From: Fidelibacterota bacterium
GTDB taxonomy: Bacteria > Fidelibacterota > UBA8477 > JABMPR01
Assembly (NCBI GenBank): GCA_021734255.1
Contig: JAIPJM010000025.1
Span: 1 to 41,565 of the forward strand
Direction of reading: 5' to 3'
Length of the DNA stretch: 41,565 nt
Position numbers and translations under genes: made by a program. This document shows positions 1 through 41,565 of this stretch, piece by piece; the first letter of the stretch is position 1, and the number at the start of each line of letters is the position of its first letter. The notes under the pieces were generated by a model that saw only the letters and a program-made list of their open reading frames with translations, ran no database searches and was not told where the DNA came from.

Positions 1-106
1 ACATCTGAAGGACTGGTTTTGGTCTCTCATATCTGAAATTAACGCTGTATTCCTAACTTAGGCTGCAATCCATGAAAAACTGTGTAAATCCCGTCGCTAA
101 ATAAAA

Positions 107-139
107 AAGAGGCCGCCTCATGTACTGAGACAGCCTCTT
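107..139 (-). terminator. Intrinsic terminator of the acyl-CoA dehydrogenase/ETF operon
   Basis: Read on the minus strand, a 14-bp stem (arms 126-139 and 107-120, two G-U pairs) closes a 5-nt loop at 121-125 and is followed by a T-rich run (TTTTATTT). It lies 32 bases downstream of the acyl-CoA dehydrogenase stop codon, as expected for a Rho-independent terminator. Bases 1-106 hold nothing that I recognise. Confidence 0.88.
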
Positions 140-170
140 CTTACATTCCTGAATGTTAAATATTCTGAAA

Positions 171-1898
171 TCACTCCATCGTAAGGATCTGTTCCACATC
201 TGTGAATAGGGTATCAAATCCACGGGTAATGACTTCTGTGTGATGAAGTGATGTTGCGAGCGCATCCATAATATACTTCTTTGCAATAAGCATCTTTCGG
301 GGATCATCAGTCGCTTCTTCCAGCAATAAGTACCCCACATGGAGGAAGCCATACATCTCTACCAACTCGGCTGAATGAAGCTCCTGGTAGTCTTTGTCAT
401 CCTTATCCAGGACATAGGACTTACACTTCTCAACAAGTTCACGTATCTTTTTCAGCTTCTTGGCGAGTTGCTTGGCCTCATGCAGATATTCCCGGGCTTC
501 GAAATCATCGAACGCAGCGTCCGCTACACCTTTGATGACACCACCGATGGCAGCGATCACCTGTAATTGTGTCGTCCCCTCGTAGATATTTGTGATCCGC
601 ACATCGCGATAATGTCTTTCCACATTGAACTCATGCATGTAGCCCGTTCCACCGTGGATCTGGATCGCATCATAGCAGATCTTATTGGCCTTTTCTGTAA
701 TGACAAATTTTGACAGAGGCGTGAGGAATTCTGCCATGGCCTTCCAGTGCTTCATCGCACTGCGGATATCCGTGGTAGATTCTCCAGCTTCCTGCAAGCG
801 CTTCATTTCCATCTCACTGGTGGTCAACATATCGACAGCATGGGCCGTAGAGTAGATCAAGGTCCGAGAACTCTCCAGGTCAACCTTCATATTGATCAGC
901 ATGTCTGCAACGGCAGGGAAGCTCAGGATGGATTTACCAAACTGTTCCCTTTGCGCTGCATATCGCCTGGCCTCAACATACGCGGCCTGAGCAATTCCCA
1001 GCGCCTGAGCCGAAACGCCTAAGCGAGCACCATTCATCAATGCCATGACATAGGTGATCAATCCTCTTTTCCGCGTTCCTATCAACTTGGCTGGTGTATC
1101 ATGGAACTGCATTTCACACGTCGGTGACCCCTTGATGCCTAGCTTATGTTCAATTCTTCGGATCTGCACCGTGTCGTCACCGTAACAAATAAAAAGGGAG
1201 AGTCCACGACCATCCTTGGTACCTTCTTCAGAGCGGGCAAGAACAAGATTCACATCTGCATTCCCGTTGGTAATGAAGCGCTTGACCCCATTTAGATACC
1301 AGTTACCATCATCGTCCTGATAGGCTCTAGTTTTTACTGCCTGGAGATCGGATCCCGCATCCGGTTCCGTCAGGACCATGGCTCCAGTCACCTCTCCAGC
1401 GGCAAATTTGGGAAGAAATTCATCTTTGATCTCATCTGAGGCAAATTTCTCAACCGTTTCAGAAATATCCTGGAGCCCGAACAGGTTCATGAGTGATGCA
1501 TCCCCCCTGGAGATCATCTCGATGGCAAAGATGTAAAGCGTGATAGGAAGATTCAGCCCACCGTACTTTCTTTCCAGAATAAACCCCATGAGATTGGCCT
1601 GTGTCAGACGGTCAAGCGCCTCCTGCAGACCCTTAGCATAGGTGACCTTACCATCTGCAAATGTGGAGCCTAGTTCGTCGACCTCGCGGGCTCTTTCTGC
1701 CACAAAATTTCCGGCTATATCACCAACGACTTCCAGGATCCGTCTAAAATTGTCCTTGGCATCCTCATAATCACGGGGCGCATGCGGATACGTTTCTGAA
1801 TCGCTGTAATCATGCTCACGAATCCGAGTGATCTCCTCAAGATCCAGGTGATCGAATTGGAATAACAGGTCCGGGTTATCTGTGAAAAAATTTGACAT
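171..1898 (-). CDS. Acyl-CoA dehydrogenase with C-terminal extension
   Basis: This is an FAD-dependent acyl-CoA dehydrogenase that introduces the alpha-beta double bond in beta-oxidation and passes electrons to ETF. The 575-aa protein shows the family signature LTEPDAGSDLQAV near residues 157-169 and the C-terminal YRDVRITNIYEGTTQLQ, whose Glu in YEGT is the usual catalytic base. About 150 residues follow this core, so it belongs to the long subfamily (about 570-600 aa) with an extra helical C-terminal domain rather than the 380-aa type. AAGGA lies 6-7 bases before the ATG. It is the last gene after etfB and etfA and is followed by a terminator. Substrate chain length cannot be told from the sequence. 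Confidence 0.93.
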   Translation of the reverse strand: MSNFFTDNPDLLFQFDHLDLEEITRIREHDYSDSETYPHAPRDYEDAKDNFRRILEVVGDIAGNFVAERAREVDELGSTFADGKVTYAKGLQEALDRLTQANLMGFILERKYGGLNLPITLYIFAIEMISRGDASLMNLFGLQDISETVEKFASDEIKDEFLPKFAAGEVTGAMVLTEPDAGSDLQAVKTRAYQDDDGNWYLNGVKRFITNGNADVNLVLARSEEGTKDGRGLSLFICYGDDTVQIRRIEHKLGIKGSPTCEMQFHDTPAKLIGTRKRGLITYVMALMNGARLGVSAQALGIAQAAYVEARRYAAQREQFGKSILSFPAVADMLINMKVDLESSRTLIYSTAHAVDMLTTSEMEMKRLQEAGESTTDIRSAMKHWKAMAEFLTPLSKFVITEKANKICYDAIQIHGGTGYMHEFNVERHYRDVRITNIYEGTTQLQVIAAIGGVIKGVADAAFDDFEAREYLHEAKQLAKKLKKIRELVEKCKSYVLDKDDKDYQELHSAELVEMYGFLHVGYLLLEEATDDPRKMLIAKKYIMDALATSLHHTEVITRGFDTLFTDVEQILTME

Positions 1899-1907
1899 GA
1901 TACATCC

Positions 1908-2936
1908 TTAGTGTAACTGACTCTTGTAGGCAGCGATAAGTTTTGGTATGACTTCTTCCAACTTGCCACATATACCATAGTGGGCTACCGAAAAAATAGG
2001 GGCGTCTGGATCGCTATTGATGGCGATGATCTTCTGGGATTCCTGCATACCGGCTCTATGCTGAATGGCACCAGAAATACCGATGGCAATATACAGTTTT
2101 GGGCGAACGGTGGTTCCAGTCTGACCAACTTGTCGCTCCACATCGATGAGACCTGCATCAACAGCTGCCCGGGATCCGGCAACTTCTGCACCAAGTACCT
2201 TGGCCAGCTCTTTGATGAGATTGAACTTCTCCGGTGTGTCGGCACCATAGCCACCGGCCACGATGATCGGGGCTGATTTCAGATTGACAGCCGAGTCTTC
2301 CTGATGCTTTTCAATGATCCTAACTGCTGTTTCGACGGCATCCAATTCAACGGGGACCTGAATAAGTTTGCCTTTTCGGGTAGTGTCAGGCTCACCCATT
2401 TCCATGACACCTTCTCTCACAGTGGCCATCTGTATCTCAACATCTGGAGAAATAATTGTGGCTACGATGTTTCCACCAAATGCCGGTCGAATCTGAAGCA
2501 ACAGGTCTGGGTGTTCGATCTTCTTAATGGTCAGAGTCTCCACTTTCAATTCAGTACAATCGGCTGTTAAGCCAGACCTGGTGTGGGATGCTACCCGGGG
2601 CGCGATGTCCCGCCCGATATGCGTTGCACCAAAGAGTACAACACGCGGTCGTTTCTTCTCTACCAAACGAGTGATCAAATTTGCGTAGGGTTGACTACGG
2701 AATTCCTCCAGTTCTTCATCGTCAAGGAGATAGACATTATCCGCACCGTGGGCATACAAAATCTTCGCAAGAGAGCCTACTTTATGACCCAGTAGGACAG
2801 CACTCACTCCAGAATCCATTTTCTCAGCCAGGGTACCCGCCTTGTGCATGAGCTCAAGACTCACATCGGCAAGTTGTCCGTTGGTCTGTTCGGCAAACAC
2901 CCAAACCGTATCTTTAATATTTTTACTCATCATCAT
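1908..2936 (-). CDS. etfA: Electron transfer flavoprotein alpha subunit
   Basis: This 342-aa protein is the ETF alpha/FixB subunit, which carries the FAD that accepts electrons from acyl-CoA dehydrogenases and passes them to a quinone reductase. The C-terminal FAD-binding domain is clear: a segment beginning IIVAGGYGADTPEKF, then GSRAAVDAGL, then QVGQTGTTVRPKLYIAIGISGAIQH and INSDPDAPIF. The first codons are ATGATGATG directly abutting the etfB stop codon (TAAATG), so translation is probably coupled; any of the three ATGs could be used. The acyl-CoA dehydrogenase follows 9 bases later. Nothing suggests the bifurcating ETF type, but sequence reading alone does not exclude it. Confidence 0.93.
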   Translation of the reverse strand: MMMSKNIKDTVWVFAEQTNGQLADVSLELMHKAGTLAEKMDSGVSAVLLGHKVGSLAKILYAHGADNVYLLDDEELEEFRSQPYANLITRLVEKKRPRVVLFGATHIGRDIAPRVASHTRSGLTADCTELKVETLTIKKIEHPDLLLQIRPAFGGNIVATIISPDVEIQMATVREGVMEMGEPDTTRKGKLIQVPVELDAVETAVRIIEKHQEDSAVNLKSAPIIVAGGYGADTPEKFNLIKELAKVLGAEVAGSRAAVDAGLIDVERQVGQTGTTVRPKLYIAIGISGAIQHRAGMQESQKIIAINSDPDAPIFSVAHYGICGKLEEVIPKLIAAYKSQLH

Positions 2937-3836
2937 TTATCCGAAAATGTGATCCTGCATGAGTTCTTCGATCATTTCTGTCATCCCCTCCTGTGTTGGA
3001 GGAACCTCCTTGAATTCAGAACCACTCAGTACGACGTTTTCGACTTTATGAACTTTGGTTGGTGATCCAGCCAGCCCGCACATGCTGACATCTGCATCAA
3101 TATCTTCAATGTTCCAGGTTTCGATGTACAGTTCCTCGGCCTTCAATTTCTCAAGAAGGTCTTCCATCCACACCAGATCGTGACTTTCTTCAGCAAGGGC
3201 CTGAACCTCAAATTTTGATTGGGCACGTTTGTATGTGCATAATCGTTTTACATCAAATGGTCTCGGGTCAGCGGCATCTTTGGTCACTGTGAGAAGCACA
3301 GGTAAGGGTGCTTCCAATACCTCGTATCCATTTTTGATTGCCCGTTTTGCGGTGATCCGCCTCTTTTTCAGGTCTAGATCCTGAATTTCAAGCGTATAGG
3401 ATATCTGCGGAATATTCAGCTTTTCAGCCGTCTGTGGACCAACCTGGGCTGTGTCACCATCGATGGCCTGTCTCCCACCAAAAATGAGGTCATACTCACC
3501 GATATGCTGTATGGCTTTATACAGGGCATAGGACGTGGCCAGGGTATCAGCCGCCGCGAATCGACGATCAGAGACCAAAATAGCGCGATCAGCACCCATA
3601 TAGAGGCATTCTCTAAGCATATTTGCAGCATTTGGGGGACCCATAGTAAGTACAGTGATGTGCCCACCGTGTTGATCTTTTAATCGAAGCGCAAGCTCAA
3701 GAGCTTCCTTATCCTCGGGGTTGAAAATTGCAGGCAACTTCGCCCGATTAACCGTTCCGTCTGGTCTCATGACATCTCCAGAAATGTTGCTGGTATCGGG
3801 TACCTGCTTAACAAGAACGATGGTGTGAAGGGACAT
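2937..3836 (-). CDS. etfB: Electron transfer flavoprotein beta subunit
   Basis: This 299-aa protein is the ETF beta/FixA partner of the downstream alpha subunit. The N-terminus (IVLVKQVPDTSN), the NPEDKEALELALRLKD segment, ITVLTMGPP, GADRAILVSDRRFAAADT and the ATP/AMP-loop-like IFGGRQAIDGDTAQVGPQ are typical. At 299 aa it is longer than the roughly 255-aa average, with an acidic C-terminal tail. It is the first gene of the etfB-etfA-acyl-CoA dehydrogenase cluster. An AGGAG sits about 10 bases before the ATG. Confidence 0.93.
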   Translation of the reverse strand: MSLHTIVLVKQVPDTSNISGDVMRPDGTVNRAKLPAIFNPEDKEALELALRLKDQHGGHITVLTMGPPNAANMLRECLYMGADRAILVSDRRFAAADTLATSYALYKAIQHIGEYDLIFGGRQAIDGDTAQVGPQTAEKLNIPQISYTLEIQDLDLKKRRITAKRAIKNGYEVLEAPLPVLLTVTKDAADPRPFDVKRLCTYKRAQSKFEVQALAEESHDLVWMEDLLEKLKAEELYIETWNIEDIDADVSMCGLAGSPTKVHKVENVVLSGSEFKEVPPTQEGMTEMIEELMQDHIFG

Positions 3837-3912
3837 TCAGTTCTACTCCTCAATACAAACGTTTGATGAATATAGTCAGATACATCACTTTTATAAATGC
3901 TAACTTAAACAA

Positions 3913-5283
3913 CTAATTTTTCATGAATGGTATTCGCCAATTTTTGGGATTGAATACCGTCTTAATCCAGCGCCAATTGACGACCGTTCTTTCACGTGAG
4001 ACCTGATAGCTGATCCATAGCCCGATCAGCGCCATGAGACCATTTGGAGCCCACATTGCAAGGATTGGATCCACGATTCGTCGGTCTGCTAGTTCCTCCC
4101 CCGCCAACATGGACGCCCAGTAAATGAAAAACATGCCCATGGCGACACCGATGGTACCACTGGACTTTCTGGTCATGATGCCTAGAGGAGTTCCGATGAG
4201 GACGAAAACCAGGCAGGTGACTGCGATGGCATATTTCTTATGAACCTCTACCAGATATTTGTTGATCTGTTTCAGGTAGCTATTCAGAAGTCGGTCCTGA
4301 CTCTGCAGCTTATCCACGGTTCGATTCCATTTCCTGGTAGTTGACGAGATGGTTTTAACACCCTCTATCGGCTTGCGTTTCAGCGTATCCATAAGTGCCA
4401 CAATGTCAGCAGTAGAGTCACCATCAAAGAGGGGACTGCTATTTATAATAGACTGCATACGGTCGATGGTCCGATCATAGCGCCCTTCATTTTCAGCGAT
4501 GCGTTCATACATCATTGCAGGTGTCATCTCGCGGTCACCCCTTACGGCGGTCTCACGGCGTTTTAGTTCCATGTTGTTCACTTTGACCGTGATACGTGTG
4601 GAATCAAAATACTCGCGTTGATAATCATCCAGTTTTTCCAGGTCCAGTAGGTGTTTTTCACCATTGTAGAGGGTGAAGATGATCTGCCCTCCTACTGTTC
4701 TGGCATGGCCACTTTCAGCGAAGATAGAGACCTGTTCTCTTTTTTCACTTTTTGAAAAAATGATAACACCCTTCAGTCCCTCCTCTGTGACTTCATTGAC
4801 ACGAATATTATAGTCAGGCAGATTGTCGATAAAATATCCGGGGACGATATCCATATCAGGACGCTTCCGGTATATGTCCGAGCCCAGTAATCGCGCCCGG
4901 TGATTCACATCAGGAAGAATTGAGGTATTAAAGTAAAGTGTAAATCCACCGACGAGAAAAGCAAAGGCCATAGCCGGAAGCATGATGCGCGGCAGTGACA
5001 TTCCTCCAGACCGCATAGCGGTGACCTCATGGTCTGTTGCGAGTCTGCCATAGGCTAATAAAACAGCAACAAGTACAGACAGCGGCATGGCGATGGCCAG
5101 TATCCAGGCAAGGTTCAGAATGATGTATTCCAGGATGACCAGGATAGACAAACCCTTCCCGAGTATCCGGTCCATGGCTCGAATGACAAAATTGACCAAA
5201 AAGATGAGTGTCAGCACCAGTAAAGAATACAGGAATGGAGACAGTAGCTCCTTAAAGACGTATCTATCTACGGTTTTAATCAT
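3913..5283 (-). CDS. LptF/LptG (YjgP/YjgQ) family permease
   Basis: The 456-aa protein belongs to the LptF/LptG family, the membrane subunits of the ABC transporter that extracts lipopolysaccharide from the inner membrane. The N-terminus (MIKTVDRYVFKELLSPFLYS) is diagnostic. It is followed by three predicted helices, a large beta-rich periplasmic domain (about residues 125-330, with charged helical insertions) and three C-terminal helices (about 345-430). Whether it is LptF or LptG is not certain; only one copy is in this window and no LptB ATPase is nearby. The SDR gene upstream ends 15 bases before its ATG, so the two are likely cotranscribed. Confidence 0.85.
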   Translation of the reverse strand: MIKTVDRYVFKELLSPFLYSLLVLTLIFLVNFVIRAMDRILGKGLSILVILEYIILNLAWILAIAMPLSVLVAVLLAYGRLATDHEVTAMRSGGMSLPRIMLPAMAFAFLVGGFTLYFNTSILPDVNHRARLLGSDIYRKRPDMDIVPGYFIDNLPDYNIRVNEVTEEGLKGVIIFSKSEKREQVSIFAESGHARTVGGQIIFTLYNGEKHLLDLEKLDDYQREYFDSTRITVKVNNMELKRRETAVRGDREMTPAMMYERIAENEGRYDRTIDRMQSIINSSPLFDGDSTADIVALMDTLKRKPIEGVKTISSTTRKWNRTVDKLQSQDRLLNSYLKQINKYLVEVHKKYAIAVTCLVFVLIGTPLGIMTRKSSGTIGVAMGMFFIYWASMLAGEELADRRIVDPILAMWAPNGLMALIGLWISYQVSRERTVVNWRWIKTVFNPKNWRIPFMKN

Positions 5284-5298
5284 TCCGATAGCAAGTTC

Positions 5299-6117
5299 TC
5301 AATCATGGGTCGTATTCTCTTCTGATTTACCTTTTCGTCCCTGGACAGCCATCTTGGTGAATGCTCGAGTGACGATCCAATCGAAGATGAAATCGGGCAT
5401 AGCTTTGACAAGATGTATAATGATCGCCATCTGCCAAGGGAAAGTGAATCGTTTACGACCCCGTTCAATCGCCTGGATCACCTTTTTAGTGGCCACATCA
5501 ACATCGATCATAAAAGGCATTGGAATGGTGTTTTTGTCCGTCATGGGTGTCCTGACGAACCCGGGGCTGATGTCGGTGACCTTGACCCCATAATATTGTA
5601 CAGAGAACCTTAGAGCCTCCATATATGTCTTGAGAGCCGCCTTTGTTGCGCTGTATGGTGCACTTCCTGGTAAGCCTCTGAACCCGGCGATGCTAGTGAC
5701 TCCGACAAGATGTCCCTGCTTTGCCTGGACCATTTGATAGGCGAAAAATTCAAGGGTTTGAATTGATGCTCGAAAGTTCAGATCCAGTATCTGATTGAAT
5801 ACGTGAATATTGTTGTCTCCGGGGTATTTCATCCGACCACCCCAGCCAGCATTAGCGATCACCAGGTCAAACCCGGCTGAATCATTCTGCGCCTGATCCA
5901 GAGTAGAAAGCAAAGCTTGCTGATCCGTGGCATCACAGACGAGGACATGACCTTCCCCTCCAAGCGTTCCGATCTCAATAGCCAGGTCCTTTAGTCGTTG
6001 CTCGCTCCGTGCAAGAAGCCAGATGGATGCACCCATCCGTGCATAATCCAGGGCCAGCTGGCGCCCGATACCCGTACTGGCACCGGTTATCAGAATCTTG
6101 TTAAATTTGGTACTCAA
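5299..6117 (-). CDS. Short-chain dehydrogenase/reductase (SDR)
   Basis: A classical SDR of 272 aa with an NAD(P)-binding Rossmann fold. It shows TGASTGIG (TGxxxGxG, residues about 11-18), the NAG motif (VIANAGWGG), a serine strand (LVGVTSIAG) and the catalytic YxxxK (PYSATKAA). The C-terminal 50 residues are hydrophobic and basic (WQMAIIIHLVKAMPDF...), suggesting membrane association and a lipophilic substrate. The start codon is TTG, 14 bases after the aldo/keto reductase stop, with GGAA just upstream. The substrate is unknown. Confidence 0.88.
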   Translation of the reverse strand: MSTKFNKILITGASTGIGRQLALDYARMGASIWLLARSEQRLKDLAIEIGTLGGEGHVLVCDATDQQALLSTLDQAQNDSAGFDLVIANAGWGGRMKYPGDNNIHVFNQILDLNFRASIQTLEFFAYQMVQAKQGHLVGVTSIAGFRGLPGSAPYSATKAALKTYMEALRFSVQYYGVKVTDISPGFVRTPMTDKNTIPMPFMIDVDVATKKVIQAIERGRKRFTFPWQMAIIIHLVKAMPDFIFDWIVTRAFTKMAVQGRKGKSEENTTHD

Positions 6118-6131
6118 GCTTGTTCCAGCAT

Positions 6132-7070
6132 CTAGAGTGTGATAGCTGGCATATCAGAAGCTGCGCAATTCTCCGCTACCTGTTCTGGCGTCTTCCCACC
6201 AGGAATGGATACGTTACAGGCGGGATGTGAAATTCCGAAGCGCAGCGCGATCTGAGCTGGGCTCCAATCTTCATAGCGTGAATAGAGCGCTTCCATAGAT
6301 TCCATCTTACTCAGATAACTCTCAAGCTTCTCGGCATCAAGGTTGAATCGCCGGTGATCATCCTCACCAAAGGTGCTATTCCGGTCAAACTTTCCACTCA
6401 GAAGACCAAACAGCATGGGGATACGTACGATGACCCCAATCCCGTGCTCGATCGCTTTAGGAAAGAGTAGTTTTTCAGCTTTACGTTCAAGCAGATTGTA
6501 CCTGACCTGTATGCAGTCCAGAAGATCAGCATGGTCATCCAGCAGATGTGCCTGTTCTGTCTCCTTAAACGACTGAATGGAGAGTCCGGCATGTTTGATC
6601 TTACCCTGCTCCTTCAAGATGGTCAGGGCTTCCCAGGGCTCATCCCGCTCCAGTTTTTCAAGGTCGGGACTGTGAAGTTGAAGAATATCCAGGGCATCTA
6701 CGCCTAATCTTTTCAGGCTCTTTTCGGCTGCTTCGATGAGATAGTCCCTGGCGTAATTCTGCTGAATGGCGCCGTATCCTTCATCTTTTTCATCCCCGGC
6801 ATAATAGAAATCATTCCCTGCTTTTGTGGCAACAACGATTTCCCCCTTGCCCCGTTCTTTCAGAACCTGTGCAATAAGATCCTCTGAATGACCAAATCCA
6901 TAAACATCCGCAGTATCAATGAAAGTTACGCCATTGTCGAGTGCAGCATGGAGGGCCCTGATCGAAACTTCGTCATCGGTAGGTCCCCAGTTCATCCCTC
7001 CGATGGCCCAGGCACCAAATCCGATAGTTGAAATCCGCGGCCCTCGTTTACCTAATTGAGTGTATTGCAT
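6132..7070 (-). CDS. Aldo/keto reductase
   Basis: A 312-aa NAD(P)H-dependent aldo/keto reductase with a TIM barrel. It shows FIDTADVYGFGHSE with the catalytic Asp and Tyr, the Lys in VVATKAGND, and the His in ILQLHSPD, so the full tetrad is present. The C-terminal NADPH-binding segment is recognisable (CNVSIPGGKTPEQVAEN). GGGGAGAG lies just upstream of the ATG. It is first in a minus-strand run with the SDR and permease genes, and it is divergent from nikR across a 134-base gap. Its physiological substrate cannot be inferred. Confidence 0.92.
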   Translation of the reverse strand: MQYTQLGKRGPRISTIGFGAWAIGGMNWGPTDDEVSIRALHAALDNGVTFIDTADVYGFGHSEDLIAQVLKERGKGEIVVATKAGNDFYYAGDEKDEGYGAIQQNYARDYLIEAAEKSLKRLGVDALDILQLHSPDLEKLERDEPWEALTILKEQGKIKHAGLSIQSFKETEQAHLLDDHADLLDCIQVRYNLLERKAEKLLFPKAIEHGIGVIVRIPMLFGLLSGKFDRNSTFGEDDHRRFNLDAEKLESYLSKMESMEALYSRYEDWSPAQIALRFGISHPACNVSIPGGKTPEQVAENCAASDMPAITL

Positions 7071-7163
7071 GATCTCTCCCCATGGTTATTTAGCGTAGAA
7101 ATTGCATCTGAATACCTGTGAATGCCAGTTTTGAATCGTCCCGGCACTTGCTCTTAAAAACAC

Positions 7164-7190
7164 GTGGCACGATTATTTATTTCGTGCTAC
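7164..7190. promoter_or_regulatory. Probable NikR operator upstream of nikR
   Basis: An inverted repeat of 9-bp arms GTGGCACGA and TCGTGCTAC (8 of 9 pairs) with a 9-base spacer. It ends 14 bases before the nikR ATG. Total size (27 bp) and two-half-site layout match the known NikR operators (about 28 bp in E. coli), although the half-site sequence differs. It overlaps a weak sigma70-like promoter (TTGCTC at 7148, GATTAT at 7171), consistent with nickel-dependent autorepression. Assignment to NikR is by position. Confidence 0.65.
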
Positions 7191-7204
7191 ATTATGTACA
7201 AATT

Positions 7205-7618
7205 ATGAATACATTACAAAGATTTGGTGTTTCGGTGGACGGCGATCTCCTGGCCAAGTTCGATGAGTTCATTGCTGATCGAAATTATAAAAACCGCTCT
7301 GAAGCACTGAGAGACCTCATGCGTGACGCCCTGGTCAAGGAGCAGTGGACAGAGGATGAGATCATTGCTGGCGCCATCGCCTTCGTCTATGATCATCACA
7401 AGGGCAAGCTGGTGAATAAGCTCATGGAGCTTCAGCATCACCACCATCATATCATCATCTCCTCTCAGCACATCCATCTTGATCATGATAACTGTATGGA
7501 GATCATCATGGCCAAAGGTGCGGCCAAGGAGATCGGTCAACTGCACGATTCCATCCGGTCCATGAAGGGCGTCAAGCACGTAGATCTGCTCAGATCAACA
7601 ACAGGAAAAGAATTTTAG
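7205..7618 (+). CDS. nikR: Nickel-responsive transcriptional regulator NikR
   Basis: A ribbon-helix-helix repressor that binds operator DNA when loaded with Ni(II). The N-terminal RHH domain (LQRFGVSVDGDLLAKFDEF...NRSEALRDLMRD) is followed by the ACT-like metal-binding domain. The nickel ligands HxH and Cys are visible in SQHIHLDHDNCMEI, and an additional run HHHHHIIISS precedes them. Starting at ATG 7205 gives 137 aa, the usual family length; a longer frame beginning at 7118 would run through the operator and is unlikely. No obvious Shine-Dalgarno sequence precedes it, so the message may be nearly leaderless. It heads the nickel transport operon. Confidence 0.93.
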   Translation: MNTLQRFGVSVDGDLLAKFDEFIADRNYKNRSEALRDLMRDALVKEQWTEDEIIAGAIAFVYDHHKGKLVNKLMELQHHHHHIIISSQHIHLDHDNCMEIIMAKGAAKEIGQLHDSIRSMKGVKHVDLLRSTTGKEF

Positions 7619-7626
7619 GGGGAAAC

Positions 7627-7809
7627 ATGAAGCGATTCAAGCTTTGCTATTTTGCTATACTAAATCTCATCACCTGGACCACCCTTTTGGCCCATGGCCA
7701 TGATGAGCACCATCATTTTCACTGGGACGATGCGATCATAGGCTTATTACTCATCACATTGATCTTCATCATCTGGTCCATTTATTTGAAGCGGAAAAAA
7801 TCGAAATAA
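7627..7809 (+). CDS. Small His-rich membrane protein of the nickel transporter operon
   Basis: A 60-aa protein with a signal-like N-terminal helix (residues about 5-22). A histidine/acidic cluster HGHDEHHHFHWDD follows at about 23-35, then a transmembrane helix (about 37-52) and a basic tail KRKKSK. It lies 8 bases after nikR and its stop codon abuts the ATG of nikM (TAAATG). Position suggests it replaces or assists the accessory subunits NikN, NikL or CbiN of ECF nickel/cobalt transporters, which are also small and membrane-bound; the His cluster could capture periplasmic Ni(II). No clear homology to those subunits is visible, so the function is inferred. Confidence 0.8.
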   Translation: MKRFKLCYFAILNLITWTTLLAHGHDEHHHFHWDDAIIGLLLITLIFIIWSIYLKRKKSK

Positions 7810-8421
7810 ATGCACATCCCTGATGGCTTTCTCAATCCCGCTGTAAGCGTGTCCACGACTGCGATTTCAGCAGCCATTCTGGCTGGCAGTCTGAGAAAGG
7901 TCAATCAACAGGTCGAACCACAGCAGATCCCGCTCATGGGTGTCCTGGCCAGCTTTGTCTTTCTCATTCAGCTCTTCAGCTTCCCTGTGGGTGCCGGTAC
8001 TTCGGTTCACCTTAGCGGGGCTCTGCTGATCAGCATCATTCTTGGCCCGTTATCAGGGTTTATTATCATCACGATCGCTCTGATCGCGATGGCCCTTTTA
8101 TTCCAGCATGGTGGTATTTTCAGTCTCGGTGCAAACGCACTGAATATTGCCGGCGTTGGCTGTTTTCTAGGCTATGGCACCTACCGACTGATACCTGGGG
8201 ATCGGGTCTCCATTGTCATCGCAGGACTTATTACTGGTTTGGTTTCCTCAGCTCTCCTGGCACTAGAACTATACGCGTCTGACATGTTGGACCTATCAGC
8301 CGGTCTGTTGAGTATGCTATCGATCTATGGCAGCGCTGGACTCATAGAGGGACTGGCAACCCTCATGATAGTACTGTTCATCCGCAAAGTAAAACCAGAG
8401 ATCATGGGGTCCATGGTATGA
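7810..8421 (+). CDS. nikM: ECF nickel transporter substrate-binding subunit NikM (CbiM family)
   Basis: The 203-aa protein begins MHIPDGFL, the hallmark N-terminus of CbiM/NikM, where the N-terminal amine and His2 coordinate the metal ion. About six to seven hydrophobic segments follow, with the conserved FPVGAGTSVHLSGALL and GPLSGFIIITIALIAMALLF regions. It is short and lacks a fused NikN domain, which fits the separate small protein encoded just upstream. Nickel rather than cobalt is favoured because nikR heads the operon and a [NiFe] hydrogenase is encoded 26 kb away. Its stop overlaps the next ATG (ATGA). Confidence 0.93.
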   Translation: MHIPDGFLNPAVSVSTTAISAAILAGSLRKVNQQVEPQQIPLMGVLASFVFLIQLFSFPVGAGTSVHLSGALLISIILGPLSGFIIITIALIAMALLFQHGGIFSLGANALNIAGVGCFLGYGTYRLIPGDRVSIVIAGLITGLVSSALLALELYASDMLDLSAGLLSMLSIYGSAGLIEGLATLMIVLFIRKVKPEIMGSMV

Positions 8422-9059
8422 ATCACGCCTTTCTGGATCGCTACGCTACGCTGGAGAGTCCCTTGCACCGGTTGCCGGCTTCGATCAAGATGCTATTTAC
8501 TCTTAGCGCTTTGGGGCTTCTACTGCTTGTGGTCCCGTTCGTGAGTCACACTTGGGGATGGGTACTGATCATTACATATGCTGGATTGATGTCTCTCCTG
8601 GCGATCATTTCCCGTGTGCCACTCACCTTCCTGCTCACCAGATCGACCCTGGTGTTGCCATTCTCTGTTCTCATTGTGGTCGTTAATTATTTCTCCGGTA
8701 ATTTTTCTTTTAACCAGATGCTCATAACGGTGTCCAAATCCCTGCTCTCAATTTTCGCCATCCTGCTCCTGATCTCCACTACACCATTCAATAGCATTCT
8801 AAAACAACTTTCCAGGTGGGGTGCCTCCCGGCTCATGATCATCATTTTTTCATTTATGTACCGCTATTTCTTTCTGCTTGTTGGGGAGATCGAGTCACTG
8901 GAAAAGGCAGTGGCCATGCGGCACAGCAGTTTATCAGGATGGAAACGCTTTAAAACCTACGCTAACATGGTGGGCATGCTCATGATCAGAAGTTTTGACC
9001 GAGCGGAGCGTGTATACCAGGCCATGCAAATGCGAGGATTCACAGGAGATCTTTCATGA
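8418..9059 (+). CDS. nikQ: ECF transporter transmembrane subunit NikQ (CbiQ family)
   Basis: The 213-aa EcfT/CbiQ-type protein couples the ATPase to the NikM substrate subunit. It has about five membrane helices and a cytoplasmic coupling region. The late segment RAERVYQAMQMRGF matches the conserved C-terminal Ala/Arg-Gly motif of the family; an earlier MRHSSLSGWKRFK segment is also typical. It overlaps nikM by 4 bases and nikO by 4 bases, so the three subunits are probably translationally coupled. Confidence 0.92.
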   Translation: MNHAFLDRYATLESPLHRLPASIKMLFTLSALGLLLLVVPFVSHTWGWVLIITYAGLMSLLAIISRVPLTFLLTRSTLVLPFSVLIVVVNYFSGNFSFNQMLITVSKSLLSIFAILLLISTTPFNSILKQLSRWGASRLMIIIFSFMYRYFFLLVGEIESLEKAVAMRHSSLSGWKRFKTYANMVGMLMIRSFDRAERVYQAMQMRGFTGDLS

Positions 9060-9793
9060 GCAGGATCCGTGTTGTAGATATGAGTTATAATTATGGTGAT
9101 GGCACTCCTGCTTTGAATCGAGTTAATTTGGATTTTGATCCCACTCATCATACTGCTCTGGTTGGTCCAAATGGGGCTGGTAAAACCTCTCTGCTTATGG
9201 CACTTGCTGGTTTGATTGATGCTGAGGGGGAGGTTCTCATCAACGAGATACACCTGGAGAATAAAACGAAAGAGAAACTTCGCACGGAGATGAGTTTTGT
9301 TTTTCAAAACCCAGATGATATGCTATTCATGCCCACTGTGGAGGAGGATGTCGCCTTTGGCCTAGACACTCTGGGATTGACTGATAGCCAGGTCAGAGAG
9401 CATACTGCGGAAGCTTTATCCAAGGTGTCCCTGAGCGGTTTCGAGCAGCGTTCGGCTCATCATCTGAGCTATGGGGAGCGACGAAAGGTCTGTTTGGCTA
9501 CTGCTCTCGCCAGGCAAACATCCATTACGCTATTTGATGAACCAACCCGTGAACTGGATCCTCAAGGCAGGAGGAACTTCATTAAGCTTTTTAATGAGAT
9601 GGAAGGAATATTGATCCTTGCCACCCATGATCTGGAGCTGGTCCTGGAAACCTGTTCGAAAATGGTCTTACTGGATGAGGGAAATGTTATTTGCAGTGGA
9701 GACCCAAAAACACTCCTGGCTGACCATCAATTAATGGTAGATCATAAGCTTGAGGTTCCCCATTCCCTGACCAAGCACCCCCACGCGCATTAA
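9056..9793 (+). CDS. nikO: ECF transporter ATP-binding subunit NikO (CbiO family)
   Basis: This 245-aa ABC ATPase powers nickel uptake. Walker A is GPNGAGKTS (about residues 37-45), the Q-loop is VFQNPDD, the signature is LSYGERRKV, Walker B is ITLFDEPTREL and the switch His is in LATHDLE. Only one ATPase is encoded, so it should act as a homodimer, as in group I ECF transporters. A His-containing tail (KHPHAH) closes the protein. It is the last gene of the nikR operon; no strong terminator is visible in the 63 bases before the convergent gene. Confidence 0.93.
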   Translation: MSRIRVVDMSYNYGDGTPALNRVNLDFDPTHHTALVGPNGAGKTSLLMALAGLIDAEGEVLINEIHLENKTKEKLRTEMSFVFQNPDDMLFMPTVEEDVAFGLDTLGLTDSQVREHTAEALSKVSLSGFEQRSAHHLSYGERRKVCLATALARQTSITLFDEPTRELDPQGRRNFIKLFNEMEGILILATHDLELVLETCSKMVLLDEGNVICSGDPKTLLADHQLMVDHKLEVPHSLTKHPHAH

Positions 9794-9856
9794 TTTCATT
9801 TAACAGCCTGTCTCACCGGCTACAGGAACAGCTTTTCCACACGCAGTGCACCTTCG

Positions 9857-10756
9857 TTATTCCGTCACGCTCTCCATCAGGTCCTGAATATCACCTGGAG
9901 TAGACATGATCTTACCAAAGGTAGTCATGGTCAAGTCTGGGAAGGATAGTGCGATCCTGTATCTACCGTGGAGCATGACAGCCGTGTCCCCCATGAGGAG
10001 GATCTCATAGGGTAGGAATGCTGTATGTTTGGGTGTTGCGATATCGATGATCGGTAAAAAATGTGACTCACCTTCCGAGCCATTAAGAGCAATGCCATAC
10101 AACTTCAGGTCTTGGCCGGGTATTTCAACAGCGTACACCAGATCAGTCGTTCCGCCTTTCTCCAGTTCAGCTTCTATCGTATTTTTGCCCACGGTAAAAC
10201 TGGGGAATTCTTTCAATTCAACAACATCTTCAAAATATTCCATACCGAACATATAATGGTATTTTCGAACCTCTTTCGCAGACATACCAACCTTAGCACC
10301 AAATGACCGTCCATCAACCACGCCAAGTTTCCGCATCATGTCGTCCAACTTTCTATTCACAAAGATCCAGTGATGTGCGACCTCTTGGTAGTCATCCTGG
10401 AAATAAGCATTCCCAAGATATAGTGGGTTCGTATAGGTGATGTTAACTTTGCCGTTTTCCTCGGTAAGCGCGACCCGGATCGCTGCAGCAAAGCCCCGTA
10501 AACCCCCAAAGTTCTCAACAGCAGCTATGATCTCAGGGTCGGTTATTACGATTACCCAGCGATCATAATCACCTGCTGGCGCATATTCACCAAGGATCTC
10601 AAAGCCTGCGCTGTCCAGATGTGCGCGGGTGTATGTCTTGGCAATATCAAGGGGCTCTTCACTTACCGCACCAAGGATATAGGGCTTCAGACCCTGGGCA
10701 CAGGCCACACTCACAATTATTAGTAGAGTCATGATCAGGATTACACATCGTCGCAT
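9857..10756 (-). CDS. Exported protein of unknown function
   Basis: I do not recognise this 299-aa protein with confidence. An N-terminal signal peptide (residues about 1-21, ending VSVACAQG) could be cut by signal peptidase I after ACA, or be a weak lipobox. Two halves follow. The first (about 25-170) contains a segment on an aspect of DUF302-like alternation (AHLDSAGFEILGEYAPAGDY, WVIVITDPEIIAAV). The second (about 185-295) is beta-rich. The DUF302-like resemblance is only an impression. It is convergent with nikO and sits 38 bases downstream of the lipid kinase gene. Confidence 0.75.
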   Translation of the reverse strand: MRRCVILIMTLLIIVSVACAQGLKPYILGAVSEEPLDIAKTYTRAHLDSAGFEILGEYAPAGDYDRWVIVITDPEIIAAVENFGGLRGFAAAIRVALTEENGKVNITYTNPLYLGNAYFQDDYQEVAHHWIFVNRKLDDMMRKLGVVDGRSFGAKVGMSAKEVRKYHYMFGMEYFEDVVELKEFPSFTVGKNTIEAELEKGGTTDLVYAVEIPGQDLKLYGIALNGSEGESHFLPIIDIATPKHTAFLPYEILLMGDTAVMLHGRYRIALSFPDLTMTTFGKIMSTPGDIQDLMESVTE

Positions 10757-10794
10757 GAGACTTCCCTTTTTTACAAATTTAATTTTAGTTCGAG

Positions 10795-11718
10795 TTAATT
10801 TGAAAAGCGCTTATCTGCCGACCAGTTTCCAATAATCTTGATCGCCTTCGGAAGGAGACTGACTTTGAATTCCGTTTGAATCGGATCGAATGATTCCCCA
10901 TCGATATGGGCAGGAATGGGTCGGTTACTTTTGATGTGCAGTTCTTTTGTCTGGTAGGATTCGTATTCTTCCACTTCATCGATGGTTCCATCATAGAGTT
11001 TGGCAAACACTTGAAGAATTCGCCACCTGCTAATGCTTTGTAGATAGCAGATATCAAAGGTGCCATCATCCAGCTTTGCTTTCGGTGTCAGCTGGAGTCC
11101 ACCACCAACATTCCAGCCATTTCCGATACTCATAAGGAAAACCTTTTCGTCGATCTTTGTATCATTGAAGGCTATCTGCAGCGGCATTCGCCTGTAAGTG
11201 AGATAAGTGCCTCCAATAGCTAAGAGATATTTGGGTGTACCATGCAGGAAGGGCAACATTTTTCCAATATCATTGGCTCTGCCTTCGAATCCCATACCCA
11301 TCACGTTGATAAATCGACGTCCATTGACCAATCCTACATCGATCGCTTTCACATCGTGGGCTAGCAAGACATCAACGGCTGATTCAAGATCTCCTGGGAT
11401 CATCGAACAGCTTCTGGCAAAATCATTTCCCGTTCCAATTGGAATGATCCCCATCGGTTTATCGATCTCCGGCATGCCATTAATGATCTCGTTTATGGTT
11501 CCATCTCCCCCGACGGAGACGATCACGTTAAATTCTGAGCCGATCTCTTTCACTAATTCTGTCGCGTGGCCACGTTCCTTCGTGAAATGGAATTCGTAGT
11601 CAGCCCCTTTCTCTCGGAAGAGCCGCTCGATATCGGGGAGCGCCTTCATCGTTGTACGGCTACCCGCTTCAGGATTGACAATCAGGAGGTAGTGATGCTT
11701 GCCAGCTTGCTCAGTCAT
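10795..11718 (-). CDS. Diacylglycerol/lipid kinase family protein (YegS/BmrU-like)
   Basis: A soluble lipid kinase of the DAGK_cat family that phosphorylates a lipid hydroxyl with ATP. It shows LLIVNPEAGSR near the N-terminus, the nucleotide-binding VSVGGDGTINEIINGM, PIGTGNDFARS, and the C-terminal region ending with PAHIDGESFD, where family members carry a conserved DGE. ATG 11718 is preferred over GTG 11724 because AGGTG lies 6 bases before it; length is then 307 aa. It directly follows the TldE-like gene (stop at 11725), so the genes are likely cotranscribed. A related kinase gene lies at 14703. The true lipid substrate is unknown. Confidence 0.88.
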   Translation of the reverse strand: MTEQAGKHHYLLIVNPEAGSRTTMKALPDIERLFREKGADYEFHFTKERGHATELVKEIGSEFNVIVSVGGDGTINEIINGMPEIDKPMGIIPIGTGNDFARSCSMIPGDLESAVDVLLAHDVKAIDVGLVNGRRFINVMGMGFEGRANDIGKMLPFLHGTPKYLLAIGGTYLTYRRMPLQIAFNDTKIDEKVFLMSIGNGWNVGGGLQLTPKAKLDDGTFDICYLQSISRWRILQVFAKLYDGTIDEVEEYESYQTKELHIKSNRPIPAHIDGESFDPIQTEFKVSLLPKAIKIIGNWSADKRFSN

Positions 11719-11724
11719 AGTCAC

Positions 11725-13047
11725 CTACAAGGTTAGTGCGAACGATTTAAGTAGAATGCCGGGGCAAACGATCGAACTCAAATTGCGACCCTCATAGGTC
11801 CCAACATCCGGGTTGATCAGTGCTTTGTCTGTGACTGCTTCCAGATTCTCTCCCAGAAAATTATAAATGCTGTCATCAAACCGCATATTCTCAATGGGAG
11901 CTACAATTTCACCGTCTTCTACCCAGAAACATGCATAACGGGTCATACCGGTGATCCGACCGCCCATCCTGTCACTCCAGTTCAGATAGTGAAGATTGGA
12001 CAGATAGACGCCTGTTCCCAGCTGCTTCAGAACGTTTGCTTCAGCTAGCTCACCACTGGACATTACGGGCGCCCGCAAGCCCTCCTCATCATCCGCATAG
12101 TTGGTCTCAATACCATACTCTTTTGCAGTCCTGGTATTAACCAGGGTCCCTTTTAGCTCTCCGGATTCGATAAGAACAGTCTCCAGGGGAGCAACTTCTC
12201 CATTGCTATTGAATCGGGGAGTCGTTCCAGCGCTGAAGTCTTCAGAAAGTGTAAAGTGTTTGGACAAGTGGATACTTTCATTTCTCATTTTTCCTAGCGC
12301 ACTTTCTCCCTGGCGTATGGATGCCTCTGATATACCTCCCCAGGAGAACATGCCCAACACATCTGCCACACCTGCTGAGGCAATAAATGTTCGGTAGTTA
12401 CCGGGGGCTATCTTTTTCGGTGGCAGTTTCATAACTTCCAGCTTTGCAACCGAATCTTTGAGAAATGCTTCATATGCTTTAGGATCCCACTCTGTCCCGG
12501 CGAAGGTCGCTTTCACCATTCTTTCTTCAGCTGTGATCAGGGAACAGTCAAGTGAAAATGAGTCAGACGCAAACCAGTGGTATCCACCAGCAGAATTTGC
12601 GCTCCCCCTGAAAACCATTCCTGAGGCCCAGATACCGGTAAGATCGATCTCACCCATTGGAGGTAGCAGACCTGCAACTATGTCCTCAGGTTCTGGCAGA
12701 TCTCCAGATTGTACACTGTTACTGGTTTCTTTACTGTTTGGGATGACCAAATACGGATCGTCGGGAAGCTGAGTAACTTCCTTTCTTAAACGCAAGAGCT
12801 CTGTTCTCGCCCTTTTCACATCCGCTGACTCATCCCCAGATAGTGAGATACTACCCGTGGCTCGTTTCTTCTCCTTGATCAGGTTGAAACCAAGATCACA
12901 TTCATCCACGTTCCCAGCCTGGCGGATCGTTGCACCGTTGATCCTGACGTAGGTGCTGGCCTCGCCGCCCAGGCTTAGGCCCAAATGCTCATCTGCTTCA
13001 AGATCTGGGAAAATTGCCTTACATATCACATCGAACAATTGTTTCAT
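11725..13047 (-). CDS. TldE/PmbA-like modulator protein
   Basis: A 440-aa protein of the TldD/PmbA (U62) family without a metal-binding HExxxH. TldE-type subunits pair with TldD to form a protease that degrades unfolded peptides and processes some antimicrobial peptides. Family features include the GMFSWGGISEASIRQGESALGK segment, IESGELKGTLVNTRTAKEYG and the late NMRFDDSIYNFLG. It is 31 bases downstream of the tldD-like gene in the same operon, and AGAGG precedes the ATG. It follows the pattern in which the non-catalytic subunit is encoded beside the catalytic one. Confidence 0.87.
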   Translation of the reverse strand: MKQLFDVICKAIFPDLEADEHLGLSLGGEASTYVRINGATIRQAGNVDECDLGFNLIKEKKRATGSISLSGDESADVKRARTELLRLRKEVTQLPDDPYLVIPNSKETSNSVQSGDLPEPEDIVAGLLPPMGEIDLTGIWASGMVFRGSANSAGGYHWFASDSFSLDCSLITAEERMVKATFAGTEWDPKAYEAFLKDSVAKLEVMKLPPKKIAPGNYRTFIASAGVADVLGMFSWGGISEASIRQGESALGKMRNESIHLSKHFTLSEDFSAGTTPRFNSNGEVAPLETVLIESGELKGTLVNTRTAKEYGIETNYADDEEGLRAPVMSSGELAEANVLKQLGTGVYLSNLHYLNWSDRMGGRITGMTRYACFWVEDGEIVAPIENMRFDDSIYNFLGENLEAVTDKALINPDVGTYEGRNLSSIVCPGILLKSFALTL

Positions 13048-13078
13048 GTATTACCTCTATCTAGACTATCGCTAAACC

Positions 13079-14509
13079 TTAGGCTCCACCAAAGATCTCA
13101 ATATCACCAAACAGGCAAAGTGGACTCGCATGTCCCACCCGGATGGCCTGGTTTGGCTCACCCTTTCCACAATAAGGCGTCCCATACACTTCGAATGTAC
13201 TCGGGTCACCGATCATTTTAAGGCTGTTCCAGAACGGATTGGAGATGGCCCGATAATTGGGATTCTTTACTGTTTTTGTCAGTTTACCGTTTTCAATGAG
13301 TTTTCCATATTCACACCCAAACTGGAACTTATTTCTGTAGTCATCAATGGACCATGACCGATTTGAGGTCATGAACACACCCCTCTCAACAGAAGAGATT
13401 ATCTCGTCCCGGCTAGAGTTACCAGGTTCCAGATTCAGATTGGCCATTCGATCGATGGGTGCCCGATTCCAGGAACTTGACCGAAAGTTAGCTACTCCTT
13501 TTAACCCTGACCTGACCTGACTCTCCATACCACCTAATCCTCTGAGTAGTAGACCTTCCTTGATCAAGAATTCCTTTTCTGCTTTCAGGCCACCATCATC
13601 AAACGCATAGGAAGCAAATTCATTTCTCACCGTAGGATCGAAGGTAATATTCATCAATTTGGAACCATACTGAAGTGAACCAAAATCGCCGGGCCGTACG
13701 AAACTCCAGCCTGCATAATTTCTTTCGTCCCCTAAAATTCTATCCAATTCAAGCGCATGCCCGACACTCTCATGGATCTGGAGCATCATTTGATCCGGTG
13801 CCAGTACGAGATCCATTGTTTCCGTTGGACATTCTTCTGCAGTTAGAAGCTCTACCGCCTCTTCACCGATGATTCGACAACGCCTGAGCACATCGGCTTC
13901 ATCAAATACCTCCAGACCTGCCTGAAAACTCTTGGCCATCATACCACCATCGGAGCGCTTCTGGGTCACCGTCCCATCCTGAGCGACGGCTGTATAGTCT
14001 GCAGACACCATGACATACTGCTGATCCACATCACTGCCATTGGATGACGCAAATTTTGATTCTGTCTCCACGATGCGTGCGAGCGCATTGGTGGTGACAA
14101 TCTTATCGGATACTTTTAGCTCATTAGATGCTTTCACCAGCAGCTCAGACAGGACACCCGGTGAGAGCGCACTGGTAGCAGCCTCAAAGCTGGACCGATA
14201 GGATCCTTTCGCCACAGGGCGAACATTATCACTGAATGGATGAATGTTGTAGGCTGCTGCTGCTTTCGCAAGCTGATATGCTTTTCTGGCTGCCTCAGCG
14301 ATGCCTGATTCATCCAATCTGCTGGTTCCGTAGTAAGCAAACTGACCATCAACCAGGACTTCTACCATGATACCCTGTTTAGATTCTCTGGTATTTGCTT
14401 CGGGATTCCCATCCCGTACCAAGCGAAAAGTGGTATCCTCTTTCACATATCGAAGGCCTACCCAGTCAGCAGCCACATCAATACTATTCAATAAATGATT
14501 TGGATTCAT
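13079..14509 (-). CDS. tldD: TldD-like zinc metalloprotease
   Basis: The 476-aa catalytic subunit of a TldD/TldE protease. The zinc-binding HExxxH is intact (QIHESVGHALELD, about residues 233-245), and the domain order is normal: an N-terminal alpha/beta region with RLVRDGNPEANTRESKQGIMVEV, the central metal site, then the C-terminal beta domain containing GVFMTSNRSWSIDDYRNKFQFGCE. AAGGGA precedes the ATG. It starts a minus-strand run tldD-tldE-lipid kinase and is divergent from a second lipid kinase gene across 193 bases. Confidence 0.9.
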   Translation of the reverse strand: MNPNHLLNSIDVAADWVGLRYVKEDTTFRLVRDGNPEANTRESKQGIMVEVLVDGQFAYYGTSRLDESGIAEAARKAYQLAKAAAAYNIHPFSDNVRPVAKGSYRSSFEAATSALSPGVLSELLVKASNELKVSDKIVTTNALARIVETESKFASSNGSDVDQQYVMVSADYTAVAQDGTVTQKRSDGGMMAKSFQAGLEVFDEADVLRRCRIIGEEAVELLTAEECPTETMDLVLAPDQMMLQIHESVGHALELDRILGDERNYAGWSFVRPGDFGSLQYGSKLMNITFDPTVRNEFASYAFDDGGLKAEKEFLIKEGLLLRGLGGMESQVRSGLKGVANFRSSSWNRAPIDRMANLNLEPGNSSRDEIISSVERGVFMTSNRSWSIDDYRNKFQFGCEYGKLIENGKLTKTVKNPNYRAISNPFWNSLKMIGDPSTFEVYGTPYCGKGEPNQAIRVGHASPLCLFGDIEIFGGA

Positions 14510-14702
14510 TCTATTCCCTTCAATTAAATCAAGCGCTCAATGATCAGAATGATCACGAGGTGTGAAACTAAGGCAGAGCCAAGCTACACGCAAGTGAGGC
14601 TTCATCTGCAGCCCGTAATTTTTGCATTCAGATTCTGGCTCGCCTTTTATTTTTTCCGGCTATATTGTCTTGAACCAAACGAGAACAATTGGAGATTTCT
14701 GA

Positions 14703-15596
14703 GTGATGAAAAAATTGATCATTTTCAACCCCTGGGCCGGACATGGTTATGCCGGCAAAACGCTGGGTGAGATCGAGAGCTACCTGAACAAAATAGATAT
14801 GCCCTACGACCTTGTCGCCACCCAACAGAAGGGTCATGGAATAGAGCTCACCCGGCAGGCTGATTTTAGTCAGTATGACGGAATAATAGCCGCTGGGGGT
14901 GATGGTACCTTATTTGAGGTGATCAACGGATATTACCAAAATTCATCTTCTAATCGACTGCCTATTGGAATCATGCCCGTCGGGACGGGAAATGCCTTTA
15001 TCAGGGATATGAACCTGCATGACCACGACTGGAAAACAGCCATTGATATTATTCGGGCGGGAAAAACCAGAAAGTGCGATGTCGGACACTTCACCACAGA
15101 GGGTAATACCTGGTATTATCTAAACATCCTTGGTTTGGGGATCGTCGCTGATATTGGTGCAACAGCCCTTAAGCTCAAGGCCCTGGGTAACATTTCATAT
15201 ACAATTGGTAGCCTGTACGAGATACTCAGACTGAAACCCTATAAGATCAAGTTAACGATAGATGATAAAACCATCAAACGGGAAAATGTTTTCGTTGAAA
15301 TATCCAACACCCGCTATACCGCTAATTTTCTCATGGCGCCATTTGCCAAAACAGATGATGGTCTCCTGGATGTCACTATTCTTAGTCCAAAAGGAAGAAT
15401 TGGCTTGATCAGAAGTTTCCCCAAGATCATTACAGGTGAGCATATCCATATGAAGGAGATAGAAACGTTTCAGGCCAGCTATATTCGAGTTGAAACGGAC
15501 ATTCCCAAAGTTCTCACACCGGATGGTGAGTTGATGGGCTCAACGCCACTGGAAGTTAACTGTCTAAAGCACGCCATTGATGTCTTCTGGGAATGA
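14703..15596 (+). CDS. Diacylglycerol/lipid kinase family protein (second copy)
   Basis: A 297-aa DAGK_cat family protein related to the one at 10795. It begins KKLIIFNPWAGHGYAGK and has the nucleotide loop IIAAGGDGTLFEVINGYY followed by MPVGTGNAFIRDM. The C-terminus contains TPDGELMGSTPLEV, equivalent to the family's conserved DGE. The next gene, a PlsC-type acyltransferase, starts 37 bases downstream, so the pair may act together on glycerolipids. Substrate identity (diacylglycerol, phosphatidylglycerol or sphingoid base) is not readable here. Confidence 0.87.
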   Translation: MMKKLIIFNPWAGHGYAGKTLGEIESYLNKIDMPYDLVATQQKGHGIELTRQADFSQYDGIIAAGGDGTLFEVINGYYQNSSSNRLPIGIMPVGTGNAFIRDMNLHDHDWKTAIDIIRAGKTRKCDVGHFTTEGNTWYYLNILGLGIVADIGATALKLKALGNISYTIGSLYEILRLKPYKIKLTIDDKTIKRENVFVEISNTRYTANFLMAPFAKTDDGLLDVTILSPKGRIGLIRSFPKIITGEHIHMKEIETFQASYIRVETDIPKVLTPDGELMGSTPLEVNCLKHAIDVFWE

Positions 15597-15633
15597 GTCG
15601 CCTGACTACCCATAAGCTTCTCTTCATAGGCTC

Positions 15634-16365
15634 ATGATATTCCTTAGATCTATTTATTACTGGACCATTGGCCTGGGCTACATTGGTCCCGTTCTGCTCA
15701 TTACTCTCATTCGATCCTACTTTCAGACGCCAACAAGCTATGACCCCTGGTTGCGTAAAAGGCTGCAAACCCTTTTCCGGCTTTTGGATAGCGAGCCAAC
15801 TATAGAATTTTCTGAACCCTTGCCAGATGATAAGCCCCTGATCTTTATGGCAAATCATAGTAGCCTCATCGACATTCCGCTACTTAAGGCAGTCATTCCT
15901 CACTATTTTATGGGGATCATTGCTCACGATCAGTTGCATTACCCTCTCTATGGGAAAGTGGTTCAACGAATGGGCAATATTCCAATTTACCGTGATAATG
16001 TGAGAAAATCGCTGCGTAGTTTTGAAGAAGCGAAACAGAGATTGGAGGACGGCATTCATATCACAGTATTACCGGAGGGAAATCGCTCATTGGATGGCAA
16101 ACTCCTACCATTTAAAAAGCTGCCCTTCCATTTTGCCGAGCAATGTGGCGCTCATATTGTCCCCATTGCCATCTCAGGTGTTTTCAATATGAAGAATAAA
16201 CACTCCATTCATCTCACTCCAGGAAATATCGTTGTACGGTTTGGACCGATCATCGATCCTAATCAGGTATCCGAAATGGATGCACAGACACTATTGGAAA
16301 TAACACGAGAGCGAATATATTCAGGTTTGGAAGCTTTTGAATCGGGGGAGGATAATCATGAATAA
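15634..16365 (+). CDS. 1-acyl-sn-glycerol-3-phosphate acyltransferase (PlsC family)
   Basis: A 243-aa membrane-bound acyltransferase that adds the second acyl chain to make phosphatidic acid, or a close relative. The NHxxxxD motif is present (MANHSSLIDIPLL, about residues 72-84), as are the motif II region (GNIPIYRD) and PEGNRS (about 148-153), with conserved VPIAISG. An N-terminal hydrophobic helix is present. Its stop overlaps the following start by 8 bases. Because it lies next to a lipid kinase, phospholipid metabolism or remodelling is the likely role. Confidence 0.88.
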   Translation: MIFLRSIYYWTIGLGYIGPVLLITLIRSYFQTPTSYDPWLRKRLQTLFRLLDSEPTIEFSEPLPDDKPLIFMANHSSLIDIPLLKAVIPHYFMGIIAHDQLHYPLYGKVVQRMGNIPIYRDNVRKSLRSFEEAKQRLEDGIHITVLPEGNRSLDGKLLPFKKLPFHFAEQCGAHIVPIAISGVFNMKNKHSIHLTPGNIVVRFGPIIDPNQVSEMDAQTLLEITRERIYSGLEAFESGEDNHE

Positions 16366-17830
16366 ACTCAAACTAACTGCCATCTCTATAGCCTTATTAC
16401 TCATAGGAAATATCAATATGTGCAGCATGAGACCTGAAGGATCTTCAGTATCCACAACAATAGACAATATTTACCTTCTTATCGAGAGGGGTGAGTATAC
16501 CGAAGCTACTGAGTCAATCCAGGCACTAATTGAAGCGGGCCAGGTAAATGATACCGAAAAACAGGACCTGCTTTTCCAGGTTGAACGCATGGATCGGATC
16601 AGAAAGGACTTTGATCAGACCAGGGAAGAAGTTGTTGAATACCTCAAGGGTTTCTATCCAGAACTTACTGATGAGGATATGACTCGGTGGGAGCAGGAGA
16701 AATCACTGGAATGCAAAGTGATCGATGGCGAAAAATGGTACTTTGCCAGAGCCGGCAGGAACCTATTCCGGATCGACAAGGGAATGCGTGAGTTATGGAA
16801 GCAGCTTCATCCTGATGCCGGATTAACCAGCGGGTCAGGGGCTGGTCTGGATCTTGATAAACACAATATGGAGATCATTGAAACAGCGATCTCTGAGGAT
16901 AAGATGTTTGTCCATCCCAAGCGTCTGCGTATCAAACAGAGTATCAAGGTGAAACCGGACATGGTCCCTGAGGGTGAACTATTGAAATGCTGGATTCCCT
17001 ACCCCCGGTATATTCCTAACCGGCAGGTAGATATCAAACTGATTGCCAGTTGGCCAGAAAAACATATCATCGCCCCGGAATCTGCGCTCCAGAGAACGAT
17101 CTATTTTGAAGCACCAGCGCAGCAGGGTGAGTTTACTGAATTCATGGTCGAATATGAAATGACCAGTCACGGCGTTTATGTAAATATTGACCCGGAGCAG
17201 GTCCTGCCTACTCCCGATGACCCAGAACTAAAACCTTTTTTAGCTGAAAGGCTCCCTCACATCCAGTTCACTGATGATCTGAAAAGATTATCTGAGGAGC
17301 TCGTGGGGGATGAGACCAACCCCTATCGCATCGCCCAAAAACTCTTCGCCTGGGTTGATGAAAACACACCGTGGGCCTCTGCCAGGGAGTATTCAACCAT
17401 CCAGTGCATTCCACAATATGCTCTTGAAAACGGTCATGGCGATTGTGGGATCCAAACCTTGCAGTTTATGACCCTCTGCCGCATGAACGGTATCCCCACA
17501 AGATGGCAGTCTGGCTGGGAATTACAGCCCCCGAATGACAGTATGCATGACTGGGGCATGATCTATTTCCATCCCTACGGTTGGGTGCCAATGGATGCGA
17601 CCTATGGGCTCAGGGATAGCGAGGATCAGCGCTTACGCTGGTTTTACCTCAGCGGTATGGATAGCTACCGCATTATATACAACGATGATTTCAGCCAACC
17701 GTTCACACCTCCCAAAACACATTTCCGGTCTGAGACTGTGGACAGTCAACGAGGTGAGGTCGAATGGTCTGAGGGAAATTTATATTTTGATCAGTGGCGC
17801 TGGAGCCACGAGTGGGAGGTCCTGGAGTAA
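16358..17830 (+). CDS. Exported transglutaminase-like domain protein
   Basis: A 490-aa protein with an N-terminal signal helix (about residues 4-18) and a C-terminal transglutaminase-like domain. The Cys-His-Asp triad is visible in HGDCGIQTL, SMHDWGMIYF and VPMDATYGL, so it is likely a cysteine peptidase or transamidase-fold enzyme acting in the periplasm. Residues 30-250 hold a helical N-terminal part and a beta-sandwich-like segment. ATG 16358 is favoured because GGGAGG lies 7 bases before it and it overlaps the plsC stop. It is convergent with the diguanylate cyclase gene, with one base between stops. Confidence 0.85.
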   Translation: MNKLKLTAISIALLLIGNINMCSMRPEGSSVSTTIDNIYLLIERGEYTEATESIQALIEAGQVNDTEKQDLLFQVERMDRIRKDFDQTREEVVEYLKGFYPELTDEDMTRWEQEKSLECKVIDGEKWYFARAGRNLFRIDKGMRELWKQLHPDAGLTSGSGAGLDLDKHNMEIIETAISEDKMFVHPKRLRIKQSIKVKPDMVPEGELLKCWIPYPRYIPNRQVDIKLIASWPEKHIIAPESALQRTIYFEAPAQQGEFTEFMVEYEMTSHGVYVNIDPEQVLPTPDDPELKPFLAERLPHIQFTDDLKRLSEELVGDETNPYRIAQKLFAWVDENTPWASAREYSTIQCIPQYALENGHGDCGIQTLQFMTLCRMNGIPTRWQSGWELQPPNDSMHDWGMIYFHPYGWVPMDATYGLRDSEDQRLRWFYLSGMDSYRIIYNDDFSQPFTPPKTHFRSETVDSQRGEVEWSEGNLYFDQWRWSHEWEVLE

Positions 17831-17839
17831 ATTACTCCA
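17823..17839. repeat. 17-bp perfect dyad spanning two convergent stop codons
   Basis: TGGAGTAA, a central A, then TTACTCCA. It contains the stop codons of the transglutaminase-like gene and of the diguanylate cyclase gene. It is too short and lacks a T-run for a good terminator; it may simply reflect the paired stop codons. Confidence 0.45.
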
Positions 17840-19730
17840 TACGCTTTACTTCAACACGGTTTCTGCCATTATCCTTGGCTTGATAAAGCGCCTGATCTGC
17901 ATACTCGAGAAGTTCACCTGGTTCACCATCCTTCTCTGGGATGATCGTTGCCACCCCAAGACTTAAGGTAACAAAGGGCAACACCTTGGAGCTACTGTGC
18001 TCTATCTGCAATCCCAGGACGTTCTGCCGAATCAATTCAGCGATCCGTTTAGCTCCACTGGTTACCGTTTCAGGCAGCACAATACAGAATTCCTCACCGC
18101 CGTATCTGGCTGTAAGATCCCCGGGTCGATTTACGGATGATTTGATAGCAACGGCCACCTTTTCCAGACAATCATCACCTTGTTGATGACCATAGGTATC
18201 ATTATAGAATTTGAAGTGATCGATATCGCAAAGGATAACGCTGAGTGGCCGCTTTTCACGCATCATACGTTTCCACTCCGTCTCAAGATCCTCGTCCAGC
18301 CTTCTGCGATTCGCAATACCGGTTAGCTGGTCCACGCGGGTCAATTCCTGAAGCTGCTTATTCACATCTTCAAGTTTCTCCGTTCTCTCCTTGACCAACT
18401 CTTCAAGATGGTTTTTGTGCTTCAGCACCTCTTCTTCTGCTGCTTTCCTCGTATCAATTTCTGCCTGATACGCTGTATTCGTTCGCTCAAGTTTAGCTCT
18501 CTGGGTGTCAATGGTTTGATATGCCTTGGAAAACCTAACTGAAATAAGAAGCGCCTGCATCAGTATAAAAACCAATACTCCCAGTGAAATGAGATGCCCT
18601 GTATTAACAATATTCGCCACATAGAGTATGTCATTGATGAAGGCTACGACTATTGATGTAAACCCGATGAGGACCATAGCAGAACCCTCTTCACCTTTAA
18701 TGAAGGCCATGCTCAAGCCATAGATCAAGTACAACATGGTAAAAAGACTGAAGGGTTGGAAATATCTCAAGCTTGCGGAGAAGAATTCAACATTGGTAAA
18801 AAGTACCAGCAGGATGAAAAGCAGTGAAATGGCACCGACAATTCGAGCATAAAGTAGTTTGATCTCATCGGGAAACTGTTCCTGAATAAAGAGGAAAAAT
18901 AAAGGAATACCCATGTAGAATGTCAAATACTCTATCCTGACCAGCATGGTCCAGGATATAGCCGGCCAGATCTCGTGCAGATAGATGCTACCCGTGGTCA
19001 GTGTACGTAATCCGATCAGTACACAGAAGAGACCAAAATACAGAGCGGCTCGTGCCCGTGTTTTTAAGGAAAAAACACCAAGATGGTAAAAACCCATGAT
19101 AAAGATGGCTCCAGCCAGGAACAACTGGGACGCAACATGAGCTTCCCTCGTGTGTATGATCTGTTGAAGGAGACCCAGAGACACAGATTCCCATAATCCA
19201 CCCAGACGGTGGTGATAATTTGATACATCAATTCTGAGCTTGATCTGCCCAGAATGCTCACCGATGTCAAGCCCTCTGGTTTTATATTCCGGTAAAGCAA
19301 ACTCCTCACCTCTGGAAAAAATGCCTACGCCACTGATCAATTGATCGTTCACATAGACATTATATGCGGTTCCAATGGTGGCAAAATCTAGAGCATAGTC
19401 AGAAATTCTTTGCGGCAGCAGGATGGTCAAGAGATAGGTACCATACCCTTTTCCTGGAATCGTTTGATCTTTGTATTCATATCCATTCCAGGCATCAGGG
19501 ACATCAATGAGTATAAAATCAGATGGGTCGGGATCAGACGAAGCCATGGAGTCCTGCCAGATAAAGCGCCACTCTCCGTCCAGGTTTATGGGAGATTCAA
19601 ATTTGTAATCCCGCAGATCCAGGACACCATCTCGCGCTTCTGATTGATCAGAGCTACCACAGCCGACCAGTAGCAGGGATGCGAGTGCCATTGCTGTCAA
19701 CATGGCGATCGGACTGAACTTATTATTCAT
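17832..19730 (-). CDS. Membrane diguanylate cyclase lipoprotein (7TMR-DISM sensor plus GGDEF)
   Basis: This makes cyclic-di-GMP from GTP in response to an extracytoplasmic signal. From ATG 19730 it is 632 aa: a lipoprotein signal peptide with lipobox LLLVGC (Cys24), a beta-rich periplasmic sensor (about 30-190, 7TMR-DISM extracellular type) and seven predicted helices (about 195-390). A coiled coil (about 395-455) and the GGDEF domain (about 456-632) follow. The active site reads GGEEF (about 544-548) and the inhibitory I-site RPGD lies five residues before it, so product feedback is expected. ATG 19742 and a longer frame to 19805 are alternatives; neither has a clear ribosome site, and the lipobox fits the chosen start. 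Confidence 0.88.
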   Translation of the reverse strand: MNNKFSPIAMLTAMALASLLLVGCGSSDQSEARDGVLDLRDYKFESPINLDGEWRFIWQDSMASSDPDPSDFILIDVPDAWNGYEYKDQTIPGKGYGTYLLTILLPQRISDYALDFATIGTAYNVYVNDQLISGVGIFSRGEEFALPEYKTRGLDIGEHSGQIKLRIDVSNYHHRLGGLWESVSLGLLQQIIHTREAHVASQLFLAGAIFIMGFYHLGVFSLKTRARAALYFGLFCVLIGLRTLTTGSIYLHEIWPAISWTMLVRIEYLTFYMGIPLFFLFIQEQFPDEIKLLYARIVGAISLLFILLVLFTNVEFFSASLRYFQPFSLFTMLYLIYGLSMAFIKGEEGSAMVLIGFTSIVVAFINDILYVANIVNTGHLISLGVLVFILMQALLISVRFSKAYQTIDTQRAKLERTNTAYQAEIDTRKAAEEEVLKHKNHLEELVKERTEKLEDVNKQLQELTRVDQLTGIANRRRLDEDLETEWKRMMREKRPLSVILCDIDHFKFYNDTYGHQQGDDCLEKVAVAIKSSVNRPGDLTARYGGEEFCIVLPETVTSGAKRIAELIRQNVLGLQIEHSSSKVLPFVTLSLGVATIIPEKDGEPGELLEYADQALYQAKDNGRNRVEVKRME

Positions 19731-19836
19731 CAATGACGGCATAATATTTTGTGGTCTAGTACGTAAAATAGAACTGAAAATAGCTTGGATGCTGATCACT
19801 AACAAGTGTTTATGCTCACCATTGATCTGAGGTGAT

Positions 19837-21129
19837 CTAGGTCGCTCGAAGATGATACCAGAGGTAAAGGGTTGCTGCTAATCTGCCTAGCATGAATGCC
19901 GAGACTGCAGCCACAGCCCCCACCCAGGAAAAATGCATGACGCCCAGATAAAGAACCAGGATTATTCCGATGACTTCGGTGACGGTGGCACCCGTAATAG
20001 GGCTGGTCTTGTCCCTCTTCACCAGTAGGGCTCTCTGAAAGGAGATTAGGACGGAGGTGGCAGGGAACAAACCCATGATCATCAATGGCATTTTTGCCAA
20101 ATTCGTCAGCTCCGTTGTTAAACCACTCACAACGGAGAACCAGATCGTGGACAGGGGAGTAAATGCTGTCACCAGGAGCAGTGAAGAAAGGGTGGCACCC
20201 AAAAACACAGCAAAACGGGTCACCAGACGGTCATTCGCCTTACTTCTTCCCAGGAGCGTAATGGCTGCTTCCTGGTACGAGATACCCATACCTCTGAAGA
20301 GAAAGACGAATGATCCAACCACAGGAAGCACAGCAAGAGATTCAAGTGCCATGGCACTTTTTCCCACAAAGAAAGTCACCAGTGGATGAACGCCGAGGGT
20401 CAGGATCGAGGTCAAGGCCAGTGGAAAGTAGAACTTATAGATACCCGGGTAAGTGAGTTCCCTGTCCCCTGTTTCAGCTCCTTCCTCAAACCGAATTCGC
20501 TTCAGGATGCGGTGAACCATCACTCTCGCACTGAGTGCTTCCATGACAACACCAGCAGACAGGGCAGTTGTTCCTATGTATACACCAGGCCAACCGGAGA
20601 ACAGATAAAGTAGAAATGCAGTGGATCCCATGGATGCAAGCCGTATGATTGTCCCGTAGGCAACGCGACGGGTTGCATGATTTCTGATCAGGATACCTTG
20701 ATAGAATCTTCTGAACCCGATCGCGCCGGGCCAGGGAAGTAGAATAATCGTCGCTATATGGGTGAGCCTGGCGACCTCAGGGAGCAATCCAATAAGATCC
20801 AGAGTGATAAAATAAAAGATATCAGGAATGATCAATAGCAGCATAAGCCCGGTTATGACAACATTCAAGAGCGTGGTAAAACGATACAATTTGGATAATG
20901 ACTGGGCATTTCGCACCAGGGCGGTAGCTGCGGTCATCATCATGATCACAGGTGCTTCGACAATAAGAGCAAGCGAGAAGGCGACCCCGTAGGCGGCCAG
21001 ATTAAATTTTGGGTCTGCCAGTCGTGCGATTATGGCTGCCAGGAAGGGTCCCTCCAAAGACATCATCAGCCAGGTGCCGGCCAGTGGCAGCCAGAATTTG
21101 AGTAATTTCCTTAGAGTAAGGTCAGCCAT
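19837..21129 (-). CDS. Polytopic MATE-like membrane protein
   Basis: A 430-aa protein with about 12 hydrophobic helices. The N-terminal LLKFWLPLAGTWLMMSLEGPFLAAIIARL and the overall layout resemble MATE/MOP-superfamily transporters. The substrate is not predictable. Loops are short and basic and there is no attached domain. The upstream 124 bases hold nothing I recognise except an AT-rich stretch. It sits next to the diguanylate cyclase gene on the same strand, separated by about 105 bases. Confidence 0.75.
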   Translation of the reverse strand: MADLTLRKLLKFWLPLAGTWLMMSLEGPFLAAIIARLADPKFNLAAYGVAFSLALIVEAPVIMMMTAATALVRNAQSLSKLYRFTTLLNVVITGLMLLLIIPDIFYFITLDLIGLLPEVARLTHIATIILLPWPGAIGFRRFYQGILIRNHATRRVAYGTIIRLASMGSTAFLLYLFSGWPGVYIGTTALSAGVVMEALSARVMVHRILKRIRFEEGAETGDRELTYPGIYKFYFPLALTSILTLGVHPLVTFFVGKSAMALESLAVLPVVGSFVFLFRGMGISYQEAAITLLGRSKANDRLVTRFAVFLGATLSSLLLVTAFTPLSTIWFSVVSGLTTELTNLAKMPLMIMGLFPATSVLISFQRALLVKRDKTSPITGATVTEVIGIILVLYLGVMHFSWVGAVAAVSAFMLGRLAATLYLWYHLRAT

Positions 21130-21253
21130 ACATCGGTCAATCTAAATTTTTCCTGTTAGATATACTTTGAATAGTTTCATTCCCGAAATTAAAACTGGGG
21201 GTAATTTTACTATGTGTGGCGTTGAATATTTGGGGTACTAACTAGCGCTCGTA

Positions 21254-22240
21254 CTACTTTTTGGCTCTGGTGATGTTGAGGCTCTTTTTCATATCCTCAT
21301 AGCCTTTATCAATGGCGATCTCAGCATCAAGAAAATTCCAGGCAGATAGACCTGTATTCACATTAATGGTCATATCCGGTTTCGCCAATTCTACCTGGGT
21401 CTCGGCGATCAATGCCATCGACAGTATGACGGTTTCATGAGCGATCTCTGCCAGGTTGGGTTGACCCGCTGTGTACCATGCCTCACCCTCGTTAGGGATA
21501 CGCCATCTGGACCGACTGATTTTCAGATTATTGCCACTCAGGTACTGAAAAGAGTCATCACGTTTTTCTGGAAGCGCAAGAACGTTCACGGCGATGATAT
21601 AGTCAGCTCCCATCGACCGTACCACATCTATAGGAACCGGATCGATCATTCCCCCATCCACCAGCACTTTGTCACCCTCTGACAGTGGATTGAAAACAAT
21701 GGGGATCGATCCACTGGCCCTGGCAGCATTAGCCAGATTACCACTATTAATGACATAGAGTTCGCTTTTGAGGATGTCGACTGTCGTCGCGGAAAAAGGA
21801 ATGTTGAGGTCTTCAATATTTTTACCACCATAGATCTCATCAAGGAACTCCTTGATCTTCTGGCCGTCGATGAATCCTCTTGTAGGGAAGATGGGATCGA
21901 TAAGGTTGAGGACATCCAACCAATCTGAATTCAATGATATTTCTTCCAACTCTGCTGGACTGAGGCCAGAGGCATATCCACCACCAATGATGGCGCCCAT
22001 GCTACTGCCTGCGATCATATCAATTCTAACACCAGCTTCCTCCAAAGCCTTCAGAACTCCGACATGGGCAAATCCCTTGGCCGCTCCAGCCCCGAGTGCG
22101 AGACCGATTGTAAAGTCCTGCTCAGCTTCGCCTCGCAGAACCTGGCTAAATTTTATTTCAAGCGCGGTAGAGTTGGGCTGCTGAGAAATGACAGGTATAC
22201 ATAAAAGTATACCTAATATGTATGAGATGAAATACCGCAT
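21254..22240 (-). CDS. Exported patatin-like phospholipase (RssA-like)
   Basis: A 328-aa Ser-Asp dyad lipid hydrolase. It has a signal peptide (about residues 1-20), the oxyanion glycine-rich loop IGLALGAGAAKGFAHVG, the nucleophile motif GSSMG (Ser80) and the DGG triplet carrying the catalytic Asp (KVLVDGGMIDP). It resembles the bacterial patatin family found in the periplasm or outer membrane, but the outer-membrane beta-barrel of the long family is missing. It begins 8 bases after the nuclease gene, so they are likely cotranscribed. Confidence 0.9.
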   Translation of the reverse strand: MRYFISYILGILLCIPVISQQPNSTALEIKFSQVLRGEAEQDFTIGLALGAGAAKGFAHVGVLKALEEAGVRIDMIAGSSMGAIIGGGYASGLSPAELEEISLNSDWLDVLNLIDPIFPTRGFIDGQKIKEFLDEIYGGKNIEDLNIPFSATTVDILKSELYVINSGNLANAARASGSIPIVFNPLSEGDKVLVDGGMIDPVPIDVVRSMGADYIIAVNVLALPEKRDDSFQYLSGNNLKISRSRWRIPNEGEAWYTAGQPNLAEIAHETVILSMALIAETQVELAKPDMTINVNTGLSAWNFLDAEIAIDKGYEDMKKSLNITRAKK

Positions 22241-22248
22241 ACCCTGGG

Positions 22249-23022
22249 CTATTGGAAGATGTTATTAAGAACGGCAGCCAGGTGAAACCCCCCTCTAAGC
22301 AGCCGGTCTTCCATGAGTTCCCGATTCTTGTAGATATATTTCCAGGATAGATTTCCATCACCGATATCATAGACCTGACCATGCGCCGCCCGTGAGGCAG
22401 AGACATATGCCATGATATCCGGATTCAGCAGACCTGCCTTCTCTTCATCAGTAAGAGCGAGTTGAATTTGTTGTGCATATTCAGTATAGCTGTATTGCAT
22501 ATGATCGATCATCTTCGAATCCCACACACTGTGCAGATTTGTACTGTCCCTGAACCATGTCACATCCACAGCATTACCGCCACGATCCGTTCCATTTCCG
22601 ACATGCAATGGTTGGTGGAGATCTCCAACGATATGAACAATAAAGCAGAGGATATTCTTCTGATCCCTATCGCTTAAAACTCCCTTGGGGAGGAGGTCTG
22701 AAAATTCCACGACTTTCTGAATGGCTCTCCCTCCAGCTTCCGGCCCTTCATATTCCTTACCATCGAAGATGGTGCAATAATGCCAATCGTGAGTGTGATC
22801 CCATTTGGGATCTGATTTGATCTCATCAGGCCAATTCGATATACGGGCCAGGTCGGTATGTCCCAGAATACCCGCAATCTGTTCTTTTGCTTCTGGTGTG
22901 AGATTCTCCTCAGCGATCATCCCCACGATACGGTGACCGGTCTTCCCCCAGGCAAAGAGCATGGATGTTGAAATCAGCAAAGTAATTAAATAGCGCACAA
23001 TTCTTGCTCCTATGAATGTCAT
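22249..23022 (-). CDS. Secreted S1/P1-type nuclease
   Basis: A 257-aa zinc-dependent single-strand nuclease exported to the periplasm. A signal peptide (about residues 1-24) ends before the mature N-terminal Trp (AWGKTGHRIVGMIAEENL), whose amine and side chain ligate zinc in this family. The further zinc ligands His and Asp are visible in HTHDWHY, VHIVGDLHQPLHVG and HSVWDSKMIDH. The length is typical. It may release phosphate or nucleosides from extracellular nucleic acids. It is divergent from the sigma54-controlled operon across a 490-base gap. Confidence 0.92.
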   Translation of the reverse strand: MTFIGARIVRYLITLLISTSMLFAWGKTGHRIVGMIAEENLTPEAKEQIAGILGHTDLARISNWPDEIKSDPKWDHTHDWHYCTIFDGKEYEGPEAGGRAIQKVVEFSDLLPKGVLSDRDQKNILCFIVHIVGDLHQPLHVGNGTDRGGNAVDVTWFRDSTNLHSVWDSKMIDHMQYSYTEYAQQIQLALTDEEKAGLLNPDIMAYVSASRAAHGQVYDIGDGNLSWKYIYKNRELMEDRLLRGGFHLAAVLNNIFQ

Positions 23023-23284
23023 GCTTCAATCTAATTGCTGGCGAGGTCTAATTGAAGGCTTTCGTGGTCCCATCTCAGTACGACTCGAGATTGTAATACT
23101 GATGATATTTTCAACACCTGTTTCTTGTGTGTTGGATACGTTGTATTTTTCTACACATTTGGATCTGGCGCCTCCCCTTAACCCTTCGATAGGCTTAGAT
23201 CAGATAAGATCAAAACCTGGGCAACAAGTTCATATACTACTGTAATATTTATAGTTACCTCCAGTTTTTATCTAAAAAAGCATG

Positions 23285-23320
23285 TGTGGAGTAATTCACC
23301 ACCTGTTGAATTACTCCACA
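23285..23320. promoter_or_regulatory. Perfect 14-bp inverted repeat, probable enhancer site for the NtrC-family regulator
   Basis: Arms TGTGGAGTAATTCA (23285-23298) and TGAATTACTCCACA (23307-23320) with an 8-base spacer. It lies about 150 bases upstream of the sigma54 element at 23464, the usual place for an upstream activating sequence. Each arm is also an imperfect dyad of its own (GAGTAATTC and its complement, centres 19 bp apart), as if two dimers bound side by side. No T-run follows, so a terminator is less likely. Confidence 0.6.
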
Positions 23321-23370
23321 GTGATTTGAATTGGTTGTCCGCCTGGCTTTCAAGCCATACCGCCCACATG

Positions 23371-23384
23371 TGTTGAATAATTCA
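23371..23384. promoter_or_regulatory. Second copy of the putative activator site
   Basis: TGTTGAATAATTCA matches the left arm of the inverted repeat at 23285 in 12 of 14 positions, and its core GAATAATTC is a perfect odd dyad. It lies 67 bp from the second arm's centre and about 85 bp upstream of the -24 element. Confidence 0.45.
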
Positions 23385-23463
23385 TCAAACATTCATTTTT
23401 AACGGCATTCAGAGCATCACTCTAATTAATTGATATTTATGAATATACAAGGCTGCCTGAGAG

Positions 23464-23479
23464 TGGCACCCCTCTTGAA
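23464..23479 (+). promoter_or_regulatory. Sigma54 (-24/-12) promoter
   Basis: TGGCACCCCTCTTGAA fits the sigma54 consensus TGGCACG-N4-TTGCW in TGGCAC and TTG with exact spacing; only the C of the -12 GC is an A. Transcription would begin near 23490. The first gene starts at 23513 behind a strong AGGAGG. The downstream presence of an NtrC-family activator with intact GAFTGA supports the call. Confidence 0.72.
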
Positions 23480-23512
23480 CTATATAAACCCAGAAAACAA
23501 AGGAGGCCCAAA

Positions 23513-24217
23513 ATGGTCGTTTTATTAGTAATCGGGTTCACATTGATCGCCATCGGAGTTTCATCGTATCTGGGAATGCGTCGTTATGAGGCGCTCAGCG
23601 TTTCACCCATCGCTACCAATTCAGCTTACCAGCTGAAAGTGCAGGATATGAATATCCCTGATGGGATCTATTTCAGTCCAACACATAGTTGGACCCACCT
23701 TGAAACCAGCGGAATGGCAAGGGTCGGGGTGGATGCATTTATCCAAGGTCTTACAGGAGTACTTTCCTCTATCCGAGTACCAGAGAAGGGGTCCGTTCTG
23801 AAACAGGGGGATCCACTATTCAACATTATTCACGAGGGTAAGAGCCTGGAGATCTCTGCACCTATTTCAGGTAAGGTAAAGAATGTAAACATTGATGCAC
23901 TTCAGAATATGCGCATGGTACACAATGATCCCTACGCCTACGGCTGGCTTGTCGAAATGGAGCCGGAGAACTGGGAAGCTGACACCCAACGCCTTTACCT
24001 GGGACAGAAGACCAAAACCTGGTTAAAGACAGAGATCTCACGCATTCGTGATTTTTTTGCTTATTCATTTGCACCACAGGATGCAGAAGCAGGCACCGTC
24101 GTCTTCCAGGAAGGTGGCGATATTGCCGAATGCGCTCTGGCATTCTCTGGTAAGGGTCTATGGGGATCTTTTCAAACCCATATCCTTAACGAAGCCAATA
24201 GTGAATTGACTGCATAA
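23513..24217 (+). CDS. Membrane-anchored H-protein-like (GcvH-fold) protein, no lipoyl lysine
   Basis: A 234-aa protein with an N-terminal membrane helix (about residues 2-20) and a domain like the glycine cleavage H protein (about 48-165). A roughly 65-residue tail follows. H-protein landmarks are present: THSWTHL, ARVGVDAF, APISGKVKNVN and NDPYAYGWLVEM. In real GcvH the lipoylated Lys is seven residues before the [AS]P[VI]SG turn; here that position is Gly109, with a Lys one residue later, so lipoylation is doubtful. The tail shares G.....WL..E..R.RD and QEGG[DE]I with the protein at 26360. It is the first gene of the sigma54 operon and probably a subunit of the FeS/NrfD complex. Its exact function is unknown. 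Confidence 0.82.
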   Translation: MVVLLVIGFTLIAIGVSSYLGMRRYEALSVSPIATNSAYQLKVQDMNIPDGIYFSPTHSWTHLETSGMARVGVDAFIQGLTGVLSSIRVPEKGSVLKQGDPLFNIIHEGKSLEISAPISGKVKNVNIDALQNMRMVHNDPYAYGWLVEMEPENWEADTQRLYLGQKTKTWLKTEISRIRDFFAYSFAPQDAEAGTVVFQEGGDIAECALAFSGKGLWGSFQTHILNEANSELTA

Positions 24218-24256
24218 CATACAATACCGAATAGTACGAATTAAGGATTTCAACTT

Positions 24257-25126
24257 ATGTCTATCGATCGTCGAGAATTTCTAAAAACGCTCGGGGTTGC
24301 CGGAGGAACATTAACAGGTGTGTCCGCTTTCGGTAAATCCAAACAAGAAAGCAATTCTGAAGAGTTTTACGCCATCCTGCACGACATGACCCTCTGTGAA
24401 GGTTGTCAGGGGTGTGAATACGCCTGTGCAGAAGCTAACAACAATCCACCTCCAGCAGATGATGACTACCCTGACTCTGCGATAAGGCGCGAGCTTAAAC
24501 CTGATCAGTTCACGGTTGTTAATGCAGTGGAGACCTCTTATGGGGAGGTCTATACCAAACAGCAGTGCATGCACTGTGCGCAACCTGCTTGTGCATCTGC
24601 ATGCCTGACCCAGGCTATGAAAAAGCATGAAGAGGGTCCCATCACCTGGGAAGAGGGGAAATGCATGGGATGCCGCTATTGTATGGTCTCTTGTCCCTTT
24701 GACATTCCCAAGTTTGAATTTAGCAGTAATAACCCAAAGATCGGGAAGTGCCAGATGTGTTTTGAACGCCTGAAAGAGGGTGATATACCAGCCTGTGTTG
24801 AAAACTGCCCCGCAGAAGGGATGTTCTTCGGTAAACGGAGCGAGGTCATTAAAGAAGCACGTAGACGTATCCTGGATGATCCAGATCTTTATGTAGACCA
24901 TATCTATGGTGAATATGAAGCAGGTGGTACCTCCTGGTTATACCTGTCCCCTGTCCCATTTGAGGAACTAGGGTTCAAGACAGGGCTGGAGGAAAAACCA
25001 TATCCAGAGCTGACAAAGGGTTTCCTGTACAGTGTACCGTCCATCTTTATGCTTTGGCCAGCATTGCTCATGGGCTTAAGAGAAGCAACGCATAAAGATG
25101 AAGAAGAGGAGGTTGAAAATGGCTGA
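24257..25126 (+). CDS. Tat-exported ferredoxin-like subunit with four [4Fe-4S] clusters (HybA/NrfC type)
   Basis: A 289-aa electron-transfer subunit. It begins with a Tat signal (DRREFLKTLGVAGG, residues 4-17). Sixteen cysteines form four cluster sets: C47/50/53/57, C104/107/112/116, C136/139/142/146 and C165/168/180/184, the DmsB/NrfC/HybA pattern. A C-terminal hydrophobic helix (about 256-272) would anchor it to the membrane, as in HybA. It should pass electrons between an unidentified periplasmic partner and the NrfD-type quinone-reactive protein encoded next. The hydrogenase operon at 38.9 kb encodes a parallel protein with the same architecture. Confidence 0.92.
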   Translation: MSIDRREFLKTLGVAGGTLTGVSAFGKSKQESNSEEFYAILHDMTLCEGCQGCEYACAEANNNPPPADDDYPDSAIRRELKPDQFTVVNAVETSYGEVYTKQQCMHCAQPACASACLTQAMKKHEEGPITWEEGKCMGCRYCMVSCPFDIPKFEFSSNNPKIGKCQMCFERLKEGDIPACVENCPAEGMFFGKRSEVIKEARRRILDDPDLYVDHIYGEYEAGGTSWLYLSPVPFEELGFKTGLEEKPYPELTKGFLYSVPSIFMLWPALLMGLREATHKDEEEEVENG

Positions 25127-26348
25127 GCATACGATACCTGATATCTTGGAAGCTCCTCAGAATCGTTGGAAATTCATTCTTTCCGAATTAAAGCCCAAAA
25201 AAAGTATCTGGACCATCTTTAACATGATATCGGTTCCAACTGTAGCCGTGGCAGCCGTCATTATTGTTTATCGCTTCATCTTTGGGCTCGCCGCAGTGTC
25301 GAATGTTACGCAGAGTGTACCCTGGGGCCTCTGGAAGGGATTCAATGTGGTAACCGGGGTTGCCTTTGCCGGGGGTGCCTATGTCCTGACCTTTATGGTC
25401 TACATACTGGGATTGGAAAAATACAAACCACTGGTTCGGGTCACTGTCCTGAACGGTTTCCTGGCATACACTTTTTATGCCTTTGCCCTGATCCTCGATC
25501 TGGGTAAACCATGGAATATCATCAATCCCGTCATTGGTAATTCGTTTGGAACGAGCAGTGTGCTCTTCCTGGTAGCCTGGCATTTTATCCTCTATATCGT
25601 CGCCCAGATGATCGAGTTCTCCCCTGCAGTAGCAGAATGGCTCGGGTCTGAACGCGCCCGAAAAATACTGAAAAGGATGACGGTGGGTGCTGTAATTTTT
25701 GGCATCACGCTATCCACCCTGCACCAATCCGGTCTGGGTGCCCTGTTCCTGATGGCAAAGGGTAAGATTCATCCGCTCTGGTATTCGGAATTCATACCGA
25801 CACTATTTTTTATCTCCAGCATTTTCGCTGGACTGAGTGTGGTAATCTTCCAGGGCAGTATCATCCAGCGAGTATTTGCCTATCAGATGGAGGATGGTAG
25901 TGAAGAACGCCAGAACGTCATGATCCGCGGGCTCGCCAAGGTCTGCGCCATGGCAATGTTCGTGTACCTGTTCCTTAAGGTTGTCGATATGGTACACAAT
26001 CACACACTGGGATACCTGACAACCCCTATGGGAGCCTGGTATTTACTTGAGGTTGTTGGATTCGTGTTCATTCCCATGGTCATGTTCGTTAGGGGTGTCA
26101 GGATCGGAACACCTGGGCTGATCAAGCTTGCCTCATTACTGACCATGATTGGAATCGTTTTGAATCGAATGAACATCTCTGTCATTGCCTATCGGTGGGA
26201 TCAATTACCGCGATACATCCCAAGCTGGATGGAATTTGTCGTAACGATCTCCATCCTCTTTGTCCAGGTCTGGATCTATCGGTGGGTTATCCATCGGATG
26301 CCAGTGCTGCGAACGATGGAATCCATGACACAAAGTAAAAATGCATAA
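25119..26348 (+). CDS. NrfD/HybB-family integral membrane subunit
   Basis: A polytopic (about 10 helices) 409-aa protein of the NrfD/PsrC/HybB family that exchanges electrons with the quinone pool. Conserved stretches such as VPWGLWKGFNVVTGVAFAGG and FALILDLGKPWNIINP parallel those in the HybB-like protein at 37737 (YPWGLWIVYDILVATGLACG, IVIDTGRYWNLIN). ATG 25119 is chosen over the frame's earlier ATG at 25098 because AGGAGG lies 7-8 bases before it; it overlaps the FeS gene by 8 bases. No haem-binding or metal motif is evident. Confidence 0.9.
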   Translation: MAEHTIPDILEAPQNRWKFILSELKPKKSIWTIFNMISVPTVAVAAVIIVYRFIFGLAAVSNVTQSVPWGLWKGFNVVTGVAFAGGAYVLTFMVYILGLEKYKPLVRVTVLNGFLAYTFYAFALILDLGKPWNIINPVIGNSFGTSSVLFLVAWHFILYIVAQMIEFSPAVAEWLGSERARKILKRMTVGAVIFGITLSTLHQSGLGALFLMAKGKIHPLWYSEFIPTLFFISSIFAGLSVVIFQGSIIQRVFAYQMEDGSEERQNVMIRGLAKVCAMAMFVYLFLKVVDMVHNHTLGYLTTPMGAWYLLEVVGFVFIPMVMFVRGVRIGTPGLIKLASLLTMIGIVLNRMNISVIAYRWDQLPRYIPSWMEFVVTISILFVQVWIYRWVIHRMPVLRTMESMTQSKNA

Positions 26349-26359
26349 AGGATAAGAAA

Positions 26360-27055
26360 ATGGATGCCAATTCTTATATCAACATATTCTCAACAAAAGG
26401 AATCGAATACATACTGATCCTGAGTTTTTTCGCTCTGTTTGTTCCGTTTCTTCGCATGCTTAAAGAAATTGAAAGTCCGCTGTTCGCATTGAAGGATGTT
26501 CGCCTTCCCAAAGGCGTATTCTTTGATAAGACCCACACATGGGCATTTCTCAATTCAGCTGGTCAGATCCATGTCGGAATTGATGATTTTTTAGCCGCAG
26601 TTACTGGACCGGTGACGCTTCAAGTTGTTAAATCAGCTGGGGATAATGTTCAACGCGGTGATCATCTGGCCACACTTGTCAACAAGGATCGCCAATTAAA
26701 GATCTATTCACCAGTTAGTGGCAAACTCACTGCCGTGAATAGAAGCCGCTTAAAGAAATTCTCAAAAGTCACGAATAAGGAGTTCGTTGAGAACTGGTTA
26801 TTTGACATCACTCCAAAACGCTGGGACCTGGAACGTGGAATGATGGTGATCGGTGAAAGAGCCAACCAATGGCTACAGGGCGAAACTGCCCGGTTGAGGG
26901 ATGTCCTGGCATTTGCCATGCGGAAATATGAGCTGACGCCTCAGCCCATCCTCCTTCAGGAAGGTGGGGAGATTTCCAACAATGTTTTGGAATCTCTGTC
27001 GCCTGAGATCTGGGAAGAATTTCAAAGTGAGTTCATAGACGCTGCAAAAAGTTAG
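26360..27055 (+). CDS. Second membrane-anchored H-protein-like protein, no lipoyl lysine
   Basis: A 231-aa paralogue of the protein at 23513. It has a membrane helix at about residues 15-33, an H-protein-like domain (about 50-155: THTWAFL, IHVGIDDF, YSPVSGKLTAVN) and a tail with GERANQWLQGETARLRD and LLQEGGEI. The equivalent of the lipoylated Lys is Asp110 (flanked by Lys109 and Arg111), so conventional lipoylation is not expected. It starts 11 bases after the NrfD gene. The two anchored H-like proteins flank the FeS/NrfD pair, which suggests a four-subunit membrane complex. Confidence 0.82.
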   Translation: MDANSYINIFSTKGIEYILILSFFALFVPFLRMLKEIESPLFALKDVRLPKGVFFDKTHTWAFLNSAGQIHVGIDDFLAAVTGPVTLQVVKSAGDNVQRGDHLATLVNKDRQLKIYSPVSGKLTAVNRSRLKKFSKVTNKEFVENWLFDITPKRWDLERGMMVIGERANQWLQGETARLRDVLAFAMRKYELTPQPILLQEGGEISNNVLESLSPEIWEEFQSEFIDAAKS

Positions 27056-27061
27056 TTAAAT

Positions 27062-27105
27062 CATGGGGTGTCAGCGCCTTGATCACGAGGTGCTGACACT
27101 CCATG
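27062..27105 (+). terminator. 18-bp hairpin after the fourth operon gene
   Basis: Arms 27062-27079 and 27088-27105 pair over 18 bp with two G-U pairs and an 8-base loop (27080-27087). No T-run follows on the plus strand, so it may be a partial terminator, a 3' stabiliser or processing site, or a binding site; it separates the four-gene block from the third H-like gene. Confidence 0.55.
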
Positions 27106-27124
27106 GATACAACAGGACACCGGT

Positions 27125-27832
27125 GTGAACATGAGCAATGAAAAATGTATCTGGATGGAAGCGGGTGTTGTTGAATATCAGCTATGCCCTCTCAAAAAAA
27201 ATTGTGACGTTTGTGACTTTCACGAAGAGATGATACGCGGATGCAGATTCCAGGAGCGCTCCGAAGGTCGAATACTACTAACCAGGAAGCCGGATGCAAC
27301 CCTGAGCCAATTTCAACCAGGCTTGCAATATCTCAATGGTCACTTCTGGTATAAGCGAGTTGGGGATAAACGGATACGCATCGGGATCGATAATTTCTTG
27401 TGGCAACTCTTCACATCGGTCCATAAGGTTGTGTTTCCGCAAAATGGTGGTCAAATCGTCGCTAACCAATGCTTTTGCTGGATGTTGCTTTCAGGTGGCA
27501 TGATCTATGTAAAAACCCCCTTTTCCGGAAAAATTCAGAACATCAACCCTAGATTCATGGGGGAGAATCTGTTCGCTTCACAACTCTACCTAGAACCTGA
27601 TAATGAGCTCTGGTTGCTTGAGTTAGAGACCTTTGATGAGAAACTGATCCCCAGCCTAAGCCGAGAATTATATCTCCAGGGAGTCGACCAGGACTGCTCC
27701 AAATTTGGACAAATGTTTCATACCGAAGACGACTCAGAAGGTGATCAGTCCTGTAAAATTTTGACCAATCCAAGAAATGATTTTCGCAAATACCTCCAAA
27801 TTGTCAGCGATGGAAAGTTATTCATCTGTTAG
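27125..27832 (+). CDS. Soluble Cys-rich H-protein-like protein
   Basis: A 235-aa protein without a membrane helix. An N-terminal Cys cluster (C8, C21, C27, C30, C40; segment CPLKKNCDVCDFHEEM) precedes an H-protein-like domain (about 60-150: GHFWYKR, IRIGIDNF, TPFSGKIQNIN). The lipoyl position is Gly124. More Cys residues are at 116, 118, 191, 210 and 235. I recall similar Cys-rich N-termini (C-WMEAGVV) in deltaproteobacterial H-like proteins, from memory only. The C-xx-C arrangement could bind a metal or Fe-S cluster. The GTG start is preferred: GGA lies 7 bases before it; an ATG at 27131 is the alternative. It lies between the complex genes and the two-component genes. Confidence 0.78.
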   Translation: MNMSNEKCIWMEAGVVEYQLCPLKKNCDVCDFHEEMIRGCRFQERSEGRILLTRKPDATLSQFQPGLQYLNGHFWYKRVGDKRIRIGIDNFLWQLFTSVHKVVFPQNGGQIVANQCFCWMLLSGGMIYVKTPFSGKIQNINPRFMGENLFASQLYLEPDNELWLLELETFDEKLIPSLSRELYLQGVDQDCSKFGQMFHTEDDSEGDQSCKILTNPRNDFRKYLQIVSDGKLFIC

Positions 27833-27833
27833 T

Positions 27834-27849
27834 TGGCATGTAATCTGCA
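27834..27849 (+). promoter_or_regulatory. Second sigma54 (-24/-12)-type promoter
   Basis: TGGCATGTAATCTGCA has the GG and GC dinucleotides at the correct 10-base separation and matches the sigma54 consensus TGGCACG-N4-TTGCW at nearly all conserved positions. It starts right at the stop codon of the third H-like gene and lies 55 bases before the kinase start, suggesting autoregulation of the two-component genes. Confidence 0.7.
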
Positions 27850-27903
27850 CAACCGTTAATAGTCATATGGGGAAATCCTCATAAGGGCTTGGAGGGATAC
27901 AGT

Positions 27904-29565
27904 ATGGCTGCGAAGAAAGCAGGGCTTGTGGGGAAGGCAGCTTCTGGTGTTTCATTTAAATCCTTTTTTAGACCACGCTCTTTATATGGGCAGCTCTTTA
28001 TGTTGTTGCTCTCCATGTCTATAATTCTTTTTGTTTTCCTGGCCTGGCTCATATTCTCCATGTCCAACAATTATTTAGAGGACGTCACCACGAGATTTGG
28101 AAAACGTTTAGCAGGCATTCTCAACTTAAATGTCCGATTCAGCATGGTGACCGGAGATCACTCTGAAATGACCCGGGCCATAGAGGAGATGCACGAAGTC
28201 CCTGGTATTCACACCGTAAGGATCTATAACAACCAGGGTGACGTTCGACACAGTACTCCTGGGGCAGAGAAGCCCCTCTTCCTGGACTCGACGTTCACGC
28301 CAGCCACTCACTTCCAGGAGGTAGATTCTGAAATATTAGCATCTGAATCCGCCTGTTTTCATAAACGCTTCGATGACTCTCAACGCTTTATGGTCATCCA
28401 TACTCCCATTCCTGCTACACCGGGCTGCCGTTCCTCCGGGTGTCACGATGATAACAATAAACTCCTGGGCTATACAGAAATTGAATTACCACTCCAGGAA
28501 ATGGACCTGGCTCTGAATCGTATTCTATATCAATATTTTTCACTGGTTATTTTCTTCCTGCTCATTCTCATGGGCACCCTGTTATTTTTTGTTCAGCGCT
28601 ATATCAACAGACCCTTAAAGCAGGTTGTTGATGCAAGTCGAGCGGTAACGGCAGGCAATATGTCTGTGCGAATAGATGTTCACGATGGTGACCTGAATGA
28701 TATTCATCATGTTGGAATGGCCTTCAATAGCATGCTGGAGTCCATACACCATAGTAGTCGTGAACTCCAGAGATGGTCCAATGAATTGGAAAATAAGGTT
28801 CGAACTAAGTCTGAGGATATCGCCCGTACCCAGAATGAGATCTATCAGATAGAGCGCTTAGCTTCCCTTGGACGTTTATCATCATCAGTTGCCCACGAGA
28901 TCAACAACCCTCTGGCCGGCATTCTGACCTATGCAAAATTAGTGACACGTATCCTGAAAAGCCCTGACCTTACTGAGGAGCGCAAGGAGGGCATATTGAG
29001 ACATATGGAGATCATTCAATCTGAAACGGCCAGATGCGGGAATATAGTAAAAGGGCTGCTGAACTTCTCACGGGATCGAAGCCAGAAGTACGAACGGACC
29101 AGCGTGAATCAGGTGTTGGCTGAGTCAGAACAATTGATCCAACACAGTTTTCAAATATCTGACACGAGGTTAGTGACAGATTTTTCCGCCCGGCGAGATG
29201 TGATACTTGCCAATGGGAATCAGATCATTCAGGCGTGTCTGGCAGTGCTCACCAACGCACTGGAGGCCATAGGAGCAGTTCAGGATGGTGTTGTTACCTA
29301 TAGGAGCTATAACCCCGATATGGATCATATCGTGGTACAGATCAAGGACAATGGCATCGGTATTCCGCAGGCAGATATTGACCACATTTTTGAACCATTC
29401 TTCTCAAGTAAGAAAGAGATGTCTGGCATTGGGCTGGGTCTGGCTGTCACCTATGGGATCCTGGAACAACATAAAGCTAAAGTCTCTGTGGAATCAGAAC
29501 CCGGCAAGGGGACCAGCATGAGGTTCATGTTTGACTTAGCAGATGGAGGGAATCAAAATGAGTAA
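27904..29565 (+). CDS. Membrane sensor histidine kinase with haem-like C-X4-C-H motif
   Basis: A 553-aa sensor kinase. Helix 1 lies at about residues 30-52, then a periplasmic domain to about 205 and helix 2 at about 207-230. A HAMP domain (about 230-285), a coiled coil, HisKA (H331 in SSVAHEINNP) and HATPase_c (DNGIGIPQ, GIGLGLAV) follow. The periplasmic end has CRSSGCHDDNNKLLGYTEIEL. Related sensors carry CxxCH haem there; here the spacing is C175-X4-C180-H181, an unusual haem variant or a redox Cys pair. ATG 27904 is chosen because GGAGGG lies 7 bases before it. It should phosphorylate the activator encoded next, whose gene overlaps it by 8 bases. Confidence 0.92.
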   Translation: MAAKKAGLVGKAASGVSFKSFFRPRSLYGQLFMLLLSMSIILFVFLAWLIFSMSNNYLEDVTTRFGKRLAGILNLNVRFSMVTGDHSEMTRAIEEMHEVPGIHTVRIYNNQGDVRHSTPGAEKPLFLDSTFTPATHFQEVDSEILASESACFHKRFDDSQRFMVIHTPIPATPGCRSSGCHDDNNKLLGYTEIELPLQEMDLALNRILYQYFSLVIFFLLILMGTLLFFVQRYINRPLKQVVDASRAVTAGNMSVRIDVHDGDLNDIHHVGMAFNSMLESIHHSSRELQRWSNELENKVRTKSEDIARTQNEIYQIERLASLGRLSSSVAHEINNPLAGILTYAKLVTRILKSPDLTEERKEGILRHMEIIQSETARCGNIVKGLLNFSRDRSQKYERTSVNQVLAESEQLIQHSFQISDTRLVTDFSARRDVILANGNQIIQACLAVLTNALEAIGAVQDGVVTYRSYNPDMDHIVVQIKDNGIGIPQADIDHIFEPFFSSKKEMSGIGLGLAVTYGILEQHKAKVSVESEPGKGTSMRFMFDLADGGNQNE

Positions 29566-30898
29566 AGATATTTCCATTCTAATTGTAGATGACGAGCTTT
29601 CAGTCAGGGACTCCCTTTCCAACTGGTTTCTTGAAGACGGATATACTGTAGAAACTGCAGAAGATGGCAAGTCTGCCCTGAAAAAGCTGGAGTCTTTCAA
29701 TTTTCATATTGTGCTGGTAGATATCAAAATGCCCGGCATGGACGGATTGGAGCTTAATCGAAGAATCAAGTCCATCAACGATGAGATCATTGTCATTGTT
29801 ATGACTGCTTTTGCATCTGTGGACTCAGCTGTTCAGGCCTTGAAAGATGGAGCCTACGACTATGTATGTAAACCCTTCGACCCCGATGCTGTCACTCATA
29901 TCATCAGAAATGCCAGCAAGAGCATTCAGTTAAGTAGTGAAAACCTCTCCCTGCAGGAGAGGATCAAAAGTCTGATCAACATTGATGATATTATTGGAAA
30001 GAGTGACAGCATTCTGGAAGTCCTTGAACAGGTCCGGGTCGTATCTGAATCAGATTCCACAGTAATCATCACAGGCGAAAGCGGGACGGGTAAAGAGCTG
30101 ATCGCCAAGGCAATTCACATGAACTCCACTCGGCGATTTTTCCCCATGGTGACTGTACATTGTGGTGCAATTGCTGAGAACCTCATGGAGAGTGAACTTT
30201 TTGGCCACGAACGTGGCGCATTCACCGGTGCTCAATATGCGCGCAAGGGGAAATTCGAGATGGCGGATGGAGCGACACTGTTCCTGGACGAAATCTCAAC
30301 GATATCCATGAAGATGCAGATCGAGCTTCTCCGGGTCCTTGAGACCAAACACTTCACTCGTGTAGGCGGGAACCGAGAATTTAAATCCGATTTCCGTATC
30401 ATTTGTGCAACCAATCGCGACCTGAAATCCATGGTAGATGCCGGTGAGTTCAGAGAAGATCTATATTACCGGCTGAATGTTTTTGCCATAGACCTTCCCC
30501 CTCTCCGCGAGCGTCCTGAGGATATTCTGCCACTGGCTAAACATTTTATCAAGATCTATTCAGAGCAAATGAATAAAGAAACCTGTGATATTGGGAAACG
30601 AGCGACTAAAGCATTGGAAAATTACCCATTCCCAGGCAATGTCCGGGAATTAGAAAACCTGATTGAACGAGCGATTGTCATAGGAAATGGAAATACGATC
30701 CGACTGAAGGACCTTCCTTTCGATAAGAAGCCTGAAGATCCAACCTGGGAATCTATCGATGAAATGGAACACCACCACATTGAGTCCATTTTGGAAAAAT
30801 ACAGCTGGAACATTTCTAAGTCGGCAAAAGCATTGGGTGTGGATAGAGCAACCTTGTACAGCAAGATAAAGAAATACAATATTCCCAAGCATCAGTGA
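29558..30898 (+). CDS. NtrC-family sigma54-dependent response regulator
   Basis: A 446-aa transcription activator. The receiver domain (about residues 1-120) has the phospho-acceptor Asp in [12 protein letters not shown]. The AAA+ domain (about 135-370) has Walker A GESGTGKE, the sigma54-contact loop GAFTGA intact, Walker B LFLDEIS and NVRELEN. The C-terminal Fis-type helix-turn-helix ([20 protein letters not shown]) binds DNA. With two sigma54-type promoters in the same locus, it is the likely activator of the H-like/FeS/NrfD operon and of its own genes. ATG 29558 follows GGAGGG by 8 bases and overlaps the kinase stop. Confidence 0.95.
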
Positions 30899-31452
30899 AC
30901 AGCCCCAAGGCTCAGTCCATGCCCTCGATCAAGATCGTTCCGATCCAATTTGCACAGGTGGAGATCCTTGAAGATCTACTTCCGGAGCTGTCAACTCATT
31001 TCAGAACCGAAGTCATACTGGGGAGCCTCCCTCGATTTGATCTGTCGCCTTATTTCAATCCTGTGCGCTCACAGTATGATGCCAATGAGATCATCGTAGA
31101 GCTTAACAAGCTGGTCGTTGGCGAAATGAAGATCGTGGGGGTCACTGATCTTGATCTGTTCATTCCCGTGTTGAAATATATTTTTGGCCAGGCCTACTTG
31201 GGTGGAAACGCTGCATTGATCTCGGGATATCGGCTATACAACAGCAGGTATGGACTGCCGGAAGATCTCAATATTTTTGCGGATCGTCTGAAAAAATGTA
31301 TGATCCATGAACTGGGGCATGCGTTTGGATTGATCCATTGTCAGCAGCCAGGATGTGTCATGCTGCCAACGACTTATGTTGAAGAGATGGACCAGAAGCT
31401 GACCACCATGTGCTCGAGTTGTTTTGCCCAATTGCGCGAGAATCAACGTTGA
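30895..31452 (+). CDS. Archaemetzincin-like zinc metalloprotease
   Basis: A 185-aa protein with the extended zinc motif HELGHAFGLIHC (HExxHxxGxxH) followed by QQPGCVM, then CSSC near the C-terminus. This is the archaemetzincin pattern, with a catalytic zinc and a second Cys4 zinc. It is common in archaea and patchy in bacteria, and no substrate is known. The GTG start overlaps the response regulator stop (GTGA), so translation is coupled; ATG 30919 is an alternative. No signal peptide is seen, so it should be cytoplasmic. It is convergent with the epimerase-like gene 19 bases away. Confidence 0.85.
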   Translation: MNSPKAQSMPSIKIVPIQFAQVEILEDLLPELSTHFRTEVILGSLPRFDLSPYFNPVRSQYDANEIIVELNKLVVGEMKIVGVTDLDLFIPVLKYIFGQAYLGGNAALISGYRLYNSRYGLPEDLNIFADRLKKCMIHELGHAFGLIHCQQPGCVMLPTTYVEEMDQKLTTMCSSCFAQLRENQR

Positions 31453-31471
31453 GACCAGATCTGGCGTTTCG

Positions 31472-32989
31472 CTATCTTGGAACCGCCTCGTACTCATCCT
31501 TTATTTCATCCATGGACAATTGAATAGCTAAATAAATATTGTCGTGGACCTGAAGCTTAATGTCAGTCAACCGTGGTTCGCTGTATAGTATTTTTGTGAT
31601 GGTATCTCGAATGATCGTCAGAGCTCCACACAGTTCATCGAGAGAGACCCCCTGCTCCATTCGTCGCTGTGAAAGATCCCGGGCAAATGTCATCATCATT
31701 GAACGATCGCCATGCCGAACAGAAGCTAATAGATTATTGAACACGACATGGATATTCCATCGCAAGTCCTCAGGAGGTAATCCCTGGTAAAAGGGGAATT
31801 GCTTCTTATATCTCTGATCAACAATTTCCCGGTAGATCACTTCTACGATTTCCTCTCTCCGACGAACCATTTCCTCAGCCAGCGTAAGGGCCGGTCGATT
31901 GACCTCAAATCGCTGGAGTCTGTCAATATTCTTCCGGTCCCATTCATCTGGTCTTGATTTCATATTCTCTATTAAATGCAGTATTCGTCTCCCGATATGG
32001 TGACGATCCTTTGGATACCAATCCAGAGTCTGCCGTGTGTAGGAACAGTCCGTGTGGAATTGTTTATCGATATATTCCATCATCCAGAGTTTCTCAAACG
32101 GTCTTTTTCCCAGTAACCGACCTCTAAGATCGCGGAAGATGACGCCAATTTTTGCAATTATCACCGGGATGTGAATCGGCGTTCTTTCCTTCCCGTAATA
32201 ATACCGTGTTGCCAAGGTGAAAAGTTTTTTTAGCGCCACGGGCCTATCAGAGCTTGCCAGGAATATGGTCAATTGATCAAGATCCTCTGATTTTTCCAGG
32301 ATCTTCTCAAACATCGTAATGATACAGGATACATTAATATACGGAATGGACATGCTTCCCTCACCAGGGATCATGCGCGCATCCCAACGCTCAGACAACC
32401 ATACTTTCAAAAAATTATAGAGGGGTTCATATTCACACCAATCACTATAAACAGCGGCCAGACGGACAATGGTACAGGGAAAGTCGAGAGATGCTTCACG
32501 AACCATTTTTTCTCCCTGATGTTTGGTCAAAGCATAGGGAAAGGTGGCATTCAATTCACTTTTCTCACATACACGATCGTCGTTTTCAGGGAATTTACTG
32601 GCAACTAGTGAACTGGTAAAAATGAATCTCTTAATCTTAGCAGCTCTTGCCAGGTCCAGCAATATCCTCGTGGCATCAACATTCGTTACCTGATAAACGT
32701 CTGAATCTACCTGATCACCAAAATGATAATATGCTGCAAGATGAAAGATGTAATCGATATGGTATGCTTGGTCGGCTTCCTTGAAAGCCGTTATAAATTG
32801 GGTTTCGTCCATAATATCAACGAGGACCCATACAAGGTTTGGGTGTGATTTAACACCCGCTTCCTTTTGAGTACGTCTGGCAAAAGCAATGATCGTGAAC
32901 TTAGGAAGCAGTGCTGAAACTAAGTGTCTTCCTATGAAACCGGAGGCACCGGTCACCAATATTGTTTCGTTGTTCGCTGTGTCCACCAT
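31472..32989 (-). CDS. NAD-dependent epimerase/dehydratase fused to an RsbRD-like helical domain
   Basis: A 505-aa protein. Residues about 8-330 form an extended SDR: GASGFIGRHLV nucleotide loop and the YxxxK active site in FPYALTKHQGEKM. The C-terminal part (about 360-505) is helical, with features such as FARDLSQRRMEQGVSLDELCGAL, resembling the N-terminal domain of RsbRD-type stress sensors (RsbT co-antagonist). A fusion of a nucleotide-sugar-type enzyme to such a domain is unusual. The RsbRD assignment is by eye. A paralogue with the same layout follows upstream at 33013. The substrate is unknown. Confidence 0.8.
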   Translation of the reverse strand: MVDTANNETILVTGASGFIGRHLVSALLPKFTIIAFARRTQKEAGVKSHPNLVWVLVDIMDETQFITAFKEADQAYHIDYIFHLAAYYHFGDQVDSDVYQVTNVDATRILLDLARAAKIKRFIFTSSLVASKFPENDDRVCEKSELNATFPYALTKHQGEKMVREASLDFPCTIVRLAAVYSDWCEYEPLYNFLKVWLSERWDARMIPGEGSMSIPYINVSCIITMFEKILEKSEDLDQLTIFLASSDRPVALKKLFTLATRYYYGKERTPIHIPVIIAKIGVIFRDLRGRLLGKRPFEKLWMMEYIDKQFHTDCSYTRQTLDWYPKDRHHIGRRILHLIENMKSRPDEWDRKNIDRLQRFEVNRPALTLAEEMVRRREEIVEVIYREIVDQRYKKQFPFYQGLPPEDLRWNIHVVFNNLLASVRHGDRSMMMTFARDLSQRRMEQGVSLDELCGALTIIRDTITKILYSEPRLTDIKLQVHDNIYLAIQLSMDEIKDEYEAVPR

Positions 32990-33012
32990 ACTCCCCCAGG
33001 TGGTTAAGCTCG

Positions 33013-34551
33013 CTATCGCAAGTGAACACGCGTATACGTCGTTGGTTCTAACGCAATTTCATAAGCATCTTCGATCTCATCGATAGCCATCTGGATCGTA
33101 AGGTCTATATCATCTCTAATTCGCTGGTCGAGATCGAGGAGGGACGGTTGCGCCAGTAGATTCTGTATCACAATTTCAGATAGACTCTGATAGACATCTA
33201 CGACCTCCTCTAATTTAAACCCTTCGTGTATGCGAATACTAGCAATGAATCTTGCATAATTTGACAATGAGAGCCTGTCACCCGTTCGAACTGACACTTT
33301 CAATAGATTGAATACAATACCTAAATACCATGATACTTTGTCAACTTCCATCTGCTGATAAGAAGGAAAGCGTTCATTATTCTCTCTGGCGGTAATTCTT
33401 TCAGTTAATTCTGTAATAATATCATCTTCGAACTCTGATAAGGCATCAGAGATACGCAGATTGGGTCTATCTGGAGATTTATGCAGGGCCAGGTCATTTT
33501 TATAATGCCATTCGGTGGGAAAGGTCTTCATATGTTCGATGATATGCAGTATTCTTCGCTCCAGTGAATAGCGGGGGATGACATCCCAGTCCAGAGCCTG
33601 ACGAGTGTAGGAAGCATCAACGTCCATTCGCTCATCAATATACCTCATCATCCATGGACGTTCGAAGGGCCGTCTCCCAATCAATCTCCCGAGGATATCA
33701 AGCATCCAGACACCCAAGCGCGATAAAAATACAGGCATATGAATGGCCGTTCTCTTTTCTCCGAAGATCAATCTGGTACTGGCGTCGTACAGTTCCTGGT
33801 GGCTGGTACTATTGTCCGGGCTGGCTATGAACACATCAAAATCATTTAGATCTTCGGATCGATTGATGATGGCCTGGATCAACTTTAAAAGTGAATTAAT
33901 GTGTATATAGGGTACGGCTGAGCTACCTCTTCCTCCTAAGACTCGTGATTTCCAGGAACGGGAGGACCAGGTGTCCAGAAACTTGTATAGCGGTCCATAT
34001 TCACACCAGTCACTAAAAACAGCGGCAAAACGAATCACAGTACAGGGATAGCGCTGAGACCACTCCTTTGCCATCGCCTCACCTGCGATCTTGGTAACAG
34101 CATAGGGAAAATCGGCGTCGAGAGCGCTCTTTTCAGTCAATCTTACACCAGGATCAGGAAATTCAGATACAACCAAGGAGCTGGCAAAAATAAAGCGCTT
34201 CAAGCTAAGAGCGGCCGCTTCTTCAAAGATGACCTTGGAGCCTTCGACATTGGTCCGTTCATATTCAGGATTAGGTTCGTTTGAGAAGTCGAAATAAGCA
34301 GCGAAATGCAAAAAGTAATCTGCACCGCCACTTTCCTGAACTTCTCTGAAGATATCCCTGATACCTTGTCTATCAGTGATATCAGCTAGAAACCACCTGA
34401 TATTCTTGTGCCGTGGTATATTGACTTCCTGTTGACTTCGACGAGCAATCGCGTAGATAATAAAATGTTCTTTATGCGCCTCGACAAAATTTCTGCCGAT
34501 AAAACCAGAGGCTCCGGTAATGACGAGTCCGGGTAGCTTATTCTCGCTCAT
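33013..34551 (-). CDS. NAD-dependent epimerase/dehydratase fused to an RsbRD-like domain (paralogue)
   Basis: A 512-aa paralogue of the protein at 31472. It has GASGFIGRNFVE, ADITDRQGI, the active-site FPYAVTKIAGEAM and the same helical C-terminal domain (NYARFIASIRIHEGFKLEEVVDVYQSLSE). ATG 34551 is used because GAAGAGGAAGAG precedes it; a longer frame to 34638 runs inside the upstream gene. It overlaps the end of the small membrane protein gene by 14 bases and lies 23 bases upstream of the paralogue, so all three are likely one operon. The pair could act as a heterodimer or be recent duplicates that have diverged in sequence. Confidence 0.8.
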   Translation of the reverse strand: MSENKLPGLVITGASGFIGRNFVEAHKEHFIIYAIARRSQQEVNIPRHKNIRWFLADITDRQGIRDIFREVQESGGADYFLHFAAYFDFSNEPNPEYERTNVEGSKVIFEEAAALSLKRFIFASSLVVSEFPDPGVRLTEKSALDADFPYAVTKIAGEAMAKEWSQRYPCTVIRFAAVFSDWCEYGPLYKFLDTWSSRSWKSRVLGGRGSSAVPYIHINSLLKLIQAIINRSEDLNDFDVFIASPDNSTSHQELYDASTRLIFGEKRTAIHMPVFLSRLGVWMLDILGRLIGRRPFERPWMMRYIDERMDVDASYTRQALDWDVIPRYSLERRILHIIEHMKTFPTEWHYKNDLALHKSPDRPNLRISDALSEFEDDIITELTERITARENNERFPSYQQMEVDKVSWYLGIVFNLLKVSVRTGDRLSLSNYARFIASIRIHEGFKLEEVVDVYQSLSEIVIQNLLAQPSLLDLDQRIRDDIDLTIQMAIDEIEDAYEIALEPTTYTRVHLR

Positions 34552-34951
34552 TCTCTTCCTCTTCTTCATAATAGAGTTCCAGAAAGAACAGGAGCACAGC
34601 CAGTCCCATGAGTCCGTCACCCGTAGCAGAGAGAGCAACGATAGTAACAGGTTCCATGAACAGATAATACAGGGTTAAAAACAACAGGGCGATCCATTTG
34701 GCACTGATAATAAAGATCAACAACCGTTTTTCACTGAGAGGCTCCCTGGCCGCCAGCCAGTAAGCGATGCTCATGACCAGATGAAAAACACCACCCTGCG
34801 TTGAGAAGAAGCGGTATGGATCTACCGTGAAGCCCAACCAGGAAAGCGCCCCAAAGGGAAGGAAAATGAGACCCAGGCCGACAAAAAGGGAATGCACTGC
34901 AATGAGTTGTAGCAGTAACTGGAATAGTCTTACATTTTTGAATATACTCAT
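34538..34951 (-). CDS. Small integral membrane protein of unknown function
   Basis: A 137-aa protein with about four hydrophobic helices (residues about 12-30, 45-62, 76-96 and 104-125) and a strongly acidic tail EEEEENERE. I do not recognise a family. It is first in an operon with the two epimerase-like genes and overlaps the second by 14 bases. It may anchor or modulate those proteins at the membrane. Confidence 0.75.
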   Translation of the reverse strand: MSIFKNVRLFQLLLQLIAVHSLFVGLGLIFLPFGALSWLGFTVDPYRFFSTQGGVFHLVMSIAYWLAAREPLSEKRLLIFIISAKWIALLFLTLYYLFMEPVTIVALSATGDGLMGLAVLLFFLELYYEEEEENERE

Positions 34952-35046
34952 AACTATGAAACCTTCAAAATCTAAGCCAAATCATCTAGTATGAGGATGG
35001 AAAATGTTTGCCTCTACTTGGGAAATATGTCACTGATTATTAACTT

Positions 35047-35075
35047 TTGACATACTGGACTGTTTACATTCTAAT
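35047..35075 (+). promoter_or_regulatory. Near-consensus sigma70 promoter
   Basis: TTGACA (35047-35052), a 17-base spacer, then TCTAAT (35070-35075), five of six matches. It lies 19 bases before the cytochrome ATG, behind GGGGAG. The divergent membrane protein gene begins at 34951. Confidence 0.7.
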
Positions 35076-35094
35076 CAAATGAAGCGGGGAGTCT

Positions 35095-35460
35095 ATGCAT
35101 CGATCTTTATACTTAATCCTAATTATTCCACTCGCTCTGTGCTTCACTGGCTGCGGTGGCGCGGAAAAACTTGACCTGAAAGCTGTGAATGCAGATCTGA
35201 CCAATGGACAAGTCGTATATGAAGATGATTGCGTACTGTGCCATCAGGGTGCGATCGAAGGTGCCCATCGCCTGGAGCAGACCGAACGCTGGCAAGAAAG
35301 TGCTGACAAAGGATTTGAGCAGCTGGTCCGTCACACTGTCAATGGTTATCAGGGCAAATATGGCGAGTTGCCGGTCATGGGGATGTGTCCCCAGTGCTCC
35401 GAACAGGATATTCGGGATGCCATTGCTTATATGTTGGTCACAGCTGGTGTGATGAATTAA
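35095..35460 (+). CDS. Cytochrome c5-like lipoprotein
   Basis: A 121-aa periplasmic cytochrome c. The signal peptide ends in a lipobox-like FTGCGG, so it may be lipid anchored at about Cys20. Haem attaches at CVLCH (residues 44-48), and Met in LPVMGM (about 101-103) is a candidate axial ligand. A second pair CPQC (about 104-107) matches the disulfide typical of cytochrome c5. It lies between the epimerase genes and the hydrogenase operon but on the opposite strand to the latter; it may be an electron partner of the membrane complexes nearby, but this is only inferred from proximity. Confidence 0.85.
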   Translation: MHRSLYLILIIPLALCFTGCGGAEKLDLKAVNADLTNGQVVYEDDCVLCHQGAIEGAHRLEQTERWQESADKGFEQLVRHTVNGYQGKYGELPVMGMCPQCSEQDIRDAIAYMLVTAGVMN

Positions 35461-35486
35461 CACGTGTAAGCGTTGATCAAAAATAA

Positions 35487-35510
35487 AAGGGGTGAATCGA
35501 CTCACCCCTT
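35487..35510 (-). terminator. Intrinsic terminator of the hydrogenase operon
   Basis: A 9-bp stem AAGGGGTGA with a 6-base loop and its complement. Read on the minus strand it is followed by TTTTATTTTT. It lies 27 bases past the maturation protease stop and could also end the convergent cytochrome transcript. Confidence 0.88.
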
Positions 35511-35536
35511 GCAATACCCCGCCTCAAAATAATGCT

Positions 35537-36034
35537 TTAAACAGCCGCGGTCTTCTGGATGACTTTCACTTTCCAGTCTTTCAGTTGCTGCATTGCATAT
35601 TCCAAAAGTTTTGGAATGGACTTTTCCACAGTTTTGCTAAGCTCAACTTTCAGATCCAGACTCTCTGGTTGGACACCGAAAAGTATGATCTCCTTAGGGA
35701 TTGCATCTGTCAACTTAGCCATTGCCAGTAGATCACTGAGCCCCAGATGATGAACAGAGGTCTTGGTGTTTAAGCGGGCCAGGATATCTTCATTTTCCAC
35801 CCTGCCGACACTACCAGGGGGTTGGTCAAATGTCATAGCGTCCAGCATGATCATGTGTGATTCCGGACGAAAGAACGGTAACAGGTCAAGTCCGCTTGTA
35901 CCGCCATCAACCAGTTCAATCTCAGGTTCGAACCGGTAATTCTCCTGCAGAGCACGGAGGGCGTGGATCCCCACGCCCTCGTCTTGCATTAACAGATTAC
36001 CAAGTCCGAGTACTACGACATCAGGGGAGGACAT
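35537..36034 (-). CDS. hybD: Hydrogenase maturation protease (HybD/HyaD-like)
   Basis: A nickel-dependent endopeptidase that cleaves the C-terminal tail of the large subunit after the metal centre is inserted. It opens VVVLGLGNLLMQDEGVGIHA, with the family-conserved Glu and Asp metal ligands; LVDGGTSGLDLLPF and HHLGLSDLL follow. From ATG 36034 it is 165 aa, overlapping the large subunit by 14 bases; a longer frame starts at 36082 within the large subunit gene. It is the last gene of the operon, ahead of the terminator. Confidence 0.9.
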   Translation of the reverse strand: MSSPDVVVLGLGNLLMQDEGVGIHALRALQENYRFEPEIELVDGGTSGLDLLPFFRPESHMIMLDAMTFDQPPGSVGRVENEDILARLNTKTSVHHLGLSDLLAMAKLTDAIPKEIILFGVQPESLDLKVELSKTVEKSIPKLLEYAMQQLKDWKVKVIQKTAAV

Positions 36035-37724
36035 TGACTTTAACAATGTCTTTGCGGTCGTTGTCATGGAGATGGATGGCACAGGCCAGGCACGGATCGA
36101 AGGAATGGATCGTCCGCAACACCTCTAAGGGCTTTTGATCATCCGCAACGGGATTGCCCACCAGGGATGCCTCGTAGGGACCGAGCTTGTCATCACCGTT
36201 TCTCGGGCCAGCATTCCAGGTTGAAGGAACCACACACTGGTAGTTCTTGATCTTGCCATTATTGATAACCACCCAGTGACTCAAGGTTCCGCGGGGCGCT
36301 TCGTGGAAGCCAAAGCCCATCTGCTCGCCCTTGGGAAATGTGGGTGGATTGAAGGTTGCCATATCGCCACCGGCAATATTATTGATAAGGAGGTTATAGT
36401 TCTTCTTTAACTCCTCATACAGGACGGCTGTACGAATACAGCGTGCAGCATGGCGACCAATGGTTGAGTGCAGAGCACCGATGCCTACCTTTGTTCCAGC
36501 CAGTGCGGATACACGTTCCAGAGCAAGATTGGCAACTTTTTGAGTGGTTTTATGACCGGCGGCATACATAGCCAGAACATTGGCTAGAGGGCCAACCTGT
36601 GCAGGTTCACCATTGAAAGTAGGTGATTTCACCCAACTGTAAGCACCATCATCATCCCATTCACTGTACTTGGGAACGGTTTCCTCTTTGTAGGGATGAC
36701 GTGTCCAATCTCCATCATACCAGGAGTGCTTGATACTCTCCTTGACACCCTTTTCAAACATAGCATCATTAAAAGAGTTGATCGGTTTGAATGCGCCAAC
36801 ATCACCATTTGGTATATACCCACCGGGCATACCAAACTCGGTTCCCTTCGTATCGGTTGGAAAATCAGGAACGGATAGATAATTCATCACACCAGATCCG
36901 TATCCGGTCCAATCCGCATAAAAAGCACCGACGGCTGTAATATCGACGAAGTAAGCCTGGTAGATGAACTGCTCCAGTTTATCCATAAGCGTCTTGATCG
37001 CTGCGAGACGTTCCATATTCAACGCATCTTCACTGTCAGGATTGATCGGATTGGAAACACCACCAACAGCCAGATTCTGGATGTGAGGTGTCTTGGAGCC
37101 GAGGATCGTTGTGATCTGGTTTGCCTGACGCTGAACTTCGAATGCCTGCAGATAATGGGCGGCTGCCAGCAGATTGACCTCTGGTGACAATTTCATAGCC
37201 GGATGGCCCCAATATCCATTGGCAAAAATACCCAGCTGGCCAGAGCCAACGAAGGTTTTCAGTTTGTCCTGAACCGCCTTGAATTCCTGGGCACCGTTAT
37301 GAGGCCAGTCCGAGAGACTCTGAGCTAGCTTTGATGCTGCCTTAGGATCAGCTTTCAAGGCTGAAACAACGTCAACCCAATCCAACGCTGACAAGTGATA
37401 GAAGTGTACGATATGATCATGAATACCATGAGCAGCAATGATCATATTTCGTATATATTGGGCATTTAGCGGTACCTCCATCGCCAGAGCATTTTCAACA
37501 GCTCTCACAGAGGTCATGGCATGTACCGTGGTACATACTCCACAAATGCGCTGGGTGAAGATCCAGGCATCACGTGGATCACGACCTTCAAGGATGGTCT
37601 CGATTCCGCGCCACATCTGTCCCGATGACCATGCGTTAGTAACCTTACCGTTATTCACCTCCGCATCAATGCGCAGGTGGCCTTCGATTCTGGTCACGGG
37701 ATCTACTACAATTCGTTTAGCCAT
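36021..37724 (-). CDS. hybC: [NiFe] hydrogenase large subunit (HybC-type)
   Basis: The 567-aa catalytic subunit that splits H2 at a NiFe(CN)2CO centre. The Ni/Fe ligands are seen in the L1 motif RICGVCTTVH (C61, C64) and the L2 motif DPCLACAIH (C545, C548, H551). The maturation protease should remove the 16 residues after H551. The N-terminus is MAKRIVVDPVTRIEGHLRI. The genes read HybO-A-B-C-D, the layout of membrane-bound respiratory uptake hydrogenases (group 1 type). The start has GGAGG just upstream. Confidence 0.95.
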   Translation of the reverse strand: MAKRIVVDPVTRIEGHLRIDAEVNNGKVTNAWSSGQMWRGIETILEGRDPRDAWIFTQRICGVCTTVHAMTSVRAVENALAMEVPLNAQYIRNMIIAAHGIHDHIVHFYHLSALDWVDVVSALKADPKAASKLAQSLSDWPHNGAQEFKAVQDKLKTFVGSGQLGIFANGYWGHPAMKLSPEVNLLAAAHYLQAFEVQRQANQITTILGSKTPHIQNLAVGGVSNPINPDSEDALNMERLAAIKTLMDKLEQFIYQAYFVDITAVGAFYADWTGYGSGVMNYLSVPDFPTDTKGTEFGMPGGYIPNGDVGAFKPINSFNDAMFEKGVKESIKHSWYDGDWTRHPYKEETVPKYSEWDDDGAYSWVKSPTFNGEPAQVGPLANVLAMYAAGHKTTQKVANLALERVSALAGTKVGIGALHSTIGRHAARCIRTAVLYEELKKNYNLLINNIAGGDMATFNPPTFPKGEQMGFGFHEAPRGTLSHWVVINNGKIKNYQCVVPSTWNAGPRNGDDKLGPYEASLVGNPVADDQKPLEVLRTIHSFDPCLACAIHLHDNDRKDIVKVNVLP

Positions 37725-37736
37725 AAGAAATCCTCC

Positions 37737-38876
37737 CTAGGCGTCTTTTAGTACCGGTAAAACCGGGAAGCGTTTAACAAAGAATAAGTAAGCCACCAGC
37801 TCGATGGAGATGATTCCGACCGTGATCAGAATCTCAGCAACAGCTGGGAAGTAGACAAAGCCACCACCTGGGTCAAAGCCTACCAGGAAGGCATCAAATC
37901 GATAAACGGCGCCTGCCAGCAGGATTGAAATGGAAGCGTAGAATAGCTGTGTCAGTTTTTCCCGGTTCGCCTTGCTCAGCAGGACGATGAGGGGATAGAT
38001 AAATAATAGATTCTCGATAACGAACATGATGCCCTTGGCATTGAAGGCCAGATCACTGAGACCATTATTCGCAAGCAGGGTCACCCAGCGAAGTACCAGG
38101 AAGGCACCCAGAAGATATGGGATCGTCCACGCCAATTTGCTGAGCATCTTCTGCTCATACGGCCGCTTCAGTACTGTGGCTGAAAAAATGGCTTCGAAGA
38201 CCACAACGGCAAATCCCATGGAAATGGCCGAAAGCAGAAAGAGTGCAGGCAGCCAGTCCGTTTGCCAGAGTGGTGAGAGTTTATTCCCCGCCACGATCAT
38301 CAAGCCACCGAGTGAACTCTGATGAAGTGTTGGGAAGAGCAATCCGAAGGCCACCACAACGAACATGCTACGGTGAACGGCTCGGCGTAGTTTGGTCTTA
38401 TTCCACTTCTCAAGCATGACCGGAGAGAGTTCGATCCACAGAACTACGATATAACTTGAGATGGAAATGGCCACTTCCACCATCCATGAGCTTCCGATAT
38501 TGCTCGTCCCGGGTAGAAAGATATTGATAAGGTTCCAGTATCTTCCCGTATCGATGACAATAGCGAAAGCAGCGAGCGTGTAACCGAAGACACTGGCCAA
38601 TAAGGCCGGTCGGATCAATGGATGATACTGGCCACGATTAAAGGCGTAGACCAGGATGGCCATGGCATAACCACCGCAAGCCAGACCTGTGGCGACCAGG
38701 ATGTCATAAACGATCCAGAGACCCCAGGGATACCCATCGTTCAGGTTTGTGACAGCACCGATACCGAATAAGAACCGGTACCCCATCAGAGCAATTCCGA
38801 CCACTGCCAGCGTGAACAGAATGGAGAATGGTTTGGTCCAAAGTTTACCACCTAGTGGAGCATAGGTCTCACTCAT
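37737..38876 (-). CDS. hybB: Hydrogenase integral membrane subunit (HybB/NrfD family)
   Basis: A 379-aa polytopic (about 10 helices) subunit that links the hydrogenase to the quinone pool. Conserved: YPWGLWIVYDILVATGLACG and IVIDTGRYWNLIN. ATG 38876 is favoured over the frame's start at 38942 since GGAGG precedes it and it overlaps the FeS gene by 8 bases. It is paralogous to the membrane protein at 25119. HybB-type subunits lack haem and use menaquinone in the enterobacterial system. Confidence 0.92.
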   Translation of the reverse strand: MSETYAPLGGKLWTKPFSILFTLAVVGIALMGYRFLFGIGAVTNLNDGYPWGLWIVYDILVATGLACGGYAMAILVYAFNRGQYHPLIRPALLASVFGYTLAAFAIVIDTGRYWNLINIFLPGTSNIGSSWMVEVAISISSYIVVLWIELSPVMLEKWNKTKLRRAVHRSMFVVVAFGLLFPTLHQSSLGGLMIVAGNKLSPLWQTDWLPALFLLSAISMGFAVVVFEAIFSATVLKRPYEQKMLSKLAWTIPYLLGAFLVLRWVTLLANNGLSDLAFNAKGIMFVIENLLFIYPLIVLLSKANREKLTQLFYASISILLAGAVYRFDAFLVGFDPGGGFVYFPAVAEILITVGIISIELVAYLFFVKRFPVLPVLKDA

Positions 38877-39921
38877 GGTCCACCTCCCCTTCGCTTTCCA
38901 ATGATTTGCTGCTTCGATGGGCGGCGAATACCAGACCACCAAGCAGGGCTATCGGTGCGATCATACCTTTATAGAGTGTATGAGATATATTCTCAGAGCG
39001 TGCAGCAGCAGATGAAAAACCTGGCTTGGGTAGCCCAAGTTTTTCGAATGGCACTGCGGAAAGCATCAGGTATTGAGCCCCACCGCTCTCACTTTGACCA
39101 TAGATATAATCAATATATTTTGCTACAGGTCTACGCTGGATAAAGGAGTTATCCTGTGGTTCGTCCTGTATAAAGGATCCATCCTTGTCACTGGTGCGTC
39201 TGAAAACACCTTTTAACGAAGAAACTGGATAAGGATATTCCGCTCCTTCCTGTAAGGCAATTCGACGCTTGGCTTCTTCCAGGATGTCCGTGAACTTCCC
39301 GTGGATAGTCGCACCCGTCGGGCAAAATTCTGCACAACCGGGGATTCCACCTTCCGCCTGGACATGTGAACACATCTCACATTTGTGGACCAGTGGAATG
39401 GCTTTATCATATTCGAATTTCGGAATGTTGTAGGGACAGGCGATCTGGCAATAGCGACAGCCACAACATCTATCCTTATCCCATGCAACGATACCGGTCT
39501 TTTCATCTTTTGTGAATGCCGTTGTAGGACAGGCAGAGGCACAGTCCGGGTCGGCACAGTGCATACAGGCGCGGCGGACAAATGAAAAACCATCCACCTC
39601 CTGATTACGGGTGTTTGCCTTGCCATTACGGTAGACCTGGATCTTATTCAGGGTCTTTGCGTTTAGATCCTTGGGGGCATCCCAAACACCATCGACACCA
39701 AGGTCTTTCTCATAAGAATCATGATCCATGGGCATGCTATTGTTACGCTTACATGCCACCTCACATGATTTACAGCCAATGCAGAGTGTTGCGTCGTATA
39801 GTACGCCCTCGGCATCGGGTGGTAAGGCTGTTGCAGTGCGAGCCTGGACGGTGCTAATACTCGACATCGTCACGGCGCCTGCAGACAGGATTTTAAAAAA
39901 CTCTCTTCTATCAACTTGCAT
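38869..39921 (-). CDS. hybA: Hydrogenase electron-transfer subunit with four [4Fe-4S] clusters (HybA type)
   Basis: A 350-aa Tat-exported FeS protein. Signal: DRREFFKILSAGAV (residues 4-17). Cluster cysteines: C47/50/53/57, C119/122/127/131, C152/155/158/162 and C181/184/196/200. A C-terminal helix (about 319-335) anchors it. It carries electrons from the small subunit to HybB. It is encoded 11 bases after the small subunit gene. The protein at 24257 is its counterpart in the sigma54 operon. Confidence 0.93.
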   Translation of the reverse strand: MQVDRREFFKILSAGAVTMSSISTVQARTATALPPDAEGVLYDATLCIGCKSCEVACKRNNSMPMDHDSYEKDLGVDGVWDAPKDLNAKTLNKIQVYRNGKANTRNQEVDGFSFVRRACMHCADPDCASACPTTAFTKDEKTGIVAWDKDRCCGCRYCQIACPYNIPKFEYDKAIPLVHKCEMCSHVQAEGGIPGCAEFCPTGATIHGKFTDILEEAKRRIALQEGAEYPYPVSSLKGVFRRTSDKDGSFIQDEPQDNSFIQRRPVAKYIDYIYGQSESGGAQYLMLSAVPFEKLGLPKPGFSSAAARSENISHTLYKGMIAPIALLGGLVFAAHRSSKSLESEGEVDHE

Positions 39922-39932
39922 AATGACGCCTC

Positions 39933-41078
39933 TTAGGATTCAGTTGATGAGGATTGATCGGCTTCCTTGGTTTTCTTGGCAGTAGCCGCACTTGCCCCGA
40001 TAGCAACACCGGCAGCAGCACCTACCACCGCAGCAGCACCAATTCCCAGACCTTTTCCTTGAGTTGGTTCGGTTTCAGGATAGAGCGATGGTGGCCGCAC
40101 TGTGTACACCTCAGCCTGTTCGTGGATGGCCTTGGTAAAACCAACACCCTCCTCTGAGCAACCGAAACAAGGATGCCCTGTACCTACTGGCCAGGCACCT
40201 GAACCAACGTCACCAAAAAGGATGGAAGGACAGTTGGCATACGTTTCTGGTCCTTTACAACCAAGTTTGTACAGGCACCAGCCCTCTCGATGACCGGCAT
40301 CTCCAAACTGCTGTGCAAAGCGACCAGCATCAAAATGCGGACGGCGTTCGCAATTCTCATGAATGAGTTTACCATATGCGAACATGGGACGATTCTTTTT
40401 GTCCAACTGTGGCAATTTTCCTAAAGTCAGATAGTAAAGAACCGTTGAAAGAAGGTTATATGGACTTGCAGGACAACCGGGAAGGTTGATCACCGGTTTA
40501 TCGCTGAATACTTCATGGATACCCTGAGCACCGGTTGGGTTGGGAGCGGAAGATTGCACGCCACCCCAACTTGCACATGAGCCAATCGCTACAACCGCAG
40601 CGGCTTTCGGACCGATATCTGCCATAATCTCCATGGCGGTACGGCCACCGATCTTGCAGAAAATCCCATTCTCTGCAGTTGGTATGGATCCTTCTACCAC
40701 GAGAATGAATTTTCCAGCATTGGCTTCCACGGAAGCATGCAGTGCTTCTTCCACCTGATGACCTGCAGCAGCACTCAGCGTTTCAGAGTAATCAAGAGAG
40801 ATTACATCCAGAACGAGACTCTCAACGGTTGGATGTGTTGCCCGTAACAGTGATTCAGTACATCCCGTACATTCCTGGAAATGCAGCCAGATCACTGGTG
40901 GACGTTTCGGATTTGCTACCGTTTCGGCGACTTTCGCAACCATTCCTGCAGGCAGCCCCATGGCAGCTGTAATAGCGGTACAGAATTTAAGGAAACTTCT
41001 GCGTGTTACGCCCTGTGCGGCCAACTCTTCAGAGTAAGGCAGGTTCAGGGTCTCATCGGTTTTCAATTGTGTTCCCAT
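39933..41078 (-). CDS. hybO: [NiFe] hydrogenase small subunit (HybO-type)
   Basis: A 381-aa small subunit holding the FeS wire. It has a Tat motif TRRSFLKF (about residues 25-32), the proximal cluster in ECTGCTES (C70, C73), GSCASWGG, NLPGCPASPYN, and the distal and medial cluster set in HENCERR, GWCLYKLGCKGP, NCP and GHPCFGC. The proximal motif is CTGC rather than CTCC, so the oxygen-tolerant six-Cys proximal cluster is absent. A Gly/Ala-rich C-terminal helix (about residues 340-365) anchors it. ATG 41078 is chosen because GGAAAGGG precedes it; a TTG at 41105 is less likely. Confidence 0.95.
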   Translation of the reverse strand: MGTQLKTDETLNLPYSEELAAQGVTRRSFLKFCTAITAAMGLPAGMVAKVAETVANPKRPPVIWLHFQECTGCTESLLRATHPTVESLVLDVISLDYSETLSAAAGHQVEEALHASVEANAGKFILVVEGSIPTAENGIFCKIGGRTAMEIMADIGPKAAAVVAIGSCASWGGVQSSAPNPTGAQGIHEVFSDKPVINLPGCPASPYNLLSTVLYYLTLGKLPQLDKKNRPMFAYGKLIHENCERRPHFDAGRFAQQFGDAGHREGWCLYKLGCKGPETYANCPSILFGDVGSGAWPVGTGHPCFGCSEEGVGFTKAIHEQAEVYTVRPPSLYPETEPTQGKGLGIGAAAVVGAAAGVAIGASAATAKKTKEADQSSSTES

Positions 41079-41252
41079 GCAGTTACCCTTTCCGTATGAG
41101 TTCAAGATCTAAGGTTTTATTAAATGTCGGCTTCTCAGCCTCTTCATTCTTACAGGTATAGTAAAAAGCATGTCAGGATCACAGTACACCGTAACCCCTA
41201 ATGTGACAGAATTTGTCTTTAATACTTCATATTAATGAATAATTGCGAATTG

Positions 41253-41280
41253 AATATAATGCGAAAAACGGTAGTTACAA
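41253..41280 (-). promoter_or_regulatory. Possible sigma70 promoter of the hydrogenase operon
   Basis: On the minus strand: TTGTAA (41280-41275), a 16-base spacer, then TATATT (41258-41253). Matches are 4/6 and 5/6. It would give a leader of about 165 bases before the small subunit start. The region is AT-rich, so chance matches are possible. Confidence 0.35.
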
Positions 41281-41321
41281 ATACTGATTAATTCAATACC
41301 GGTTTGTTGATTATCAAGGGA

Positions 41322-41350
41322 TATATCATGATAAATATTATCATGATATA
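41322..41350. repeat. 13-bp perfect inverted repeat with 3-base centre
   Basis: Arms TATATCATGATAA and TTATCATGATATA around ATA. Each arm includes most of the palindrome ATATCATGATAT. It lies between the hydrogenase promoter region and the next minus-strand frame, and may be a regulator site; it has no T-run. Confidence 0.6.
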
Positions 41351-41457
41351 GTTTATTATATACCTGCTTATCATTAATATTGTTGGTTAGCATCTATATA
41401 GTACTTCTTCAGTATCTATATTTTCTGATCAAGTCCTAAATTTTCTGTAAAAAGGAA

Positions 41458-41565
41458 TTAAGCCTCCACGATTTCTCGTTTCATTTTCGCTTCTTGATGA
41501 AGCTTTTCCAGAAGTTCCATATCCAGATAGCGCCTACCCGTCAACCATTCTTCAGCCTGTTCCAT
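41458..41565 (-). CDS. 3' end of an unidentified gene (partial)
   Basis: A minus-strand frame runs from the window edge to a TAA at 41460-41458. The 35 visible residues are charged and helical (MEQAEEWLTGRRYLDM...KMKREIVEA). It may continue beyond the window; an ATG happens to fall on the last three bases. The gene cannot be named. Its location upstream of the hydrogenase operon on the same strand makes an accessory role possible but unproven. Confidence 0.45.
   Translation of the reverse strand: MEQAEEWLTGRRYLDMELLEKLHQEAKMKREIVEA

What the first reader, a model, noticed from the sequence alone, without database searches (positions are those of the whole stretch)
23464..31452. Sigma54-controlled H-protein-like/FeS/NrfD membrane complex with its own heme-like sensor and activator
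Three GcvH-fold proteins are built around a Tat-exported 4x[4Fe-4S] protein and an NrfD quinone-reactive subunit, all on one strand, followed by a kinase, an NtrC-type activator and an archaemetzincin. No catalytic subunit (no molybdopterin enzyme, no multihaem reductase, no hydrogenase) is encoded here, so the H-like proteins themselves may form the interface to the partner. The components are known families. The combination and the lack of a catalytic subunit are what make it look undescribed; I cannot search the literature.
Basis: partly seen in the sequence, partly recalled or inferred. Interest (0 to 1): 0.85.

Follow-up and report, generated by a model that had tools for sequence, protein, structure and literature searches.

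The report
Degenerate H-protein electron-transfer cassette
A marine bacterium carries a conserved eight-gene set that joins an Hmc-like membrane electron-transfer unit to three lipoate-free relatives of the glycine-cleavage H-protein, a haem-sensing switch and a rare protease; the H-protein, switch and protease core recurs in several bacterial phyla and I found no description of it.

Summary
Window 23513-31452 encodes H1, FeS, NrfD, H2, H3, histidine kinase, NtrC-type regulator and archaemetzincin (M54) on one strand, behind a conserved sigma-54 element. All eight genes keep their order in 11 of 12 same-genus loci; the twelfth ends at a contig edge. A similar set occurs in Bacteroidota, Ignavibacteria, Gemmatimonadota, Zixibacteria and KSB1. 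A core without FeS/NrfD (kinase, regulator, M54, H) occurs mainly in Desulfobacterota.

The interpretation needs changing. A Hyb hydrogenase lies 4 kb downstream but is not an obligate partner. FeS/NrfD are closest to HmcB/HmcC, and Hmc (recalled) has no enzyme subunit either. The likely partner is an HmcA-related multihaem cytochrome: inside the cassette in two genomes, divergent from it in two, on another contig here, and next to FeS-NrfD in 8 of 10 phylum genomes that have it without the cassette. All three H-proteins lack the lipoyl lysine.

Best reading: an inducible Hmc-type link between multihaem cytochromes and quinone, with lipoate-free H-domains on the cytoplasmic side. The H/two-component/M54 core seems undescribed: ten literature searches showed no paper on it. 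What the H-proteins do is inferred. Novelty: new variant of a known kind.

The parts
23100..23387 (.). Operator region: dyads TGTTGA-N5-TCAACA at 23100, 23304, 23371 (1 mismatch each) and 23285 (2 mismatches)
   Evidence: 4 of the 8 dyads at <=2 mismatches in the 41.6 kb window lie here; dyad within 450 bp before 46 of 68 first H genes vs 1.7% of shuffles
23464..23479 (+). sigma-54 element TGGCACCCCTCTTGAA (-12 part TTGAA instead of TTGCA)
   Evidence: TGGCA[CT]N5TTGA in all 13 genus regions aligned, about 47-50 bp before H1
23513..24217 (+). H1: N-terminal TM helix, H-protein domain, helical tail with GG motif; no lipoyl Lys
24257..25126 (+). HmcB-like 16-Cys FeS protein with Tat motif and C-terminal hydrophobic segment
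   Evidence: (NF045715 318 bits, cut-off 420)
25098..26348 (+). HmcC-like NrfD membrane subunit
   Evidence: (NF045714 358 bits, cut-off 550)
26360..27055 (+). H2: H-like protein with N-terminal TM helix; no lipoyl Lys
27062..27105 (+). Inverted repeat in the H2-H3 gap (18-base arms with mismatches, 8-base loop)
   Evidence: read from the sequence printed; not tested against chance; shorter arms in some relatives, none in others
27125..27832 (+). H3: H-like protein without TM, N-terminal CIWM...C...C..C motif; no lipoyl Lys
27833..27849 (+). Candidate second sigma-54 element (TTGGCATGTAATCTGCA) before HK-RR-M54
   Evidence: highest score in the window; pattern found in 6 of 12 same-genus gaps and 0 of 4 other gaps examined
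27889..29565 (+). Histidine kinase with CX4CH sensor motif, HAMP, HisKA, HATPase
29543..30898 (+). NtrC-type sigma-54 activator (receiver, AAA+ with GAFTGA, Fis HTH)
30895..31452 (+). Archaemetzincin (M54) with intact zinc-site motif
35095..35460 (+). Small cytochrome c (context, not assigned to the cassette)
35537..41105 (-). Hyb operon HybO-HybA-HybB-HybC-HybD, convergent neighbour (context)
   Evidence: HybC and HybO by family match; HybA, HybB, HybD named from their sequence; adjacency in the genus

Best explanation
The cassette makes an inducible Hmc-type membrane electron-transfer unit. Electrons pass between a periplasmic HmcA-related multihaem cytochrome, the Tat-exported HmcB-like FeS protein, the HmcC-like NrfD protein and the quinone pool. 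In this genome the cytochrome is on another contig. H1 and H2 (TM-anchored, H domain predicted cytoplasmic) and H3 (no TM, Cys-rich) are lipoate-free H-domains that act as docking or regulatory subunits on the cytoplasmic side, not as lipoyl carriers. A haem-c kinase senses redox or ligand state and phosphorylates the NtrC-type regulator, which binds TGTTGA-N5-TCAACA dyads and switches on the sigma-54 promoter of the H genes. M54 and H3 belong to the regulatory core. Shown: genes, order, promoter and dyad conservation, loss of the lysine, H fold of H1 and H3, haem motifs, the neighbourhood of the cytochrome. Inferred: the electron path, the side of the H domains, the kinase-regulator-operator logic, and any role of M54.
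For: FeS and NrfD score best against HmcB and HmcC; NrfD is 42% identical to the NrfD of a locus with a 16-haem cytochrome (L050) and 28% to HybB of its own window. A 13-haem cytochrome sits inside the cassette in G222 and G224. In G001 and G008 a 12-haem relative is divergent from H1 across a region with five dyads and a sigma-54 element facing it. 15 of 19 genus genomes have a relative; both genomes without the cassette lack it. Of 10 cassette-free phylum genomes with a relative, 8 have it directly beside a Tat-type FeS-NrfD pair (order FeS-NrfD-cytochrome), one beside an NrfD end at a contig edge, one at a contig end. Sigma-54 score >=22 before 50 of 68 first H genes vs 0.6% of shuffles; dyads before 46 of 68 vs 1.7%. 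Lipoyl column K in 2 of 129 H-like sequences, 5 of 5 LbpA-type controls.
Against: G012 and G017 have the cassette (G017 as fragments) but no 12-haem relative was found at E 1e-20. FeS-NrfD-cytochrome sets occur without H-proteins in cassette-free relatives, so the H-proteins are not needed for the electron path. 11 relatives of FeS have no twin-arginine motif, so their FeS side is unclear. The HK-RR-M54-H core occurs without FeS/NrfD. The cytochrome operon of this genome has only a sigma-54-like element (-12 part TTGT) and no dyad within 3 mismatches. The NCBIfam HmcA match of the cytochrome covers about 95 residues. The window promoter scores 21.5, below the 22 used for the count.
Confidence: 0.57

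Rival explanations
1. The set is mainly a redox-signalling device. FeS-NrfD and the H-proteins report quinone or cytochrome redox state to the kinase and regulator, and H3 with M54 is the feedback arm; electron transfer is secondary.
For: The commonest company of H in 58 named loci is the regulator (48), kinase (44) and M54 (43); FeS+NrfD only 15. H genes are themselves the sigma-54/dyad-controlled genes. FeS-NrfD-cytochrome sets exist without H-proteins, so H is tied to the regulators more than to the electron path.
Against: FeS keeps all 16 Cys and NrfD is full length, as expected of a working respiratory unit; multihaem cytochromes join the cassette or its operator region. The invariant Cys set of H3 is partly built into the search pattern, and the H3 of G222 and G224 lack it.
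Confidence: 0.22
2. The cassette is an accessory arm of the neighbouring Hyb [NiFe] hydrogenase.
For: Convergent Hyb operon 4 kb away; HybC or HybD beside the cassette in 9 of 12 genus loci, with G009 and G016 added by the coordinates.
Against: Hyb has its own HybA and HybB. G001 (95% complete) has the cassette and no HybC match at E 1e-50; nor do G005, G008 and G017, which are less complete; G002 has a 52%-identical HybC and no cassette. No HybC profile match beside the type A loci of other phyla in up to 10 kb of flank.
Confidence: 0.09
3. The H-proteins carry a bound group (lipoate or sulfur) as GcvH or LbpA do.
For: H-protein fold; one genome of the genus, G010, also holds an LbpA/Hdr-like cluster (L038).
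Against: Attachment lysine absent in 127 of 129 sequences, mostly Gly; present in 5 of 5 LbpA-type sequences of the same alignment.
Confidence: 0.05

Closest known systems
Hmc complex of sulfate reducers (HmcABCDEF; subunit list recalled)
   Same: FeS and NrfD best match HmcB and HmcC; related multihaem cytochrome in the cassette of two relatives; no catalytic subunit (recalled)
   Different: Below NCBIfam equivalog cut-offs; multihaem cytochrome not in the window; HmcD/E/F not seen; three H-like proteins, haem-sensor kinase, NtrC regulator and M54 added
Hydrogenase-2 (HybOABCD)
   Same: Same FeS and NrfD subunit types; a Hyb operon lies 4 kb away
   Different: No hydrogenase subunit in the cassette; NrfD 28% identical to the window's HybB; cassette occurs without Hyb
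GcvH and LbpA lipoyl proteins
   Same: H-protein fold
   Different: No lipoyl lysine; TM anchor or Cys motif; extra helical C-terminal tail; sigma-54 operon
FeS-NrfD-multihaem operons of cassette-free Neomarinimicrobiota (G020-G022, G078-G080, G122, G220)
   Same: Tat-type FeS, NrfD and related 12/13-haem cytochromes
   Different: No H-protein, M54 or cassette-type kinase found in the stretches fetched
c-haem sensor domains (PF21563, PDB 3b42; recalled as Geobacter chemoreceptor sensors)
   Same: Sensor domain before HAMP; weak sequence hits (E 0.04)
   Different: On a histidine kinase; CX4CH is the constant motif; the hits are not significant

Membership tests
Hmc complex | HmcB/HmcC equivalog scores | tested here: not met
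   318 of 420 and 358 of 550 bits, though best family hits
Hmc complex | HmcA-type multihaem cytochrome in the same operon | tested here: not met
   Not in the window operon; in the cassette only in G222/G224; relative at G000:C16
Hmc complex | HmcD, HmcE, HmcF subunits | tested here: inconclusive
   No ORF of 90 aa or more besides the eight genes reads in the operon as another subunit (inspection); smaller ORFs and the rest of the genome were not searched
GcvH | Lipoyl-attachment lysine | tested here: not met
GcvH | H-protein fold | tested here: met
   H1 E 1.7e-11, H3 E 2.0e-7 against solved H-proteins; H2 by Pfam only
GcvH | NCBIfam gcvH cut-off | tested here: not met
   61, 33.5 and 21.6 bits of 115.85
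Hydrogenase-2 accessory | Constant company of Hyb | tested here: not met
   G001 has the cassette without a HybC match
NtrC-type sigma-54 activator | Receiver + AAA+ with GAFTGA + Fis HTH | tested here: met
Archaemetzincin M54 | HExxHxxGxxHCx4CxM and CxxC | tested here: met
   54 of 61 related proteins match the stricter motif and 59 of 61 HExxHxxGxxH; Pfam over its cut-off, NCBIfam 138.7 of 145 bits
Haem-c sensor kinase | Covalent haem actually bound | not testable with these tools
   Only the CX4CH motif is seen

The most novel reading that the evidence does not exclude
A previously unrecognised redox-control module spans several bacterial phyla. Lipoate-free H-proteins, many with a conserved four-cysteine site, are the dedicated sigma-54 output of a kinase-NtrC pair and, together with an archaemetzincin, plug into different respiratory machines: Hmc-type FeS/NrfD with multihaem cytochromes, NuoFG-like modules, HdrA, or formate dehydrogenase with Hmc. 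The H-fold is reused there as a redox-responsive adaptor instead of a lipoyl carrier.
Probability: 0.35. Interest if true: 0.78.

Novelty: new variant of a known kind. Interest (0 to 1): 0.62.

Why it matters
It gives a context to a family of H-like proteins that match glycine cleavage H-protein models but lack the lipoate site, and to bacterial archaemetzincins, on whose role my searches found no paper. It names a promoter, an operator and a candidate cytochrome partner that can be tested, and shows Hmc-like electron transfer units in uncultured marine bacteria that are not known here as sulfate reducers.

Tried and rejected
Considered and rejected: Hyb accessory arm, lipoate or sulfur carrier, a window-only oddity. 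An octahaem cytochrome divergent from H1 in G012 was tried as a general partner and dropped: matches in 6 of 19 genus genomes, none in this one. A wider regulon sought by dyad in the own genome was too loose (301 sites at up to 2 mismatches vs 85 for the reversed pattern); one close pair on contig C58 had no sigma-54 element of the expected kind. A sigma-54 pattern gave 15 genome sites against 1 for the reversed pattern, not followed. A plasmid-collection protein search gave one distant match. Rfam and tRNA scans were empty. One search stopped on a motif error; one search is the rerun. Sigma-54 weights were my own, from a recalled consensus.

Rows set aside: one search used 48 of the 58 named loci (L087, L091, L096, L101 left out as copies of genomes already counted; L047, L075, L081, L088, L090, L099 for lack of upstream sequence) plus 20 others; 13 of the 68 genes are from the window's own genus and are not independent. 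One search aligned only kinases scoring over 400 bits against the cassette profile, so Desulfobacterota kinases are not in it, and 4 of its 31 are duplicates. One masked sequence (L058) of alignment A3 was dropped for the model alignment A4. In one search the L050 Hmc locus is among the 15 FeS+NrfD loci.

Full report
Observation. The window is contig C46 of a 2.87 Mb, 91% complete genome. The phylum is Candidatus Neomarinimicrobiota by inference: the same-genus contig G003:C5 has the same length, 161,473 bases, as JAIPJF010000005.1, so titled. Eight collinear genes run from 23513 to 31452: H1, FeS, NrfD, H2, H3, histidine kinase, NtrC-type regulator and M54, with gaps of -29 to +69 bp. Pfam supports each name except that H3 is below the GCV_H cut-off. 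NCBIfam ranks HmcB and HmcC first for FeS and NrfD, below equivalog cut-offs. A Hyb hydrogenase operon lies convergent at 35537-41105, outside the interval given.

Conservation in the genus. H2 has a strong match in 16 of 18 same-genus genomes (G005 and G017 as contig-edge pieces) and none beyond GcvH level in G002 and G015. M54 is found in the same 16 and is missing from the same two. Of 12 same-genus loci annotated, 11 carry all eight genes in order; L033 ends at a contig edge inside the kinase. HybC or HybD is seen beside the cassette in 9 of the 12; coordinates add G009 and G016. HybC was found in 14 of 19 genus genomes at E 1e-50, G002's being only 52% identical; not in G001, G005, G008, G015, G017.

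Conservation outside. In the phylum, 28 of 245 genomes have M54 above the cut-off, 11 of them outside the genus. In 7 of the 11 (G028, G076, G151, G152, G153, G222, G224) M54 stands beside the cassette-type regulator; G076, G153, G222 and G224 have the whole cassette; G151 and G152 have M54-H3 without FeS/NrfD in view; in G028 the H1-FeS-NrfD-H3 set is about 11 kb away. In 4 (G025, G055, G149, G240) no such genes were seen in the stretch held. A named-genome scan with the H3 alignment gave 58 loci. Type A, H1-FeS-NrfD-H3-HK-RR-M54, occurs in nine loci outside the phylum, titled Ignavibacteria, Bacteroidetes, Gemmatimonadota, Zixibacteria, KSB1 or plain bacterium (L057 and L075 cut by contig ends). 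Type B, HK-RR-M54-H without FeS/NrfD, occurs mostly under Deltaproteobacteria and related titles, and in G152, where NuoF- and NuoG-like genes precede it. Within 6 kb of an H gene: regulator in 48 of 58 loci, kinase 44, M54 43, FeS+NrfD 15. Ten loci had no regulator near; L057, L070, L075, L097, L099 are short or cut, L059, L062, L063, L065, L068 are not. Type B neighbours include HdrA-like proteins (L049, L061), NuoEF-like proteins (L086), and in L050 an FdhA-like protein near H genes and a 16-haem cytochrome-FeS-NrfD set (the L049, L086 and FdhA names are partly read from the sequence).

Control region. TGGCA[CT]N5TTGA is present before H1 in all 13 genus upstream regions of the alignment, while the rest has diverged (my regular expression did not list L031, which the alignment shows). 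In the window alone the site is not unusual by score. Over 68 first H genes a sigma-54 score of 22 or more is found in 50 vs 0.6% of mononucleotide shuffles (56 vs 1.0% at 21.5, the window's own score); a dyad with at most 2 mismatches lies within 450 bp in 46 of 68 vs 1.7%. Misses include L046, L050 and L072 for the promoter and many Desulfobacterota loci for the dyad. A second sigma-54-like element precedes the kinase in the window and in 6 of 12 same-genus gaps.

H-proteins. In an alignment of 129 H-like sequences with the genome's own GcvH, the lipoyl column is Gly in 76, Asp in 20 and Lys in 2 (both L076); five LbpA-type sequences from L036-L038 all keep Lys. 63 of 129 have the CIWM...C...C..C motif and 46 have a predicted N-terminal TM helix, with no overlap; positive charges place the domain inside in 42 vs 3. 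The motif was part of the search pattern, so its frequency is biased, and H3 of G222/G224 lacks it. H1 model: mean pLDDT 86.5, best hits E. coli and Thermus H-proteins, E about 2e-11. H3 model: 80.6, best hits H-proteins at E 2e-7, Cys-rich N-terminus at low confidence. In Pfam and NCBIfam the three window H-proteins and one type B relative match only GcvH-type models, besides weak barrel-domain hits.

Sensor. CX4CH is present in all 31 kinases aligned (27 distinct; only kinases close to the cassette type were aligned); CXXCH is also present in most but absent in the window copy, L028/L101, L032, L091/L123 and L127. In type B Desulfobacterota loci no CXXCH was counted in the kinase. The best solved structure is 3b42, E 0.036, in line with a weak PF21563 hit.

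Partner. A 13-haem cytochrome lies between H2 and H3 in G224 and G222, with a partial HmcA match. This genome has a 12-haem relative at C16:17753-18766, in a run of 4-, 12- and 11-haem genes. 15 of 19 genus genomes have a relative; G002, G012, G015 and G017 do not. In G001 and G008 the cytochrome genes face away from H1 and share its operator region. In 12 genus genomes including this one the operon of the closest relative is on a contig other than the cassette's H2 and has a TGGCA[CT]N5TTGT element of uncertain meaning; no dyad within 2 mismatches lies before it. Ten further phylum genomes have a relative and no M54 above the cut-off. In eight of them (G020, G021, G022, G078, G079, G080, G122, G220) the cytochrome directly follows a FeS-NrfD pair; in G024 it follows an NrfD end at the contig edge; in G057 it is at a contig end (in G079 the FeS gene is read in two pieces). 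In G020-G022 the order is 4-haem, FeS, NrfD, 13-haem, 12-haem; 4-haem and 12-haem genes of like size stand without FeS/NrfD on C16 of this genome. This fits the cassette FeS/NrfD serving that cytochrome, but also shows that such sets exist without H-proteins.

Unexplained. FeS has a twin-arginine motif in the window genus, L091/L123, L127 and L050, a near-motif in L121, and none in 11 relatives (L024, L045, L046, L052, L055, L057, L075, L082, L083, L084, L099), although the C-terminal segment and the NrfD charge pattern are alike. Either a partner carries it across or the FeS side differs.

Literature. Ten full-text searches. No paper for GcvH-like + NrfD + hydrogenase, archaemetzincin + glycine cleavage, archaemetzincin + sigma-54, Marinimicrobia + NrfD. 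The six looser searches listed 10 of 10, 20 of 109, 15 of 35, 1 of 1, 10 of 31 and 10 of 115 papers; no listed title or abstract start describes this set. [quoted passage not shown] Subscription papers are mostly not held, so absence is not proven.

Noticed in passing
L036, L037, L038 (G029, G023, G010): A separate cluster with LbpA-type lipoyl proteins and EtfAB-like and Hdr-like genes (names read from sequence), resembling the sulfur-oxidation Hdr system; one of the three genomes is of the window's genus.
   Followed up: partly
L024, L045, L046, L052, L055, L057, L075, L082, L083, L084, L099: HmcB-like FeS proteins without a twin-arginine motif although the C-terminal segment and NrfD charge pattern are like the exported form.
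   Followed up: partly
L163 (G024:C92), about 177-272: A 50-aa reading frame resembling residues 4-35 of H2 (56% identity) between an NrfD end and a 13-haem cytochrome: the H2 anchor helix may exist as a small protein of its own.
   Followed up: partly
27062-27105: Strong hairpin in the H2-H3 gap, not seen in all relatives; possibly an attenuator or repeat.
   Followed up: partly
27833-27849: Best-scoring sigma-54-like site of the window, before the kinase gene, seen in half of the same-genus gaps.
   Followed up: partly
L048, L054, L059: Four tandem H-like genes, some with zinc-ribbon-like N-termini, next to a sulfide-quinone-reductase-like gene (name read from sequence).
   Followed up: no
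L141 (G000:C16:8001-28000) and L142 (G003:C34:14001-33000): Large multihaem cytochrome clusters, up to 20 CXXCH per protein.
   Followed up: no
31472-34638, minus strand: Two paralogous SDR-like proteins (name read from sequence) lie between the cassette and Hyb; relatives are in the same place in the genus loci that reach that far, except L032.
   Followed up: no
G000:C58:52528-52571: Two operator-like dyads 27 bp apart near a TetR-like gene, without a sigma-54 element of the expected kind.
   Followed up: partly
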